Positions 1 to 64,000 of a stretch of DNA of 64,000 bases are shown here, piece after piece (the first letter of the stretch is position 1; the number at the start of each line of letters is the position of its first letter). The stretch spans positions 2,728,001 to 2,792,000 of the forward strand of contig NZ_CAJIMS010000001.1 of NCBI RefSeq assembly GCF_905175375.1, written 5' to 3'. The notes under the pieces were generated by a model. That model ran no database searches. It was not told the origin of the DNA and worked only from the letters and a program-made list of their open reading frames with translations. The position numbers and the translations under genes were made by a program. This DNA comes from Chryseobacterium aquaeductus (GTDB taxonomy: Bacteria; Bacteroidota; Bacteroidia; Flavobacteriales; Weeksellaceae).

Positions 1-2550
1 GAAGAAAACACGCAGTATATTTTGAAATTGGGCTACGCAAAATTCATGATGGGGGATTCTAAAGGCGCGATTGATGCTCTTGAAGAAGCTTACAAAACCG
101 TTGACGAATCTGAAAAAGGAGACGTTGCGTATATGCTGGGTCATTTGTATTACTCTAATAAACAGAACGACCAGGCTTTCCAATATTTTGATACTGTAAA
201 AGATCAGCCGAAGTTTTCTAAACTGGTGCGTCCTTATTATGTACAGATGCACTACAATGATAAGGATTACGACAAAGCGATTTCCGAAGGAACGGCGTTG
301 TTGAACGAAGATATTTCAGAATCTTATAAAGCAGAGGTTCACAAAATCATCGGTGAAAGTTATTTCATGAAAAATGATTACGCCGCCGCTTATCCTCATT
401 TAAAAGATTATCTGAGCGTTCAGCAAAACCCATCCGAAAACGATTTGTATGAAATGGGATTTGTTGCTGCCCAGCTGAAAAAATATGATGAGGCGGTTTC
501 TTATTACAATCAATTGATCAACAGTAATTCGGCATTGGCTCAGAATGCTTATTACCAATTGGGAAATGCTTATCTGGCGGTCGACAAGAAGCAGGAAGCA
601 CTTTCGGCATTCCGTTCTTCTTATCAGATGGATTATGATGCCAGTGTAAAACAATTGGCTCACGAGCAATATGCAAAATTAGGCTACGACATCGGAAATC
701 CGTTTGAAAGCCCTACAGCAGTAATTCAGGATTATATTACAGCAAACCCGAGTGGTACAAAAAATGCAGAAATGAGATCACTTTTGGTGAAATCTTATCT
801 GTATTCCGGGAACTTTAAAGAGACTTTGAATGCCATCGATACATTACCCAATTCAACTCCTGAAACTGATAAAGTAGATCAGGAAGTTTCTTATCTCTTG
901 GGAACTGAAGAATTTAACAAAGGTAATTTTGATGAAGCTGAAAAATATTTTTTAAGAAGCTTAGAATTTGACATCAATAAAGAATTCAATAGCAGAGCAT
1001 TGTATTGGCTGGGACAGGTGTATTATCAGAAAGGGAATTACCCATCAGCAATTGTACGATACGAAAAATTACTGAACGAGACTTTCCCCGAAAAGCAGCA
1101 ATTGCCTTATGATCTGGGATATGCATATTTTAAATCTAAAAAGTTTGATCAGGCCGAAAATTATTTTAAGCAATATCTGACGAATCCTAAGATTGAATTT
1201 AAAAATGATGCAGAACTTCGTTTAGCGGATATTAATTATGCCAATAATAATTTGGATGAAGCGATTGCAATTTATGATAAAAATGAAGAATCCACAGATT
1301 ATACATTGTATCAAAAATCGCTGGCATTAGGATTTAAAGGTGATAATGCTGCCAAAATATCGAATTTAAAATCGTTGATTTCTACATACCCAGATTCAGA
1401 ATATCAGGATGATGCTCAATACGAGATCGGTTCTGCCTACGCAGCGTTAGATGATTTTGCAAATTCCAATGATTTTTTCGGAAAAGTAATCAAATCTTCT
1501 TCTGATAAAGATTTGGTAGCGAATGCATCTATTTTCAGAGCGCAAAATTATATCGAGCAAAACCAAAGTGATAAAGCTTTATCTGAATTGAAAGCTTTGG
1601 GTAATCAATACAAAAATACTCCGTATGCACAGAAAGTTGTGCAGGCGGCAAAACCTATTTTTACGAAAAACGGAGATGTTTCCGGATATGCCGATTTTGC
1701 CAACAGCATCGGTGTAAATATTGACGCTGCTGAAATTGATGAGATCAACCTATCAACCGGTAAGCAATATTTTGTGAAAAAAGATTACAAAAATGCAATC
1801 TCGTATTACGAGAAATATTTAACTCAAAACCCAACAGGCGAAGGGCTTTATCAGGCAAAATATGAATTGGGCGAAAGCTACTACCAAACCAATAATTCTA
1901 CAAAAGCATTACTGGTTTTACAGGAAGTTGCCGATGTACAGAATGATTATCAGGATGATGCGCAAACCCGTTTAGTACAAATATTTGTTGCGCAAGGCAA
2001 TATGTCTGATGCCAAAAAGTATCTGGAAAATCTTAAAAATTCTTCAAATATCAACATTAGAAACTACGCCAACATAGAATTGATGAAAGTATATGCTGAA
2101 GAAAAGAATTTCTCACAAGCTGAAAAATTGGCAGATGCTGTGATTGCTAACAATAAAAACTCTGCTGCAGTGATAGAAACTGCGAAAGTAATCAAAGCAA
2201 GAAGTTTGATGAATTCCGGAAAAGATAAAGATGCTCAGACAGCTTATTCAGCTCTAGAAAAATCTTCAAATACTGAAGTTGCAGCAGAAGCTTTATACTC
2301 AAAAGCATTCTATCAGAACAAAGGAAAAGCCTTTAAATCATCCAATGAGACAATTTTCAAATTAGCTAATAATTATGCTTCAGAAGATTATTGGGGAGCA
2401 AAAGCGTTAGTTTTGATGGCGAAAAATTACATCGGATTAAAAGATAATTACCAGGCGAGTTATACTTGCGATCAGATTATCGCAAATTATTCTGATTTCC
2501 CGGAAATTGTAGCTGAAGCGAAAGAGGTTAAAAAGCAGATCAAAAAGTAA
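1..2550 (+). CDS. TPR-repeat protein, 5'-truncated by the window edge
   Basis: The reading frame is open from the first base, so the true start lies upstream; about 849 residues are visible. The protein is built of many degenerate 34-residue tetratricopeptide repeats, with recurring patterns such as A-x-x-Y-x-x-G-x-x-Y and F-x-x-A-x-x-Y-F along its whole length. It also contains SPSEYQDDAQYE-type spacers seen in TPR proteins of the BamD/YbgF sort. It is rich in Lys, Asn, Gln and Tyr. No enzyme motif is visible. TPR solenoids are protein-binding scaffolds. The next gene downstream, 68 bp away on the same strand, encodes an outer-membrane barrel, so a periplasmic or envelope assembly role is a reasonable inference. 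A signal peptide cannot be judged because the N terminus is missing. Confidence 0.9.
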   Translation, partial: EENTQYILKLGYAKFMMGDSKGAIDALEEAYKTVDESEKGDVAYMLGHLYYSNKQNDQAFQYFDTVKDQPKFSKLVRPYYVQMHYNDKDYDKAISEGTALLNEDISESYKAEVHKIIGESYFMKNDYAAAYPHLKDYLSVQQNPSENDLYEMGFVAAQLKKYDEAVSYYNQLINSNSALAQNAYYQLGNAYLAVDKKQEALSAFRSSYQMDYDASVKQLAHEQYAKLGYDIGNPFESPTAVIQDYITANPSGTKNAEMRSLLVKSYLYSGNFKETLNAIDTLPNSTPETDKVDQEVSYLLGTEEFNKGNFDEAEKYFLRSLEFDINKEFNSRALYWLGQVYYQKGNYPSAIVRYEKLLNETFPEKQQLPYDLGYAYFKSKKFDQAENYFKQYLTNPKIEFKNDAELRLADINYANNNLDEAIAIYDKNEESTDYTLYQKSLALGFKGDNAAKISNLKSLISTYPDSEYQDDAQYEIGSAYAALDDFANSNDFFGKVIKSSSDKDLVANASIFRAQNYIEQNQSDKALSELKALGNQYKNTPYAQKVVQAAKPIFTKNGDVSGYADFANSIGVNIDAAEIDEINLSTGKQYFVKKDYKNAISYYEKYLTQNPTGEGLYQAKYELGESYYQTNNSTKALLVLQEVADVQNDYQDDAQTRLVQIFVAQGNMSDAKKYLENLKNSSNINIRNYANIELMKVYAEEKNFSQAEKLADAVIANNKNSAAVIETAKVIKARSLMNSGKDKDAQTAYSALEKSSNTEVAAEALYSKAFYQNKGKAFKSSNETIFKLANNYASEDYWGAKALVLMAKNYIGLKDNYQASYTCDQIIANYSDFPEIVAEAKEVKKQIKK

Positions 2551-2618
2551 TGTGTAAAATGTAAGAGTATGAAATACTTTGTACATCAGACGTTATACAT
2601 CAATACAAATAAGAAACA

Positions 2619-4388
2619 ATGAATAGAAAAATTCAAATATTATCTATATTATTTTTAGGAATTTCGTCTGTGGCGTTTTCCCAAATTAAAGAAGAAAAGC
2701 TGATTCTTAATAAAAAAAGAGAGCCGGAAGTTAAGAAAATTGAGAAGAAAAAGACTTCCATCGAAACCATTAAAAATTATCCGCCGGAAGAGAAATCTGC
2801 AAATCCTGTACGATACAACATTACAGATGTACCTGCGGTTTCAGATTTTAAAACATCTACCATACAAAGTGAAGATGTTGCCCCGAAATTTGACGGAACA
2901 GCTCAGAATAACTATTTCCAGTTTGGAATGGGAAATTACGGGAAAATTTTAGCGGATGCCAACATTTCTAAAACCCTTGAGAACAAGATCGAAGTTGGTG
3001 CAGACGTACACGTACTGTCTACAAACGGTTTGAAAAAAGTGTACGATTGGGATTCTGATCAGAGCTCGGCGACTTTGGGTGCATTTCTTAATTCTTACGG
3101 AGAAAAAGGAAAGGTCAATTTAAATGCTGAATACGGATTAGATAATTACAATTACTACGGGATTTATGCATTGACGCCTTCTGCAGATGTAGATTTGAAA
3201 CAGAAAGTCAATCAATTTAAGGTCAACGGATATTATGATTTTTATTCTAATGAAATTTTAAATGACGTACGAGTAAAATCATCATTTTTGAGTGATCATT
3301 TTGACGCAAAAGAAAATCAGGCTTCCATTTTAGCAAATCTATCGAAACATGCTGTTGAACTAGGAAAAAGTGGAGTTGTTTTAAATGCTGATTTAGGTTT
3401 AGGTTTAGAAACTGTGAAAACAGATTTTGCTTTATTAAATGAAAATTCGTCAACGTTTTTCAATGCCGACATTGCTCCGAAAGTGACTTTTGCAAAAGGC
3501 GAATCGTATTTAATGTTGGGTTCTTCTTTTTCATTTTTAAATGCAAGAAATTCAAGTTTAATTTTAGCTGAAGAACTTAAAAATAACAAAACGTACTGGT
3601 TTCCACAAGCTGAGTTTCAGGTGGCAGCTGCTAAAGAATTCAAATTTTATGGTGGAGTAGACGGTGGTTTAAAACTAAACACTTACAGCGAATTATTACA
3701 AGAAAATCCGTTCTTGGTTTCAGACCAGATGTTGAGACCTACGGAAACGCAGTATCATTTTTATGCCGGTTTAAGAGGTGATATCGACGAAACTTTTAAA
3801 TATGATGTCTCTGCAGGTTTTGGGAAAATGAGAAACATCATGTTTTTTCAGGCAAACAATTTGTTTGATAACAGCTTTACTTTAGAAAGACCTGGTTATG
3901 ATTTTGCCAATACATTTTCTGCGGTTTATGATGACGGAAATGTGAGCGACATCAAGGGTAGTTTACAATATTTCCCTTTGGAGAACTTAGTTATAGATGC
4001 TGATGTGAGATTTTTAAAATACGATTTAAAGAATTATGACAATATTTATAACGTTCCTTTGCTGGCAGGAAGCATCGGTGCAAAATATACGATGTTTGAG
4101 AAAAAACTGTCATTAGGTTTCAAAGGAATCTTTGCAAGTGATAGAACCACAAATTCTTACGCATTTGAAAATATCGGAAATGCTTCAATGATTTTCCAGT
4201 CAGCGGAAGATACCAATGATAAAGTTGGTGGTTATGCAGATTTAAATATTTCTGCAGAGTACAAAGTTCACAAAAATTTCAGTATTTTCGCACTCGGAAA
4301 TAATCTTCTGAGTTCTAAATATCAAACGTACAAAGGCTATAAAGTTCTTGGTGCACAGATTTTGGGAGGCGTGAAGATTACATTCTAG
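2619..4388 (+). CDS. Outer-membrane beta-barrel protein (TonB-receptor-like)
   Basis: 589 residues. A signal peptide is clear: MNRK, a hydrophobic run, then VAFSQ with likely cleavage after residue 21. A charged Lys/Glu-rich stretch at about residues 25-50 follows. The rest shows alternating hydrophobic/aromatic strands with short turns, ending in ...GGVKITF, a C-terminal phenylalanine strand typical of outer-membrane barrels. No canonical plug domain is obvious, so this is not a standard TonB-dependent receptor, although pipelines often label such proteins that way. It follows the TPR gene by 68 bp and is probably co-transcribed with it. The substrate is unknown. Confidence 0.8.
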   Translation: MNRKIQILSILFLGISSVAFSQIKEEKLILNKKREPEVKKIEKKKTSIETIKNYPPEEKSANPVRYNITDVPAVSDFKTSTIQSEDVAPKFDGTAQNNYFQFGMGNYGKILADANISKTLENKIEVGADVHVLSTNGLKKVYDWDSDQSSATLGAFLNSYGEKGKVNLNAEYGLDNYNYYGIYALTPSADVDLKQKVNQFKVNGYYDFYSNEILNDVRVKSSFLSDHFDAKENQASILANLSKHAVELGKSGVVLNADLGLGLETVKTDFALLNENSSTFFNADIAPKVTFAKGESYLMLGSSFSFLNARNSSLILAEELKNNKTYWFPQAEFQVAAAKEFKFYGGVDGGLKLNTYSELLQENPFLVSDQMLRPTETQYHFYAGLRGDIDETFKYDVSAGFGKMRNIMFFQANNLFDNSFTLERPGYDFANTFSAVYDDGNVSDIKGSLQYFPLENLVIDADVRFLKYDLKNYDNIYNVPLLAGSIGAKYTMFEKKLSLGFKGIFASDRTTNSYAFENIGNASMIFQSAEDTNDKVGGYADLNISAEYKVHKNFSIFALGNNLLSSKYQTYKGYKVLGAQILGGVKITF

Positions 4389-4397
4389 TATAATTAT

Positions 4398-4453
4398 TGA
4401 TAAATGATAGTAGATGAATGATTGTCATATCATTTATAAATTATCATTTATCA
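4398..4453. repeat. 12-bp perfect inverted repeat downstream of the barrel gene
   Basis: TGATAAATGATA (4398-4409) is matched exactly by TATCATTTATCA (4442-4453) around a 32-base, AT-rich loop. It lies between the barrel gene stop and the tRNA. It could fold in RNA as a weak transcript end, but no T-run follows, so it is listed as a repeat rather than a terminator. Confidence 0.5.
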
Positions 4454-4464
4454 GTAATAAAATC

Positions 4465-4538
4465 GGCTGCGTAGTTCAACTGGATAGAATATCAGATTTC
4501 GGCTCTGAGGGTTGGGGGTTCGAATCCCTTCGCGGTCA
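4465..4538 (+). tRNA. tRNA-Arg (anticodon UCG)
   Basis: A full cloverleaf can be drawn by eye. The acceptor stem pairs GGCTGCG (4465-4471) with CGCGGTC (4531-4537), including two G-U pairs. The D stem is GTTC/GAAT, with a GG-containing loop. The anticodon stem is TCAGA/TCTGA (4492-4496 and 4504-4508) and its seven-base loop is TTTCGGC, giving anticodon TCG at 4499-4501. The variable loop has five bases. The T stem is GGGGG/CCCTT with loop TTCGAAT. The discriminator is A4538. CCA is not fully encoded (CA follows). It would read CGA and possibly CGG. Confidence 0.9.
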
Positions 4539-4544
4539 CAGTAA

Positions 4545-4583
4545 GGGGAAAGTCACTTTTATTAGTGGTTTTTCCTTTTTTTT
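4545..4583 (+). terminator. Rho-independent terminator after tRNA-Arg
   Basis: GGGGAAAGTCACT (from 4545) folds back on AGTGGTTTTTCC (ending near 4575), with small mismatches, and is followed by a run of eight T. It sits about 7 bases after the tRNA and should end its transcript. Confidence 0.75.
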
Positions 4584-5010
4584 GTAGTTAATCAGAAATG
4601 GTTTTTAGTCGATAACTATTTTACTTTAGAAAGCATTAATTGAATGTTTCTAAAAGAACATATTGTTGAGATTCTAATTTTTCATTTTTGTCCATCCTTC
4701 CAACAATGTTTTACGAAGGTTTAGAACTTTCAAACCATCAGCAAAGACTTTTTTATAATTCTTTCACTTCACATTTTCGTTTACTACCACGTTTGCATAT
4801 TCCTGTACGGCTTTTTATTGTATTTTACATCTGTTTTTATAAACTTTACACTATTTTTTACTTTTGTTAAATATTTGATTTTGAATTGATTGTTTTTTTA
4901 ATCAAGATAGAATTATCAATAATATGAGCTTTTTTTTCTCCTATGATCAAAGTCATATACTGATTATTTCTTTGATAACTAAATTGTAAACAATTAAATC
5001 ACATTAAAAA
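4584..5010. other. Non-coding AT-rich spacer
   Basis: About 430 bases without a convincing gene. A 60-codon frame (4688-4870) starts with TTG and has a low-complexity Phe/Tyr/Leu tail, so it is not called. The only recognisable element is a possible promoter -7 box near 4859. Confidence 0.6.
4859..4866 (+). promoter_or_regulatory. Candidate promoter -7 box for the glycosyltransferase operon
   Basis: TACTTTTG fits the Bacteroidota TAnnTTTG -7 consensus exactly. No good TTTG -33 box lies at the usual distance, and the leader would be about 140 bases, so this is tentative. Confidence 0.3.
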
Positions 5011-6138
5011 ATGCAGAACTTATTATGTTTTAGCCATCTGTCGTGGAATTTCGTTTTCCAGCGACCTCAACATCTTTTAACTAGGTTCTCAAAGAGCTAC
5101 CAGGTGTTCTATTTTGAAGAACCAAAAATCGGAGATTCAGATAGGTACATTGTCAATTTTCAGAATGGGGTTTATATTGTAGAATTGCTGATTACAGAGC
5201 ATGACGAAACCACCAGCGGAAGAATCCAAAATCTGATTCACGAAGTTCTAAGAGAATATAATATCGAAAGTTATATCAGTTGGTACTACACTCCTATGGC
5301 ACTTCAGTTTACCAGCGAGCTGACGCCGGAGACTGTTATTTATGATTCTATGGATGAACTTTCAGCGTTCAGATTTGCTCCGCCACAGCTTCTGCAGTTT
5401 GAAGAAGAATTATTTAAAAAAGCTGATGTTGTTTTCACTGGTGGTAATTCTCTTTATCAGGCAAAAAAAACCAGACATCACAATATTCATGCAATGCCAA
5501 GCAGTATTGATAAAGAACATTTCGGCTTAGCGAGAGGTATTTTGCAAGATCCTGAAGATCAAATGGGTATTGGCTTTCCAAGGATGGGTTTTTTTGGGGT
5601 TGTAGATGAGCGTTTTGATATTGAACTTCTTCGCGAAGTCTCTGCTAAACGTCCGGATTGGCAATTTGTGATCATCGGTCCTGTAGTAAAAATTAATCCG
5701 GATGATTTACCACGAGCATCTAATATTCATTATTTAGGTCCGAAAACCTATACAGAATTGCCTCAATATATTGCTCATTGGGATATCGCGCTGATTTTAT
5801 TTGCTTTAAATGAATCTACAGAATTCATCAGCCCTACCAAAACTCCAGAGTATCTGGCGGCGGGAAAACCCGTGATTTCAACAGCAATCAAAGATGTTGT
5901 GCAGCCTTATGGTATTGCTTGTTTGGTTCAAATTATAGATGATTCAGATTCGTTTATTTCGGCAGCTGAAAAAATATTATCAGACACAGAAAAAGATCTT
6001 TGGCTTAGAAATGTCGATCATTTTCTTGAGAATGATTCTTGGGATTACACATTTTATAAGATGAATGTATTGATCAATGAGGCAAAAAGCAATCTCGTAC
6101 ACCTTACAAATACACAAAAGCAAGCCAAGTATGTATGA
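5011..6138 (+). CDS. Glycosyltransferase, GT4-like (GT-B fold)
   Basis: 375 residues, cytoplasmic, with no membrane segment. The N terminus carries the W-N-F-V-F-Q-R-P-Q-H-L pattern of a GT4-type family common in exopolysaccharide and lipopolysaccharide clusters. The C-terminal half has the donor-binding region with S-P-T-K-T-P-E-Y-L-A-A-G-K-P-V (around residues 274-288), the usual E-x7-E-like site of GT-B enzymes. It should move an activated sugar onto a glycan or lipid acceptor. Its last codons overlap the start of the UDP-galactopyranose mutase gene by 8 bases, implying translational coupling. A galactofuranose donor is therefore possible, but this is inference. It is the first gene of a three-gene operon that ends at the terminator near 8440. 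Confidence 0.88.
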   Translation: MQNLLCFSHLSWNFVFQRPQHLLTRFSKSYQVFYFEEPKIGDSDRYIVNFQNGVYIVELLITEHDETTSGRIQNLIHEVLREYNIESYISWYYTPMALQFTSELTPETVIYDSMDELSAFRFAPPQLLQFEEELFKKADVVFTGGNSLYQAKKTRHHNIHAMPSSIDKEHFGLARGILQDPEDQMGIGFPRMGFFGVVDERFDIELLREVSAKRPDWQFVIIGPVVKINPDDLPRASNIHYLGPKTYTELPQYIAHWDIALILFALNESTEFISPTKTPEYLAAGKPVISTAIKDVVQPYGIACLVQIIDDSDSFISAAEKILSDTEKDLWLRNVDHFLENDSWDYTFYKMNVLINEAKSNLVHLTNTQKQAKYV

Positions 6139-7237
6139 TTTTTTAATAGTAGGCTGTGGTTTTGCAGGAGCAGTTTTGGCTGAGCGTCTTGCTGCAGAGG
6201 GAAAGAAAATTTTAATTGTAGATAAAAGGGATCATATTGCAGGGAATGCCTATGACTTTTATAATGAAGAGGGTATTTTAATTCATAAATACGGACCACA
6301 CATTTTTCACACAAATTCTGAAGATGTATTTAAATATTTAGGGAAATTTACAGACTGGCGACCTTATGAACATCGAGTTTTAGGAAGTGTTGACGGTCAA
6401 TTAGTTCCGATTCCTATTAATCTTACCACAATTAATGAATTATATGGTAAAAATCTCACATCTGATGAAGTCACAGATTTTTTAGCTTCAAAAGCTGAAA
6501 AGAGGAGTCCTATTCTCACTTCGGAAGATGTTGTTTTGAATGTGGTTGGGAAAGAATTGTATGAGAAATTTTTTAAAGGATATACCAAGAAACAGTGGGA
6601 TCTTGATCCGTCAGAATTGGATGCCTCTGTCACTGCACGCGTTCCTACAAGAACCAATAAAGATGACCGCTATTTCACAGATACTTTTCAGGCAATGCCA
6701 AAAAACGGATATACTGAAATGTTCAAAAAAATGCTGTCACACAAAAACATCAGCATTATGCTTCAGACCGATTATAGAGATATTGTGGATGTAATTCCTT
6801 TTAAAACATTAATTTACACAGGTCCTATCGACTCGTACTTCGATTACTGCTACGGAAAATTACCCTATCGTTCTATTGATTTTAGATTTGAAACCTTGAA
6901 TCAGGAAAATTATCAGTCAACGGGAACGGTTAATTATCCGACCTCCAATTTATATACAAGAATTACAGAGTTTAAATTTCTGACCGGACAAAAAAACGAA
7001 AAAACTACCATCGTTTACGAATATCCGACTGCGGAAGGTGATCCGTATTATCCAATTCCGAGAAAACAAAATCAGGAAATTTATAATCAATACAAAAAGC
7101 TTTCAGAAGATCATCCGAATGTTTATTTCACAGGTCGTTTGGGAACTTACAAATATTATAATATGGATCAGGTAGTAGCACAGTCGCTGGCACTGTTCCG
7201 TAAGATAAAAAGCAGGGAAGAAGATGTTCGGGAATGA
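6131..7237 (+). CDS. glf: UDP-galactopyranose mutase
   Basis: Interconverts UDP-galactopyranose and UDP-galactofuranose, using reduced FAD; cytoplasmic. The start chosen is ATG 6131 (M-Y-D-F-L-I-V-G), giving 368 residues, the usual Glf length; an in-frame ATG at 6077 would add 18 residues that do not fit the family. The FAD-binding G-x-G-x-x-G-like motif is G-C-G-F-A-G (residues 8-13). Also seen are the Glf signature K-Y-G-P-H-I-F-H-T and the W-x-P-Y-E-H-R region, with a C-terminal R-L-G-T-Y-K-Y-Y-N-M-D. It overlaps its upstream glycosyltransferase by 8 bases and the downstream GH1-like gene by 14. Its presence implies that the cell makes galactofuranose-containing glycans. Confidence 0.95.
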   Translation: MYDFLIVGCGFAGAVLAERLAAEGKKILIVDKRDHIAGNAYDFYNEEGILIHKYGPHIFHTNSEDVFKYLGKFTDWRPYEHRVLGSVDGQLVPIPINLTTINELYGKNLTSDEVTDFLASKAEKRSPILTSEDVVLNVVGKELYEKFFKGYTKKQWDLDPSELDASVTARVPTRTNKDDRYFTDTFQAMPKNGYTEMFKKMLSHKNISIMLQTDYRDIVDVIPFKTLIYTGPIDSYFDYCYGKLPYRSIDFRFETLNQENYQSTGTVNYPTSNLYTRITEFKFLTGQKNEKTTIVYEYPTAEGDPYYPIPRKQNQEIYNQYKKLSEDHPNVYFTGRLGTYKYYNMDQVVAQSLALFRKIKSREEDVRE

Positions 7238-8348
7238 TTTTTTAGTTTCAAACGTCAATCCGTTCAACAGTTTTCTGATGGGTGGGTTTGAATGTGCAGA
7301 TCAGCAAAATGCATTTGGTGAAAGGGTAGATTTATATACAACTTCCGGTCATAAACTATATTTGGAGAATGATTATGAAAAATTAGATGCATTAGGAATT
7401 AAAACTATTCGTGAAGGCATCCGTTGGAGTATGGTTGAAACAAAGCCTTACGAATATGACTGGACTGAAGTTGAGCGTATCATCAAAGTTTCTCAGGCAA
7501 AAAATGTACAGGTGGTTTGGGATATTTGCCACTTTGGTTTTCCTGATGATCTTACTCCGCTTCATCCCATGTTTGCGAAAAGATTCAGCCATCTTTGCCG
7601 TGAATTTGTACTTAAATACAGAAGTCTGGTTCCTGATGGTTTTTTGGTCATAACGCCAATCAACGAAGTTAGTTTTATATCATGGCTTGGCGGAGATGTA
7701 AGAGGAGCTTCTCCATATTGTGTGGGACAAGGCTGGGAAGTGAAATATAATCTGATGAGAGCATATATTGAAGGCATTGAAAAGATGAAAGAAATGGATT
7801 CTTCAGTTCGTATTTTGATTACAGAGCCATTGGTAAGTATTGTCTCAAATGATCCGAATAATCCGACAGCAGTTTTATCAGCCGAACAAAAACATTTTGA
7901 GCAATTTCAGGTTCATGATATTCTTTCGGGAGCAATGTGTCCGGAATTGAGAGGTAAACCTGAATATCTTGACATTATTGGAGTCAATTATTACTACAAC
8001 AATCAATGGATCAATGAAACCCATGAATTTTTACCTTGGGCAGAAGAGCCGCCACATCCCTTATTCAGGTCGCTTCATTCTTTAATTGAAACTATATTTA
8101 TAAGATACGGAAGACCTATCGTAATTTCAGAAACCAGCCATCCGGGTGAAGATCGTGCAAAGTGGATAGAATCAATAAACAAAGAATGTATGTCTGTTTT
8201 AGAAAAAGGAATTCCACTTTTGGGTTGCTGCTATTATCCTCTGATAGACCGCCCGGATTGGGATGATTTGGAAGACTGGCATCACAGCGGAATTTATGAT
8301 ATTTTTGATACAAAAACTTTAGAACGAGTGCCAGATACAGAAGTATAG
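7224..8348 (+). CDS. GH1-like (clan GH-A) glycosidase-family protein
   Basis: 374 residues with no signal peptide, so probably cytoplasmic. The (beta/alpha)8 clan A pattern is visible. I-N-E (Glu148) sits at the position of the acid/base in the T-x-N-E-P motif, and I-S-E-T-S (Glu303) fits the nucleophile in the I-T-E-N-G motif. At 374 residues it is shorter than classic GH1 beta-glucosidases (about 450). It starts inside the glf gene (14-base overlap) and is the last gene before a strong terminator. A cytoplasmic glycosidase-like protein in a glycan synthesis operon could trim or transfer sugars, or be a non-hydrolytic relative. The substrate cannot be read from sequence. Confidence 0.78.
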   Translation: MFGNDFLVSNVNPFNSFLMGGFECADQQNAFGERVDLYTTSGHKLYLENDYEKLDALGIKTIREGIRWSMVETKPYEYDWTEVERIIKVSQAKNVQVVWDICHFGFPDDLTPLHPMFAKRFSHLCREFVLKYRSLVPDGFLVITPINEVSFISWLGGDVRGASPYCVGQGWEVKYNLMRAYIEGIEKMKEMDSSVRILITEPLVSIVSNDPNNPTAVLSAEQKHFEQFQVHDILSGAMCPELRGKPEYLDIIGVNYYYNNQWINETHEFLPWAEEPPHPLFRSLHSLIETIFIRYGRPIVISETSHPGEDRAKWIESINKECMSVLEKGIPLLGCCYYPLIDRPDWDDLEDWHHSGIYDIFDTKTLERVPDTEV

Positions 8349-8424
8349 ATGCTATAATGAAATTCCAAAAGCAGATGGACGAAATTCATGTTTTGACCTG
8401 AAATATTTGACATAGATTACAATT

Positions 8425-8452
8425 GACCTCGCTTCAAAGAGGTCTTTTTTTT
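8425..8452 (+). terminator. Strong rho-independent terminator
   Basis: GACCTC (8425-8430), eight-base loop, GAGGTC (8439-8444), then eight T. This perfect stem ends the glycosyltransferase-glf-GH1 operon and separates it from the acyl-CoA dehydrogenase operon. Confidence 0.9.
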
Positions 8453-8622
8453 AGAATCTACGGTTTGACAGATTTTTAAAGAAGCAAAATAGAAATGTAA
8501 TCCGGTAGAATTAACTCTATGCCTCAAAAACTGTTGCATTTTAATGGCATTAATATGGTAAAGGAAAGATAGCAGTAGAGTATAAAACTCTTCCTTATTA
8601 AGTAATTTTTTATAGCTAAAGT

Positions 8623-9807
8623 TTGAAATATAATTATAACAAAACAAATAAATCCAAATTGGCAGAGTTAGTAATTTCTGCTCAAATTATTGGAGAAAAT
8701 TCTCTTTCCGAAGCGGCAGAGACAGATTCTATAGATTCTTTTCCTAAAAAAACGTTAGCAAAACTGAAATCTGCAGATCTTTTAACAGCAAGTATTGCTA
8801 AAAAATATGGTGGTCGTAATTTAGGCTTATCATCAGGAACAAATTTAGCACTGCTTACTATTCTGAAAAATATTGGCAGAGGAAATCTTGTAATGGGAAG
8901 AGTGTTGGAGGGTCACATCAACGCACAAATTTTGATACATCAATTTGGAAATCAGAAGCAAAAAAAACTTTTTGCAGAAGACGCATTTGATGGAAGACTT
9001 TTCGGTGTCTGGAACACGCAGGCTGAATCCGGCACTATACTTTCAAAAATAGAAAACGGGAAATATCTGCTCAATGGTACAAAAACTTTTGCCACAGGAA
9101 CCGACTTTGTCACCCGCCCGATAGTGACAGCTGCCAAGAAAAATGGAGACTGGCAAATGTGTGTTGTTCCATTAGATGAAGTAATGGTAAAAGCTGATTC
9201 AAGTTGGTGGAATCCTATGGGAATGAAGGCAAGCAGAAGTTTTAAAATAACTTTTGCAAAAGCTGAAATTCCTAAAATAAATCTGCTAGGATCTGCAGGA
9301 GAATATTATAAGCAGCCAGGTTTTAGTGGTGGCGCTGTACGTTTTGCTGCGATACATTTGGGTGCAGCCGAGCAGCTTTTAGATGAAACAAAAAAATATC
9401 TCACAGACTTAAACAGAACCCAAGATCCTTTTCAGAAAATGCGGTTAGGTCAGATGGCTATTGCTGTAGAATCTGGAAATCAATGGCTGAATGCAGCAGC
9501 AGTACGGATGGATCGCTACATGGAACAACCCACCATAAATGAAGGCGAAAGTTTTGTTATTTATGCTAATATGATGCGAACTGCAATAGAGCAAATTTGT
9601 ATTGACGTCATGAATCTCTGTCAGAAATGTATTGGTGCTCGCGGACTCAATAAACCTTATCATTTTGAACGAATTATTCGTGACCTCAGCACCTATTTGC
9701 GCCAGCCTGCACCTGATGCTGTATTGACAGATGTTGGCGGTTATGTTCTGAATAATGATCTTGATATTTCTGCAAGTGAAATATGGAATTTAAATTTCAA
9801 AAAATAA
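8623..9807 (+). CDS. Acyl-CoA dehydrogenase-family flavoprotein
   Basis: 394 residues. The overall plan matches the acyl-CoA dehydrogenase fold: an N-terminal helical domain, a middle beta domain with G-V-W-N-T-Q-A-E-S-G and an F-A-T-G motif, and a C-terminal four-helix domain with K-C-I-G-A-R-G. The usual catalytic Glu context is not clear, so the substrate may not be an acyl-CoA. There is no ATG before residue 90. The frame opens after a TAA at 8617 and the only usable early start is TTG 8623 (or TTG 8659). It is 3 bases from the PIG-L deacetylase gene and in one operon with it and the methyltransferase. In this setting a flavoenzyme that oxidises an acyl chain or amine on a glycan precursor is an inference only. 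Confidence 0.82.
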   Translation: MKYNYNKTNKSKLAELVISAQIIGENSLSEAAETDSIDSFPKKTLAKLKSADLLTASIAKKYGGRNLGLSSGTNLALLTILKNIGRGNLVMGRVLEGHINAQILIHQFGNQKQKKLFAEDAFDGRLFGVWNTQAESGTILSKIENGKYLLNGTKTFATGTDFVTRPIVTAAKKNGDWQMCVVPLDEVMVKADSSWWNPMGMKASRSFKITFAKAEIPKINLLGSAGEYYKQPGFSGGAVRFAAIHLGAAEQLLDETKKYLTDLNRTQDPFQKMRLGQMAIAVESGNQWLNAAAVRMDRYMEQPTINEGESFVIYANMMRTAIEQICIDVMNLCQKCIGARGLNKPYHFERIIRDLSTYLRQPAPDAVLTDVGGYVLNNDLDISASEIWNLNFKK

Positions 9808-9810
9808 AAC

Positions 9811-10536
9811 ATGCATAAAATAAATTTTGAGAACATTCCATTGGCACCGGAACAATGTGTCACCGGATTTGGGACAACACTTATCGTAGCTCCACATGCA
9901 GATGATGAAAGTTTAGGTTGCGGAGGAGTTATTTCCCTGTTGAGAAAATATGGGCAGACGGTTTATATTCTGCTGTTGAGTGATGGTACTTTATCACACC
10001 CAAACAGTACAGAATATCCGGCCGAAAAACTGAGAGATCTTCGTGAAAATGAATTATTGGATGCAGCTGAAATTCTTGGTGTATCAACAGAGAATATTAT
10101 TTTTTGCAGATATCCAGACAGGAATGTACCCACAATTCAACATGAAGATTTTCACGCTTCTGTAGCTACCATTTCAAAGATGTTGGATAAAATTAAACCG
10201 CAGAGTATTTTTGTTCCTTGGCGTAGAGATCCGCATCCTGATCATCAAGCGGCTTTTCAGTTAATACATAATGCTGAAACTTTGAACGCAAAAATATATG
10301 AATATCCGATTTGGCTAAATGAATTAGGCGAACAGGGAGATTTGCCAACATCAGATGAAGCAATGCCATTTCGACTAAATATCGCCAGTGTGCTTGACAA
10401 AAAGCAAAATGCAATTTCTCAACACTGTTCTCAGATTACAGATCTCATCAGCGATGATCCTAAAGGATTTCGACTTTCGGAAGAGATGCTCAGTCAATTT
10501 AATTTACCTTACGAAACTTTTTTTATCTCTAAATAA
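9811..10536 (+). CDS. PIG-L (LmbE-like) N-acetylglucosamine deacetylase family protein
   Basis: 241 residues, cytoplasmic. The family consists of zinc-dependent de-N-acetylases such as MshB, BshB and PIG-L. The zinc and catalytic motif is seen as A-P-H-A-D-D-E (His29, Asp31, Asp32, Glu33), a variant of A-H-P-D-D-E. The second motif, H-P-D-H, is at His142-His145. It lies between an acyl-CoA dehydrogenase-type gene (3 bases upstream) and a NodS-like methyltransferase gene, whose ATG shares one base with this stop codon. It most likely deacetylates an N-acetylated sugar or sugar conjugate. A role in bacillithiol synthesis is possible for the family, but the neighbours favour a glycoconjugate. 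Confidence 0.88.
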   Translation: MHKINFENIPLAPEQCVTGFGTTLIVAPHADDESLGCGGVISLLRKYGQTVYILLLSDGTLSHPNSTEYPAEKLRDLRENELLDAAEILGVSTENIIFCRYPDRNVPTIQHEDFHASVATISKMLDKIKPQSIFVPWRRDPHPDHQAAFQLIHNAETLNAKIYEYPIWLNELGEQGDLPTSDEAMPFRLNIASVLDKKQNAISQHCSQITDLISDDPKGFRLSEEMLSQFNLPYETFFISK

Positions 10537-11120
10537 TGAACGAAAAAAAATCTTTAGATTCAGAATACTTCAAAGATGTGTATGAAGCAAATGACGATCC
10601 CTGGAATTTCGAAACCAGCGAATATGAGGCGGAGAAGTATGCGGCAACAATTTTATCTCTGCCAAGAAAACATTATGAAAATGTCTTGGAAATCGGCTGC
10701 TCTATCGGAGTTCTCACTCAACTGTTGGCGCAAAAAAGCACACAGTTACTGGCAATCGATGTGTCAGAAAAAGCATTGAATCTCGCCGCTAAAAGATGTG
10801 AAAAATTAAGTAATACAACTTTTAAAAAGATGAATTTTCCTGAAGAATTACCAGACGAATCATATGATTTAATGATGATTTCTGAAGTTGCATATTATTT
10901 ATCAGCTTCTGACTGGCAATTTGCTATTTTTGGTTTATATGAGAGATTGCTTCCAGAAGGAAATGTTGTTCTGGTTCACTGGTTGCCAGTAGTTCATGAT
11001 TATCCGCAGACAGGTGATGAGGTTCACAACAGTTTTGAAAAATTAATGAAGGATAAAATGACCAATGTTTTTTCAACGAGAGCAGAAAATTATAGAATTG
11101 ACGTCTGGGCAAAATCATAA
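10536..11120 (+). CDS. SAM-dependent methyltransferase, NodS-like
   Basis: 194 residues. Motif I of class I methyltransferases is V-L-E-I-G-C-S-I-G (about residues 50-58), followed by an acidic A-I-D-V strand. The N terminus (D-D-P-W-N-F) resembles NodS, the N-methyltransferase of rhizobial Nod-factor synthesis, and NodS-domain proteins in general. It starts with the TAATGA overlap at the PIG-L stop. Deacetylation followed by N-methylation of the freed amine would be the same chemistry as NodB then NodS; this is inference. Its 3' end overlaps the convergent GT2 gene by 31 bases. Confidence 0.85.
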   Translation: MNEKKSLDSEYFKDVYEANDDPWNFETSEYEAEKYAATILSLPRKHYENVLEIGCSIGVLTQLLAQKSTQLLAIDVSEKALNLAAKRCEKLSNTTFKKMNFPEELPDESYDLMMISEVAYYLSASDWQFAIFGLYERLLPEGNVVLVHWLPVVHDYPQTGDEVHNSFEKLMKDKMTNVFSTRAENYRIDVWAKS

Positions 11121-12298
11121 TCAGAATATTCCTGAAGCTTACTTTGTAAATCTTTAATTGCATTGTCAATAGGTACGTCGGGGAATTTTCTGTTGCTATT
11201 AAACTGTTCGTTTTGAATTAATCTTTCATACCATTCTCCGAAATAACTACTGCTAATCAATGAGGTATAAATTTTCTCACTGGCAGTAATTTCCGGAGCA
11301 ATTTTTTGCAACGTTTGGAAGAATTCAGATTTTGTGTGATTTTTAAATTCCCATAATTTTATAAAATTTCTCTTTTGAGTAAATCTTTGGATGATTGAAG
11401 CACAAGATTCGACAAAATAATCGTCAGCATGATTGCCTAAATTTTTCCAGACATTGAGTTGATAAGACAACCCAATTTCGGTTCTGCCGACGCATCTTGC
11501 AGAAGTATATACGACTACTTTATTACTGTGTCGAATTTTGGCATCTACAGTTTCCAATCTTTCAAAAAAAGCACAGTCTTCGAGATATTTTACTTCCGGT
11601 ACACCTCCAGATCTTTTGTAGCACTGAGTGGTAATGGCAAAACTCCCATTGAAATGCTGATGGTGTCTTGGGTTAGGATCAAACTCAGAATTAATGATTT
11701 TTCCTTCCAGTTCAGCTATCAATAATCTGTATTTTTCGTCTTTGAAATGATGTGTACAAGTAAACTCGTCTAAGCCTGCCAGTTCATCGTTCGAAAGTAA
11801 AATTCTGCCGCCGACAACCTCAGCTCCGTTATCGATTTCCCAATGGGTTTGCGCAATCCAGTCTGATGCTACCATCGTGTCACCATCTGTGGTCATTATA
11901 ACTCCGCCACCATTTTTAGAAAGTCTGGCAAAAGCGTATTCCATTAATTTTCTTCGTACATATCCGATATTTGCGTTTGCAGGAGATAATTTCACCTCAT
12001 CCAAATAGAGATTGAGATGTGGGTAATTTAGCTGAAAATCTTTAATAAGTGCCACAGAATTATCTGTACAGTTATTGGCCAAAACTAAAATTTCAAATTG
12101 ATCAAAATCAAGAGGCTCACCAAAAATGTCAACCTGATTGAGAAATGAAGTCAACGTTTTTGAAATATATGCCTCTTCATCTTTTACGGGAATGACAATG
12201 CAGGATTTTATATTGGGTGAAACTTCATTTTTTGAAAATAAAAATTCACTGGAATACTCTGTTGGATTTTTCATCTGAGATTTTTTAGCCAAGATCAT
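11090..12298 (-). CDS. Family 2 glycosyltransferase
   Basis: 402 residues, GT-A fold. S-C-I-V-I-P-V-K-D-E-E-A-Y is the N-terminal nucleotide-binding strand of GT2 enzymes. T-T-D-G-D-T (DxD-type metal site) and a later E-D-C-A-F-F-E-R-L (ED acid region) are visible. No transmembrane helix is evident. ATG 12298 is taken as the start; ATG 12274 (M9) is an equal alternative. It faces the acyl-CoA dehydrogenase/deacetylase/methyltransferase operon tail to tail with a 31-base overlap. It is therefore not co-transcribed with that operon, but its placement suggests a shared pathway. Donor and acceptor are unknown. Confidence 0.85.
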   Translation of the reverse strand: MILAKKSQMKNPTEYSSEFLFSKNEVSPNIKSCIVIPVKDEEAYISKTLTSFLNQVDIFGEPLDFDQFEILVLANNCTDNSVALIKDFQLNYPHLNLYLDEVKLSPANANIGYVRRKLMEYAFARLSKNGGGVIMTTDGDTMVASDWIAQTHWEIDNGAEVVGGRILLSNDELAGLDEFTCTHHFKDEKYRLLIAELEGKIINSEFDPNPRHHQHFNGSFAITTQCYKRSGGVPEVKYLEDCAFFERLETVDAKIRHSNKVVVYTSARCVGRTEIGLSYQLNVWKNLGNHADDYFVESCASIIQRFTQKRNFIKLWEFKNHTKSEFFQTLQKIAPEITASEKIYTSLISSSYFGEWYERLIQNEQFNSNRKFPDVPIDNAIKDLQSKLQEYSDYDFAQTSIL

Positions 12299-12471
12299 TC
12301 AGATATTTACAATTCTAATACCATTACATTTTCTTATGTGGTACGTATGTTATTTTTTTTTAAATAAAATGATCGTTTAATAAAATGGTAAAAAACGAAT
12401 TTTAACTAAAAACAAAAATGGAAACTTCTTATGTTAACTCCGGTTTTTTCGTTATTTTTATGAAGTATAAT

Positions 12472-12485
12472 TTACCCATGGGTAA
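12472..12485. promoter_or_regulatory. Perfect 14-bp palindrome, possible operator
   Basis: TTACCCATGGGTAA is its own reverse complement. It lies in the divergent spacer between the GT2 gene and the cupin gene, just upstream of TATAATTTG (12488-12496), a near match to a -7 box one base too long. A dimeric repressor site overlapping the cupin promoter is plausible. Confidence 0.4.
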
Positions 12486-12580
12486 CATATAATTTGTTCC
12501 CTAATCTTAAATTCTGAACTCAAAAGTCATAAAGATTCTATGCTAATAAGTTCAAATTACAATCACAAATACCAAAAAAC

Positions 12581-12997
12581 ATGATTAATATAAAGGTCAA
12601 ACGCGAAAAAATGAATGCCGTATTTATGAAACATCACCTCAGAGGTTTGCCTTTTGATGCGGTCATTCACCATTTTAGTGAGAAAGATCAGAATGAGCAT
12701 ATACACGATCATCCGTTTAGTTTTACAACCCATATTTTAAAAGGAAGCTATGTTGAAAAGGTCTACGAAATTCTTGAAGATGGAACTTATACTTCATCGA
12801 TACAACATAGAAAAGAAGGTACTTCACATTTTGTAAAAGCTTCTACAATTCATGAGATTATCGAGCTGCCGGAAGGCGAATGCTTTACCCTGATAAGACC
12901 TTATGAAAAAGAAAAAGAAACGTGTTTTTACAGGTTCGAAGAAGGGAAAATTTTCAGAAGACAGTGGAACCAGCGTAAATTTAGAGAAATCATTTAA
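12581..12997 (+). CDS. Small cupin-like protein
   Basis: 138 residues with a single small beta-barrel domain. H-I-H-D-H-P at about residues 44-49 is the first cupin metal motif (H-x-H), with a following Tyr/Glu strand. A later T-I-H-E-I at about residue 90 supplies the second-motif histidine. No signal peptide. The exact activity (metal enzyme, sugar epimerase-like or sensor) cannot be assigned. It stands alone, 235 bases before a lipoprotein gene, with a palindrome and promoter-like box upstream. Confidence 0.65.
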   Translation: MINIKVKREKMNAVFMKHHLRGLPFDAVIHHFSEKDQNEHIHDHPFSFTTHILKGSYVEKVYEILEDGTYTSSIQHRKEGTSHFVKASTIHEIIELPEGECFTLIRPYEKEKETCFYRFEEGKIFRRQWNQRKFREII

Positions 12998-13232
12998 GCT
13001 CAATAAGGTTTTATTTAAACTTAAATTTAAAAAATGCAGTTCTGAGAATTGATAAGGAAAAGACTTTCTGTGAAATTTCCTGCTTTTTAAGACAGCTAAC
13101 TTTTTGCAAAGTTCCAAGAGTATTTTTGAAATCATAAATTTAATACATAATTAATGCTGACGTGATCCAAATAAAATGAGAATCTGATAGTTTCGCAACC
13201 AATTCACAAACTATTAAAACGTTAAATTAATC

Positions 13233-14483
13233 ATGATTAAAAGACCACAACTACTTGGATGGATGCTTATGCTTGCAGTAACGAGCATTGGATGCCAGAA
13301 CAATGAACTTGCGTCATTTTCAATGGACGAAGAGCTTTCTTCAAAACTCAATTTAAGTTCGGCGGCTGCTGACGTAAGTGTCAATTCGTATACCGACACA
13401 AGTACCTACATCAATTCTGGCTTTAGTTTTCTAAACCCTTCCCAGATTGATAAAAACCGTCAGGCTATTGGCGGAAATGCTTACACTGAAGTTTACGGAT
13501 TCAATATTCCCGAAGAAAACAGAGTAAGAGGAATCCGTTGGAATACCGATGATGAAACTACATCGATCTGGAGACCTCAAGGGATTGCAGGATTTACCAA
13601 AGACGGTGTTCGGTATCTTTTGGTAAGCTGGTATGCTAAAGACGATGCTGAGCATAAAGGTTCCCGCATTACTTTGATTGACATCAGCCCGAGTTCAAGT
13701 ACTTATCTGACGTATCGTCATATTCTTTTGGTACAGCCTGATATTCCGGCAAGTACAACCACCTATTCACAATATGGCTCTTACGCTCCATTGAACGTAC
13801 ATGCTGGTGGGATTGCCTATTTTAAGGGTAAAATATATCTCAGCAGTACTAATTTAGGTGTTCGTGTATTTGATTTGAATAAAATAATTGAAGTAAGTAC
13901 AGGTGACACGACCAATGAAAAATGTGGTAAAGATGCCAATGGTAACCTTTTCGCATTCAATTATCGTTATATATTGCCTCAAATAGGATATCAGAAGATC
14001 AACAATGCAAGTCCTTTCTCAACTATTCAGGTGAATGATGAAGGAACTCAATTCTGGACAGGGCAATACTATGCAGGCAGTGCAGATGCTGCCATTGTAC
14101 CTAAAGTATTTGGTTTTCCTGTTGACACAAATGGGACGCTTCAAAATACAGGAATTGTCGCAGTAGCCCCGAAAAATAGCCTTTTCACCAATAATCACGC
14201 TCACGGAATACAAGGGGTTTTCCGAAAAGGAAACAGAACCTGGCTTTCGTGTACCGGATCTCCAAGCAATTCTTACGGGTCAAATGCTAGGTTAGCCCGA
14301 TATACCGATGGAACAGACGATACCGTACGTTACCGATGGCCGTATGGAGCCGAATCCCTTTACTACGAATCTCAATATAATTATCTGTGGAGTCTGACGG
14401 AATATGAGCCTAATGCCGGAGCACATAATGGAAGTCAGGTCAATCGATGCATATTTGCGGTTGATTTTTCCAAATACGAATAG
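13233..14483 (+). CDS. Secreted lipoprotein, probable beta-propeller
   Basis: 416 residues. The signal peptide ends in a lipobox-like S-I-G-C (Cys21), so it should be lipid-anchored. The body has repeated W/Y-rich strands (R-P-Q-G-I-A-G-F, V-S-W-Y, V-H-A-G-G-I-A-Y, G-V-R-V-F-D-L, Y-V/I-L-P-Q, S-L-T-E-Y). These resemble, from memory, a family of secreted propeller-like proteins of unknown function common in Streptomyces. No catalytic motif was recognised. It is a single-gene unit ended by a strong terminator. A homologue mainly known from actinobacteria would point to past transfer, but this needs a search. Confidence 0.7.
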   Translation: MIKRPQLLGWMLMLAVTSIGCQNNELASFSMDEELSSKLNLSSAAADVSVNSYTDTSTYINSGFSFLNPSQIDKNRQAIGGNAYTEVYGFNIPEENRVRGIRWNTDDETTSIWRPQGIAGFTKDGVRYLLVSWYAKDDAEHKGSRITLIDISPSSSTYLTYRHILLVQPDIPASTTTYSQYGSYAPLNVHAGGIAYFKGKIYLSSTNLGVRVFDLNKIIEVSTGDTTNEKCGKDANGNLFAFNYRYILPQIGYQKINNASPFSTIQVNDEGTQFWTGQYYAGSADAAIVPKVFGFPVDTNGTLQNTGIVAVAPKNSLFTNNHAHGIQGVFRKGNRTWLSCTGSPSNSYGSNARLARYTDGTDDTVRYRWPYGAESLYYESQYNYLWSLTEYEPNAGAHNGSQVNRCIFAVDFSKYE

Positions 14484-14510
14484 CATAAATGCGTATAAAA
14501 AATTATAAAT

Positions 14511-14550
14511 AAAAGAGACGGTCTCACAAGACTGTCTCTTTTATTTTTTT
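14511..14550 (+). terminator. Rho-independent terminator after the lipoprotein gene
   Basis: AAAAGAGACGGTC (14511-14523) pairs with GACTGTCTCTTTT (14530-14542) with one mismatch, followed by a T-rich tail to 14550. Confidence 0.9.
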
Positions 14551-14813
14551 TAAAAACATACTAAAATGTCTTTTGTAAATAATTTTTAGGTTACAATTTA
14601 AATTAAATTGTATTTTTATTATGCTATGAATGGCATGGTTTTAGTCCCTTCTAGAGCTATTCAACGATGCCAAATCTCCCGAAAAATGTATAATCTAGTA
14701 AGTTTTAAGACCTTGGTAATACAGTATTTGGAATTTTTGATTTTGGAAGATTTCAGTTATTCTTATGAAATGAGTAATGAAATAATATTTACAGAAAATT
14801 TAGTATCAAAAAA

Positions 14814-14954
14814 ATGATCGTGGTACAAAATTTCTCAAAAAGAATTGAAGACGATTTGTCTTTAAAGGATTTTTTAACGAATATAATATCTAATATCAAT
14901 CTTAGAATTATTAAAGAAGAGGATATGTATCATACACTCAATCCTAAAACTTAA
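14814..14954 (+). CDS. Possible small hypothetical protein (46 aa)
   Basis: An ATG frame of 46 residues (M-I-V-V-Q-N-F-S-K-R-I-E-D-D...) ending 8 bases before the convergent receiver-protein gene. Its ATG overlaps the TGA of another weak frame (14608-14817, TTG start, or ATG 14629), so the two could be coupled or be parts of one decayed gene. The composition is soluble and charged, with no recognised domain. The 14551-14962 interval otherwise shows nothing. Low certainty. Confidence 0.25.
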   Translation: MIVVQNFSKRIEDDLSLKDFLTNIISNINLRIIKEEDMYHTLNPKT

Positions 14955-14962
14955 AATAAAGT

Positions 14963-15325
14963 TTAGAGATCAGTATTTTTTTTGACGACATCTATCATCT
15001 CGTCAATCCCGAAAGGTTTAGCAATATAATCATCTGCTTTACATTCCGCAGCTTCAGAAGGAAGGTTGATTGAAGTTGAGGTAAGCACAGCCGGAATATC
15101 TTCGGTTTCGGGATCAGATTTTAATTCCTTGATCACCTGAGAACCTTTTACATTCCCTTTAATGTGATCATCTACAATCACAATATCAGGATCTAAATTC
15201 TCAATCTCTTGTATGGGCTCTGTGGTAAGAGATGCGGTAACGTCAAATCCTTCATCTTCCAATACCTGATCCATGATTTCCAATATTTCTTTATTGTCTT
15301 GTACAAGTACAACTTTTTTCTTCAT
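14963..15325 (-). CDS. Stand-alone response-regulator receiver protein (CheY-like)
   Basis: 120 residues forming a single receiver domain with no output domain. The phosphoacceptor is Asp52 in V-I-V-D-D-H. The conserved Thr/Ser is in L-T-S-T-S (about residue 82) and the conserved Lys in I-A-K-P-F. The acidic pocket is Q-D (residues 9-10) instead of the usual E/D-D pair, which may alter Mg binding. It is probably a phosphorelay or partner-binding switch. No kinase gene is adjacent. A perfect -7 box sits 22 bases upstream of the start. Confidence 0.88.
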   Translation of the reverse strand: MKKKVVLVQDNKEILEIMDQVLEDEGFDVTASLTTEPIQEIENLDPDIVIVDDHIKGNVKGSQVIKELKSDPETEDIPAVLTSTSINLPSEAAECKADDYIAKPFGIDEMIDVVKKNTDL

Positions 15326-15346
15326 TTCATATCATTAATGATTTTG

Positions 15347-15354
15347 CAAATATA
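15347..15354 (-). promoter_or_regulatory. Candidate promoter -7 box for the receiver gene
   Basis: On the reverse strand this reads TATATTTG, an exact TAnnTTTG match, giving a short leader before the ATG at 15325. The -33 box is weak. Confidence 0.4.
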
Positions 15355-15890
15355 CTGATAATTCTGCATCCATATTTATTGGCATATTTCATCTTATATA
15401 TAGACTTAGTATATCAGTTTTTAATTGACAAATCTGAAGTTGACATTTTTAAAAAATCACACCAATGCAACTCAAATATAGATTAGCTTTGAGTAAAATT
15501 TCGAATGTCAATACATTTAATTATTAGAAAAATACTTTTTTAAAAGGCTTCTAAGTTTGTATTTAACTGGATTTTGATCAAATTGTTAAAATAATTTACA
15601 GTTTATAGTGTATATGTCGTTTATAGTTTATATATTTGTAGAATAATAATCAGGCAACTGCCTTTGCTATTCTGCAAACTTTGATCACCATCTAATTTTT
15701 CAGTCTTTGCTTTTTCAGCCGCTAATTTGTTACTAAAATTTTAGTTGTTATTCTTTAGAAAATTTTCAAAATTTCTTAAATCACAATCATCAGTTTTTTC
15801 ACAAAGATTTTTAATACGCTTTGATATAATCAAGGTCATGGATGAAGAGTCCAAATAAATTTGAATTTTTTTTAATTAATACATAATACA
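15355..15890. other. Divergent spacer with a long cold-shock leader
   Basis: No gene seen. It contains the reverse promoter of the receiver gene and, on the forward strand, a -7 box near 15631 with a leader of about 245 bases in front of the cold-shock gene. Within the leader, AGGCAACTGCCT is a short palindrome. Confidence 0.5.
15631..15638 (+). promoter_or_regulatory. Candidate promoter -7 box for the cold-shock gene
   Basis: TATATTTG is an exact TAnnTTTG match. Transcription from about 15645 would leave a roughly 245-base 5' UTR, as is common for cold-shock mRNAs. Confidence 0.4.
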
Positions 15891-16082
15891 ATGCAACAAG
15901 GAACAGTAAAATTCTTTAACGATACCAAAGGATTTGGTTTTATTACACCGAGTACAGGTGGTCAGGATGTTTTCGTACATACATCTGGTTTAGTAGATAA
16001 TATTCGCGAAAACGATGTCGTGACATTCGATTTAGAGAATGGTAAAAAAGGTGTGAATGCAGTAAATGTGCGTGTAGCATAA
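15891..16082 (+). CDS. Cold-shock protein, CspA family
   Basis: 63 residues forming one OB-fold cold-shock domain that binds single-stranded RNA/DNA and acts as an RNA chaperone in the cytoplasm. The RNP-1 motif K-G-F-G-F-I (13-18) and the RNP-2 motif D-V-F-V-H (26-30) are intact. The length is normal. It is monocistronic: a long AT-rich leader lies upstream and a strong terminator 28 bases downstream. Confidence 0.97.
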   Translation: MQQGTVKFFNDTKGFGFITPSTGGQDVFVHTSGLVDNIRENDVVTFDLENGKKGVNAVNVRVA

Positions 16083-16110
16083 TTTAGCAACATCCTTTTT
16101 AGGAAATATA

Positions 16111-16150
16111 AGAGTCCGTTTCGCAAATAGTGAGACGGACTCTTTTTTTT
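16111..16150 (+). terminator. Rho-independent terminator of the cold-shock gene
   Basis: AGAGTCCGT (16111-16119) pairs exactly with ACGGACTCT (16134-16142), with further partial pairing inside (TTC/GAG), followed by eight or more T. Confidence 0.92.
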
Positions 16151-16826
16151 AAAATTTATTTGCTGTGTTTCACAATAATAAATTATTACATTCATTTTGT
16201 ATTTTTTTAATTATTGATTTGTGTTATCCTTTTTTAGTATACATATGATCATCATTTTTTTAAGATCGCTTTCTGTTTTATTTTAGAAATGATATTTCTT
16301 GAGTCATTAATATTTAGTGACAAACCTCTTCAAATTTCAAATTTTTCCTCTGTTATCGCGGCATTTTCTTTGCGATTTTAGATTAAACTTAGTGATCATG
16401 TCTTAAGTTAAAAAATCTTAAATACTTTAATTTTTTAAACAAAATAACTTAGACAACAATTTTGCCTGGTGTATTTAGTAATACCAAAAATAAAGTGATC
16501 GTAAGCAATTTTTTATATAATCAAATCATGGAAATAATATAAAATTTATTGTTTAATTATTATCACAAATTTCAAGTTATGATTAATATTTTTTTACACA
16601 TAATTGATTTTAATTTCGTTATAATTTAATTTTAGATTTAAATTAATGCTTAATTGATAAAAAATTAGTATTTTTATAACCACCTAAAACTATTATGCTT
16701 ATGATAATAAAATCTACTCTTTTAAAATTCTTTCTGTTTACAGACGACTATTCCTGTTACACTAATCATTTAAAACAGAATTACTTGACAAAATTATTCT
16801 CCTTATGTATAACTAAATATTGAAAA
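16151..16826. other. 676-base AT-rich spacer without a gene
   Basis: Very AT-rich. No frame with convincing coding character was found; a 42-codon frame at 16694 is hydrophobic and unsupported. It presumably holds the promoter of the large secreted protein gene, but no clear TAnnTTTG box was found. Confidence 0.5.
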
Positions 16827-19800
16827 ATGAATAAAGTTCTACTTATAATAACCTTCTTTTTAGCGTTCATCGCTAAAGTATCAGCACAATGCGCAGCGGT
16901 TCCGGTGCCATTTTCGCAATCTTTCAGCACAGGTGCACTTCCTTCATGCTGGGTCAGCCAAAATCTTACAACTACATCAACCAGTGCCAATGTAAAATGG
17001 AGATTCTCTGGTACTGCAGGATATGGAGCTACCGGAAATGGTGGAAGACCAGCCGGAACGTTTGCCTGGGTAGACGCAAGCTCGCCTTATGCAAATGAAC
17101 ATGCTGTAGAATTGATCAGTCCTCAAATCAATCTTACAGGTCTTACAAATCCTTATGTAAAATTTGATTGGTTTAAAAATCACTTAACATCTGCTACCGG
17201 AACAGTGCCGGCTTATGAGCACAATTTACTGAAACTAGAAGTAAACAGTGGAGCAGGATGGGTCCAGATCTGGTCTGGTAACACCAATGATCCGGAATGG
17301 AGAACTGTTGGTGTTCCGTTGGCTGCAAGCTACGTCGGGACAACTATTCAATTAAAATTTACTGTTGATAAAGACGTTTTAGGAAACGGATATTTCTATG
17401 ATGATGTTTTATTGGATGAAGTACAGGTGATACAGGCTCCTACTTGTTTTGTACCTGTTACTTTGCCTGTAACCAATGTCGCTCCAACTTCTGGAACGAT
17501 CAATTGGGCAGCACCTTTGGCTCCGGCACCTGCTCCTGCCAATGGATACGAATATTATTTCAGCACAACCAATACTCCGCCTGTTGCAGCAACTCCTGGT
17601 ACTGCAACTCCTGGTACTTCTGCTAATTTAACGCCTCTGGTTCCCGGTACCACTTATTATTGGTGGGTAAGGTCAGTTTGTTCGGCTTCTGATAAGTCGC
17701 AATGGGCAGAAGGAGAAGCTTTCACTCCAGGACAGATCGGAGGAGGAACGGCAACTCATGCATATCTACCTGTCTACTCATGTTTAGGATTTAATTATTC
17801 TCAACAGATATATACAGCTTCGGAAGTTACTTCCGCAGTTGGTACAAACAATTACATTACAGCGATTAGATTTTTTGTTTCTACTACTGCTGCTACCCAA
17901 GGAAATTATAACCAATGGGATATTTATTTAGGAAACACTACTCAGACAGATTTTCCAACCACTACCAGCTGGGTTCCTTCAGGATCTTTAACTCAGGTCT
18001 TTTCCGGAACTTTGCCGGCAATGACGGCGGGGACATGGGTAAATATTCCGCTTACAACACCTTTCTTATGGGATGGAACAAGTAATATTGTAATCGGTGT
18101 TGACGAAAACTCAACCGGAACATCTTGTACGGCGAATTGGGGAAGTTATTCTGCGGGAACCAACAGGGGAATGCAGTATCGTAATACAGCGACAAATCCT
18201 GATCCGGCAACTCCTCCTACTGCGACCAGCAGATATAACGTAATTCCTACACTTCAAATGGTAGGAACTGTTTTGGCACCTTGTGTCACAACTCCTCCAG
18301 TTGGTCTGGCTGTGAATAATATTGCGGCAACTTCTGCGGACGTTTCGTGGACGCCTGTCGCGGGAGCAACTTATGTTTTAAGATACAGATCACTTCCGGC
18401 TGGTACTTGGACGACGGTAAACATCACAACACCACTTACCAATACCTACACTATACCTGGTTTGCTGGAATTGACTCAATACGAAGTAGAAATAGCAACT
18501 ATTTGTGGTACAGGTCCTGCAGGGGCATTTTCTGCTCCAGTGAATTTCACAACTCCGGGAGTGTCATGGTGTCCTCATGCTGCACAGTACACAAGCGCAA
18601 CATATGGTTGGATATCTAATGTCACTGTAAATCCTGTAGGGTCGGCACCATTGAATAATACTTCTACTCAATCTCAGTATACAAACTTTTCTACCAATCC
18701 TGCTTTGGAGCTTACTTTAGTAAGAGGTACTCAAAATAATTCAATTTCTATTGGGAAAACTTGGTCGGGAACTCAGTATGCCAATTACACAAATGTGTGG
18801 ATCGATTTTGATAGAGATGGTCTCTTCGATACTACTGAATTGGTTTATACGAGTGGATCTAGTAATGCATCACCAGTTACCGGAACATTCAATGTTCCTC
18901 TGGTAACTTATAACGGACCAAATGCTACGAGAATGAGAGTGGTAGTATCTTATGCTGCTGCTGCAGGTGCATGTTCAGGGAATACGTATGGTGAAGTGGA
19001 AGATTATGCCGTTAAATTTGTAGATCCTGTGCCATGTACAAATGCTGCACCTACCAATCTAACTGCTACAAACCTTACTCCTGTGAGTGCTGTTTTATCT
19101 TGGATGCCTGCACAAGGTGCAACTTACTTTATACAATGGAGACAAGTTGGTACAACACCGTGGAACACCATTACACCAAACCCGACAGTAAGCACAACCA
19201 CGATCACAAACCTGAACGAACAAGTTCAATACGAGTTTAGAGTTGCATATATTTGTGGTGGCGTACAAGGTAACTTTGCGGTTCCTGTACAGTTTACGAC
19301 ACCGGGAATTGCTTGGTGTCCTCACGCTGCACAGTACACAAGTGCAACATATGGTTGGATTTCTAATGTAACGGTAAACCCTGTAGGGTCTACTATACTC
19401 AACAATACTTCTGTTCAATCTCAATATACCGATTTTTCTGCCAATCCTGCTTTAGAGCTTACTCTTGTAAGAGGTACTCAGAATAATACAGTTACTGTAG
19501 GAAAAACATGGTCGGGTACCCAATATGCCAACTATACCAACGTGTGGATAGATTTTGACAGAAATGGAATCTTCGATACAGGTGAGTTGATCTACACAAG
19601 TGGTTCTAATGCTTCATCACCAGTTACAGGAACGTTTAGTGTTCCTTTGGTAACATACAACGGTCCTAGTGCTACACGAATGAGAGTCGTAGTTTCTTAC
19701 GCTGCTGCTGCTGGAGCATGTTCAGGAAATACGTATGGCGAAGTTGAAGATTACGCCGTTAAGTTTATAGATTTACAACCATGTAACACTGTAGCTCCGG

Positions 19801-22079
19801 TTCCGGTTGTTTCAAATATGACCTCTTCCACAGCGTATGTATCATGGATTCCTACTGCTAATGCTACTTATAGAATAAGATGGAGACAGCAGGGTACAAC
19901 ATCTTGGGTGCAGCCAGCTGCACCTCTGGGTTATTTAGAGTTGCCTGCCGGACAAAGTTTTTATAATATTACTGGTCTTTTGGAACAGACTGCCTATGAA
20001 GTACAAATTCAGGCAAAATGTGGAACGACTTGGGGCGCATTTGGTCCTTCAGTCAATTTCACTACTCCTTCATTGACTTATTGTAGTATGATAGGAATTG
20101 GAACCAATGATTACATTTCTAATGTAACTGTAAGTCCTGTGAACTTCCCTGTGATGGATAATGCATCTCTTCAGACAAATTATACACTTTACAATACTCC
20201 TGCAACGCTTATCAATTTGGAAATCGGCTCTACAGGAAACCAATTATCTGTGTCAAAAGCTTGGGTTGGTACCACGTATGGTGATGCTGTATATGTTTAT
20301 ATTGACTGGAATAGAGATGGAATATTTGCAGATACGGAAAGAATCATGACTTCAGCATCTAGTACAGCAACTCCTGTTACAACGACATTTGCTGTTCCGG
20401 GAACGGGTGTTTATACAGGTCCGTATAATACAACAATGAGAGTTGTTCTGAAACGTGGAAGCGCACCTGTAATGTGTGTAGATCCTGCCAATGGTGAAGT
20501 AGAAGATTACGAAGTCAAATTAAGACCTTGTAGTAATGCTACCCCAACCAATGTAACGTTTAACCCAGTTACTCATAATTCAGCTACAATAAACTGGACT
20601 TCCGCAACAAGTAACAACGCATTTCTGGTAGAATACAGAGAAGTAACAAACCCTGCTTCTGCTTGGACTGTTATTAATGCTTCTGTTTTGGGTGGTAATC
20701 CTCCTGTCGTAATTAATGGTTTAACGCCGGCTACTGCGTATGAAGTGAGAATTGCTGCGGTATGTGGAAATGGTGGTGCAGGTGCTTATACTGCGATCCA
20801 GACATTCACTACAAGATGTGATCCTACACCTCCGAATGTGACTATTACAAATGTTACATCAACATCTGCTGTAATCACTTGGAACCCTCTTGTACCTAGC
20901 GCATCATATATTCTTAGATGGAGAATAGAAGGTACTACAGCGTGGAATACGCCTGTTGTTCCTCAGCCACCATCAAATTCTTACACGATTACAGGTTTAA
21001 ATTCTTTTGTAACGTATGAAGTGCAGGTAGCCAATCAGTGTGTTGGGGAGTCCACTCCAAATCCTTGGTCGAATCCTCAGGTATTTACAACAGTAAGAGT
21101 TTGTGAAATAGCTCCGCCGGGATTGACGATTACTACCTTAACGCCAACAACTGCAGAAGTTGTCTGGGATGCATTTCCGGGAGCAACTTATTTATTAAGA
21201 TATAGAAAAGTAGGTATTCCTAGCTGGACGAATGTTCCGGTGAACGTAAATACGTATACCATTACAGGACTTTTAGAATTAACAAAATATGAAATGCAGG
21301 TAGCCAATATTTGTAGTGGTACAACTGGTAATTTTACACCTCTGTATTATTTCACTACTCCAACTGTAGTGTATTGCCCAGTGTCATCTGCCAATTCTGC
21401 AACAGAATTTATTTCTAAAGTAACGGCCAAACCTACAGGAAAACCTGAAATGATCAATGAATCTGATGGATCTAATTACACAGATTTCACTGGAGATCCA
21501 ATGAAGCATATTGAGTTGATACAAGGTGCAGCAGGAAATCAGATCACCATCGATAAAACAATGAGCTCAGGTGCCAATGCCGGAGTAGCTGTCTGGATTG
21601 ATTTTGACAGAAACGGATACTTTGACATCAACGAAAGAATCTTAGCTGACGGACCAAACGATAACCCAACAGCAACTGCCACATTCACTGTGCCAACGAA
21701 TGCTTTTGTGAGCATGACAGATTACAAATACGCAGTAATGAGAGTAGCAATGCAGAAAGACGGAATTCCGGTCAACTGTTTGAGTTTCGATGATGGTGAA
21801 GTAGAAGATTATACAGTAAAAATATCGAAAGTTCCTGTTCCAAATTCATTGAATCAGAGTGATATTTTAATCTACCCAAATCCTGTAAAAACAACTTTAA
21901 ATGTAAAAAATATCAGTCCGAAAGCTGATTATAAAATTTACAGTGCTGCCGGAAGACTGGTATCTTCAGGTTTGATTATGAATAATGCAATTGATGTAAG
22001 CAGTCTGATAAACGGAGTGTATATTATTGATATTGTAGATGAAAAAGGTAGTGTACAGAAGAAATTTATTAAAGAATAG
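16827..22079 (+). CDS. Giant type IX-secreted FN3/GEVEDY adhesin-like protein
   Basis: 1750 residues. A signal peptide (cleavage near V-S-A-Q, residue 21) is followed by a MAM/jelly-roll-like region (about 25-205). Many fibronectin type III modules with W-x-x-A-x-x-A-T-Y and L-x-x-x-T-x-Y-E-V patterns follow. Four GEVEDY domains end in G-E-V-E-D-Y at residues 722, 971, 1223 and 1657. The C terminus (about 1680-1750) is a type A type IX secretion sorting domain (Y-P-N-P-V, G-V-Y-I-I-D, K-K-F-I). The protein should cross the outer membrane by the type IX system and be anchored or released at the surface. No enzyme motif was seen. The first two GEVEDY+FN3 units are near-identical, separated by 747 bp, pointing to recent tandem duplication. 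Confidence 0.92.
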   Translation: MNKVLLIITFFLAFIAKVSAQCAAVPVPFSQSFSTGALPSCWVSQNLTTTSTSANVKWRFSGTAGYGATGNGGRPAGTFAWVDASSPYANEHAVELISPQINLTGLTNPYVKFDWFKNHLTSATGTVPAYEHNLLKLEVNSGAGWVQIWSGNTNDPEWRTVGVPLAASYVGTTIQLKFTVDKDVLGNGYFYDDVLLDEVQVIQAPTCFVPVTLPVTNVAPTSGTINWAAPLAPAPAPANGYEYYFSTTNTPPVAATPGTATPGTSANLTPLVPGTTYYWWVRSVCSASDKSQWAEGEAFTPGQIGGGTATHAYLPVYSCLGFNYSQQIYTASEVTSAVGTNNYITAIRFFVSTTAATQGNYNQWDIYLGNTTQTDFPTTTSWVPSGSLTQVFSGTLPAMTAGTWVNIPLTTPFLWDGTSNIVIGVDENSTGTSCTANWGSYSAGTNRGMQYRNTATNPDPATPPTATSRYNVIPTLQMVGTVLAPCVTTPPVGLAVNNIAATSADVSWTPVAGATYVLRYRSLPAGTWTTVNITTPLTNTYTIPGLLELTQYEVEIATICGTGPAGAFSAPVNFTTPGVSWCPHAAQYTSATYGWISNVTVNPVGSAPLNNTSTQSQYTNFSTNPALELTLVRGTQNNSISIGKTWSGTQYANYTNVWIDFDRDGLFDTTELVYTSGSSNASPVTGTFNVPLVTYNGPNATRMRVVVSYAAAAGACSGNTYGEVEDYAVKFVDPVPCTNAAPTNLTATNLTPVSAVLSWMPAQGATYFIQWRQVGTTPWNTITPNPTVSTTTITNLNEQVQYEFRVAYICGGVQGNFAVPVQFTTPGIAWCPHAAQYTSATYGWISNVTVNPVGSTILNNTSVQSQYTDFSANPALELTLVRGTQNNTVTVGKTWSGTQYANYTNVWIDFDRNGIFDTGELIYTSGSNASSPVTGTFSVPLVTYNGPSATRMRVVVSYAAAAGACSGNTYGEVEDYAVKFIDLQPCNTVAPVPVVSNMTSSTAYVSWIPTANATYRIRWRQQGTTSWVQPAAPLGYLELPAGQSFYNITGLLEQTAYEVQIQAKCGTTWGAFGPSVNFTTPSLTYCSMIGIGTNDYISNVTVSPVNFPVMDNASLQTNYTLYNTPATLINLEIGSTGNQLSVSKAWVGTTYGDAVYVYIDWNRDGIFADTERIMTSASSTATPVTTTFAVPGTGVYTGPYNTTMRVVLKRGSAPVMCVDPANGEVEDYEVKLRPCSNATPTNVTFNPVTHNSATINWTSATSNNAFLVEYREVTNPASAWTVINASVLGGNPPVVINGLTPATAYEVRIAAVCGNGGAGAYTAIQTFTTRCDPTPPNVTITNVTSTSAVITWNPLVPSASYILRWRIEGTTAWNTPVVPQPPSNSYTITGLNSFVTYEVQVANQCVGESTPNPWSNPQVFTTVRVCEIAPPGLTITTLTPTTAEVVWDAFPGATYLLRYRKVGIPSWTNVPVNVNTYTITGLLELTKYEMQVANICSGTTGNFTPLYYFTTPTVVYCPVSSANSATEFISKVTAKPTGKPEMINESDGSNYTDFTGDPMKHIELIQGAAGNQITIDKTMSSGANAGVAVWIDFDRNGYFDINERILADGPNDNPTATATFTVPTNAFVSMTDYKYAVMRVAMQKDGIPVNCLSFDDGEVEDYTVKISKVPVPNSLNQSDILIYPNPVKTTLNVKNISPKADYKIYSAAGRLVSSGLIMNNAIDVSSLINGVYIIDIVDEKGSVQKKFIKE
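18567..19788 (+). repeat. Near-identical tandem GEVEDY/FN3 coding repeat
   Basis: The units beginning W-C-P-H-A-A at 18567 and 19314 (residues 581 and 830) encode almost the same 155-residue domain, with only scattered substitutions. The period is 747 bp (249 residues), including the linking FN3 module. Confidence 0.85.
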
Positions 22080-22108
22080 ATTTAGTACCAACTTTTCAAT
22101 AATTAAAG

Positions 22109-22146
22109 AAATCCGTCTCAATTTGAATATTGAGGCGGATTTTTAT
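22109..22146 (+). terminator. Rho-independent terminator of the secreted protein gene
   Basis: AATCCGTCTCAA (from 22110) pairs with TTGAGGCGGATT (22130-22141) with a G-U pair, followed by T-rich sequence. Confidence 0.85.
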
Positions 22147-22274
22147 ATTGTTAATGTTTTAATTCTTATAAACTATCTTATCTAAACTTTGCTTTTTCAA
22201 TTTATATTCTAAATTAATCAACTTTTCAACCAGTTTAATTATAAATAAAATTTTTACCGATTATAGAATAGTCT

Positions 22275-22282
22275 TACCTTTG
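22275..22282 (+). promoter_or_regulatory. Candidate promoter -7 box for the NtrC-type regulator
   Basis: TACCTTTG matches TAnnTTTG exactly and lies 20 bases before the GTG start, giving a very short leader. The -33 region is weak. Confidence 0.4.
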
Positions 22283-22301
22283 TTTTTTAAGCCGAAGAAA
22301 A

Positions 22302-23648
22302 GTGAATAAAATATTAATCATCGATGATGAAGAGAAAATCAGAACCTTGCTTTCCAAAATTATCAGTCTGGAAGGTTTTGAAGTATTTCAGGCTTCCGAT
22401 CTGAAAAATGGAAGAAAAAGACTTGAAATTACTGACATCGATGTAGTGATATGTGATGTGAAACTTCCTGATGGAAGCGGAGTCGAATTTTCTAAAGTGA
22501 TCAAAGAAAAATTCCCATCCATAGAAATAATATTGCTTACTGCGTACGGAAATATTCCTGATGGTGTGCAAGCCATTAAAAACGGTGCTTTTGACTACAT
22601 TACCAAGGGTGACGACAACAACAAAATCATTCCGCTTTTATACAAAGCTACCGAGAAATCTGCACTCAACAAACGTGTTCTTCAATTGGAAAAACAGTTG
22701 GGAAACAAATATTCTTTCGATAAAATTTTCGGAAAATCAAAAGCTATAAAATCGGCAATCGACTCGGCAGAAAAAGTGGCTTCTACAGATGCTACAGTTT
22801 TATTAACCGGAGAAACAGGAACCGGTAAGGAAGTATTTGCGCAATCTATTCACAACGCAAGTGCCAGAAGAAAGCAGAATTTTATTGCGATTAACTGTTC
22901 TGCATTCAGCAAAGAATTGCTAGAAAATGAATTGTTCGGACACAAAGCAGGAGCTTTTACCGGAGCACTTAAAGACTCAAAAGGTATTTTTGAAGAAGCC
23001 AACCACGGAACTGTTTTTCTGGATGAACTTGGAGAAATGCCTCTCGATTTACAGGCAAAATTGCTTCGTGTTTTAGAATCCGGTGAGTTTATAAAAGTTG
23101 GAGACAACAAGCCAACCAAAATTAATGTCCGTATCATTGCCGCGACCAACAGAGATTTGCAGAAACAGATAGAACTCGGAGATTTCCGCGAAGATCTTTA
23201 TTATAGAATTAATATTTTCAATATTGCACTTCCGTCTTTAAGAGAAAGAGTTTCTGATATTGAAGAATTGGCAAGGCATTTTCTGAAAACATTTTCAGTG
23301 AAAACAGGTAAAAAAATTACATCAATAAATCCTCAATACCTAGATGCGCTTAAGCAACATCCCTGGAAAGGGAATATTCGGGAATTGCGAAATGTGATCG
23401 AAAGAAGCGTGATTCTTACAGATGGTTCGGAGTTAGATTTAATTTCTCTTCCATCAGATTTTCAAAGTTTAACTCCTGATAGTTCAAAAGGTAAAACGCT
23501 TTCTGCTTTCGAGCTTGCCAGTGCAGAAAAAGTACATATTCAGAAAGTCATCAATTATACCAACGGAAACAAAACAGAAACCGCAAAACTGCTGAATATT
23601 GCATTGACAACTTTGTACAGAAAACTGGAAGAATTTCAGATCAAATAA
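22302..23648 (+). CDS. NtrC-family sigma-54-dependent response regulator
   Basis: 448 residues with a GTG start (22302), directly in front of the receiver-domain strand K-I-L-I-I-D-D. Order of domains: receiver (1-120; Asp8/Asp9, phosphoacceptor Asp52, Thr80, Lys102), AAA+ sigma-54 activator (140-370), and Fis-type helix-turn-helix (420-446). The AAA+ part has Walker A G-E-T-G-T-G-K-E at 170-177, the sigma-54 contact loop G-A-F-T-G-A at 217-222, and Walker B V-F-L-D-E at 238-242. It can activate only sigma-54 promoters. The next forward-strand genes are the kdp operon, whose own kinase genes lie at its far end with no KdpE-type regulator. This protein is therefore the likely partner, replacing OmpR-type KdpE (inference). 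Its stop abuts the stop of the convergent sugar kinase gene with no gap. Confidence 0.93.
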   Translation: MNKILIIDDEEKIRTLLSKIISLEGFEVFQASDLKNGRKRLEITDIDVVICDVKLPDGSGVEFSKVIKEKFPSIEIILLTAYGNIPDGVQAIKNGAFDYITKGDDNNKIIPLLYKATEKSALNKRVLQLEKQLGNKYSFDKIFGKSKAIKSAIDSAEKVASTDATVLLTGETGTGKEVFAQSIHNASARRKQNFIAINCSAFSKELLENELFGHKAGAFTGALKDSKGIFEEANHGTVFLDELGEMPLDLQAKLLRVLESGEFIKVGDNKPTKINVRIIAATNRDLQKQIELGDFREDLYYRINIFNIALPSLRERVSDIEELARHFLKTFSVKTGKKITSINPQYLDALKQHPWKGNIRELRNVIERSVILTDGSELDLISLPSDFQSLTPDSSKGKTLSAFELASAEKVHIQKVINYTNGNKTETAKLLNIALTTLYRKLEEFQIK

Positions 23649-24584
23649 TTATTCGGCAGAGATTAAACGATATAGATAATCTACATTTTCTTTTTTGAAA
23701 AGGCCTGTTCCTGTAGCCATCGTTGTTGCAGATCCGCACGCAACACCCATTTGCAGCATCTCTTTATAACTGCCTTTTTTCATCAGTACAGAAACCATTC
23801 CTGCCACCATACTGTCACCGGCACCAACTGTACTTCTGACTTTGATTAATGGTGCCTGAACCCATATTTTCTCGTTTTCGGAACACAAAAATGCACCCTT
23901 TGATCCCATAGAAACTACCACCACTTCAGCTTTTTTTGATGAGATGAGTTCATAAGCTGCATCCTGCACTGATACGTTGTCCAGATCTTTGTTACCGGTT
24001 AATGCAGCCAATTCGCCAAGATTGGGTTTCAGCAGAAAGACAGATTCTTCTGCCGCAGCCTGCAAAGCTTCTCCCGAAGTATCTACGATTATTTTGCAGC
24101 CTTTATTTTTAAAATTTGAAATAATTTTTTTCAGGTAATTTGTAGAAATGTTTGGTGGCAAACTTCCACTGATCACCACAATTTCAGGTACAGTTTTTAT
24201 CTCTTCTAAAAATTTTAAAAAATCAGTTTGTTCTTGATCAGACACAGGATTTCCCTCCATTCCGAAACGGTACTGCTGTTGGTTGGAAGAATCTACTACG
24301 ATAAAATTTTCCCTCGTTTCTTCCATCACGGGAAATGCCTCTATTTTCAGATTTTCTTTTAGTAAAAGATCTTCCAGCATAGCACCTGTTCTTCCGCCTG
24401 AAAGAAATAAAGTTTCTGCATCGGCTCCCAATCTTTTTAAAGCTCTTGATATATTAATTCCACCACCTCCAGGTTCATAAACCGGACTTTCGCAACGGAG
24501 TTTTTGCTCGGGAACAATTCTTTCTACAGAACTGCTTTTATCAACAGAAGGATTGAGTGTGATTGTTAAAACTGAACTTGTCAT
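23649..24584 (-). CDS. PfkB-family sugar kinase (1-phosphofructokinase / 6-phosphofructokinase-2 type)
   Basis: 311 residues, cytoplasmic. Features: the N-terminal T-L-N-P-S-V-D of the hexose-phosphate kinase subfamily; PfkB signature 1 in P-G-G-G-G-I-N-I-S-R-A-L (about 37-48); and the anion-hole/catalytic signature S-T-V-G-A-G-D-S-M-V-A-G (about 250-261, catalytic Asp in G-A-G-D). It phosphorylates fructose-1-phosphate, fructose-6-phosphate or tagatose-6-phosphate; sequence alone does not decide. It is wedged in reverse between the NtrC-type regulator and the kdp operon, and shares its upstream region with kdp. The two operator-like repeats there could affect both. Confidence 0.88.
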   Translation of the reverse strand: MTSSVLTITLNPSVDKSSSVERIVPEQKLRCESPVYEPGGGGINISRALKRLGADAETLFLSGGRTGAMLEDLLLKENLKIEAFPVMEETRENFIVVDSSNQQQYRFGMEGNPVSDQEQTDFLKFLEEIKTVPEIVVISGSLPPNISTNYLKKIISNFKNKGCKIIVDTSGEALQAAAEESVFLLKPNLGELAALTGNKDLDNVSVQDAAYELISSKKAEVVVVSMGSKGAFLCSENEKIWVQAPLIKVRSTVGAGDSMVAGMVSVLMKKGSYKEMLQMGVACGSATTMATGTGLFKKENVDYLYRLISAE

Positions 24585-24604
24585 AATGGTAAGGAATATC
24601 CAAA

Positions 24605-24612
24605 CAAAAGTA
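24605..24612 (-). promoter_or_regulatory. Candidate promoter -7 box for the PfkB-type kinase
   Basis: On the reverse strand this reads TACTTTTG, an exact TAnnTTTG match 21 bases upstream of the start codon. No strong -33 box. Confidence 0.35.
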
Positions 24613-24643
24613 AGTATTAATTTTTATTAAAAGTAAAGCGATC

Positions 24644-24681
24644 CTATCAAAACGATAGTAAACACCCTATCAAAACGCTAG
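24644..24681 (+). promoter_or_regulatory. Two tandem operator-like inverted repeats upstream of kdp
   Basis: CTATC-AAAAC-GATAG (24644-24658) is a perfect inverted repeat. CTATC-AAAAC-GCTAG (24667-24681) repeats it with one change, 23 bp further on, about two helical turns. They lie some 110-130 bp upstream of a possible -24/-12 promoter, the usual place for NtrC-type activator sites. Confidence 0.5.
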
Positions 24682-24757
24682 TGTTTGTTGATTGCCGAAA
24701 AATAAAAAAGTTCGTAAATACTTTGTAACAAAGGCTTTAACGGATTTTGATTGTTCA

Positions 24758-24773
24758 TGGACTCTAAATTGTC
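24758..24773 (+). promoter_or_regulatory. Possible sigma-54 (-24/-12) promoter of the kdp operon
   Basis: TGG-N8-TTG (24758-24760 and 24769-24771) has the exact -24/-12 spacing, but the -12 element is TTGTC rather than TTGCW. Transcription would start near 24783, 20 bases before the first small gene. Support comes mainly from context (sigma-54 activator gene nearby, upstream operator pair). Confidence 0.3.
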
Positions 24774-24802
24774 AATATTCTGGCATATCAAAATATAAAG
24801 TA

Positions 24803-24916
24803 ATGAACAACTGGAAATTAAAATACTACAGAAAACTAAAATCCTGGCATTTGCTTGCTGTTTTTTATGGTCTTATCATGTGTATCGGAATTACCTACAG
24901 AATTTTTAATCCTTAA
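24803..24916 (+). CDS. Small one-helix membrane protein, kdp leader gene
   Basis: 37 residues: a basic N terminus (K, K, R, K) followed by one hydrophobic helix of about 17 residues (L-L-A-V-F-Y-G-L-I-M-C-I-G-I), predicted inside-positive. Not a recognised family. It is the first of four very small genes in the same direction leading into kdpA, and the following ATG starts 4 bases after its stop. A single-pass accessory peptide of the Kdp pump is an inference from position. Confidence 0.5.
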   Translation: MNNWKLKYYRKLKSWHLLAVFYGLIMCIGITYRIFNP

Positions 24917-24920
24917 AACT

Positions 24921-25001
24921 ATGACAGCAATCTTAATCATTACGGGCACCATTCTGTTTGCCTTATTTTTTTTAACCATTAATTATTTCGAGAAAATATG
25001 A
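24921..25001 (+). CDS. Small one-helix membrane protein before KdpF
   Basis: 26 residues (M-T-A-I-L-I-I-T-G-T-I-L-F-A-L-F-F...), nearly all one transmembrane helix, ending N-Y-F-E-K-I. Its TGA overlaps the ATG of kdpF (ATGA), a strong sign of translational coupling and so of real expression. It has the size and layout of KdpF but lacks the P-E-x-F end seen in the next peptide. Confidence 0.5.
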   Translation: MTAILIITGTILFALFFLTINYFEKI

Positions 25002-25075
25002 CGCTTCTATTCATTATTGCCATCGCAGTATTTATCTATATCTGCTATGTGCTTGTAAAACCTGAGCAATTTTAA
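24998..25075 (+). CDS. kdpF: Potassium-transporting ATPase small subunit KdpF
   Basis: 25 residues: one transmembrane helix followed by the KdpF-like tail Y-V-L-V-K-P-E-Q-F. KdpF is a short lipid-like peptide that stabilises the KdpABC complex in the inner membrane. It is located in the kdp operon ahead of kdpA and coupled by a 4-base overlap to the upstream 26-residue gene. Too short for most gene callers. Confidence 0.75.
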   Translation: MTLLFIIAIAVFIYICYVLVKPEQF

Positions 25076-25088
25076 AAAATAATTAGCA

Positions 25089-25208
25089 ATGAATCGTAAG
25101 ATCATACATAGGATAAAAGAGTGGGGAATCCTGATTTTTTGGATCAGCTTCATCATCGCTTTTTTGTACCTCGTGATTACAGTAAAAGAATTTGCATTAA
25201 TTCATTAA
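25089..25208 (+). CDS. Small one-helix membrane protein between kdpF and kdpA
   Basis: 39 residues: a basic N terminus (N-R-K-I-I-H-R-I-K) and one transmembrane helix (W-G-I-L-I-F-W-I-S-F-I-I-A-F-L-Y). It starts 13 bases after kdpF and ends 7 bases before the kdpA ATG, leaving no space for anything but one operon. Unrecognised family; probably a further accessory peptide of the pump or of its biogenesis. Confidence 0.55.
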   Translation: MNRKIIHRIKEWGILIFWISFIIAFLYLVITVKEFALIH

Positions 25209-25215
25209 ACAAACT

Positions 25216-26904
25216 ATGAACACTGAAATTTTAGGCGTTGTAGCAATGTTTTTAATAACGTTGCTTTTAGCGATACCTTTTGGAAAATATATTTCAAAAG
25301 TGTACACAGGAGAAAAAACATTTCTTGATCCTGTTTTCAAACCTGTAGAAAAATTTTTCTACAAAATATCAGGCATTGATCCTGATCATGAGATGAACTG
25401 GAAGCAGCATCTTACAGCACTTTTAACGATCAATTTTCTTTGGTTTTTAATAAGTATGCTTGTTCTGATGAATATGAGCTGGTTACCACTCAATCCTGAC
25501 GGAAATCCTGATATGTCTCCGGATTTGGCATTCAATACATCTATTTCTTTTTTGGTTAACTGCAATTTACAACATTATTCAGGCGAAACAGGATTGAGTT
25601 ATCTGGGCCAAATGTGGCTCATGTTTTTACAGTTCGTTTCTGCAGCCACAGGAATCGCTGCAGCTATAGTTGTATTTAAGGCTTTCAGAGAAAAATCTAC
25701 GGATAAACTAGGGAATTTTTATGATTATTTCCTTAAATCAAGTACCAGAATTTTATTACCAATTTCATTGATCATTGGGATTGTAATGGTTTTTCAGGGA
25801 ATGCCAATGACTTTTGAAGGTAAAGACAAAATGATCACTTTGGAAGGGAAAAATGTTGAAGTTTCTACAGGTCCGGTTGCAGCATTTGTTCCCATCAAGC
25901 ATGTTGGAACCAATGGTGGAGGCTTTTTTGGAGTAAATTCAGCACATCCGCTGGAAAATCCGAACTATTTTACCAATATGGTAGAAATGTTTTCCCAATT
26001 GATCATTCCGATGGCAATTGTGTTTGCATTTGGATATTTTATCCGTAGAAAGAAATTCGGATACATGATTTTTGGTGTCATGACGTTTGGTTTTCTTTTA
26101 CTGGCAGTTCCTACAGTTGTTATGGAAATGAACGGTAATCCTGCCATCAGTCAGATGGGAATTGATCAGTCACTTGGGGCAATGGAAGGTAAGGAAGTGC
26201 GTTTTGGTTCTGCTGCATCGGGATTCTGGAGTATTGTGACTACGGTAATTTCTACAGGATCTGTGAATTCGATGCACGATAGCGCAATGCCGCTTTCAGG
26301 AATGACTCAGATGCTTGCAATGATGGTCAACGCATTTTTTGGCGGTGATGGAGTAGGTATTTTAAATATTTTCATCTACATCATTCTGGCAGTGTTTATA
26401 AGCGGACTGATGGTTGGTCGTACGCCTGAATTTATGGGTAAAAAAATTGAAGCACGTGAAATGAAAATTGCAATGATCATTGCACTGCTTCATCCTTTTC
26501 TTATTTTGGTCGGTACAGCAATAGCCGCTTATTTTCCGGAAGTCGGAACTTCTACACTTAATAATCCGGGTTTCCACGGTTTCAGTGAAGTTCTTTATGA
26601 ATATACATCTTCAGCAGCTAACAACGGAAGTGGTTTCGAAGGATTGGGTGATAATAATCCGTTTTGGAATATTTCTACAGGTGTTATTTTACTTCTCGGT
26701 CGTTTCTTACCGATTATCGGTCCGTTAGCAATTGCAGGACTATTAGCTCAGAAAAAATATATACCAGAAGGAGAAGGAACACTGAAAACTGATACTTCAA
26801 CATTTGGATTGATGACTTTTGCAGTAATCGCTATTATAGCAGCATTATCATTCTTCCCGGCGTTGGCATTGGGGCCAATTGCAGAATATTTTTCATTGAA
26901 ATAA
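25216..26904 (+). CDS. kdpA: Potassium-transporting ATPase subunit A
   Basis: 562 residues, the usual KdpA length; inner membrane, about ten transmembrane helices. KdpA is the K+-binding, channel-like subunit related to Trk/Ktr. Seen are the selectivity-filter regions N-C-N-L-Q-H-Y, G-T-N-G-G-G-F-F-G-V-N-S-A-H-P and S-A-A-N-N-G-S-G-F-E-G-L, all carrying the conserved Gly. With KdpB, C and F it imports K+ at very low external K+. kdpB follows after 127 bases, which include an inverted repeat. Confidence 0.97.
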   Translation: MNTEILGVVAMFLITLLLAIPFGKYISKVYTGEKTFLDPVFKPVEKFFYKISGIDPDHEMNWKQHLTALLTINFLWFLISMLVLMNMSWLPLNPDGNPDMSPDLAFNTSISFLVNCNLQHYSGETGLSYLGQMWLMFLQFVSAATGIAAAIVVFKAFREKSTDKLGNFYDYFLKSSTRILLPISLIIGIVMVFQGMPMTFEGKDKMITLEGKNVEVSTGPVAAFVPIKHVGTNGGGFFGVNSAHPLENPNYFTNMVEMFSQLIIPMAIVFAFGYFIRRKKFGYMIFGVMTFGFLLLAVPTVVMEMNGNPAISQMGIDQSLGAMEGKEVRFGSAASGFWSIVTTVISTGSVNSMHDSAMPLSGMTQMLAMMVNAFFGGDGVGILNIFIYIILAVFISGLMVGRTPEFMGKKIEAREMKIAMIIALLHPFLILVGTAIAAYFPEVGTSTLNNPGFHGFSEVLYEYTSSAANNGSGFEGLGDNNPFWNISTGVILLLGRFLPIIGPLAIAGLLAQKKYIPEGEGTLKTDTSTFGLMTFAVIAIIAALSFFPALALGPIAEYFSLK

Positions 26905-26927
26905 AATGGAGTACATGACATTTTTTC

Positions 26928-26987
26928 AACCACAAAATTTTCAAAACGTAAAACTTAGAAAGCGTTAAAATCATTTTCTTTTGTGGT
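26928..26987. repeat. Inverted repeat in the kdpA-kdpB gap
   Basis: ACCACAAAA (26929-26937) and TTTTGTGGT (26979-26987) are exact inverted arms around about 40 bases. The same ACCACAAA end sequence recurs in the elements near 43450, 48220 and 60770, suggesting a repeat family. Confidence 0.5.
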
Positions 26988-27031
26988 AAAAATCAAGTAT
27001 AAAAAATAAAATTTAAATAACAGAAATTAAA

Positions 27032-29041
27032 ATGGCTCAAAATAAATCTTTGTTTCAAAAAGAATTGGTTCAGGAAGCATTGAAACAGTCTTTTGTGAAA
27101 CTAAATCCGAAGCTGATGTTTAAAAATCCCGTCATGTTTCTCGTGTGGCTGGGTACATTGGTGATGTTTTTTGTGAGCATCTGGACTTTGACAGGAGAAA
27201 AATCTCAGGGAACATTCGCTTATAATTTTACCGTATTTATTATTCTTCTACTCACCGTTTTGTTTGGGAATTTTGCCGAAGCAATTGCCGAAGCAAGAGG
27301 GAAAGCACAGGCAGACAGCCTTCGTAAAACAAGAGAAGAAACACCTGCAAAACTCCAAAATGGTGACACTGTTTCTTCATCTAAATTGCAAAAAGGCGAT
27401 ATATTTGTTTGTGAAGCCGGAGACATTATCCCGTCAGACGGAGATATTATCGAAGGTCTTGCAACCATAGATGAGAGTGCCATTACCGGAGAATCTGCTC
27501 CCGTAATCCGTGAGGCAGGTGGTGATAAAAGCTCTGTAACGGGAGGAACAAAAGTTTTGTCGGATAAAATTATCGTACAGGTAACCACGCAACCAGGAGA
27601 AAGTTTTTTAGATAAAATGATTGCCTTGGTTGAAGGTGCTTCCCGACAGAAAACACCAAACGAAATTGCTTTAACTATTTTACTGGCAGGTTTTACATTG
27701 GTTTTTATCATCGTTTGTGTGACTCTAAAACCATTTGCCGATTATTCTAATGTAACCATTACCATTGCATCATTCATCTCTCTTTTTGTTTGCCTGATTC
27801 CTACTACAATTGGTGGATTGTTATCAGCGATTGGTATTGCCGGTATGGACAGAGCTTTGCGAGCCAACGTGATTACAAAAAGTGGTAGAGCAGTAGAAAC
27901 AGCCGGTGATATCGACGTTTTACTTTTAGATAAAACTGGTACGATTACCATTGGTAACCGTAAAGCGACAAGTTTTTATTCAGCTAATCAAATTGATGAA
28001 AAGCAATTGATCAAAGCAGCGGTCTTAAGTTCAATGGCAGATGAAACTCCTGAAGGGAAATCAATCATTGAGCTTGCGGGAATCAACCCGTTAAGCTATG
28101 AGATCAGCAATCCGCAATACATTAAATTTACTGCAGAAACACGAAGTTCTGGAATTGATTATGACGGAACACGCATCAGAAAAGGAGCAACCGACGCCAT
28201 CAGAAAAATATCTGAAGCGGCTGGAAATAATTTTCCGCACGAAACAGATTTAAAAGTAAAAGAAATTTCTCAAAACGGAGGAACCCCATTGGTGGTTTCA
28301 GAAAATGAAAAAGTTTTGGGAGTGATTGAACTTCAGGATATTATCAAACCCGGAATCAGTGAGCGTTTTGATCGTCTCCGAAAAATGGGAATCAAAACGG
28401 TAATGGTGACCGGAGATAATCCTTTGACCGCAAAATTTATTGCCGAGAAAGCGGGTGTAGATGATTTCATTGCCGAAGCGAAACCGGAAGACAAGATGAA
28501 TTACATCAAAAAAGAACAATCCGAAGGAAGATTGGTCGCAATGATGGGCGATGGTACCAATGACGCACCAGCTCTTGCGCAGGCAGATGTTGGCGTAGCA
28601 ATGAACAGCGGAACGCAGGCAGCAAAAGAGGCCGGAAATATGGTCGATCTGGATAATGATCCTACCAAGCTGATCGAAGTGGTGGAAATCGGTAAGCAGT
28701 TGCTGATGACACGAGGAACGCTGACGACATTCAGTATTGCCAATGATGTTGCCAAGTATTTTGCTATTATCCCGGCATTGTTTATCACAGCAATTCCCAC
28801 ATTACAAGGTTTAAATATCATGAATCTTCACAGTCCCGAAAGTGCAATTTTATCTGCGGTGATCTTTAACGCGATCATTATTCCGATATTGATTCCTCTC
28901 GCGCTAAAAGGAGTTGCTTATAAACCCATTGGTGCATCGGCTTTACTGAGAAGAAATCTCTTAATCTTCGGATTGGGTGGTGTGATCATACCATTTATCG
29001 GAATTAAAATGATAGATATCATCGTTTCACTATTTTTCTAA
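27032..29041 (+). CDS. kdpB: Potassium-transporting P-type ATPase subunit B
   Basis: 669 residues, inner membrane. This is the ATP-hydrolysing subunit of the Kdp pump. The phosphorylated Asp is in D-K-T-G-T (Asp300). Also present: T-G-E-S (actuator domain, about residue 151), the T-G-D-N hinge, and M-x-G-D-G-x-N-D near residue 510. A full-length, intact P-type ATPase. It is followed after 105 bases by kdpC; the gap holds an imperfect hairpin with a T run (29052-29129) that might lower downstream expression. Confidence 0.97.
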
Positions 29042-29051
29042 ATATTCACAG

Positions 29052-29129
29052 GCAAGGCAGGGAGAAACTTTATTTATGCTACTTTTCGTCCTTTTAACTA
29101 TCTCAATTCTTCCTGCAACTTGCTTTTTT
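29052..29129 (+). terminator. Imperfect hairpin with T run between kdpB and kdpC
   Basis: GCAAGGCAGG..GAA (from 29052) can pair, with bulges, with TTC..CCTGC..CTTGC (29107-29123), followed by six T. It may attenuate rather than end transcription because kdpC must be expressed. Weak. Confidence 0.3.
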
Positions 29130-29146
29130 ATTAAATTTATTACAAA

Positions 29147-29707
29147 ATGAAAAAACATATTTTACCTGCAATCAAACTTACCGTTTTATGCATTATCTTA
29201 TTCACGGTGATTTATCCGGTCTCAATCTGGGCGATTGCTCAGCTTTCAGACAACCAGGGAAGAGGAGAAATTATAGAACATAATGGCAAAACATATTATG
29301 CCAATATCGGACAATCTTTTACCAGCGACAAATATTTCAATTCTCGCCCTTCGGCGGTTGATTACAATGCTGCCGGTTCTGCGGGAAGCAACAAAGGTCC
29401 TTCGAATGACGAATATCTGAAACAGGTTCAGGCTCGCATTGATACCATCTTAATGAAAAATCCGGGAATCACGAAGTCACAAATTCCGGCAGATCTCGTT
29501 ACGGCAAGCGGAAGCGGATTGGATCCTAATTTCTCTGTACAGGCAGCAAAAATTCAGGCAGAGAGAATTGCTAAGATCAGAAATATTGACGTGGTAAAAA
29601 TCAATAATCTCATTGCGCAACATACAGACAAACCTCTCATCGGACTTTTTGGTCCTGAAAAAATTAACGTATTAAAACTCAACATCGCATTAGACGGTTT
29701 GAAATAA
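29147..29707 (+). CDS. kdpC: Potassium-transporting ATPase subunit C
   Basis: 186 residues: one N-terminal transmembrane helix (about 8-30) and a periplasmic domain. Typical KdpC motifs are Y-F-x-S-R-P-S-A, A-S-G-S-G-L-D-P and L-x-x-H-x-D-x-P-x-x-G. It stabilises the KdpAB complex. It is followed by an outer-membrane porin-like gene after only 23 bases, so the two are probably co-transcribed. Confidence 0.96.
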   Translation: MKKHILPAIKLTVLCIILFTVIYPVSIWAIAQLSDNQGRGEIIEHNGKTYYANIGQSFTSDKYFNSRPSAVDYNAAGSAGSNKGPSNDEYLKQVQARIDTILMKNPGITKSQIPADLVTASGSGLDPNFSVQAAKIQAERIAKIRNIDVVKINNLIAQHTDKPLIGLFGPEKINVLKLNIALDGLK

Positions 29708-29730
29708 TTTTTAAAAATTTATAAAAAGAA

Positions 29731-30813
29731 ATGAAAAAAATAGTTTTACTGACATTTTCGATGTTAGGAATATCAACTCTTACTTTTGCTCAGGAAGAAA
29801 ATAAAAATCCTCTGAAAATAACTGCTTACGCTGAAGTCTATTATCAGTATGATTTTAATAATCCTGAAAATAATACACGTCCAGGCTTTGTCTACAGCCA
29901 CAATCGCAATAATGAAGTAAATCTGAATCTTGGATTGATAAAAGCCAATTACGAAACCGAAAAACTAAGAGCCAATGTTGCTTTCGGTGTTGGAACTTAT
30001 ATGAATGCCAACTACTCTGCAGAACCCGGCGTTCTGAAAAATATTTATGAAGCCAATGTAGGTCTCAAAATTTCAAAATCAAAAAATCTTTGGATTGATG
30101 CCGGAATTATGCCGTCACATATCGGTTTTGAAAGTGCTATCAGTAAAGATTGTGCTACACTTACCCGAAGTATTTTGGCAGATAATTCGCCATATTTTGA
30201 AAGTGGCGCAAAAATATCTTACACCAGTGACAACGGAAAATGGTTTGTTAGCGGACTGGTTTTGAATGGTTGGCAAAGAATACAACGTGTAGACGGAAAC
30301 AGCACGGTGGCTTTCGGACATCAATTAACGTATAAACCAACAGAAAAAGTTACCCTAAACAGCAGTTCTTTTATAGGAAACGACAAACCGGACAGCATCA
30401 GACAAATGCGCTATTTTCATAATTTGTACGGGATTTTCCAGTTGACTGAGAAGTTTGCTTTTACGACAGGTTTTGACATTGGTGCAGAACAAAAATCTAA
30501 AGGAAGCGAGCAGTATAATGTTTGGTATTCGCCTGTGGTGATCGCAAAATATGCTTTTTCAGAGAAATTCGGTATGGCAGCGAGAGCAGAATATTACAGC
30601 GACAAGCATCAGGCAATCATCAGCACAAGAACAGAAAACGGTTTTCAGACTTTCGGATATTCTCTGAATGCTGATTATTGGATTCTCCCGAATCTGGTTT
30701 GGCGTACAGAAGTTAAACATCTCAACAGCAAAGATTCTGTTTTCCAAGATCGAAATAATCCGATGAGAAACAATAATCTGATGGCTGTTACGTCTCTTGC
30801 CGTCAATTTTTAA
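29731..30813 (+). CDS. Outer-membrane porin-like beta-barrel in the kdp operon
   Basis: 360 residues. Signal peptide with cleavage near T-F-A-Q (residue 21). Amphipathic strands run throughout, ending ...V-T-S-L-A-V-N-F with a terminal Phe, typical of a porin barrel (BBP2-like). It lies 23 bases after kdpC and before kdpD. An ion-uptake porin serving potassium entry through the outer membrane is a good inference from position. The Kdp operons of E. coli and related bacteria have no such gene. Confidence 0.82.
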   Translation: MKKIVLLTFSMLGISTLTFAQEENKNPLKITAYAEVYYQYDFNNPENNTRPGFVYSHNRNNEVNLNLGLIKANYETEKLRANVAFGVGTYMNANYSAEPGVLKNIYEANVGLKISKSKNLWIDAGIMPSHIGFESAISKDCATLTRSILADNSPYFESGAKISYTSDNGKWFVSGLVLNGWQRIQRVDGNSTVAFGHQLTYKPTEKVTLNSSSFIGNDKPDSIRQMRYFHNLYGIFQLTEKFAFTTGFDIGAEQKSKGSEQYNVWYSPVVIAKYAFSEKFGMAARAEYYSDKHQAIISTRTENGFQTFGYSLNADYWILPNLVWRTEVKHLNSKDSVFQDRNNPMRNNNLMAVTSLAVNF

Positions 30814-30831
30814 TCATTCCATATTTCCTTG

Positions 30832-30862
30832 ATCTCCTGTTGATTTTTTTTTGACAGGAGAT
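30832..30862 (+). terminator. Hairpin between the porin and kdpD genes
   Basis: ATCTCCTGT (30832-30840) pairs exactly with ACAGGAGAT (30854-30862) around a T-rich loop. There is no full T tract after the stem (TTATC), so partial termination or RNA processing is as likely as a true stop. Confidence 0.5.
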
Positions 30863-30889
30863 TTATCAATTTAATATTAATAATCTGTT

Positions 30890-32011
30890 ATGGAGGCAAA
30901 AAAATCTGCACAGGATTTCTTAGATTTAATAAAAAAATCAAGAAGGGGAAAAATCAAGATCTACATCGGGATGAGTGCCGGCGTTGGTAAAACTTACCGT
31001 ATGCTTCAGGAAGCTCATTCGCTTTTAAAAAGTGGAATAGATGTTAAAATCGGATATATTGAAACTCACAACAGGAAAGAAACCCACGCTTTGCTAGACG
31101 GTTTGCCCATTATCCCGAGAAGAAAATTATTTTATAAAGGTAAAGAGCTGGAAGAATTGGATATGCTTGCCGTTATCAACCTGAGACCAGAAGTGGTGAT
31201 CATTGATGAGCTGGCTCATACCAATATTGAAGGCAGCAAAAACGATAAACGATGGCAGGATGTGATGGATATTCTGGATGCAGGAATTAATGTGATAAGT
31301 GCTGTCAATATTCAACATATTGAAAGCCTTAATGAAGAAGTGAAAAACATTACAGGGATTGAAGTGAAAGAGAGAATCCCGGATAGTATTTTGATGCTTG
31401 CTGATGAAGTGGTAAATATTGATCTCACCGCAGACGAGTTGATTATACGACTGAAAGAGGGAAAGATCTATGAAAATGCAAAAATAAATTCGGCGTTAAG
31501 CAATTTTTTTAAAAATGAAAATATTCTTCAGCTTCGGGAGTTGGCACTGAAAGAAGTAACTTCGCAGGTAACCCGAAAGGTGGAAACTGAAGTTATAAAT
31601 CATAAAATCATTAAGAAAGAAAAATTTTTGGCTTGTATAAGTTCTAACGAAAAAACTGCCAAAAATGTCATCAGAAAGGTCGCAAGATTAGCCAATTATT
31701 ATAACAGCCAATGGTATCTTTTGTATGTGCAAACTCCGGGTGAAAATCCTATTAAGATTGCTTTGGATAAACAGAGGCATCTGATAAATAATTTTAAACT
31801 TGCTACAGAATTGGGTGCAGAGATCATAAGGGTAGAAAATTCTAATGTAACCAAAGCAATCATTCAGCAATGTGATGAAAGAAAAATTACAACGGTCTGC
31901 ATCGGAAAACCGCATCTCAAACTTTGGAAAATAATTGCTGCAACAGACCAATTCAATTCTTTGCTCAATAAATTGTCAAAAGAAAATATAGACTTAGTAA
32001 TTTTGTCATAA
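30890..32011 (+). CDS. kdpD: Truncated KdpD: sensor half only (KdpD + Usp domains)
   Basis: 373 residues, against about 900 in E. coli. It holds the KdpD domain with Walker A G-M-S-A-G-V-G-K-T (27-35), the V-V-I-I-D-E-L-A-H-T-N Walker B region (about 103-113), and a Usp-like domain (about 248-373). The transmembrane, GAF and histidine-kinase parts are absent, and the stop is natural: the next gene, a separate histidine kinase, starts in a TAATG overlap. It is a soluble cytoplasmic sensor, probably acting on that kinase in trans (inference). In classical KdpD this half binds ATP and c-di-AMP-type signals. Confidence 0.92.
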   Translation: MEAKKSAQDFLDLIKKSRRGKIKIYIGMSAGVGKTYRMLQEAHSLLKSGIDVKIGYIETHNRKETHALLDGLPIIPRRKLFYKGKELEELDMLAVINLRPEVVIIDELAHTNIEGSKNDKRWQDVMDILDAGINVISAVNIQHIESLNEEVKNITGIEVKERIPDSILMLADEVVNIDLTADELIIRLKEGKIYENAKINSALSNFFKNENILQLRELALKEVTSQVTRKVETEVINHKIIKKEKFLACISSNEKTAKNVIRKVARLANYYNSQWYLLYVQTPGENPIKIALDKQRHLINNFKLATELGAEIIRVENSNVTKAIIQQCDERKITTVCIGKPHLKLWKIIAATDQFNSLLNKLSKENIDLVILS

Positions 32012-33735
32012 TGAAAATCAAAACTAAATTAAACGCCGGCGTAGGATTGCTTTTCCTAATGATTATCGTGTTATCCGTTATAAGCGGTTGGTACATCAAT
32101 CAATTGAAAAGAGACACCAACAATATATTGGTTGCCAACTATAATACACTGCAATACTCCCGGAATATGCTTTTGGCATTGGAAGAAATAAATTCTGATC
32201 CTTCGGCGTATAATGTCTTTGAAGAGCATTTGGAAAAGCAGAAAAAGAACATCACCGAAGTTGGGGAAAAAGAGGCAACAGAAAGTATTGCCACCCATTT
32301 TGAAGTATTAAAAAAACAAACAAATAATCAAACAATATTATCTTCCATCAGAAAAGATATTGCAGAATTGATGCAACTGAATATGGTAGCTATCGAGCAC
32401 AAAAGCAGCACGGCAAACGCTACCGCACAAAATGCTATCGTTATTATTTCTGTTGCAGGCACGCTTTGTTTCATCATTGCTTTTATCCTGATGGTGAATC
32501 TTCCTTCTAATATTGCAAATCCTATTCGGGAATTGGGTGCGAGCATCAGGCAGATTGCCAATCAAAATTATAAAGAGAGAGTTCATTTTGAGAGCCATAG
32601 TGAATTTGGAGAATTGGCAAGATCATTCAACACAATGGCAGAGAAATTACAGGAATATTCTGAAACTAAAATCGACAAAATTATCAAAGCAAAAAAAAGA
32701 ATAGAAAGTTTAATTGATAATATGCACGATCCCGTAATTGGAATTGACGAAAATAAAAAAATATTGTTTGTAAATGATGAAGCTCTTAAAATTACAGGTC
32801 TCAGAAGGGATAATATCGTTGGGAAACTCATTCAGGATGTGGCGGTTACCAATGATCTGGTAAGAGATATTATAAAAGAAATGATTTCTTCCGAAGCTTT
32901 ACAACTGAATAAAGAACCCATGAAAATCTACGCAGATGGTAAAGAAAGTTATTTTGAGAAAGATATTATCGACATCAACGTAATGCCGACCGGAGAAAGA
33001 CAAACCGAATTTATCGGTCAGGTCATTATGTTGCGAAATATCACACCTTTCAAAGAACTGGATCTGGCAAAAACCAGTTTTATGGGAACGGTTTCTCATG
33101 AGTTCAAAACACCGATTTCATCGATCCAGATGGGAGTGCAACTTCTTGAAAATAAACAAATCGGCGAATTGAATGAAGAGCAGGAAAATCTTGTGACAGG
33201 CATTAAAGAAGATACCAATCGACTTCTGAAAATCACAGGAGAACTGCTCAATATAACGCAGGTAGAAAGTGGATCAATTCAGCTGAATATTCAGCAATCT
33301 GATGTCTTAGAAATTGTAAACTATGCCATTGATGCTAATAGAAGTGCAGCAGAGCAGAAGCAGATAAAGATCAATGTGGATATAGACTCTGAAATCACAA
33401 AAGTTTTGGCAGACAGCGAAAAAACAGCTTGGGTACTGAATAATCTTGTATCGAATGCAATTCGTTATTCGTACGAAAATTCAGAGATTTTTATTGATGT
33501 GAAAAAAGATCATCAAAAAATAAGATTTTCTGTAAAAGATTCCGGACAGGGAATAGAATCTCAATATCTCGACAAGATTTTTGATCGATATTTCCGCATT
33601 CCCAATTCCAAAAAAGAAGGTACAGGTTTGGGTTTAAGTATCAGCAAAGAATTTATAGAAGCTCAGGGAGGCAAGATCGTTGTAAAAAGTGAACTCGGCT
33701 TCGGAAGCGAGTTTTATTTTGTACTAAACGGATGA
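32011..33735 (+). CDS. HAMP/PAS sensor histidine kinase, kdp-associated
   Basis: 574 residues, inner membrane. Transmembrane helix 1 (about 10-28), a periplasmic helical sensor region, transmembrane helix 2 (about 145-168), HAMP (about 168-222), PAS (about 235-350), HisKA with H-box V-S-H-E-F-K-T-P (His363), then HATPase_c with N box N-N-L-V-S-N-A, G1 D-S-G-Q-G-I and G2 G-T-G-L-G-L-S. It shares one base with the kdpD stop codon, so it is tightly coupled. It supplies the kinase that the short KdpD lacks; its likely target is the NtrC-type regulator at 22302 (inference). Confidence 0.93.
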   Translation: MKIKTKLNAGVGLLFLMIIVLSVISGWYINQLKRDTNNILVANYNTLQYSRNMLLALEEINSDPSAYNVFEEHLEKQKKNITEVGEKEATESIATHFEVLKKQTNNQTILSSIRKDIAELMQLNMVAIEHKSSTANATAQNAIVIISVAGTLCFIIAFILMVNLPSNIANPIRELGASIRQIANQNYKERVHFESHSEFGELARSFNTMAEKLQEYSETKIDKIIKAKKRIESLIDNMHDPVIGIDENKKILFVNDEALKITGLRRDNIVGKLIQDVAVTNDLVRDIIKEMISSEALQLNKEPMKIYADGKESYFEKDIIDINVMPTGERQTEFIGQVIMLRNITPFKELDLAKTSFMGTVSHEFKTPISSIQMGVQLLENKQIGELNEEQENLVTGIKEDTNRLLKITGELLNITQVESGSIQLNIQQSDVLEIVNYAIDANRSAAEQKQIKINVDIDSEITKVLADSEKTAWVLNNLVSNAIRYSYENSEIFIDVKKDHQKIRFSVKDSGQGIESQYLDKIFDRYFRIPNSKKEGTGLGLSISKEFIEAQGGKIVVKSELGFGSEFYFVLNG

Positions 33736-33777
33736 TTTTACATCAATCAATTTGTGGAAAAAATATTGACGAGCCTG

Positions 33778-34689
33778 TCATTCATCAGTATTCTGCATCA
33801 ATCTGTAGGTATTCGGAGAAGTTTTTTTTACGGATTTAAAATATTTTCCGAAGTGCGAATTGTCATTAAATCCCAATTCATACGATATTTCTGTAATCGA
33901 AAGTGTGGTATGAAGAAGAAGTCTTTCGGCCTCCAAGATAATTCGGTTTTTAATAAATTGTCCGGCAGTTATATCCAGACTTTCTTTCACCAAAGCATTG
34001 AGATAATTGGGAGTTAAGTGAAGTTTTTCAGCATATTTGGATGTAGTTTTCAGTTCTTTGTAATGTTGATTGACCAAATTGCTAAAATTATTTACGATGT
34101 CTTTTTTATGAGTAATTGATGTATTGATTTTGTTTTTTTTATTTGAATTTCTGATGTATTTAAGCATAAAAACTTTTAATAAAAGACAGACAATTTCTTT
34201 ACGCAGTAATTTATGAGATAGATATTCCTTTCGAAGTTCATTAAAAATCTGAGCCAAATCTTGCATATTTTCCTCTTTCAAAACAATGAATGGCGAAACA
34301 TTATGCAATGCAGTATCACTTTTTATCATTTTATTTCCTGTGTAAATGTAATTATAAAACGATTTGGTAAACAAAAGCACGTCGCCTGTACAAGACCGAT
34401 CATTTTTCAGATGATAAACCTGATTGTAATTAATAAAAAAAAACTTTTGCGATTGTAATTCAAATTCCTGACTATCAATAATGATTGTACCCGCAGCTTC
34501 CTTAAAAAGAAATACGGTATAAAATTTATTCTTAAAATGGGAATCAGAATTCAATGTTTCGGTAAACTCATTCATCGGCATGATCACAAACTCATTCCGC
34601 ATGGCAGAATGATTTTTGAATTTGCTTAAGTTGAATGTATGAATTTTGTGATTCAAAGTTTCTTTGATTTTACGATCAAATATAAACAT
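33778..34689 (-). CDS. AraC-family transcriptional regulator
   Basis: 303 residues. An N-terminal cupin-like sensing domain (about 20-160) and a C-terminal double helix-turn-helix (about 200-295), with the AraC signature near I-T-E-I-S-Y-E-L-G-F-N-D-N-S-H-F-G-K-Y-F. Its 3' end faces the kdp-associated kinase gene, with a 42-base gap. It lies 53 bases after the PLP racemase-family gene on the same strand. Targets are unknown; the racemase/GNAT/stress-protein group is closest. Confidence 0.92.
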   Translation of the reverse strand: MFIFDRKIKETLNHKIHTFNLSKFKNHSAMRNEFVIMPMNEFTETLNSDSHFKNKFYTVFLFKEAAGTIIIDSQEFELQSQKFFFINYNQVYHLKNDRSCTGDVLLFTKSFYNYIYTGNKMIKSDTALHNVSPFIVLKEENMQDLAQIFNELRKEYLSHKLLRKEIVCLLLKVFMLKYIRNSNKKNKINTSITHKKDIVNNFSNLVNQHYKELKTTSKYAEKLHLTPNYLNALVKESLDITAGQFIKNRIILEAERLLLHTTLSITEISYELGFNDNSHFGKYFKSVKKTSPNTYRLMQNTDE

Positions 34690-34742
34690 AAAAATACCAC
34701 ATTTTATTTGTGATATTTCAAGTTGTGAATTTTGTGGTCAAA

Positions 34743-35858
34743 TTAATGAGTATGAGCCAAGATTTTTAGTTGTTTTGCATTGGTCTTGTAATCAACCACT
34801 TTATCTACATATTCAGAATTCATTGCACGCAGAACCGCCATATAATTCATGCTGAAATCTATGGTGTCACCCACTTGAAAATTATAAATATTATCAGACA
34901 GATCAAGAATCATCATGTCAGAACTCGCCCCAATTATTTCTATACCAGCCGACAAGGGAACAATTTGTTTGGGATCAACATCCAGAATACCAAGATCAAC
35001 GATTGCTCTTACCGAAGTCTTTCCTCGGTTGGTCTCATCATGCATAGGAGTTTCTCCGGTCAGGTTAGTTCCTGCATCACCAGCGGGAATCATAGGTTTT
35101 TCTACGATTTCTATAATCTCTGCCGTGAGTCGGAAAATATCTTGGTGCATACCGCCTATAGTAGAATCATTGTAGACATCAGTCCCAAAAAAAAGAGATT
35201 CACCTACCCTGAAATGATTGATCCCTTCAGGTATTTTATTTTCAAAAATCAGAGGAATGGTTACTGATGAACCTGCTGAAATGTGAGGTATTTTTGTATG
35301 ATGTGATTCTTCAATTATTTCTTTAAATCTATTAAGTTTAAAAAGTTTTTTCTCGTCGGGCAGTATTCCGTTGAGACAATTGAGATTGGTTCCTATTCCC
35401 ACAACTTCGATATTTGGAAGTTGTAAAACTTCACCGTAAAAGTTAGACAAATTTTTCACCATAATGCCTTCTCTCAATTCACCCATTTCCAGCATGATCA
35501 CAATTTTATGAATTTTATTTTGCAATACAGCTTCATCGGAAAGAGCTTTTATGGTATCAATCTCCGTGTTGAAACTTACATCAGCATATTTTACAATACT
35601 TTTGGCTAATCTTTTTGCCGGAGGTTTTATATAAACTGTCTGTGTTTTTGGAGACAATTCTTTGATATGGCGCAAGTTGGTTAACCGCGAATCGCAAATT
35701 TCTTTTTTTGCGACATCAAGTAAGCATTTCAGAAACTTTTCGTTACCACAAAGTAATTTTGCAACAACCGCCCATTCTATATTATTTTTTTCAAAAATCT
35801 GGTTCAGAAAATTGTAATTGTGGAGTAATTTTTGAGAGTTTAAAGTAATATATGACAT
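34743..35858 (-). CDS. Alanine/ornithine racemase-family PLP enzyme
   Basis: 371 residues; fold-type III PLP enzyme with an alanine racemase-type N-terminal barrel. The PLP lysine should be Lys34 in V-V-A-K-L-L-C-G-N. The length and N terminus match the alanine/ornithine racemase family, whose characterised members include clostridial ornithine racemase, better than peptidoglycan Alr. It probably racemises or binds a basic or small amino acid; the substrate is not settled. One base separates it from the GNAT gene upstream, so one operon with GNAT and the stress protein. Confidence 0.85.
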   Translation of the reverse strand: MSYITLNSQKLLHNYNFLNQIFEKNNIEWAVVAKLLCGNEKFLKCLLDVAKKEICDSRLTNLRHIKELSPKTQTVYIKPPAKRLAKSIVKYADVSFNTEIDTIKALSDEAVLQNKIHKIVIMLEMGELREGIMVKNLSNFYGEVLQLPNIEVVGIGTNLNCLNGILPDEKKLFKLNRFKEIIEESHHTKIPHISAGSSVTIPLIFENKIPEGINHFRVGESLFFGTDVYNDSTIGGMHQDIFRLTAEIIEIVEKPMIPAGDAGTNLTGETPMHDETNRGKTSVRAIVDLGILDVDPKQIVPLSAGIEIIGASSDMMILDLSDNIYNFQVGDTIDFSMNYMAVLRAMNSEYVDKVVDYKTNAKQLKILAHTH

Positions 35859-35859
35859 C

Positions 35860-36306
35860 TTATTTTTTTAATCGCATTTCAAGATACTTGCTAGAAAATC
35901 CTAGTTTTTTGTATAGATGAATTGCCGGATTTTCGGGCTCACAATGAAGAGCAATATCTCCTTGTGAAGAATCAATGGCGTTTAGCATCAGCGTTTTTCC
36001 TATTCCTTTTCCACGTACATTTTTATCGGTTGCTATGTACACAAGGATGTTTTCGGGAATATAGCCGCCCATTCCGGTTTTATTTACAACTACTGCACCC
36101 ACAATGGCGTTAGAAGTGTTGTCTCTGGCAGTAACAATGAGACCTCCTGGCTTATTTCCAATGCCTAAAGAATAGTCGATGGCATCAGAAATATCATTCT
36201 CCGGATCACCATATTGTTCCAGATGTTTAAAAAGAAAAGCAGTGATTTCCTTTTTCTCATCATCATTTGTTTTGTTTTCTTCTGAATATTTTTGTAGTGT
36301 TATCAT
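35860..36306 (-). CDS. GNAT-family N-acetyltransferase
   Basis: 148 residues. The acetyl-CoA-binding motif A is N-V-R-G-K-G-I-G-K-T-L-M, followed by a C-terminal L-H-C-E-P-E-N-P-A-I-H-L-Y-K-K-L-G-F typical of GNAT enzymes. The acceptor is unknown. It is located 1 base from the racemase-family gene, so an amino-acid or D-amino-acid acceptor is possible (inference). It lies 9 bases after the stress-protein gene on the same strand. Confidence 0.88.
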   Translation of the reverse strand: MITLQKYSEENKTNDDEKKEITAFLFKHLEQYGDPENDISDAIDYSLGIGNKPGGLIVTARDNTSNAIVGAVVVNKTGMGGYIPENILVYIATDKNVRGKGIGKTLMLNAIDSSQGDIALHCEPENPAIHLYKKLGFSSKYLEMRLKK

Positions 36307-36315
36307 GACTTTTTT

Positions 36316-37224
36316 TTATCCCGGACATGGCAAAGTAATATCAAAACCGGCATTACCATCAGAATTACTTGTATTATTTTTATTCTTCAAAAAGAACAAA
36401 GGAATATCCGTATTGTTAATTATATGTTTGAGAAAATTTTCCGAGAAAATAGATTTCCAGCTGTCTTCATCCTGATAATTCAGAATAATAATATCAGCAA
36501 GATCATCCTTAGAAAATTTTGAAATCTGAGTTGCTTTATCGCGCGTCAGCAGAAAGTGAGATTCGTATTCTTGTCCGCTTACAGCAAGATTTTTTCTTAT
36601 TTCCTGATAAGCGTCTGTGATAGTCAGAAGATCATCTTCACTGCTGATTCCCAACAAACTTATCACGCCTTTGTTTTTTTTGGCAATCGCTAAAGAAAGA
36701 TCCACCTTTTCTGATAAATCATCTAAAACCCTCACCGTAACCAATATTTTTTCAAAAGAATATTTAACACAGTTTTCTGGAACCAAAAGTACAGAGCAGT
36801 TGGCACCATTTAGAATTTCATACGATAAAGAACCCAAAATCAGTTGTGCAAATTTTTGCTGACCAGAAGTGCCGCTCACGATGAGGTCTACATTTTCCAG
36901 ATCAATTGTGTCGTTTATTCCATTCACCAAACTGTCATTTTTGATGATTGTTTCAAAATGTAGAGTTGGAAACTCACTCGTTAAAGACGATTTCAAATCT
37001 GATAGTGCATTCTCAGTTTTTTCAGAATTTTCTTTAATAGTTTCTGCTCCAATCACTTGTTTTCCTGTTCTGTCAATTAAAAAATGATTATTAATACTGT
37101 GAAATATAATGATACGTGCACTGTGACGTGTGGCTATATTTGCAGCCATTTTAATTGCGTTATTAGACTTTTCAGAAAAATTGGTAGTTACAAGAATGGT
37201 ATTGATTGAATTTTTTTTCATCAT
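36316..37224 (-). CDS. Tandem universal stress protein
   Basis: 302 residues with two Usp domains (about 1-145 and 150-285). The first has the ATP-binding pattern G-x2-G-x9-G-S, seen as G-T-S-G ... L-G-S-L-S. The second lacks a clear copy. Cytoplasmic stress or energy-response protein. It is the first gene of the reverse-strand operon with the GNAT and racemase-family genes. A perfect -7 box lies 28 bases upstream of its start. Confidence 0.9.
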   Translation of the reverse strand: MMKKNSINTILVTTNFSEKSNNAIKMAANIATRHSARIIIFHSINNHFLIDRTGKQVIGAETIKENSEKTENALSDLKSSLTSEFPTLHFETIIKNDSLVNGINDTIDLENVDLIVSGTSGQQKFAQLILGSLSYEILNGANCSVLLVPENCVKYSFEKILVTVRVLDDLSEKVDLSLAIAKKNKGVISLLGISSEDDLLTITDAYQEIRKNLAVSGQEYESHFLLTRDKATQISKFSKDDLADIIILNYQDEDSWKSIFSENFLKHIINNTDIPLFFLKNKNNTSNSDGNAGFDITLPCPG

Positions 37225-37251
37225 TTATTTGTTATCGAAGATATTGAAGTG

Positions 37252-37259
37252 CAAAGTTA
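37252..37259 (-). promoter_or_regulatory. Candidate promoter -7 box for the stress-protein operon
   Basis: On the reverse strand this reads TAACTTTG, an exact TAnnTTTG match. A TTG (plus-strand CAA at 37274) lies 14 bases further upstream, shorter than the ideal spacing. Confidence 0.4.
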
Positions 37260-37536
37260 GTCTCAGAAAATTTCAATCTCTGTTAAAAATGAACACGATG
37301 ATGGTACAATTTATCTTTCCCTTAAATAGTCCAATTTTATCACTATTTTGAATAAAACTTCTGACTTCAAAAAATCAGGATAATTCGGTGCTTAGGATTT
37401 TATCAACATGAAAGAGCAGGATGCTGTGTGTTTACAAAATGTATATTTTTATGGAAATGAAAGTTACCTTTATGATTTTTGAATATAATATGTTAGATTC
37501 ATCAAAAATTAGGTCATACAGCAATATAATTTAATT
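37260..37536. other. Divergent spacer before the pectin locus
   Basis: No gene. It must contain the promoter of the pectin operon. The nearest to a -7 box is TACCTTTA near 37465 (one mismatch). No operator-like repeat stands out. Confidence 0.4.
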
Positions 37537-38916
37537 ATGAAATTAAAAAATACAACCGGCTTTATATTATCTCTCTTTACAGTTTTTATATTTTCCTCAA
37601 ATCTGAAAAGTCAGGACAAATGGCCAGACGGAAGCGCAATTCCAAAATGGTTTAAAGAAAACAAGCCGACTGACATCAATAAATTAGGCAAAAAGTATAT
37701 ATTGACAGCCAATGGAATGAAGAACGACAGTACGATTCTTCAGACCAAGCAACTTCAGGCAATCATTGATTTGGCAGCTAAAAACGGAGGCGGCGTTGTG
37801 GTGGTTCCCAAAGGAACTTTTCTCATCAGTTCGGTTTTCTTTAAACAAGGAACGCATTTACATTTAGAAAATGGTGCGAAATTAAAAGGAAGCGACGATA
37901 TCAACGATTTTCCGGTGGTGATGACAAGAATGGAAGGACAGAGTGTCAAATATTTTCCGGCTTTAATCAACGCGGATGAATTGGATGGTTTCACGATTTC
38001 AGGAAAAGGAACTTTGGACGGAAACGGTTTGCGATTCTGGAAATCATTCTGGAAAAGACGCGAGTGGAATCCTAAATGCACCAATATGGATGAAATGAGA
38101 CCAAGAATAATCTACGTTTCAAATTCAAAAAATGTTCAGGTAGAAGGAATTACCATTAAAAATTCTCCGTTTTGGAGTACTCATTATTATAAAAGTGATT
38201 TCGTTAAATTATTAAATCTGACAATCTTAGCTCCGAAAGAACCTGTAAAAGCTCCAAGTACAGACGCCATCGACATCGATGCTTGTACCAATTTTTTAGT
38301 TAAAAATTGTTATATGTCGGTGAATGACGATGCAATTGCTTTGAAAGGCGGAAAAGGGCCTAAAGCAGATCAAGACCCTAACAATGGAGAAAACAGAAAC
38401 ATCCTGATTGAAGACAACAGCTTTGGATTTTGCCACAGCGTTTTAACATGCGGAAGCGAATCGATTCATAATTACAACGTGATTCTTAGAAACTCTAAAG
38501 TGAAAGATGCATCAAGATTATTACATTTGAAGATGCGTCCCGACACGCCTCAGCATTACGAATATCTGACAGTTGAAAATATTACCGGAAACGTAAAAAC
38601 CTTCCTTTATGTAAAAGGCTGGAGCCAGTTTTTTGATTTGAAGGGTGAAGAAAAACCTAAGAGCGGATTGGCAAATAATATCACCATAAAAAATATAGAC
38701 ATCAGTTGCGAAACAGCTTTTTCGGTTGAAAAAACAGATGCTTATCTTCTAAAAGATTTCACATTTGAGAACTTCAAAATTAAAGCTTTAAAACCTGAAA
38801 TGCATAATCTGAACAATATTCAAAATTTAAAACAAAAAAATGTGAATGTGACGCAAGTTGCTTCTCTCACGCAATCTTACGACAAAAAAGATGATTCCGA
38901 TATTGCTGCAAAATGA
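37537..38916 (+). CDS. GH28 polygalacturonase-family glycoside hydrolase
   Basis: 459 residues, secreted (signal peptide ending near N-L-K-S-Q, residue 26). Parallel beta-helix of family GH28. Catalytic Asp residues are seen in S-T-D-A-I-D (Asp243) and N-D-D-A-I-A-L-K-G-G (Asp264/265). It hydrolyses galacturonic-acid linkages in pectin; in this locus RG-I-type backbone cleavage (rhamnogalacturonan hydrolase or exo-galacturonidase) fits best (inference). It overlaps the GH2 gene by 4 bases (ATGA) and leads the pectin locus. Confidence 0.92.
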   Translation: MKLKNTTGFILSLFTVFIFSSNLKSQDKWPDGSAIPKWFKENKPTDINKLGKKYILTANGMKNDSTILQTKQLQAIIDLAAKNGGGVVVVPKGTFLISSVFFKQGTHLHLENGAKLKGSDDINDFPVVMTRMEGQSVKYFPALINADELDGFTISGKGTLDGNGLRFWKSFWKRREWNPKCTNMDEMRPRIIYVSNSKNVQVEGITIKNSPFWSTHYYKSDFVKLLNLTILAPKEPVKAPSTDAIDIDACTNFLVKNCYMSVNDDAIALKGGKGPKADQDPNNGENRNILIEDNSFGFCHSVLTCGSESIHNYNVILRNSKVKDASRLLHLKMRPDTPQHYEYLTVENITGNVKTFLYVKGWSQFFDLKGEEKPKSGLANNITIKNIDISCETAFSVEKTDAYLLKDFTFENFKIKALKPEMHNLNNIQNLKQKNVNVTQVASLTQSYDKKDDSDIAAK

Positions 38917-41768
38917 GTTATTTCACCAAAATATTCGTTCTTTTATGCTTTTGCTCACAGTTTCTGCATTCTCAATCTAAGGAAATCCAATTCCTGAGCG
39001 GGACAGATTCTGAGCATACCAAAGAATGGGATTTTTGGATAACAGGCGGAAGAAAATCTGGTAATTGGGACAAAATTCAGGTTCCCTCACAATGGGAACA
39101 GCAAGGATTTGGCTCGTACAATTATGGAAGAGATTATGTAACCTACGGAAAGAATTTTAAATTTAATGATGAAGTAGGTCTTTACAAACACAAATTTTCA
39201 GTTCCAAATTCGTGGAAAGGAAAATCTGTCAACATCGTTTTCGAAGGTTCTATGACGGACACCGAAGTGAAAATCAACGGAAAGTTGGCAGGAGAAATTC
39301 ATCAGGGCGCTTTTTATGAATTTAAATATGATATTTCTGATAAACTAATTTTCGGAAAAGAAAACATTCTTGAAGTTAAAGTTTCCAAGATGTCAGTCGA
39401 TAAATCGGTCAACAATGCAGAACGTTTGGCTGATTATTGGGTTTTGGGAGGGATTTTCCGACCTGTTTATTTAGAAGCCAGTTCAAAAGAAAATATTTCG
39501 TGGACAGCCATTGATGCCAAAGCAGACGGAACTTTCCGCTCAAATATTTATTTAAAAGGAATCAATTCCGTCAATAATTTAAAGGTCGAAATTTTTGATA
39601 TTAAAAATAATTTAGTTGGAGAATCTCAGATTCAAATTCAAAAAGGAGATACTTTAAAACAAATTCAATTCCCCGTTAAAAATCCAAAACTCTGGACAGC
39701 TGAAACGCCCAATTTATACAAAGCTAAATTCAGTTTATATAAAAACAGAAAAAATATATTCCAAAGTGAAGAAAAATTCGGTTTCCGAACGATTGAAATT
39801 AAAAAAGGCGACGGGATTTACGTCAACGGAACCAAAATCAAAATGAAAGGCGTCAACCGTCACGTTTGGTGGCCTGAAACCGGAAGAGCAGTCAACAAAA
39901 ACATAGATTTGATGGACATTCAGCTCATCAAAGAAATGAATATGAATGCCGTTCGATGTGCTCATTATCCACCGAATAAATCCTTTCTACAGATTTGTGA
40001 TTCGTTAGGTTTATATGTTTTGGATGAACTCGCTGGATGGCAAAAAAAATACAGTACAGAAGTTGGTAAAAAGCTTGTGAGAGAAATGGTTACGAGAGAT
40101 GCGAATCATCCGTCAATTATTTTTTGGAGCAACGGAAATGAAGGCGGACATAATTTTGATTTGGATGCAGAATTCGTAAAATATGATTTGTCAAATCGCC
40201 CTGTAATTCACGCGCATCACAAGCCAGGAAATGCTTTCAACGGTATCGACTGCAATCATTACGAAGATTATTACAGCACCAAAAAAATACTAGAAGGAGA
40301 AAATATTTATATGCCGACCGAGTTTCTGCACGCGCAGGATGACGGCGGTGGCGGAACTTCTCTAGCCGATTATTGGGAACTTCACTGGAATTCTAAAAAA
40401 GGCGCAGGCGGTTTCCTTTGGGCGTTTGCGGATGAAGGTTTGGTGCGAACACATTTTAATAATCAAATTGATGTCAATGCAATCAACGCTCCGGATGGAG
40501 TAGTTGGGCCGCATCGTGAAAAAGAGGGAAGTTTTTACGCCATTCGAGAAATTTATAGTCCGGTAAAAATCGATTTGAAGATTTTACCGAATGATTTTAA
40601 TGGAACAATTCCTGTTGAAAACCGATATCATTTTACCAATTTAAATGAATGTCAGTTTGAATGGAAATTGGTCAAATTTAAAACAGCATTTTCCTCAGAA
40701 TCCGGATTTGATTTGATTCAAAAAGGAAAAGCAGAATCTCCTAATACTCAACCGACAGAAAAAGGAAACATTAATCTCAATCTTCCTTCAAACTGGAAAG
40801 AAAATGAAGGTCTATTATTAACTGCAACAGACAAATTCGGTAAAGAAATTTATACCTGGACTTGGAAAATTAAATCGAACGATGATATTTCAAAACAGTT
40901 TTCCGAAAATTTAATCAAAGAATTTCCGGTTTCAGTGATAGAAAATGATTCTTTATTTATTTTAAAATCAGACGAGAAAGAATTTTCATTTGGTAAAAAA
41001 GATGGATTATTAAAGTCTATCATTTTAGATAAAAAAGGCAAGAAAATGACCTTCCGAAACGGACCGGTTTTCGTGAATGGAAAAATGGAATTATCATCTT
41101 TCAAATCTTTTCTAGAAGAAGGAAATGCGGAAATAGAAGCTCGTTTTAAAGATGGAAAAGTATTAATTTGGAAACTGAATCATAATGGAATATTAGAGTT
41201 AAATTACGAATATTCGCTTTCCGGAGATTATCAATTTGCAGGCGTCAGTTTTGATTATCCTGAGAATTACGTCATTAGCGCAAAATGGTTGGGCAAAGGG
41301 CCGTATCACGTTTGGAAAAACAGAACGCAGGGACAAACTTACAACGTTTGGCAAAACCTGAAAAACTCAACCCGAACTGGTGTTTCACCCTGGATTTATC
41401 CTGAATTTAAAGGCTATTTTGATGATGTTTCTTGGTTGCAACTGAATACCGCAGAAGGAAAAATCACGGTGGGAACGAAAGAAGAAAAAATGTTCGTCAG
41501 ACTTTTTGATTTTTACGGAATTTACGGTGCTGAAGGTTTTCCGAAATTGCCGACTGGAAATATTTCTTTCCTCGACGCAATTCCGCCATTGGGAACTGTT
41601 TTGGCGTTTAATATTAACGATAAAACCGAAACTTTAGGACCTGAAAGCGAATTGAATCACTTGAATGGAAAGTTTAAAAGAACTTTGTATTTCTATTTTG
41701 GTCTTCCGGATTTGGGAGATGAAAATAAGCAGTTTACAATGCCGAAAGAAAATATTTTAACAGATTAA
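38913..41768 (+). CDS. GH2 glycoside hydrolase (probable beta-galactosidase)
   Basis: 951 residues with a signal peptide ending near L-H-S-Q (residue 21). A sugar-binding jelly-roll domain, an immunoglobulin-like domain, then the TIM barrel with acid/base Glu410 in W-S-N-G-N-E-G-G and nucleophile Glu470 in P-T-E-F-L-H-A-Q. C-terminal domains follow. GH2 holds beta-galactosidases, glucuronidases and mannosidases. Galactan side chains of RG-I make beta-galactosidase the best guess. Coupled to the GH28 gene by a 4-base overlap and 1 base before the esterase gene. Confidence 0.9.
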   Translation: MSYFTKIFVLLCFCSQFLHSQSKEIQFLSGTDSEHTKEWDFWITGGRKSGNWDKIQVPSQWEQQGFGSYNYGRDYVTYGKNFKFNDEVGLYKHKFSVPNSWKGKSVNIVFEGSMTDTEVKINGKLAGEIHQGAFYEFKYDISDKLIFGKENILEVKVSKMSVDKSVNNAERLADYWVLGGIFRPVYLEASSKENISWTAIDAKADGTFRSNIYLKGINSVNNLKVEIFDIKNNLVGESQIQIQKGDTLKQIQFPVKNPKLWTAETPNLYKAKFSLYKNRKNIFQSEEKFGFRTIEIKKGDGIYVNGTKIKMKGVNRHVWWPETGRAVNKNIDLMDIQLIKEMNMNAVRCAHYPPNKSFLQICDSLGLYVLDELAGWQKKYSTEVGKKLVREMVTRDANHPSIIFWSNGNEGGHNFDLDAEFVKYDLSNRPVIHAHHKPGNAFNGIDCNHYEDYYSTKKILEGENIYMPTEFLHAQDDGGGGTSLADYWELHWNSKKGAGGFLWAFADEGLVRTHFNNQIDVNAINAPDGVVGPHREKEGSFYAIREIYSPVKIDLKILPNDFNGTIPVENRYHFTNLNECQFEWKLVKFKTAFSSESGFDLIQKGKAESPNTQPTEKGNINLNLPSNWKENEGLLLTATDKFGKEIYTWTWKIKSNDDISKQFSENLIKEFPVSVIENDSLFILKSDEKEFSFGKKDGLLKSIILDKKGKKMTFRNGPVFVNGKMELSSFKSFLEEGNAEIEARFKDGKVLIWKLNHNGILELNYEYSLSGDYQFAGVSFDYPENYVISAKWLGKGPYHVWKNRTQGQTYNVWQNLKNSTRTGVSPWIYPEFKGYFDDVSWLQLNTAEGKITVGTKEEKMFVRLFDFYGIYGAEGFPKLPTGNISFLDAIPPLGTVLAFNINDKTETLGPESELNHLNGKFKRTLYFYFGLPDLGDENKQFTMPKENILTD

Positions 41769-41769
41769 A

Positions 41770-43092
41770 ATGCGGAACTGGATAAAATTTTTAACGCTTT
41801 TCTTAAGTTCGTTTTTGTTCGCTCAACAGATGACTTTTAAGTTTGATTTTGGCACAGACAGAACCGAAAACGGATTTATTCCCATAACGTCAACTTCGAA
41901 ATTTGATAAGAAAATCGGTTATGGCTTTATGGATATTTCCGGTTTAAAATCTATTGATAATGGCGGAAATGCTTTGACAGGAGATTTCATTACCAGCGAC
42001 AAACCGTTTTATTTTTCAGTCGCAGTTCCTGAGGGAAATTATAATATTACATTAAATCTTGGCGATTCTAAAGGAGTTTCAGAAACAACTGTTCGTGTCG
42101 AAAACCGCCGTCTGATGCTGAATGACATCAAAACCAAGCAAGGCAAAATCGTTGAAAAACAAATCACAGTTCACGTCAAAGACAGCATTATCCGAAATGA
42201 GGAAGGAACTCAAATTGGCATTGTAAAATTAAAACCAAGAGAAACAAAATATTTGCATTGGGACAATCTGTTGACGATTGAATTCAACGACAAAGCTCCG
42301 AAAGTTTCTTCAATTATTATTCAACCTAATAAAACAGCGAAAACTATTTATATCACAGGAGATTCAACCGTTGTGGATGCGCAATACGAACCTTGGGCGT
42401 CTTGGGGACAAATGTTGCCGTATTTTTTCGTCCCGAATGAAATCGTGATTGCCAACTACGCCGAAAGCGGTGAAACCCTGAAAGCCTTTGAAGACCGCCA
42501 TCGAATCGATAAAATCTGGAATAAAATAAAGCCTGGAGATTATCTTTTTATTGAATTTGGACACAATGATCAGAAGTCGGGAAACAGTACAAAATCCGGA
42601 TATAGAAAAAGATTAACACAATGGATTCACAAAGCCAAAGAGTTGGGAGCAATTCCCGTTTTGATCACTTCAATGAACAGAAGAGTTTTTGATGAAAACA
42701 GTAAAATCGTCAACACTTTAGATGATTTCCCCGATGCGATGCGTGAAATTGCCAAAGAAGAAAAAGTCGATTTAATTGATTTAAATGCCTTAAGCAAAAC
42801 CTTGTTTGAAGCGATGGGACCAGAAATGTCGAAGAAAGCCTTCGTTCATTATCCCGCAAACTCGTATCCCAATCAACCGACAGCTTTGGCAGATGAAACT
42901 CATTTCAACACTTATGGTGCTTACGAATTGGCAAAATGTGTGGTAAAAAGTATTGTCGATCAAAAGTTACCTTTGAGTAAATTTGTTTACAAAAACTACA
43001 AAGGTTTTGACCCAAATAAACCCGATGCTGTTGAAGATTTTCATTGGCCGGAATCTGTTTCTATGGAAACCTTGAAGCCTGATGGAAATTAA
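41770..43092 (+). CDS. Rhamnogalacturonan acetylesterase (SGNH, CE12-like)
   Basis: 440 residues, secreted (signal peptide ends near F-L-F-A-Q). An N-terminal beta domain (about 20-185) is followed by an SGNH hydrolase domain. Block I G-D-S-T (Ser199), block III G-H-N-D, and block V D-E-T-H (Asp375, His378) form the catalytic set. It removes acetyl groups from galacturonic acid in RG-I so that lyases can act. It is 1 base after the GH2 gene, the third gene of a tight operon. The following 400-base spacer has hairpins and the left copy of a long inverted repeat. Confidence 0.9.
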   Translation: MRNWIKFLTLFLSSFLFAQQMTFKFDFGTDRTENGFIPITSTSKFDKKIGYGFMDISGLKSIDNGGNALTGDFITSDKPFYFSVAVPEGNYNITLNLGDSKGVSETTVRVENRRLMLNDIKTKQGKIVEKQITVHVKDSIIRNEEGTQIGIVKLKPRETKYLHWDNLLTIEFNDKAPKVSSIIIQPNKTAKTIYITGDSTVVDAQYEPWASWGQMLPYFFVPNEIVIANYAESGETLKAFEDRHRIDKIWNKIKPGDYLFIEFGHNDQKSGNSTKSGYRKRLTQWIHKAKELGAIPVLITSMNRRVFDENSKIVNTLDDFPDAMREIAKEEKVDLIDLNALSKTLFEAMGPEMSKKAFVHYPANSYPNQPTALADETHFNTYGAYELAKCVVKSIVDQKLPLSKFVYKNYKGFDPNKPDAVEDFHWPESVSMETLKPDGN

Positions 43093-43240
43093 AAAGTACA
43101 AAACGTTTTTCAGAGAAATTTTGTTTTCCCCAACCCTAAAGGGAGCAAAATTTCGGTGAGAGTTATTTCAATATATTTCCTTTTCATTCTGAGTATGCTA
43201 GAGGAGAAAGTTAAGAGAAATAATGTATATGAAATTGGTA

Positions 43241-43321
43241 GTCCTGAAAGGACGTCATCAAAAGCATTGGGTGAAGCCCAAAGATAAAATGAAAATAATC
43301 ATAAGCAAGCCCTAAAAGGGC
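43241..43321 (+). repeat. Three short hairpins in a row
   Basis: GTCCT-GAA-AGGAC (43241-43253), TTGGG-TGAAG-CCCAA (43267-43281) and GCCCT-AAA-AGGGC (43309-43321). This string of five-pair hairpins resembles palindromic intergenic repeats that I recall from other Bacteroidota genomes. Confidence 0.55.
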
Positions 43322-43334
43322 GAGATCAGAAAAG

Positions 43335-43462
43335 GTTTTAGAAAAAATCTTTGATTTTTTAAAACTAATGTGTTCTTTTCAAAAGCCGAATCACTCACTT
43401 AAAATTGTGTCCAAAAAACTTTTGTGACTTTTGACTCCGTCTAATCTTCGATTTGTGGTTAA
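43335..43462 (-). repeat. Left arm of a long inverted repeat
   Basis: The reverse complement of 43420-43462 equals 48216-48258 with one mismatch in 43 bases, and weaker similarity continues to about 43335/48348. The arms bracket the GH106 and PL11 genes. Confidence 0.8.
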
Positions 43463-43494
43463 TTTTATGCAAGGTTCAATTAAAATGTAAAATA

Positions 43495-46269
43495 ATGAAA
43501 ATTAAAAATATAGTCAGTCTAACTCTCATCTGTTTTGCCATCGGAAATCTCTTCGCACAAAATCCGTGGCCAAAAACCACCGAGACCGCAAAACCTTGGA
43601 CACGCTGGTGGTGGATGGGAAATGCCGTTGATGAAAAAGGATTGGATAAACAGTTGACAACTTTAAATAAAGTAGGATTCGGTGGCGTAGAAATCGTACC
43701 CATTTACGGTGCAAAAGGTTTTGAAAACAAATACATCAATTATCTGTCCCCGGAATGGATGAAAATGCTTCAGTTCACAACCAGCAAAGCAAAAAGCTTG
43801 AATATGGGCGTTGATATGGCAGTCGGGACAGGCTGGCCGATTGGTGGATCGCAAGTGGACGAACAGGATGCTGCAACCAAAATGATTGTCCAAACGTACA
43901 CTATCTCTTCAGGCGAAAAATTTTCAGACAAAATTGTTCTGAAAGACGAAAAACAGAAGAATTTAAAAACGATAAAACTTGATATTGTCACGGCCTATAA
44001 TGAGAAAAATGAAGCGGTAGTTTTAACGGATAAAGTTGGTAGCGAAGGCTTTTTAAACTGGAAACCAGGTTCAGGAAAATGGACGATTTACGCAGTTTTC
44101 GTTGGCAAAACTTTACAAAAAGTAAAACGTGCGGCGCCAGGTGGCGAAGGTTATACTTTAGACCATTTTTCGCCGGATGCAACCAAAGATTATTTAAGAA
44201 CTTTCGATAAAGCTTTTGGAAATTCAAACTACGGAATCAGGTCTTTTTTTAATGACAGTTATGAAGTTTACAATGCCGATTGGACTCCGGATTTTTTAAG
44301 TGAATTCAAAAAAAGAAGAGGCTATGATTTAAGTCCATTCATCAAATATCTCGTAAGTAACGAGGAAAATGAAATCGCAGGAAGAGTAAAATCGGATTAC
44401 AGAGAAACGTTGAGCGAATTGATTTTAAACAATTTCACCAAAGATTTCACCAATTGGGCACATTCAAAAAACTCAAAAAATACCAATCAGGCACACGGTT
44501 CGCCCGGAAATTTGCTTGATTTATATGCAGCTGTTGATATTCCTGAATCTGAAACTTTCGGAAGCTCTATTTTTGAAATTCCGGGTTTGAAAAGAGACAG
44601 TTCAGATATTCAGAAATCTGATATGCCTGATTTTAATATGTTGAAATTTGCTTCTTCGGCTGCGAATGTGACTGGGAAAAAATTAACTTCCAATGAAACT
44701 TTTACCTGGCTGACCGAGCATTTCAAAACCTCCTGGTCACAGGCAAAACCTGAAGTGGAGCAGGTGTTTTTATCGGGAATCAACCACGTCTTTTACCACG
44801 GAACAACTTACACACCTGTAGATGTCAAGTTTCCGGGTTGGTTGTTTTATGCATCGGTAAATTTCGTTCCGGAAAATAGTTTGTGGCCGCATTTGAAAGG
44901 ATTAAATTCATATATCGAAAGAACGCAGAGTGTTTTACAAAGTGGAAAATCGGATAACGAATTGCTGATGTATTGGCCGATTTACGACCAATGGGCGAGT
45001 CCGAAAGGGAAGGACGTGACGTTCAAAGTTCATAACGTTGAAAAATGGTTGCAGCCAACTGCGATGTATGAAAATCTGAATAAACTCAGTAAAATGGGGT
45101 ATTCACTCGATATGATTTCGGACAAAATGATTGGCGAATCAAAGTCGGAAAATCAGAAAATTTATTCGAATGAAGGTTCTGAATATCAGGTTTTAATTAT
45201 TCCTGAACTAACGTATTTGCCCGAATCTACTTTGAAAAGCATTTTAGATTTGGCTCAAAACGGAGCCTCCATCATTTTTCAAAACAAGCCGAAAGATATT
45301 CCCGGAAACTTTGAAGTGGAGAAAAGAAGAACGCAATTGAAAGCTTTGTGGAATCAAATTCAATTTCAAAACCAAGTCGGAAATTTGAAAGCGGCAAGCT
45401 TCGGAAAAGGTAAAATTGTTTTAAGTTCTGATGTTGCAAAAGCTTTAGAATATTTAAAAATTGAGAGAGAAGAACTGACAGACACCGGATTGAAATTCGT
45501 GAGAAGGAAGTTTGACGGCGGGAAATATTATTACATCGTCAATCACACTTCAAAGGAAATCAATCAAAATATTCTTTTGAATTTTATCGGAAAACAAGTC
45601 ACTTTGATGAATCCTGAAAATGGCGATTATGGACTTGCTCAAACTCAGAATAATTCAGTGAGAGTTCAATTAAAATCGGGAGAATCTTTAATTATAAAAA
45701 ATACCGAAGACATTTACACCTCAATTCCAAATTGGTATTACTCTGAAAAAACCGATGCGCCGATTGGCTTAAATCAACCGTGGCAACTAAGTTTCAAAGA
45801 AGGCGGTCCCGAACTTCCTAAGACAAGAGCTTTGAAGAAATTAGAACCTTGGACGAACTTCACAGAAGATGCTTCAACACAAAGTTTTTCAGGAACAGGA
45901 GTTTATACAACCAATTTAAAACTAAAAAAGAAAAGCGCCGACGATTATCTTTTGAAATTTGATAAACTCTACGAAAGTGCCAAAGTGATTGTCAACGGTC
46001 AGGACGCCGGGATTGTCTGGAGTATTCCATTTGAAATTAATGTCGGAAAATACTTAAAGAAAGGCAAAAATACCATTCAGATTGAAGTTTGTAACCTGAT
46101 GGCGAACAGGATCCGATATATGGATCAGAATAAAATCGTTTGGAGAAATTACAACGAGATCAATTTTGTAAACATCGATTACAAAGCTTTTGACGCATCC
46201 AATTGGAAAGTTCAGCCTTCAGGTTTGGAAGGAGAAATTCAATTGATTCCGATACATTTTTCAAAATAA
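43495..46269 (+). CDS. GH106-like alpha-L-rhamnosidase
   Basis: 924 residues from ATG 43495. An upstream in-frame ATG at 43453 falls inside the repeat arm and lacks a signal peptide, while 43495 gives M-K-I-K-N...L-F-A-Q, a clean signal peptide. The N-terminal W-x-R-W-W-W-M-G-N-A-V, the G-F-G-G-V-E-I-V-P-I-Y barrel strand and a C-terminal sugar-binding-like domain with G-V-Y-T-T-N match the GH106 layout. It releases L-rhamnose from RG-I or RG-II oligosaccharides, probably in the periplasm. Flanked by inverted repeats together with the next gene. Confidence 0.88.
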   Translation: MKIKNIVSLTLICFAIGNLFAQNPWPKTTETAKPWTRWWWMGNAVDEKGLDKQLTTLNKVGFGGVEIVPIYGAKGFENKYINYLSPEWMKMLQFTTSKAKSLNMGVDMAVGTGWPIGGSQVDEQDAATKMIVQTYTISSGEKFSDKIVLKDEKQKNLKTIKLDIVTAYNEKNEAVVLTDKVGSEGFLNWKPGSGKWTIYAVFVGKTLQKVKRAAPGGEGYTLDHFSPDATKDYLRTFDKAFGNSNYGIRSFFNDSYEVYNADWTPDFLSEFKKRRGYDLSPFIKYLVSNEENEIAGRVKSDYRETLSELILNNFTKDFTNWAHSKNSKNTNQAHGSPGNLLDLYAAVDIPESETFGSSIFEIPGLKRDSSDIQKSDMPDFNMLKFASSAANVTGKKLTSNETFTWLTEHFKTSWSQAKPEVEQVFLSGINHVFYHGTTYTPVDVKFPGWLFYASVNFVPENSLWPHLKGLNSYIERTQSVLQSGKSDNELLMYWPIYDQWASPKGKDVTFKVHNVEKWLQPTAMYENLNKLSKMGYSLDMISDKMIGESKSENQKIYSNEGSEYQVLIIPELTYLPESTLKSILDLAQNGASIIFQNKPKDIPGNFEVEKRRTQLKALWNQIQFQNQVGNLKAASFGKGKIVLSSDVAKALEYLKIEREELTDTGLKFVRRKFDGGKYYYIVNHTSKEINQNILLNFIGKQVTLMNPENGDYGLAQTQNNSVRVQLKSGESLIIKNTEDIYTSIPNWYYSEKTDAPIGLNQPWQLSFKEGGPELPKTRALKKLEPWTNFTEDASTQSFSGTGVYTTNLKLKKKSADDYLLKFDKLYESAKVIVNGQDAGIVWSIPFEINVGKYLKKGKNTIQIEVCNLMANRIRYMDQNKIVWRNYNEINFVNIDYKAFDASNWKVQPSGLEGEIQLIPIHFSK

Positions 46270-46324
46270 ATGTTTGAATGTTAATAATGCAATCGATTAA
46301 ATCAAACTTTAAAAAAGCAGAATT

Positions 46325-48199
46325 ATGATTTTTAAATTTAAATATATTTTAGCTCCAATTCTATTTTCACAAATTTTTTTTGCTCAAAGGCAAATGGAAT
46401 ATCTGAAGAGAGGAATTGTTGCTATGCCTTCAGATTCGGGAGTTTTTGTAAGTTGGCGTTTGCTGGGAACTGAAGCTCAGAATACTCAGTTTGATTTGTA
46501 TCGTGTTGAAAATAATTCAACCAAAAAACTTAACGACAAAGCGCTTTTGAATGAAACCAACTTTTTAGATAAAACCGCCGACAAAACAAAGAATTATACC
46601 TACTTCGTAAAATCAAATACTCAAGATCAGTCGGTAGATAATGATTTTGCAAAGTATGTAGCGAATCAAAAACCCTATTTTTCAATTCCTTTGAAAACAC
46701 CACAAGGTTATACTCCAAATGACGCTTCTGTTGCTGATTTGGATGGTGATGGCGAGTACGAAATTATCCTCCATCAAACCGGAAGATCAAAAGACAACAG
46801 CCAAAAAGGAATGACCGATGAGCCGATTATTCAGGCTTATAAGTTGGATGGAGAGCTTTTATGGGAAATTAATTTAGGCAAAAATATCAGAGAAGGAGCG
46901 CATTATACCCAATTTTTAGTATATGATTTAGACCAGGACGGAAAAGCCGAAATCGTGATGAAAACCGCAGATGGCAGCAAAGACGGAAAAGGAAAATTCA
47001 TCGGCGATCCGAAAAAAAATTACGTTAATGAAAACGGAATGATCCTTTCCGGTGCGGAGTATCTGACTGTTTTTGACGGACAAACCGGAGCGGAAATTCA
47101 CACCGTTAATTATCAGGTTCCAAGATTTGCAGGGAGTTTAAATCCGACTGATGAACAAATGACCGAAACTTGGGGTGATGCAAAAGGAAACAGACTTGAC
47201 AGATTTTTGGGAGCAGTTGCCTACCTTGATGGTAAAACGCCGAGCGTGATTATGTCGAGAGGATATTATACCAGAACTGCCATTGCAGCGTGGGATTATA
47301 AAGATAAAAAACTGAGTTTGAGATGGCTTTTTGATACCGAAAGTTCAGACGAAAATAAAAAATACCGCGGACAGGGAAATCATAATCTGACCATTGCGGA
47401 TGTCGATAAAGATGAAAAAGATGAAATTGTTTTCGGTGCAATGACTGTTGATGATGACGGAAAAATATTAAACAGTACTGGTTACGGTCACGGAGATGCT
47501 TTGCACGTCGGAGACCTAGATCCGTCAAATCCTGGATTGGAAATTTTTGATATTCAGGAAAGATTTGATGATGCAGGTGCACATTTCAGAGACGGAAAAA
47601 CAGGGGAAGTTTTATGGAAATTACCATCTACAGTTTATAGCAAACAAGGTAAATTTCAAGGCCCGGGAAGAGGTTTATCTTTAAATATTGATCCTCGGTA
47701 TGAAGGTTCAGAATCGTGGGCGGCAGGAGCAGGATTAAAGGGAATTTATGATACAAAAGGAAAGAAAATAAGCAATAAAAATCCACCTGCCAATATGGGG
47801 ATTTATTGGGACGGAGATTTTTTAAGCGAAATTTTAGACGGAACTAACGTGTCAAAATGGGATTGGAAAAACGAAAAGTCAAACATAATTTTTGATGCTA
47901 AAAAATTCCAGTGTGAATCAAACAACGGGACGAAGAAAAATCCGGCTCTGGTTGCTGATTTATTCGGAGACTGGCGTGAAGAAGTGATGTACAGAACCAC
48001 TGACAATCAGGAATTGAGAATTTTTTCCACGACCATTCCGACACAACATCGATTGTATACTTTGATGCACAATCCTCAATATAGATTGAGTATTGTTTGG
48101 CAGAATGTTGGGTACAATCAGCCGCCGCATACTGATTATTATTTGGATGAATCAATTAAAGAAATGCCAAAACCGAATGTTATAACGACAAAAAAGTAG
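46325..48199 (+). CDS. Rhamnogalacturonan lyase, PL11 family
   Basis: 624 residues. Signal peptide ending near F-F-A-Q (residue 21), an N-terminal FN3-like domain, then the eight-bladed propeller of PL11 with Ca-binding D-L-D-G-D-G and D-L-D-Q-D-G loops, and a C-terminal G-Y-N-Q-P-P-H. Length and motifs agree with the YesW/YesX lyases, which cut the alpha-1,4 bond between rhamnose and galacturonic acid by beta-elimination. Products with an unsaturated end suit the GH105 enzyme downstream. Confidence 0.95.
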   Translation: MIFKFKYILAPILFSQIFFAQRQMEYLKRGIVAMPSDSGVFVSWRLLGTEAQNTQFDLYRVENNSTKKLNDKALLNETNFLDKTADKTKNYTYFVKSNTQDQSVDNDFAKYVANQKPYFSIPLKTPQGYTPNDASVADLDGDGEYEIILHQTGRSKDNSQKGMTDEPIIQAYKLDGELLWEINLGKNIREGAHYTQFLVYDLDQDGKAEIVMKTADGSKDGKGKFIGDPKKNYVNENGMILSGAEYLTVFDGQTGAEIHTVNYQVPRFAGSLNPTDEQMTETWGDAKGNRLDRFLGAVAYLDGKTPSVIMSRGYYTRTAIAAWDYKDKKLSLRWLFDTESSDENKKYRGQGNHNLTIADVDKDEKDEIVFGAMTVDDDGKILNSTGYGHGDALHVGDLDPSNPGLEIFDIQERFDDAGAHFRDGKTGEVLWKLPSTVYSKQGKFQGPGRGLSLNIDPRYEGSESWAAGAGLKGIYDTKGKKISNKNPPANMGIYWDGDFLSEILDGTNVSKWDWKNEKSNIIFDAKKFQCESNNGTKKNPALVADLFGDWREEVMYRTTDNQELRIFSTTIPTQHRLYTLMHNPQYRLSIVWQNVGYNQPPHTDYYLDESIKEMPKPNVITTKK

Positions 48200-48215
48200 A
48201 TTCATAGGAAAGATT

Positions 48216-48348
48216 TTAACCACAAATCGAAGATTAGACGGAGTCAAAAGGCACAAAAGTTTTTGGACACATTAGTTCTTTTTAAGTTTGTGATTCGACG
48301 GGTAATAAGAACACATAAGTTTTCGAAAATCAAAAATTTTTATTTTGG
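48216..48348 (+). repeat. Right arm of the long inverted repeat
   Basis: Inverted partner of 43335-43462; the first 43 bases differ at one position. The spacer to 48475 has no gene; its end (CTCTGTGAAATCTTTGCG) looks like further intergenic-repeat remnant. Confidence 0.8.
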
Positions 48349-48475
48349 TCTTATACAAGCGAAGCGGCTCTGTGAAACTAAAAAAAAGCAGAATTAAATA
48401 AACTCTGTGAAATCTTTGCGTTAAAATTAATAATACGTATCAAAGGATTAAATAATTAAAAAATAAATTATACTT

Positions 48476-49636
48476 ATGAAAAAACTTTTAACAGCAAGCT
48501 TTTTCGCATTGATTATCGGGGGAATGACTTCCTGTTCGGTACAGAAACAAAGTGCTGCAAACAAAGTAGAACTTCCCAACAAGAAGGAAGTCTTGGAGGT
48601 TTCAAGAAGAGTCAATCAATATTTTATGAATAAATGGCCGGATACCAAAAAAGATATTGTCGGTAAAAAAGTTTGGCCAAGTAATCTTTGGACTCGTGCA
48701 GTTTATTATGAAGGTTTGATGGCACTTTACACCATTGATCCAAAAAAAGAGTACTACGATTATGCAATGTCTTGGGCAAATAATCACAAATGGGACTTAC
48801 AGCGTGGAACTTATACCCGAAATGCTGATCATCAGGCTTGCGGACAAACATACCTTGACCTTTATGAAATAGACGGAAGAAAACATCCCGAAAGAATTAA
48901 AAACGTAAAAGCTGCAATGGACAGCATGATTGCTACGCCAAAAGTAGATGATTGGTGGTGGATTGATGCCCTTCAAATGTCTATGCCGATCTTCACTAAA
49001 TTAGGCAGAATCACAGGTGAGCAAAAATATTTTGATAAAAATTACGAAATGTATGCCTACACAAAGTACAAACACGGCGGAAACGGTTTGTACAATCAGG
49101 CAGATAAAATTTGGTGGAGAGACAAAAGTTTTGTGCCGCCTTACAAAGAGCCAAATGGTGAAGATTGTTATTGGAGCAGAGGAAACGGCTGGGTAGTCGC
49201 TGCTTTGGCGAAAACTTTGCACGATACTCCGAAGTCTGATCCTCATTATCAGGAATATTTGCAGGATTATAAAGATCTTTTAGCAGCTTTGCTTCCGATT
49301 CAGAGAGAAGACGGGTTTTGGAATGTTAGCCTACACGATCCAAACAATTTTGGTGGAAAAGAAATGACAGGAACAGCTTTATTCGTTTACGGAATGGCGT
49401 ATGGTGTCAATAACGGATTGATTGATAGAGAAACTTACTTGCCAGTTTTAGTTAAAGCCTGGAATGCAATCGCAAAAGATTCTGTGCAGCCCAATGGATT
49501 CTTAGGTTGGGTACAAGGTACAGGAAAAGAACCTAAAGACGGTCAGCCACTTTCTGTAAGCAAAGAACCAGATTTTGAAGATTATGGTTTAGGTTGCTTG
49601 TTGTTGGCAGGAAGCGAGGTTTATAAATTGAAATAG
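48476..49636 (+). CDS. GH105 unsaturated rhamnogalacturonyl hydrolase, lipoprotein
   Basis: 386 residues. Lipobox M-T-S-C (Cys20), so membrane-anchored. An alpha6/alpha6 barrel of family GH105 (YteR/YesR type) with the catalytic Asp in W-W-W-I-D-A-L-Q (Asp164) and a W-S-R-G-N-G-W motif. It removes the 4,5-unsaturated galacturonic acid left by rhamnogalacturonan lyases, freeing rhamnose-ended oligosaccharides. Directly follows the PL11 gene across the repeat arm; the FG-GAP protein gene is 11 bases downstream. Confidence 0.94.
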   Translation: MKKLLTASFFALIIGGMTSCSVQKQSAANKVELPNKKEVLEVSRRVNQYFMNKWPDTKKDIVGKKVWPSNLWTRAVYYEGLMALYTIDPKKEYYDYAMSWANNHKWDLQRGTYTRNADHQACGQTYLDLYEIDGRKHPERIKNVKAAMDSMIATPKVDDWWWIDALQMSMPIFTKLGRITGEQKYFDKNYEMYAYTKYKHGGNGLYNQADKIWWRDKSFVPPYKEPNGEDCYWSRGNGWVVAALAKTLHDTPKSDPHYQEYLQDYKDLLAALLPIQREDGFWNVSLHDPNNFGGKEMTGTALFVYGMAYGVNNGLIDRETYLPVLVKAWNAIAKDSVQPNGFLGWVQGTGKEPKDGQPLSVSKEPDFEDYGLGCLLLAGSEVYKLK

Positions 49637-49647
49637 AATTAAATAAA

Positions 49648-51492
49648 ATGCAACTGCTTATGAAGTCTAAAAGGTATTTTACAGATTTACTACTAAACAA
49701 ATTGAAGTTTTTTGTTTTGATGAAACTTGATTTCTTAGTTCAGCGGTTGCAATTAAATTTAAGGTTTAGAAAAGTTTTCAGAAAAACAATTTTTGCCATA
49801 ATTGTTATTTCAGTCAGCTTGATTAAGGCTCAGGAATTTTCCCGATCTACAATTATTATTCCTGCCTCAGATTTTTTAGATGAAATTCCGAAAGGCAATT
49901 ACATGACCAATGCTAATGAACAAAAGCAGGTATGGCTATTCAACAATACCGGAATTTTATTGAATTCAGAAACGAATCTGATGACAAAGATAAATGTTTC
50001 TGAAGCAGGACAGTATCATCTTTTTGTACGAAGTGCTGGTAGTGGTAAAAGCTCTTTTAAAATAGCAGTGAATGATAGAGTAACCGAACATAGCTTTGGT
50101 AGAAACGCTCTCAACTGGGAAAAAGGAGGTGTTTTTAGTTTAAAAAAAGGCAGTAATGATATTAAAATTACCAGAATTGGCAGCGGTGCTATGTTTGATG
50201 TTTTGGCATTGAGTAAAAATTCAAATCTTTCGGAAAAAGATATTTATCCTAAGCAACTTAATGATGATGTTCAGTTAATTAAAGAGTATAAAATTCCTTT
50301 GACCAATGCAGTTAAATTCGGTGATGTAAATGGCGATGGAAAGACCGATTTTTTGGTTCTAGAAAGAGATTTTTCAGCCAGAGTCTTCGATAGTGACGGA
50401 AAGGAACTTTGGCATTGGAAAGCTCCCGATGAATATAAAAAAGAGCGTTCTGAGTTTGAAGCTCCCGGAGTTGTTTGGGATTTTGATCAGGATGGAAAAT
50501 CCGAAATAGCGCACTGGCGTATGATTGACGAAAAAGAGTGGCTTGTAATAGCAGACGGACAAACTGGGAAAATAAAACATAAAACCGAATGGCCAACTCA
50601 ACCGCTTCCTCATGTTTATAATAATTTCAGGCTTGCAGTTGGGAAATTTTCAGCAAATCATCCCAATCATTTGGCTGTGTTTACAGACATGGGAAATACC
50701 ATTAATATCAATGCGTATGATAAAAATCTGAAAAAACTTTGGCAGCATACCGAGAAACGTAAAAAAGATAATCTTGGACATTATATTTATCCTATAGATT
50801 TAGATGGAGACGGAATAGATGAAGTTCTTGTGGGGTCGCTCTTGCTAGATTCGAAAGGTAAAACAATTTGGAATAAATTTGATCTGATTCCCGATAATCA
50901 CGATCACGCAGACAGCTATAAATTTGCGGACATTAATGGAGATGGAAAGCTCGACATTATTACGGCAAATAGCGAAACCGGAATTTTTATCTACGAAGGA
51001 ATGACCGGAAAAATAATCTGGCAAAATGTAGCTGAACATACTCAACAGATACAAGTAGGGAATTTTCTAAAAAATGTTCCCGGTTTGCAGGTTGTCGCTG
51101 GAGGACGAACTTATGGAAACAGAAAAATAGGAGAGCCTTATCTTTCGAGTCAGTTGTATTGGTTTAATCAAGTCGGGGATTTACTTTTTAAATGGCCCGG
51201 AAATCCTGTTAACGGAAATCCTGATTTTGTAAAAGGTTTCTGGAACGGAAAAACTGAGCAGCTTTTCTGGTTTAAATTCAAAATTGAAGACAATGGAAAA
51301 GGAAAACTGTATTTCCCGGATCCTGTTTTTCACATGTTCGATTTTACTGGTGACGGCGCAGAAGAAGTGATAACGCTTGCTTCGGGATATCTGCGCATTT
51401 GGGGAAGTAAATCTGCCATGAGATCAGGAAAAGACAGAAAAAAAGATATTATGTATCTTAAAAATACAGTTGTCAATCATACTCATTATTGA
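49648..51492 (+). CDS. FG-GAP beta-propeller protein, probable RG-I-acting lyase relative
   Basis: 614 residues from the first ATG, but the first 45 or so residues look unlike a signal peptide. ATG 49720 (M25) followed by a hydrophobic run and I-K-A-Q is a better secretion start. After a jelly-roll-like domain (about 70-190) come repeated Ca-binding loops (D-V-N-G-D-G-K, D-Q-D-G-K, D-L-D-G-D-G, D-I-N-G-D-G-K), as in PL11 and related propellers. I do not recognise a characterised family. Position after GH105 and before RhaT implies a role in rhamnogalacturonan breakdown. Confidence 0.75.
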   Translation: MQLLMKSKRYFTDLLLNKLKFFVLMKLDFLVQRLQLNLRFRKVFRKTIFAIIVISVSLIKAQEFSRSTIIIPASDFLDEIPKGNYMTNANEQKQVWLFNNTGILLNSETNLMTKINVSEAGQYHLFVRSAGSGKSSFKIAVNDRVTEHSFGRNALNWEKGGVFSLKKGSNDIKITRIGSGAMFDVLALSKNSNLSEKDIYPKQLNDDVQLIKEYKIPLTNAVKFGDVNGDGKTDFLVLERDFSARVFDSDGKELWHWKAPDEYKKERSEFEAPGVVWDFDQDGKSEIAHWRMIDEKEWLVIADGQTGKIKHKTEWPTQPLPHVYNNFRLAVGKFSANHPNHLAVFTDMGNTININAYDKNLKKLWQHTEKRKKDNLGHYIYPIDLDGDGIDEVLVGSLLLDSKGKTIWNKFDLIPDNHDHADSYKFADINGDGKLDIITANSETGIFIYEGMTGKIIWQNVAEHTQQIQVGNFLKNVPGLQVVAGGRTYGNRKIGEPYLSSQLYWFNQVGDLLFKWPGNPVNGNPDFVKGFWNGKTEQLFWFKFKIEDNGKGKLYFPDPVFHMFDFTGDGAEEVITLASGYLRIWGSKSAMRSGKDRKKDIMYLKNTVVNHTHY

Positions 51493-51634
51493 TTTTGATA
51501 TTTAATTTTTATAAATTTCATTTAATTCATCAACAGAGTTTTTTTTAAAAGGATATTGACTAATTTGCATGACACTACAAGATGCGTAATCGATTGCAAC
51601 TTTTTAATTTTCAGATTCAACCAATACTATATTT

Positions 51635-52723
51635 ATGAATGCATTATTAGGAGTTTTATTTCATTTTCTGGGAGGGTTTTCTTCGGGAAGTTTTTATTTG
51701 CCTTACAAAAAAGTAAAAGGCTGGTCTTGGGAGACCTATTGGTTGATAGGAGGAGTTTTTTCTTGGATTATTGTGCCGCCACTGGCAGCATTTCTCACGA
51801 TTCCCGGTTTCTGGGAAATTATTCAAAATGAGAGTTCATCCATCTTAGGATTGACGTTTTTGTTCGGTGCCCTTTGGGGAATTGGCGGTTTTACCTATGG
51901 TCTTGGTGTTCGCTATTTGGGCGTGGCATTGGGTAGCAGCATTATATTGGGGCTTTGTATGGTTTTCGGATCATTGGTTCCATCAGTGTATTACGAATTT
52001 TCTCCTCAATCGGGGAAAGATAATATAGGATTGATGATGTCCAGTTCTTGGGGACAGTCTGTTCTGTTAGGACTTTTTGTCTGCGTCATCGGAATCGTCA
52101 TCAGCGGAAAAGCCGGAATGATGAAAGAAAAAGAATTAAGCACCAATTCGATAGATCCTCACGGTACAGAAGTGAAAACTGAATATAAATTTGGTTTGGG
52201 ATTGATTGTTTCAATTATTTCAGGAGTTTTGAGTGCTTGTTTCAATTTCGGTTTAGAAGCAGGAAAACCAATGGCAAATATTGCCAATGAAGCCTGGAAA
52301 TTGGCAAATCCTGATCAAGGAGAGTTTTTGTTTCAAAATAATGTTACTTATGTTGTGGTACTTTGGGGCGGAATGGCAGTCAACCTTATTGGTTGTTTAT
52401 ATTTAGCTTTTAAAAATAAATCGTACACCGATTACACCAAAAGGAATGTACCTGTTGTGAAAAATATCATCTTTTGTGCATTGGCAGGAACGATGTGGTA
52501 TCTTCAGTTTTTCTTCTACGGAATGGGTGAAAGCAAGATGGGAAATGGTGCCAGCTCATGGATTTTACACATGGCGTTTATCATTTTAATAGCCAATCTT
52601 TGGGGTGTTGTCATCAAAGAATGGAAGGGCGTTTCTAAAAAGACGGTCGCTACGATTTCTGCCGGAATGGTTGTCCTTTTGATATCTATTTTGATTGTAG
52701 GATATGGTAATTCGCTACGGTAA
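51635..52723 (+). CDS. rhaT: L-rhamnose-proton symporter
   Basis: 362 residues and about ten transmembrane helices; DMT-type RhaT family, inner membrane. Recognisable strings are G-G-F-S-S-G-S-F-Y-L-P-Y-K-K-V-K, W-G-I-G-G-F-T-Y-G-L-G-V-R-Y-L-G and a conserved C-terminal W-K-G-V-S. It brings L-rhamnose released in the periplasm into the cytoplasm for the enzymes encoded downstream. A terminator follows after 59 bases, so it ends the first half of the locus. Confidence 0.95.
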   Translation: MNALLGVLFHFLGGFSSGSFYLPYKKVKGWSWETYWLIGGVFSWIIVPPLAAFLTIPGFWEIIQNESSSILGLTFLFGALWGIGGFTYGLGVRYLGVALGSSIILGLCMVFGSLVPSVYYEFSPQSGKDNIGLMMSSSWGQSVLLGLFVCVIGIVISGKAGMMKEKELSTNSIDPHGTEVKTEYKFGLGLIVSIISGVLSACFNFGLEAGKPMANIANEAWKLANPDQGEFLFQNNVTYVVVLWGGMAVNLIGCLYLAFKNKSYTDYTKRNVPVVKNIIFCALAGTMWYLQFFFYGMGESKMGNGASSWILHMAFIILIANLWGVVIKEWKGVSKKTVATISAGMVVLLISILIVGYGNSLR

Positions 52724-52782
52724 TATGTAGCACCAAATAACTAATTTTTTCATTTTAGTAATATTTTGTATTAATTTTTTTT

Positions 52783-52814
52783 AAGACACTGATTTTTTTG
52801 AGTGTCTTTTTTTT
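52783..52814 (+). terminator. Rho-independent terminator after rhaT
   Basis: AAGACACT (52783-52790) pairs exactly with AGTGTCTT (52801-52808), followed by a run of T. Confidence 0.9.
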
Positions 52815-52905
52815 GTTAAATTTTGTGCTTTTTTGTAATCTGTAGACCAGATTTGGTTTCAGGTGTGATTATTTTTGAGGTTTCATATTGTGAAATTTAA
52901 TGATG

Positions 52906-52913
52906 TATTTTTG
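52906..52913 (+). promoter_or_regulatory. Candidate promoter -7 box for susC
   Basis: TATTTTTG matches TAnnTTTG. A TTG lies 15 bases upstream (52888-52890), a little close. The leader would be about 150 bases. Confidence 0.35.
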
Positions 52914-53068
52914 AGATAAGTGCTAATATTTTCGTATTTAAACCAAAATATCTATAAAAATTTAAGAAATATTATGAATTTTGTAATGCAGGATATTGCA
53001 GGATGCCAGAAGTTTTGTAACGGTGTACTTTGGTGACAGAAATAAGTAATGTAAATAAAAATTAATAT

Positions 53069-56000
53069 ATGTCTTTAATAATTAAACAGAAGAATTTTAA
53101 GCCACTCATCGCACCGCTTTTTTTGCTTGCGTCTGGCTTTATGTTCGGGCAGCAATCACCAAGTGACACTGCTAGAGTAGATACCAAAGATATCGAAGAA
53201 GTGGTAATGATTGGTTACGGTAAAGTAAAAAAATCTGACCTTACCGGATCTGTATCATCTGTGTCTGCGAAAGAACTTGCTGAAACTCCGGCAATGAATG
53301 CTTTGCAGGCTTTGCAGGGTAGAGCGGCAGGTCTTAATATCGTAACTGCAGGTGGTGCACCTGGAGCAGGAGCAAACGTAACAGTACGTGGTGGTGCATC
53401 TATTACCCAAGGTACAGAGCCATTGTATATCGTAGACGGTTTCCAGTTGGATAATGCTCTGAACATCATTAACCCAAATGATATCGAAAGTGTAGATGTA
53501 CTGAAAGGTGCTTCTGCGATCGCAATCTATGGTGCTCGTGGATCAAACGGTATTATTGTAATTAAAACAAAAACCGGAAAAAAAGGAAGGGTTACCGTAA
53601 ACTACAATTCTTTTATGGCATTTGATATGCTTTCAAAGAAATTAGATATGGTTTCAAATGCTGAGCAATATGTGAAATATCAGTATGAGATGGCTCAGCT
53701 TCAGGGAAAAACAACCCAATGGAGTAATGTTTTCGATAATAGCTTAGGTATAGATTCACCGGGTTTTTATACAGGTGCTTTTAACAGAATCAGTAATCGT
53801 TACGGATCGGCTTCTACAGTTGATTGGCAGGAAAATATGCTGGGTGGAACCGGGCTTACACAAAACCATAATGTAAGCGTTTCTGCAGGTAGTGATAAAA
53901 CACAGGCTTTCATCAGTTATAACTACAATAAACAAGACGGTTTATTACAGAATTTTAGTGAAACAAGAAATTCATTACGTGCCAATATCAACTCAGAGTT
54001 GTATAAAGGTGTTCGTTTAGATTTCAGTTCCATGTTTACTTCCAATTCTACAAATGGCGGAGGAGCATATTCAGGAATGAAAAAGATTCTTCTTCAGCCA
54101 ATTACCGGAGGAACATTATTCACAAATGATGAATTATTCAATACACAGACTTTTCCTGAATATTCTTCTTTAGATTCAGGTTTTGATACAGAAAATCCAT
54201 ACATAGAAACTGCGGCATCTACTCAAAACAGACGTGCAAGAACGTTTTTAGCGAATGTAGGTCTTGAATTTGATTTGTTGAAAAATTTCACTTTCAGAAC
54301 TGCAGGATCGTATAACTGGACTAATAGTAAATCTACTTCATTTTCAGATAGAAACTCGCGTGCATTTCTTACCGATCCTGTAAATACAGGAATCAATGGA
54401 AGCATCGGAAATTCTGAAGCGTATCGTTATCAGATCACAAATACTTTGACTTATAACGCGACTTTTGGTGAAAAACATACTGTTACCGGTTTAATTGGAA
54501 ATGAAATTATCTATCAGGAATCTGAAAGCAACAGTATGAGATTGATCAAATTTCCTACTATTCTGAATTACGGCTTAGATGATATCACAAATGCAACGGT
54601 TGCGGATAAAGATGCAGACAAATCTAGTAATGCGCTTCTTTCATATTTTGCGCGTGTAAATTACAATTATGACAACCGTTATCTCTTGACAGGAACAATC
54701 CGTAGAGATGGGTCTTCAAAATTTGGTCCGGAAAACAAATGGGGAGTTTTTCCTTCAGTTGCCGCAGCCTGGAGAGTTTCAGAAGAAGGTTTCTGGAAGA
54801 ATTCTAAAATTGAAGATTACATGAATGATCTGAAATTCAGATTTGAATACGGTATTGTGGGTAACAACAGTATACCAAATAACGTATTCAGAACCAATGT
54901 TGTAGGAACAGATTATCCTTCTAATAATACGATCGGTAACTTGGCTTTAATGACGAGCAGTGTTTTAGGAAACCGAATGGTACAATGGGAGGAAATGAGA
55001 TCTACCAACGTTGGAGTAGATTTGGCAATGTTTAATAACAGAATCAAATTAACTTCAGAATGGTATAACAATAATGTAACCGGAATGTTGCTGGAAACGG
55101 TGCTTCCTGCTTCTACCGGATATTCAAGACAGTTTAAAAATATCGGTTCTATGAAAAATACCGGTATGGAATTCACATTAAATTCTGTAAACTTAAGATC
55201 TGAAAATTTCAGATGGTCTACAGATGCCAACATAGGTTTTAATAAATCTAAAGTATTGTCTCTTGATGAGGGAAGAACTTTCAGAAACTTCAGTGTAGGA
55301 AGCAACAGAGCAGGTTTGGTGACTTATTATGCAACTATTGGCGAAGAATTGGGTGATATGTATGGATATGTTTATCAGGGAATTTATACCACTGATGACT
55401 TTACCCAAGCACAAAACGGAGTGCTGACTTTGAAACCGGGCGTTGTGAAGCCATCGACAGGAACTCCAAAACCTGGAGATATTAAGTTTGCAGCAGATAA
55501 TGAAGCAGGTGATCAGTTTACAAGAAAATTGGTAAAAATAGGTAATGGTACTCCAGATTTCATCGGTGGTTTAAGCAATAATTTCACTTACAAAGGTTTT
55601 GATCTTGGAGTATTTATGAAATTCAGTGTTGGTGGTGATGTTTACAACGCGACAAAACACAGTTTGAGTCCTTACGCTTTGTTCCAAAATGTACCTTCAG
55701 AATTTGGTGACAATTATTATAATGTAGTAGATCCCAATACAGGTCAGGCTGCTACAAGTTTAGTGAGATTAAAAGAACTGAATCCGAATGAAGAATCTAG
55801 TCTTTGGAGTTTAGGAACTACCAATTCAAGCTACATTACGTATCCTTCATCATATTATGTAGAAGATGGGTCGTATTTGAGAATTGCTATGGTAACACTA
55901 GGTTATTCTTTCAATAAAGAATTCCTTAGCGCTGTACGATTGTCAAATGCGCGTATTTATGCTACGGTAAATAACTTGGCAACAATCACTGGATATTCAG

Positions 56001-56113
56001 GTTTTGACCCGGAAGTTTCTGCTGCTAGTGGTGTTACTGTAACACCTGGATATGATAGTTCATCATTTCCGAGATCTAGAAGCTATGTTTTAGGTGTCAA
56101 TCTTACTTTTTAA
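53069..56113 (+). CDS. SusC/RagA-type TonB-dependent outer-membrane transporter
   Basis: 1014 residues. Signal peptide (cleavage near M-F-G-Q, residue 28), then almost at once the plug domain (D-I-E-E-V-V-M-I-G-Y-G, L-Q-G-R-A-A-G, V-R-G-G-A-S-I, Y-I-V-D-G, Y-G-A-R-G-S-N-G), then a 22-strand barrel ending ...G-V-N-L-T-F. The carboxypeptidase-regulatory-like N-terminal domain (about 80 residues) usual in SusC proteins is missing. With SusD it imports large oligosaccharides, here probably RG-I fragments. Seven bases separate its stop from the first SusD ATG. Confidence 0.95.
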   Translation: MSLIIKQKNFKPLIAPLFLLASGFMFGQQSPSDTARVDTKDIEEVVMIGYGKVKKSDLTGSVSSVSAKELAETPAMNALQALQGRAAGLNIVTAGGAPGAGANVTVRGGASITQGTEPLYIVDGFQLDNALNIINPNDIESVDVLKGASAIAIYGARGSNGIIVIKTKTGKKGRVTVNYNSFMAFDMLSKKLDMVSNAEQYVKYQYEMAQLQGKTTQWSNVFDNSLGIDSPGFYTGAFNRISNRYGSASTVDWQENMLGGTGLTQNHNVSVSAGSDKTQAFISYNYNKQDGLLQNFSETRNSLRANINSELYKGVRLDFSSMFTSNSTNGGGAYSGMKKILLQPITGGTLFTNDELFNTQTFPEYSSLDSGFDTENPYIETAASTQNRRARTFLANVGLEFDLLKNFTFRTAGSYNWTNSKSTSFSDRNSRAFLTDPVNTGINGSIGNSEAYRYQITNTLTYNATFGEKHTVTGLIGNEIIYQESESNSMRLIKFPTILNYGLDDITNATVADKDADKSSNALLSYFARVNYNYDNRYLLTGTIRRDGSSKFGPENKWGVFPSVAAAWRVSEEGFWKNSKIEDYMNDLKFRFEYGIVGNNSIPNNVFRTNVVGTDYPSNNTIGNLALMTSSVLGNRMVQWEEMRSTNVGVDLAMFNNRIKLTSEWYNNNVTGMLLETVLPASTGYSRQFKNIGSMKNTGMEFTLNSVNLRSENFRWSTDANIGFNKSKVLSLDEGRTFRNFSVGSNRAGLVTYYATIGEELGDMYGYVYQGIYTTDDFTQAQNGVLTLKPGVVKPSTGTPKPGDIKFAADNEAGDQFTRKLVKIGNGTPDFIGGLSNNFTYKGFDLGVFMKFSVGGDVYNATKHSLSPYALFQNVPSEFGDNYYNVVDPNTGQAATSLVRLKELNPNEESSLWSLGTTNSSYITYPSSYYVEDGSYLRIAMVTLGYSFNKEFLSAVRLSNARIYATVNNLATITGYSGFDPEVSAASGVTVTPGYDSSSFPRSRSYVLGVNLTF

Positions 56114-56132
56114 TATTTAAATGTTTTCAATC

Positions 56133-58208
56133 ATGAAAAATATATTCAACAAACACAATCTTATAAAAAAATTGATCATCGTCCCGACTATCTTGATTGC
56201 GGGTCTCAGTATCAATTCTTGTAACCATGATTTTCTAGATCAGCCTGCGTTTAACTCTTCTGATACAGAATCTGTATTTACCAATATAGAATTAGCTGAT
56301 GCATTCGTTCAGGGTCTTTACAGAGGTCTTGTTCCTACAGAGATGTTTTATCAGCTGGGAGCAGGAGATACGGTAACACACTCTGCTGAAGACGGATCTA
56401 CTAATAATTCAAAATATAATATCTGTAATTATCAGTACGATGCAAAAACGCCTAATACTGTTACAGGGATCTATGCTGCAATGTATGCTGTCATAGAAAG
56501 AACTAATATCGCAATCGACAGATTACCGGAAATGCCGGCAAGCGCAAAGCGTGATGCATTAATTGCAGAGGCAAAAGCTATTCGTGCATTTTGTTACTAC
56601 AATCTGATCAGAGTATATGGAGATGTACCAGCAATCTGGATTCCTTTAGAAGAAGCTGATCCTAATGATCCTAGTACACTTTATCCTAAGCGTAGTTCTC
56701 GTGATGTGATTTATGATAAAGTAATCGCAGATATTCAGGAGTCAATCAATAATATGCCAGCTTCCAACGGAACACCTGAAAGACTAAACAAGCAATCGAC
56801 TAACGCATTATTAGCAAAAATCGCTTTATATGCTGCAGGATATTCTCTACGTTGGGATCTTAATACTGGTGCTGCCGGTACCATGTCTCGTCGTCCTGAC
56901 AACGCAAGAGTACAGCAGTTGTATCAAATTGCAGATGCAGCAGCTGCTTCTGTGATCAACGGTGGTACTAATAGTTTGGTGCAGGCATCAGGTGGGAAAA
57001 GTGGTTTTGAAGCTTTATGGTTTAATTTTGACAGAAGAAATTTTGCAGCTGTAAATCAGGAAATGCTTTGGCATATTGCTTCTTATGGTCCAAATACCAA
57101 TTCAGCATTCGGAGTGTATGCACATCCCGGATCAAGAGGTGGTACTTATGGTTCTCGTAAAGCTTTGCAGTTTATACTTCCAACTTACTATCTGTCTTTT
57201 AATGCGGCAGATAAAAGAAGAGATGTTGCTACAACTTCTTACAGTATTTATTTCTTAAATGGTGGCGCAGCGACTGATACCTGGGTAGATGTTGGAACTA
57301 CATATTCTTGTATTATGCCTGGAAAATTTAGAATTTCCTGGTGTGTAGAGCCACAAGCTGCAGATTCTCGTAATTTGAATATTCCTATTATCAGATATGC
57401 TGATGTATTGTTAATGTACGCAGAAACACAAAATTATTTAAATAACGGACCTACTGCGGCGGGGACTGCAGCTTTGATGCAGGTAAGAAACCGTGCAGGT
57501 ATTGGTGCATTACCGGTACCAACTGGTCAGCAGGCATTTGAATCTGCAATTGTTCAGGAACGTAAGTGGGAATTTTCAGATGAGTTCATGCTTCGTACAG
57601 ATTTGATCAGAATGAATCGTATTGCAAGTGAAATTGATGCTACAAAACAAGCCATGAAAAACTTGTCTAACCGTACAGGTCAGTTTGCATCAACTCCGAT
57701 TTACCGTCTTTACAAATTCCACAAAAATGCACAGATTTATGGAGACCCATTCTTGGCAATTACTTATATTGATCTAACGAATCCTGCGCAAATCGCAGCA
57801 GTGCAGGCAGTTCCTACAACTCCGGGTACAAACCAAGCAAATTATATTGCGTACCAAACAACTTTAAAAAGTATTGCATTAGCGAACGGACAAACGTCAA
57901 CAGTTGATGACAAATGGTATCCTGCCAATATGTTCCAGGCGTATACGAGTACTTTTAACGGTAACGCAAGAAAAGCAGTCGGGTTTACTGGTGGATTCAA
58001 TACCCTACAGGTTGGTGCCATTATCTACACAAAACCTACAGGTTCTTTTGAAAACGGAGGCGTTTATCCAAACTGGATCGAAGGTGGCGGAGATGGTCTT
58101 TTCTACGGATTTGTACCAAACAAAACAGAATTACTTCCTTTTGCATCAGCAGCTGCAGGTCATCCGATGGTTGATAACCCGAATCTGACTCAGCTTCCCG
58201 GATATTAA
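56133..58208 (+). CDS. SusD/RagB-type glycan-binding lipoprotein
   Basis: 691 residues from ATG 56133 (ATG 56121 would add four). Signal peptide with lipobox-like S-I-N-S-C, so it is lipid-anchored on the outer membrane. The alpha-helical TPR-like SusD fold is shown by F-L-D-Q-P, R-A-F-C-Y-Y-N-L-I-R-V-Y-G-D-V-P and the C-terminal R-Y-A-D-V-L-L-M-Y-A-E. It is longer than typical SusD proteins (about 500-600). It forms the lid on the SusC channel encoded just upstream and should bind rhamnogalacturonan oligosaccharides. Confidence 0.94.
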   Translation: MKNIFNKHNLIKKLIIVPTILIAGLSINSCNHDFLDQPAFNSSDTESVFTNIELADAFVQGLYRGLVPTEMFYQLGAGDTVTHSAEDGSTNNSKYNICNYQYDAKTPNTVTGIYAAMYAVIERTNIAIDRLPEMPASAKRDALIAEAKAIRAFCYYNLIRVYGDVPAIWIPLEEADPNDPSTLYPKRSSRDVIYDKVIADIQESINNMPASNGTPERLNKQSTNALLAKIALYAAGYSLRWDLNTGAAGTMSRRPDNARVQQLYQIADAAAASVINGGTNSLVQASGGKSGFEALWFNFDRRNFAAVNQEMLWHIASYGPNTNSAFGVYAHPGSRGGTYGSRKALQFILPTYYLSFNAADKRRDVATTSYSIYFLNGGAATDTWVDVGTTYSCIMPGKFRISWCVEPQAADSRNLNIPIIRYADVLLMYAETQNYLNNGPTAAGTAALMQVRNRAGIGALPVPTGQQAFESAIVQERKWEFSDEFMLRTDLIRMNRIASEIDATKQAMKNLSNRTGQFASTPIYRLYKFHKNAQIYGDPFLAITYIDLTNPAQIAAVQAVPTTPGTNQANYIAYQTTLKSIALANGQTSTVDDKWYPANMFQAYTSTFNGNARKAVGFTGGFNTLQVGAIIYTKPTGSFENGGVYPNWIEGGGDGLFYGFVPNKTELLPFASAAAGHPMVDNPNLTQLPGY

Positions 58209-58234
58209 TCGACATCATATTTTAAATTTATTTT

Positions 58235-58300
58235 AAACATTAAGAAAGTTGAAAGAATTATGGTTTTCCCTGATTGATCTTTTAAACTTTCTTAATGTTT
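58235..58300 (+). terminator. Hairpin ending the susCD transcript
   Basis: AAACATTAAGAAAGTT (58235-58250) is the exact inverse of AACTTTCTTAATGTTT (58285-58300), with AAAGA/TCTTT extra pairing inside. A weak T-rich tail follows. Confidence 0.65.
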
Positions 58301-58497
58301 ATCTTTTAAAGACATTCAATCACAAATTATTAATGATAAATAAACTTAATCAGATTGTTGTAAAAGATAGATTGATAAACGAAATAATCAAACGTTAATT
58401 TATCTTTAAATAAAGCATTTGTCAGTATAGTACGGGATAGTGCAACGATGAAAACAGTCTAAATTTGAGTTAGAATTCAGAAAACAAAAAGAAAACA

Positions 58498-60600
58498 ATG
58501 GAAAAAGTAAAAACTTTTAAATACGTAGACTATTTATGGGATGAAAGTAAAGCTGCATCTTTTGGAGATGATCAGGTTGCTTTATTTTTGTACCGTTCAA
58601 ACATATTAGGAGCAGATCTCAGAATTACAAATTATGGTGGTGGTAACACAAGTTGCAAAACCATCGAAAAAGATCCATTGAATAATGAAGAAGTTGAAAT
58701 AATGTGGGTAAAAGGTTCAGGTGGAGACATCGGAACTTTAACGAGAAAAGGAATCGCCGGATTATATACGGAAAGACTGAGAAACCTGAAAAATGTGTAT
58801 CAAGGTTTAGAAGATGAAGACAGAATGGTGGGTCTGTTTGATCATTGTATTTTCGATCTTGAAAGCAAGGCTCCATCTATCGACACACCTCTTCATGGTC
58901 TACTTCCATTCAAACATATCGATCACCTTCATCCTGATGCTTTGATTGCCGTAGCTGCAGCTAAAGACAGTGAAGAAATTACCAAAGAAATCTGGGGAGA
59001 TACCATGGGCTGGGTTCCGTGGCAGCGTCCTGGCTTTGATTTAGGTTTACAGTTGGAAAAATGTTTGGCAGACAATCCTGGAATCCGTGGGATCATCTTA
59101 GGTAGTCATGGTTTGTTTACTTGGGGAGAAACTTCTTACGAATGTTACATGAACAGTTTGGAAGTGATCGAAATGGCTTCTGAATATATTGCTAAAAAAA
59201 TCGAAGAAAACGCACAGGTTTTTGGCGGACAAAAAGTAGAATCTTTACCTGCTGAAGAACGTAAAAATAAAGCGGCTCAATTGATGCCTTTGTTAAGAGG
59301 TTTAGCTTCTTCTGAAAACAGAATGGTTGGTCATTTTACGGATAGCAATGTTGTTTTAGAATACATCAACAGTAATGATTTGGAAAGATTAGCTCCAATG
59401 GGAACATCTTGCCCGGATCACTTCTTGAGAACAAAGATTCAGCCTTTGGTGTTGGCTTTAGATAAAAATGAAGATTTGAGCGATTCTAAAGCTGTTTTAG
59501 ATAAATTAAATCCTCTTTTCGAACAATATAGACAAGAATACAAAGATTATTACGAAACTTGCAAGCATCCAAACAGTCCTGCAATGCGTGATCCGAATCC
59601 TGTGATCATCATTTATCCAGGCGTTGGGATGTTCAGTTTCTCAAAAGATAAGCAGACAACTCGTGTTGCCAACGAATTTTACGTAAATGCAATCAACGTA
59701 ATGCGTGGCGCAGAAGCTATTTCTGAATACACATCTTTACCAAGACAAGAAGCTTTCGACATCGAATATTGGTTGTTGGAAGAAGCGAAATTGCAGAGAA
59801 TGCCAAAAGAAAAACCGCTTTCAAGAAAAATTGCGATCGTAACAGGAGCAGGAGGCGGAATCGGACAAGCAATTGCTGATAAAATGGTTGCAGAAGGTGC
59901 AGTAGTTGTTTTCACAGATCTTAATCAGGAAGCTGTAGAATCTGTAACGGCTAAATACAATAAAGATCAGGCAGTTGCCGTGACTTGTGACGTAACAGAC
60001 GAAGAAGCAATTGCAAACGCATTTAAAGAAGCTGTTTTAGCATTCGGTGGAGTAGATATCATCGTGCATTCTGCAGGTTTAGCCATCTCTAAATCTTTGG
60101 AAGACACCACTACAAAAGATTGGGATTTACTGGAAAATGTTTTGGTAAAAGGTCAGTTTTTAATGGCAAAAAGCGGTGCTTCAATCATGAAAAAGCAGAA
60201 TTTAGGCGGAGATATTGTAAACATTGCAAGTAAAAATGGCTTGGTTGCAGGTCCGAATAATGTAGCCTACGGAACTGCAAAAGCGGCTCAGCAACACATG
60301 ACCAGATTATTGGCAGCAGAATTGGCAGCTGATAAAATCCGTGTGAATGTTGTAAACCCTGACGGTGTGATCGTTGGAAGTAAAATTTGGGAAGGAACCT
60401 GGGCAGAAGGACGTGCAAAAGCAAACGGAATTTCTGTAGAAGAACTACCTGCATTTTATGCAAAAAGAAATTTATTAAACGAAATTATACTTCCTGAAGA
60501 TATCGCAAACGGGGTTTTTGCTTGTGTGGCAATCTTAGATAAATCGACAGGGAACATCATCAATGTAGATGGCGGAATGGCAAATGCTTTCCCAAGATAA
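58498..60600 (+). CDS. Bifunctional rhamnulose-1-phosphate aldolase / lactaldehyde dehydrogenase
   Basis: 700 residues, cytoplasmic. The N-terminal class II aldolase domain (about 1-400) is followed by a short-chain dehydrogenase domain (about 440-700) with V-T-G-A-G-G-G-I-G and the catalytic Y-G-T-A-K. This fusion (RhaEW type in Bacillus) splits L-rhamnulose-1-phosphate to DHAP and L-lactaldehyde, then oxidises the aldehyde to L-lactate with NAD. It is the first gene of the rhamnose catabolic set, after the susCD hairpin. Confidence 0.94.
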   Translation: MEKVKTFKYVDYLWDESKAASFGDDQVALFLYRSNILGADLRITNYGGGNTSCKTIEKDPLNNEEVEIMWVKGSGGDIGTLTRKGIAGLYTERLRNLKNVYQGLEDEDRMVGLFDHCIFDLESKAPSIDTPLHGLLPFKHIDHLHPDALIAVAAAKDSEEITKEIWGDTMGWVPWQRPGFDLGLQLEKCLADNPGIRGIILGSHGLFTWGETSYECYMNSLEVIEMASEYIAKKIEENAQVFGGQKVESLPAEERKNKAAQLMPLLRGLASSENRMVGHFTDSNVVLEYINSNDLERLAPMGTSCPDHFLRTKIQPLVLALDKNEDLSDSKAVLDKLNPLFEQYRQEYKDYYETCKHPNSPAMRDPNPVIIIYPGVGMFSFSKDKQTTRVANEFYVNAINVMRGAEAISEYTSLPRQEAFDIEYWLLEEAKLQRMPKEKPLSRKIAIVTGAGGGIGQAIADKMVAEGAVVVFTDLNQEAVESVTAKYNKDQAVAVTCDVTDEEAIANAFKEAVLAFGGVDIIVHSAGLAISKSLEDTTTKDWDLLENVLVKGQFLMAKSGASIMKKQNLGGDIVNIASKNGLVAGPNNVAYGTAKAAQQHMTRLLAAELAADKIRVNVVNPDGVIVGSKIWEGTWAEGRAKANGISVEELPAFYAKRNLLNEIILPEDIANGVFACVAILDKSTGNIINVDGGMANAFPR

Positions 60601-60614
60601 TAAATTAAAAATTT

Positions 60615-60777
60615 AACCATAAAAGTCACAAAAGTTTATTAGAGATATTATTCAAATGTGAGAAGTTCAAAAAAGTTTTGTAAAAATTATTTTAAAAGTT
60701 AACACACCGCTTATTTGAACTTTAAATTTCAATAATTTTAACTTTAAAAATAAAATTCTTTTGTGACTTTTGTGGTA
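60615..60777. repeat. Nested inverted-repeat element between rhamnose genes
   Basis: AACCATAAAAGTCACAAAAG (60615-60634) is inverted as CTTTTGTGACTTTTGTGGT (60758-60776) with one mismatch. Inside, AAGTTCAAA near 60664 and TTTGAACTT near 60714 form a second nested pair. No T-run terminator. Confidence 0.75.
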
Positions 60778-60790
60778 AAACAAATAAAGT

Positions 60791-62068
60791 ATGATTATAG
60801 GAAAAGATATCATTGAACAATACAATAAAAACGAAGTTGAAAATTTCAATTCAGATTTCGCTTATTTATCAGATAAACTGACAAAATCAGGTTCAAATGT
60901 TTCAGATATTGTCAACAAAATTGCCGATTTTCAGGTGGCGATTCCAAGTTGGGCTTTAGGCGCAGGTGGAACAAGATTCGGAAGATTTTCTTACGGTGGC
61001 GAACCTGCTGTTTTAGAACAGAAATTAGATGATGTTGGTTTGCTTCATGCATTGACTCATTCTGCTGAAGCCGTTTCACTACACATTCCATGGGATATTC
61101 CAAGTGATGTAAGTGCTTTGAAAGAAAGTGCAAAATCTCATGGATTGATCTTTGATGCGATGAATTCCAACACGTTTCAGGATCAGCCGGATGCGAAACA
61201 TTCGTATAAATTTGGTTCTTTAAACTCAATTAATGAAGATTCTCGTGCTTACGCTGTTGAGCACAACAAAGAAGTGATCAGAATCGGAAAAGAATTAGGT
61301 TCAAAAAGTTTAACCGTTTGGTTGGCAGACGGCGCAAGTTTTCCCGGACAATTGAATTTCCAGACTGCTTTATCAAATACTGAGAAAAGTTTAAAAGAAA
61401 TCTATGCAGGAATGCCGGAGGACTGGAAATTGTTCATTGAGTACAAACCTTACGAACCAAATTTCTACTCAACAACCATTCAGGATTGGGGAACTTCTTT
61501 CATGCTGGCAAATTCTTGTGGCGAAAGAGCGTTCACTTTAGTTGATTTGGGTCATCATTTACCTAATACAAATATTGAGCAGATCGTTGCAACCTTGATG
61601 TACAAAGGAAAATTGGGTGGTTTCCACTTCAACGACAGCAAATATGGAGATGATGATTTGACGGTTGGTTCTATAAAACCTTATGCTTTGTTCTTGATTT
61701 TTAATGAATTGGTTTACGGAATGGAAAACAACGCCAACAATCCTTATCCAGCTTGGATGATCGACGCAAGTCATAACATCAAAGATCCTTTGGAAGATTT
61801 ACTACAATCTCTAGAAGCAATCTTAATTGCTTATGCTCAGGCACTTTTGGTTGATCAGAAAGCTTTGAAAGAAGCACAATTCAACAATGATGTTGTTGCA
61901 GCTCAGGATATTTTGCAGAATGCATACAGAACAGACGTTCGTCCGTTGTTGAAAGCTGCAAGATTACAGACTGGCGCGGCTTTAGACCCAATTGCTGCTT
62001 ACAGAAGTTTAAAGGTGAGAGAAACCTTGATTTCTGAAAGAGGCTGGGCAAAAGCAACCGGATTATAA
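60791..62068 (+). CDS. L-rhamnose isomerase (RhaI-type sugar isomerase)
   Basis: 425 residues, cytoplasmic TIM barrel of the xylose-isomerase-like superfamily, close to the Pseudomonas stutzeri-type L-rhamnose isomerase rather than E. coli RhaA. Metal-site context is seen in F-I-E-Y-K-P-Y-E-P, D-L-G-H-H and H-F-N-D-S-K-Y-G-D-D-D. It converts L-rhamnose to L-rhamnulose. Placed between the aldolase/dehydrogenase and the kinase genes. Confidence 0.92.
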   Translation: MIIGKDIIEQYNKNEVENFNSDFAYLSDKLTKSGSNVSDIVNKIADFQVAIPSWALGAGGTRFGRFSYGGEPAVLEQKLDDVGLLHALTHSAEAVSLHIPWDIPSDVSALKESAKSHGLIFDAMNSNTFQDQPDAKHSYKFGSLNSINEDSRAYAVEHNKEVIRIGKELGSKSLTVWLADGASFPGQLNFQTALSNTEKSLKEIYAGMPEDWKLFIEYKPYEPNFYSTTIQDWGTSFMLANSCGERAFTLVDLGHHLPNTNIEQIVATLMYKGKLGGFHFNDSKYGDDDLTVGSIKPYALFLIFNELVYGMENNANNPYPAWMIDASHNIKDPLEDLLQSLEAILIAYAQALLVDQKALKEAQFNNDVVAAQDILQNAYRTDVRPLLKAARLQTGAALDPIAAYRSLKVRETLISERGWAKATGL

Positions 62069-62401
62069 AATCCGTTTAATTTGATAATTACTTTCAGGTG
62101 CAATCGAAAGTTTAATTATATATTCTTATATAGTACCGTTAAGACAAAGAGTGTTTAGATAATTAATGATATCCTTATTTAAGAAATCAGTGGATTTTTT
62201 TCTTAATTATTTTTAATCACTAAACACTCCTTAATGGTTTTTTAAAATTATTAAATTTAAAATAATTTTTAACTATTTTAGAAGAAATATGTAAAAGTTC
62301 TTTTCTAAAAATATTTTAGTTAAAAATAAATCTAAAGCAAATTAGTGCTGTTTGTGAAATCATTTGTGCTATTTGTGTTTAAATAAAAATTCATCCCGAG
62401 A
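62069..62401. other. 333-base spacer with an inverted repeat
   Basis: No gene. It holds a 100-base element (62136-62237) and, at its end, a T-T-T-G-T-G-rich stretch (62343-62386) like other repeat remnants. Confidence 0.5.
62136..62237. repeat. Inverted-repeat element between rhamnose isomerase and kinase genes
   Basis: Arms CCGTTAAG (62136) / CTTAATGG (62230) and GAGTGTTTAG (62149-62158) / CTAAACACTC (62220-62229). The second pair is exact; the first has one mismatch. Confidence 0.7.
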
Positions 62402-63787
62402 ATGTCCAAAAAAAAGGTAACCATCGTATTTGATATTGGAAAAACCAACAAAAAGTTTTTTTTATTTGATAAAAATTACAAAGAAGTTGTGCGTGAATAT
62501 ACCGAACTTCCCCTTACCACCGATGAAGATGGTTATCCTACAGAAGATCTTGTGGCACTGCAAAACTGGATCAAAGATAACTTCAATGCGATTTTGGATG
62601 ATGAAAATTTTGAAGTAAAAGCCATCAATTTTTCAACTTACGGAGCAAGTTTTGTGCACCTCGATCAGAAAGGAAATGTTCTGACGCCATTGTACAATTA
62701 CACCAAACCGATGGATCAGGATATTCTTGATTTATTTTATAAAAAACATGGCAGCAAACTGAAAATTGCCCGCGAAACTGCATCTCCTCAAACTGGAATG
62801 CTGAACTCCGGACTGCAATTATTTTGGTTAAAATACAAACATCCGGAACTTTTCAAAAAAATCCGTTACAGTGTTCATTTACCTCAGTATTTATCTTATC
62901 TGTTTACTGGAATTTGCGTTTCGGAATTTACATCTATTGGCTGTCATACCAATTTGTGGGACTACGACAAAGCAGATTATCACGACTGGGTTTACGAAGA
63001 AGGAATCGATGCTTTATTGGGACCAATTGTTCCGACTTCTGCGAGCATCAACACCTCTTACAGAAATAAAAAAATTAAAATTGGCGTTGGAATTCACGAC
63101 AGTTCTTCCGCGCTGTTACCTTATATTTTAAGTAAAAAAGAACCGTTTTTATTACTTTCAACAGGAACATGGAGTATTTCTTTAAATCCATTCAACGATG
63201 AAAGTTTAACGGATGAAGACATCGAAAACAACTGTCTCAATTACATGAGAATTGACGGCAAACGTGTGAAAGCGTCCCGTTTTTTCATGGGAAATGAGTA
63301 CAAAATTCAGGTAGAGAAACTGTGTGCTTACTATGGAAAAGAATACGGTTTCCACCGAGAAGTGCAGTTTGATCAGGATTTGTATCTGCGTTTAATGAAA
63401 AATAAAAATATCTATTTCCGTTTTGAAGGGATTATTTTAAAGCGAAAAATGATTACGGCAACAGATTTAAATTCATTTGAAACCTTCGAAGAAGCTTACC
63501 ACCAATTGATGATCGAATTGATGGATTTGCAGATTCATACCATTACAAACGCCATCGGAAATTCAGAAATTAAAAATATTTACATTGACGGAGGTTTCAC
63601 GGACAATGATGTCTTTATGAAATTGATGTCTCATCATTTCCAGCATTATAATGTGATGTCAACACATTCACCGCTGGGCTCGGCTTTAGGAGCATCGATG
63701 GTGATTTCAAACAAAAAAATAGACGAAACTTTTTTACAGCAGCATTATCAGATGAAAGTGCTTCAGCCTTTAATCTTAAATCTGTAA
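62402..63787 (+). CDS. L-rhamnulose kinase, FGGY family
   Basis: 461 residues, cytoplasmic. FGGY sugar kinase with the N-terminal phosphate-binding strand V-F-D-I-G-K-T-N-K-K, the S-T-G-T-W-S loop, the Y-I-D-G-G-F-T-D-N-D ATP-binding region and G-S-A-L-G-A-S at the C terminus. In this locus it should phosphorylate L-rhamnulose at C1, the step before the bifunctional aldolase. It is separated from the isomerase gene by a long spacer, so it may have its own promoter. Confidence 0.9.
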   Translation: MSKKKVTIVFDIGKTNKKFFLFDKNYKEVVREYTELPLTTDEDGYPTEDLVALQNWIKDNFNAILDDENFEVKAINFSTYGASFVHLDQKGNVLTPLYNYTKPMDQDILDLFYKKHGSKLKIARETASPQTGMLNSGLQLFWLKYKHPELFKKIRYSVHLPQYLSYLFTGICVSEFTSIGCHTNLWDYDKADYHDWVYEEGIDALLGPIVPTSASINTSYRNKKIKIGVGIHDSSSALLPYILSKKEPFLLLSTGTWSISLNPFNDESLTDEDIENNCLNYMRIDGKRVKASRFFMGNEYKIQVEKLCAYYGKEYGFHREVQFDQDLYLRLMKNKNIYFRFEGIILKRKMITATDLNSFETFEEAYHQLMIELMDLQIHTITNAIGNSEIKNIYIDGGFTDNDVFMKLMSHHFQHYNVMSTHSPLGSALGASMVISNKKIDETFLQQHYQMKVLQPLILNL

Positions 63788-63792
63788 AGAAT

Positions 63793-63892
63793 ATAGTTGT
63801 TGGTTGACGGTTGTCATTTGATGGCACAATCTCAAAACCATTAACCAATAACTATCAACCGACAACCAAAAACCAACAACCAACAACCAACT
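63793..63892. repeat. GTTGG/CCAAC-rich inverted element
   Basis: TAGTTGTTGGTTGACGGTTG (63794-63813) is met by CAACCGACAACC and a CCAACAA-type tandem run (63856-63890). The ATG of the next gene starts at its edge, so the element forms that gene's whole leader. Confidence 0.65.
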
Positions 63893-64000
63893 ATGTCATT
63901 TCCATTCGATACCAATTATGCTTCGCTTGAACTTTTAATCGAAAAAGCAAAAAAGAAAATGCCCCGTTTCGCTTTTGAATATCTGGATGGTGGCTGTAAC
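63893..64000 (+). CDS. lldD: FMN-dependent alpha-hydroxy-acid dehydrogenase (L-lactate dehydrogenase type), 3'-truncated
   Basis: Only 36 residues are in the window. K-K-M-P-R-F-A-F-E-Y-L-D-G-G-C-N matches the N terminus of FMN-dependent L-lactate dehydrogenase/glycolate oxidase enzymes (P-x-x-x-F-x-Y-x-x-G-G). L-lactate is the product of the rhamnose route encoded upstream, so a respiratory L-lactate dehydrogenase converting it to pyruvate fits well. The gene symbol rests on context as well as this short match. Confidence 0.75.
   Translation, partial: MSFPFDTNYASLELLIEKAKKKMPRFAFEYLDGGCN

Follow-up and report, generated by a model that had tools for sequence, protein, structure and literature searches.

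How is the KdpFABC potassium pump controlled in bacteria whose KdpD carries no kinase domain? According to a 2024 study, the short form of KdpD predominates in a number of phyla, Bacteroidota included, and KdpDs without a kinase accompany the absence of KdpE (PMC11018627). That study did not resolve kdp transcription at loci for which no separate kinase had been identified, and considered expression there to be perhaps constitutive or governed by an unknown mechanism. We analyzed a window of Chryseobacterium aquaeductus DNA, meaning the whole stretch of 64,000 nucleotides, which, unlike those loci, contains a separate histidine kinase and an NtrC-type regulator. The locus offers a concrete, conserved candidate for kdp transcription, comprising a kinase, an activator, a putative binding site, and a promoter-like element.

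Gene content and conservation of the kdp locus

The original prediction described an NtrC-type activator, a complete kdpFABC, a short KdpD, and a separate HAMP/PAS kinase joined to it by a TAATG overlap. Coordinates and domain assignments confirmed this gene content, except that the activator lies outside the span first assigned to the system, with an opposite-strand gene between it and kdp. The genes are as follows.

22302-23648, + strand: NtrC-type response regulator with REC, Sigma54_activat AAA+, and Fis-type HTH domains; GTG start
23649-24584, opposite strand: gene between activator and kdp, PfkB-like by eye
24803-24916, + strand: small ORF of 37 codons, hydrophobic by eye, no family match
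24921-25001, + strand: 26-codon peptide with C-terminal YFEKI, no family; its stop overlaps the kdpF start
24998-25075, + strand: kdpF, 25-codon ORF (Pfam PF09604, 24.9 bits, cut-off 21.2)
25089-25208, + strand: small ORF of 39 codons, hydrophobic by eye, no accepted family
25216-26904, + strand: kdpA
27032-29041, + strand: kdpB, with the TGES serine at residue 155
29147-29707, + strand: kdpC
29731-30813, + strand: BBP2/OmpL-like porin in the kdpC/kdpD interval
30890-32011, + strand: short KdpD, consisting of the KdpD domain and a probable Usp region, without TM, GAF, or kinase parts
32011-33735, + strand: histidine kinase with two hydrophobic segments, HAMP, PAS, HisKA, and HATPase

The TAATG in which kdpD ends and the kinase gene begins occupies 32009-32013. 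Smaller features recur as well: the YFEKI peptide overlapping the kdpF start was found again in relatives, and a porin match, weak in some cases, at 28 of 37 short-KdpD loci. A plasmid search returned two examples: kdpABC together with a short KdpD and an ATP-binding protein on a Parabacteroides plasmid, and a short KdpD on one from Synechocystis.

The absence of an OmpR-type KdpE, also part of the original prediction, held up genome-wide. The genome encodes one KdpD, and none of its six Trans_reg_C places is KdpE-like. A KdpE elsewhere in the genome was rejected because the best candidate (37% identity to KdpE, 140 bits) falls below the range of six KdpEs of relatives used as a yardstick (43-70% identity, 193-344 bits).

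The check for conservation in Bacteroidota that had been called for was run on 94 sampled KdpD loci. Activator and kinase were both found at 35 of 37 short-KdpD loci, the other two lacking a nearby activator, and an OmpR regulator at none. Among loci with kdpA or kdpB, those encoding KdpD-EIIA had the activator in 24/28 cases and an OmpR regulator in 1/28, and those encoding full-length KdpD had an OmpR regulator in 16/16 and the activator in 0/16. The activator near kdp was absent or partial at 23 of 80 named loci; 14 of these had enough flank and were traced into their genomes, where an activator copy was found in every case (59-68% identity). The survey supports the conclusion that activator, kinase, and short KdpD occur with kdp phylum-wide in the place of KdpE.

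The short KdpD and its neighboring kinase

Only PF02702 was matched in the window KdpD, without DUF4118, GAF, or histidine kinase domains, whereas all 18 full-length KdpDs of relatives carry DUF4118 and HATPase. The description of this protein as a KdpD with only the sensor half is right in that only the KdpD domain and a probable Usp region remain, but it is a misnomer because the suggested K+-sensing sites of E. coli KdpD sit in the TM/GAF part (PMC11018627), which is missing here. For the Usp region, no Pfam Usp match was obtained in the window KdpD; an aligned homolog does match, and the window protein aligns with it across that region. The closest NCBIfam model is NF038185 (KdpD_non_kinase), matched over nearly the full length at 355 bits; since this is below the curated cut-off of 550, the protein is not a formal member. 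A PDB search gave a single match, 2r8r, a KdpD N-terminal domain.

Short KdpDs have been described as serine kinases inhibiting KdpB, and the activity was shown for E. coli and Deinococcus geothermalis KdpD (PMC11018627). The window KdpD keeps the Walker A motif G-X5-GKT (GMSAGVGKT; G33-K34-T35), D106-E107, and R187, as matched by a constant offset of 3 to the E. coli numbers in PMC11018627. In the adenine-binding W/R pair, R187 is kept and the aromatic Y36 replaces W. The Walker A G and K, the Walker B D, and R187 are present in 95/95 aligned KdpDs, and the Walker B E in 93/95. On the target side, TGES occurs in all 151 KdpB ORFs longer than 600 aa, and we equated S155 of the window KdpB with E. 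coli S162. Judged by these residues, the short KdpD probably turns off the pump as a serine kinase, a better-grounded role (PMC11018627) than the originally proposed sensing in trans by a KdpD half. An added trans role may exist, given the close gene coupling.

Regulation by c-di-AMP was reported for the D. geothermalis short KdpD (PMC11018627). This published input looks unavailable here, since no PF02457 diadenylate cyclase was found in the genome. The window KdpD contains the E. coli-like Usp motif RxxxR-X8-WxxxY and lacks the S. aureus-type SXS-X20-FTAXY (motifs from PMC4686210). PF02457 is also absent from 21 of 38 sampled short-KdpD genomes and from 33 of 34 KdpD-EIIA genomes; these gaps limit the suggestion of c-di-AMP as a common short-KdpD input in the phylum.

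The notion of a split KdpD fared no better when the kinase itself was considered. Its H-box, HEFKTP, is at residue 363, and it has HAMP-PAS instead of TM-GAF. In a FastTree phylogeny, which gave long-branch warnings and from which two of the 18 full-length KdpD kinases were missing because they were not extracted, the other 16 fell on one side of a branch with support 100 and the window kinase elsewhere. No KdpD fused to a HAMP-PAS kinase was found: the 18 full-length KdpDs all have DUF4118 and none has HAMP or PAS, and the 39 KdpDs of the middle class all have EIIA and none has a kinase domain. The kinase gene starts within 211 bp 3' of kdpD at 37/37 short loci, and at 21/37 the two genes overlap or are no more than 9 bp apart; at EIIA-type loci with kdp, it usually stands beside the activator, away from kdpD. 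Because the kinase domain belongs to another lineage and short KdpDs are already known as serine kinases, sensing in trans by a split KdpD is not our preferred explanation.

Palindrome and promoter-like element upstream of kdp

A conserved palindrome, CTATC-N5-GATAG, was found 5' of kdp, followed in the window by a degenerate promoter-like element.

24644-24658: palindrome 1, CTATCAAAACGATAG, putative activator (UAS) site
24667-24681: palindrome 2, CTATCAAAACGCTAG, one mismatch, 23 bp after palindrome 1
24770-24787, + strand: best -24/-12-like match, TGTCAATATTCTGGCATA, 14.5 bits

Of 109 short-class regions upstream of kdpA, 46 contain the exact palindrome (0.0 in mononucleotide shuffles) and 70 contain it with at most one mismatch (3.2 in shuffles). 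It occurs in 0/26 EIIA-class and 0/12 full-length regions. As the EIIA-class activators also form a separate clade, we do not claim the same site for that class. The exact palindrome shows no genome-wide enrichment (two places, versus three for the reversed pattern), and the second exact copy of palindrome 1 is intragenic, in a gene that is SurA-like by eye; the weight of the palindrome rests on its place.

At 57 of 70 loci, GG-N9-GG, GG-N10-GG, or GG-N10-GC starts 90-98 bp after the palindrome, as compared with a mean of 1.5 and a largest value of 7 in 200 dinucleotide shuffles. The window is one of the 13 loci failing this strict spacing test: in TGTCAATATTCTGGCATA, the -12 part is good and the -24 GG is absent. 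A weaker candidate of 4.4 bits starts at 24759. The -24/-12-like element was learned from relatives plus the window's own locus; in the learned motif, a G located 12 bp 5' of the second GG is almost always present (0.99), and the conserved 3' part, TTTTGGCAT, includes TTTG. The published sigma-54 consensus is TGGCAC-N5-7-TTGCT (PMC12316311), and the relatives' element has TTGG at the position of the canonical -12 TTGC. In the window, TGGCAC-N5-TTGCW with at most two mismatches was matched 26 times, about as often as expected by chance (26.8). Scanning the genome with a version of the element as a regulon finder was abandoned as too loose (124 matches versus 70 reversed).

The activator itself is of the NtrC class, with a REC acceptor Asp (DVKLPDG from residue 52), Sigma54_activat with GAFTGA at 217, and a Fis-type HTH; the best NCBIfam matches of both activator and kinase were under their cut-offs. 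The genome has one rpoN copy and, among nine Sigma54_activat matches listed, three strong ones. Co-occurrence with rpoN was dropped as a test, since rpoN is present in 294 of 296 genomes and has no discriminating power. The main text of a sigma-54 regulon paper (PMC12316311) does not contain the words "kdp" or "potassium". Sigma-54-type control of kdp, as originally predicted, is likely but not proven, in that the palindrome and the -24/-12-like element of relatives speak for it but the window promoter fails the strict test.

Proposed two-layer control and its relation to known systems

We propose, with a probability of roughly 0.62, that Kdp control in this organism and widely in Bacteroidota has two layers, transcription by a sigma-54 activator and a brake exerted by the short KdpD as a serine kinase. 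In the first layer, the HAMP/PAS membrane kinase would sense low K+ or a correlate of it and phosphorylate the NtrC-type regulator. The regulator would then bind the palindromes at 24644-24681 and drive sigma-54 polymerase at a -24/-12-type promoter about 90-125 bp downstream, and a single transcript would cover the small ORFs, kdpFABC, the porin, kdpD, and the kinase gene. In the second layer, the short KdpD, as an atypical serine kinase, would phosphorylate S155 in the TGES motif of KdpB and shut the pump at ample K+.

An unlikely alternative for the second layer is that the short KdpD is a sensor acting in trans on the kinase and through it on the activator, with serine-kinase activity minor or absent. 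The constant proximity of the two genes and the seemingly missing c-di-AMP input would suit this explanation. It is opposed by the serine-kinase residues kept almost without exception, the absence of the TM/GAF parts, the lack of any KdpD-HAMP-PAS fusion among the full-length and middle-class KdpDs, and the EIIA-type loci, where the kinase usually adjoins the activator instead.

Two further explanations concern transcription. Housekeeping promoters in Bacteroidota are of the TTG / TAnnTTTG type, and the activator could bind the palindromes while the housekeeping sigma factor, not sigma-54, recognizes the promoter. The TTTG within TTTTGGCAT and the degenerate -24 part in the window would fit, but the learned motif shows no enrichment for the TA of TAnnTTTG, and its distant G is nearly invariant; the preferred palindrome-to-element distance and an activator with GAFTGA and a sigma-54 interaction domain also make housekeeping control rather improbable. 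We regard it as highly improbable that the activator controls another target, with kdp constitutive or under an unlinked OmpR-type regulator. The opposite-strand gene between activator and kdp, and the several regulators on the D. vulgaris kdp operon (PMC3333781), could be cited for it; the phylum-wide linkage of the activator with kdp, the palindrome 5' of kdp, and the lack of a KdpE-like protein among the Trans_reg_C places argue against it.

Beyond the two-layer reading, we tentatively raise the possibility that many Bacteroidota use a third Kdp mode, independent of both a K+-sensing TM/GAF kinase and c-di-AMP. The HAMP/PAS kinase and the sigma-54 activator would set transcription, and the kinase-less KdpD, which is without a diadenylate cyclase partner here and EIIA-fused in many relatives, would take input from the neighboring kinase or the PTS and brake the pump by serine phosphorylation.

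In the literature within our scope, which did not extend to subscription papers, we found no description of NtrC-type kdp control in Bacteroidota. A paper on Chryseobacterium (PMC10634447) contains the words KdpD and NtrC.

Compared with classical KdpD/KdpE, the pump is the same and the KdpD N-terminal domain is common to both, but the KdpD here is without the TM, GAF, and kinase parts and no KdpE-like regulator accompanies it. The D. geothermalis-type serine kinase shares the KdpD domain, the catalytic residues, the KdpB target serine, and probably the Usp region (PMC11018627), and differs in that the genome here has no PF02457 and the Usp motif is E. coli-like. The kdp genes of Deinococcus radiodurans are arranged alike, with a truncated kdpD in the structural operon, a separate kinase, and a regulator, but that kinase was considered the KdpD C-terminal half and the regulator was not called NtrC type in the text available (PMC5716572).

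The nearest precedent is Desulfovibrio vulgaris DVU3334-DVU3339, whose regulator DVU3334 we take to be of the NtrC family. There, DVU3334 regulates kdpFABC, and the KdpD/UspA and kinase chains are separate; 22 of 29 DNA-binding regulators in that organism belong to the NtrC family (PMC3333781). It differs in that the operon includes the regulator gene and is a target of two further regulators (PMC3333781). The likeness was judged by the published description. With a dedicated regulator and a two-chain KdpD/kinase already mapped in D. vulgaris (PMC3333781), calling the system newly rewired goes too far; the locus seems to be a variant of a comparable known arrangement, with similar layouts in many related bacteria.

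Kinases, regulators and KdpD length classes

Gene calls and Pfam domains in the window agree with the gene positions and domains of the original prediction, which had placed kdp under sigma-54 through an NtrC-type activator. The host genome searched (3.49 Mb) is 99.94% complete, and the closest named relatives of its KdpD (84–86%) come from a Weeksellaceae MAG and from Chryseobacterium and Epilithonimonas, which points to a Chryseobacterium-like organism. The features considered are:

22302–23648 (+), NtrC-type activator
23649–24584 (−), gene lying between the activator gene and kdp, PfkB-like by eye
24921–25001, hydrophobic peptide of 26–28 codons with a C-terminal F[FY]EKI or a similar end, upstream of kdpF, as are its counterparts in relatives
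29731–30813, BBP2/OmpL-like porin, between kdpC and kdpD
30890–32011 (+), short KdpD
32011–33735 (+), histidine kinase
36316–37224 (−), universal stress protein, about 2.6 kb past the kinase gene

Of the 296 phylum genomes, 89 have a PF02702 match above cut-off; the 97 matches comprise two fragments, the window's own and 94 surveyed loci, taken with at most 9.6 kb per side and annotated using bait proteins from the window genome. KdpD was short (372–426 aa, n=37), middle (535–642 aa, n=39) or full (873–985 aa, n=18). According to Pfam for all members, middle KdpDs carry PTS_EIIA_2 (39/39) with a kinase domain listed in none, and full KdpDs carry DUF4118 and HATPase (18/18), HisKA (17) and GAF_3 (15). 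All 37 short loci have kdpA or kdpB and the kinase, 35 have the activator and none has an OmpR regulator. The activator occurs in 24 and an OmpR regulator in one of the 28 middle loci with kdpA or kdpB, and the activator in seven of the 11 middle loci without them. The 16 full loci with kdpA or kdpB all have an OmpR regulator and no activator; two full loci have neither kdp gene. Seven of the activators scored as present (two short, five middle) are visible only in part, being cut off at the end of the fetched stretch. When the count is restricted to loci with kdpA or kdpB, the activator is found in 59/65 non-full versus 0/16 full loci (Fisher, p=2e-12) and an OmpR regulator in 1/65 versus 16/16 (p=5e-16), p-values that are only descriptive because related genomes are not independent.

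The idea of a split KdpD did not hold. Pfam gives the short protein a KdpD domain alone, and a further region can be aligned to the Usp domain found in relatives. The partner kinase combines HAMP, PAS, HisKA and HATPase with two hydrophobic segments, and falls outside the full-length KdpD kinases, 16 of which (of 18; two were left out) are set apart from short- and EIIA-locus kinases with support 100 in a FastTree of 98 kinase domains, for which the tool warns of long branches.

An activator was lacking near kdp, or was just a piece or weak match, in 23 of 80 named loci from relatives. Fourteen were followed (nine on short stretches were left out), and all 14 have a copy in the whole genome with 59–68% identity; the organism of one activator-poor locus, L046, has a second kdp locus (L058) with an adjoining activator. 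In a FastTree covering 88 regulators, the window activator's smallest group with support (97) has 43 rows, comprising 29 of 34 short-locus activators and all 14 extracted genome copies; five short-locus activators lie outside, and middle-class activators form a single separate clade (support 100).

KdpD–EIIA-2 fusions are exemplified by loci L143, 8608–10278 (−), and L197, 9496–11232 (+), and occur in 37 other middle-length loci. Papers linking EIIANtr and KdpD exist, and the fusion therefore suggests that the PTS feeds into Kdp. One Parabacteroides distasonis locus (L254), with kdpABC, a short KdpD and an ATP-binding protein, is on a 278-kb plasmid record; a kdp cluster can therefore reside on a plasmid.

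Putative control DNA and small neighbours of kdp

Upstream of kdpA, 109 short-class regions (71 named loci, 37 survey loci and the window) were compared, which are related and not dereplicated, the same species possibly being in both sets. An exact CTATC-N5-GATAG is present in 46/109 (mean 0.0 in 20 mononucleotide shuffles), and allowing up to one mismatch raises the count to 70/109 versus 3.2 in shuffles; the palindrome was found in 0/26 middle and 0/12 full regions. From 56 dereplicated segments, two of them the window's own, an 18-bp element, approximately (G/T)G-N10-GGCAT, was learned, with near-invariant G's 12 bp apart; its doublets are spaced as in sigma-54 −24/−12 elements. Its second doublet is GG, whereas that of the canonical element is GC. 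GG-N9-GG, GG-N10-GG or GG-N10-GC begins 90–98 bp past the palindrome in 57/70 loci versus a mean of 1.5 (maximum 7) in 200 dinucleotide shuffles, a descriptive count and no blind test since the pattern was picked after viewing the loci. The window's own region upstream of kdp does not fit this pattern. Its best match to the 18-bp element is:

24770–24787, 14.5 bits, TGT instead of GG

This match begins 103 and 126 bp past the starts of the two palindromes. In named loci L024 and L041 a comparable element is accompanied by tandem palindromes of variant sequence, at about −101/−124 and −104/−127, whereas L028 has just one variant palindrome, at −102.

In a tblastn search of the 80 named loci, the opposite-strand PfkB-like gene turned up between the activator gene and kdp just twice, in L018 and in L024. 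Three more small ORFs lie beside kdpF in the window. The F[FY]EKI-type pattern precedes kdpF in 74/109 short-class, 0/28 EIIA-class and 0/14 full-length regions, and the peptide had no match in Pfam (three copies) or NCBIfam (two copies); possibly, it is a second KdpF-like subunit. The porin, perhaps an outer-membrane route for K+, has matches, some of them weak, in 28/37 short, 1/39 middle and 4/18 full loci. At 16827–22079 lies a gene for a 1750-aa protein in which, by eye, fibronectin-like segments recur and the C-terminus resembles a sorting tail.

Proposed output and input of the short KdpD

According to PMC11018627, KdpB is phosphorylated at S162 by the N-terminal domain of KdpD, a serine-kinase role that a short KdpD/Usp protein retains. 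Among 95 aligned KdpDs, matched to that numbering by a constant offset of 3, the named residues G33, K34, D106 and R187 are present in 95/95, T35 is T or S in 95/95, and E107 is kept in 93/95; the window KdpD has Y at the place of W39. TGES is present in 151/151 KdpB ORFs longer than 600 aa. Since UspC of E. coli is a binding partner of the Usp domain in KdpD (PMC11018627), it is conceivable that the universal stress protein at 36316–37224 is a KdpD partner.

PMC11018627 also reports that the short KdpD of D. geothermalis responds to c-di-AMP. A DAC domain (PF02457) was found in 185/296 phylum genomes and not in the window genome, the search control being positive in 11/14 genomes; by KdpD class it is present in 17/38 short, 1/34 middle and 16/17 full genomes, a distribution that tracks phylogeny. 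The window genome may have a cyclase of another family. The Usp motif of its KdpD belongs to the E. coli type rather than to the c-di-AMP type of S. aureus described in PMC4686210.

Comparison with known Kdp control

We consider it likely (probability about 0.75) that the kinase/activator pair exerts sigma-54-type control over kdp transcription. For the short KdpD, a role as serine kinase is about equally likely, and that both hold together is still rather probable, if less so than either alone. The conserved site, the phylum-wide replacement of KdpE, the absence of the cyclase and the fusions to EIIA were not encountered in the literature searched. The nearest published precedent is kdp control in Desulfovibrio, and the system in the window is therefore a variant rather than a new kind.
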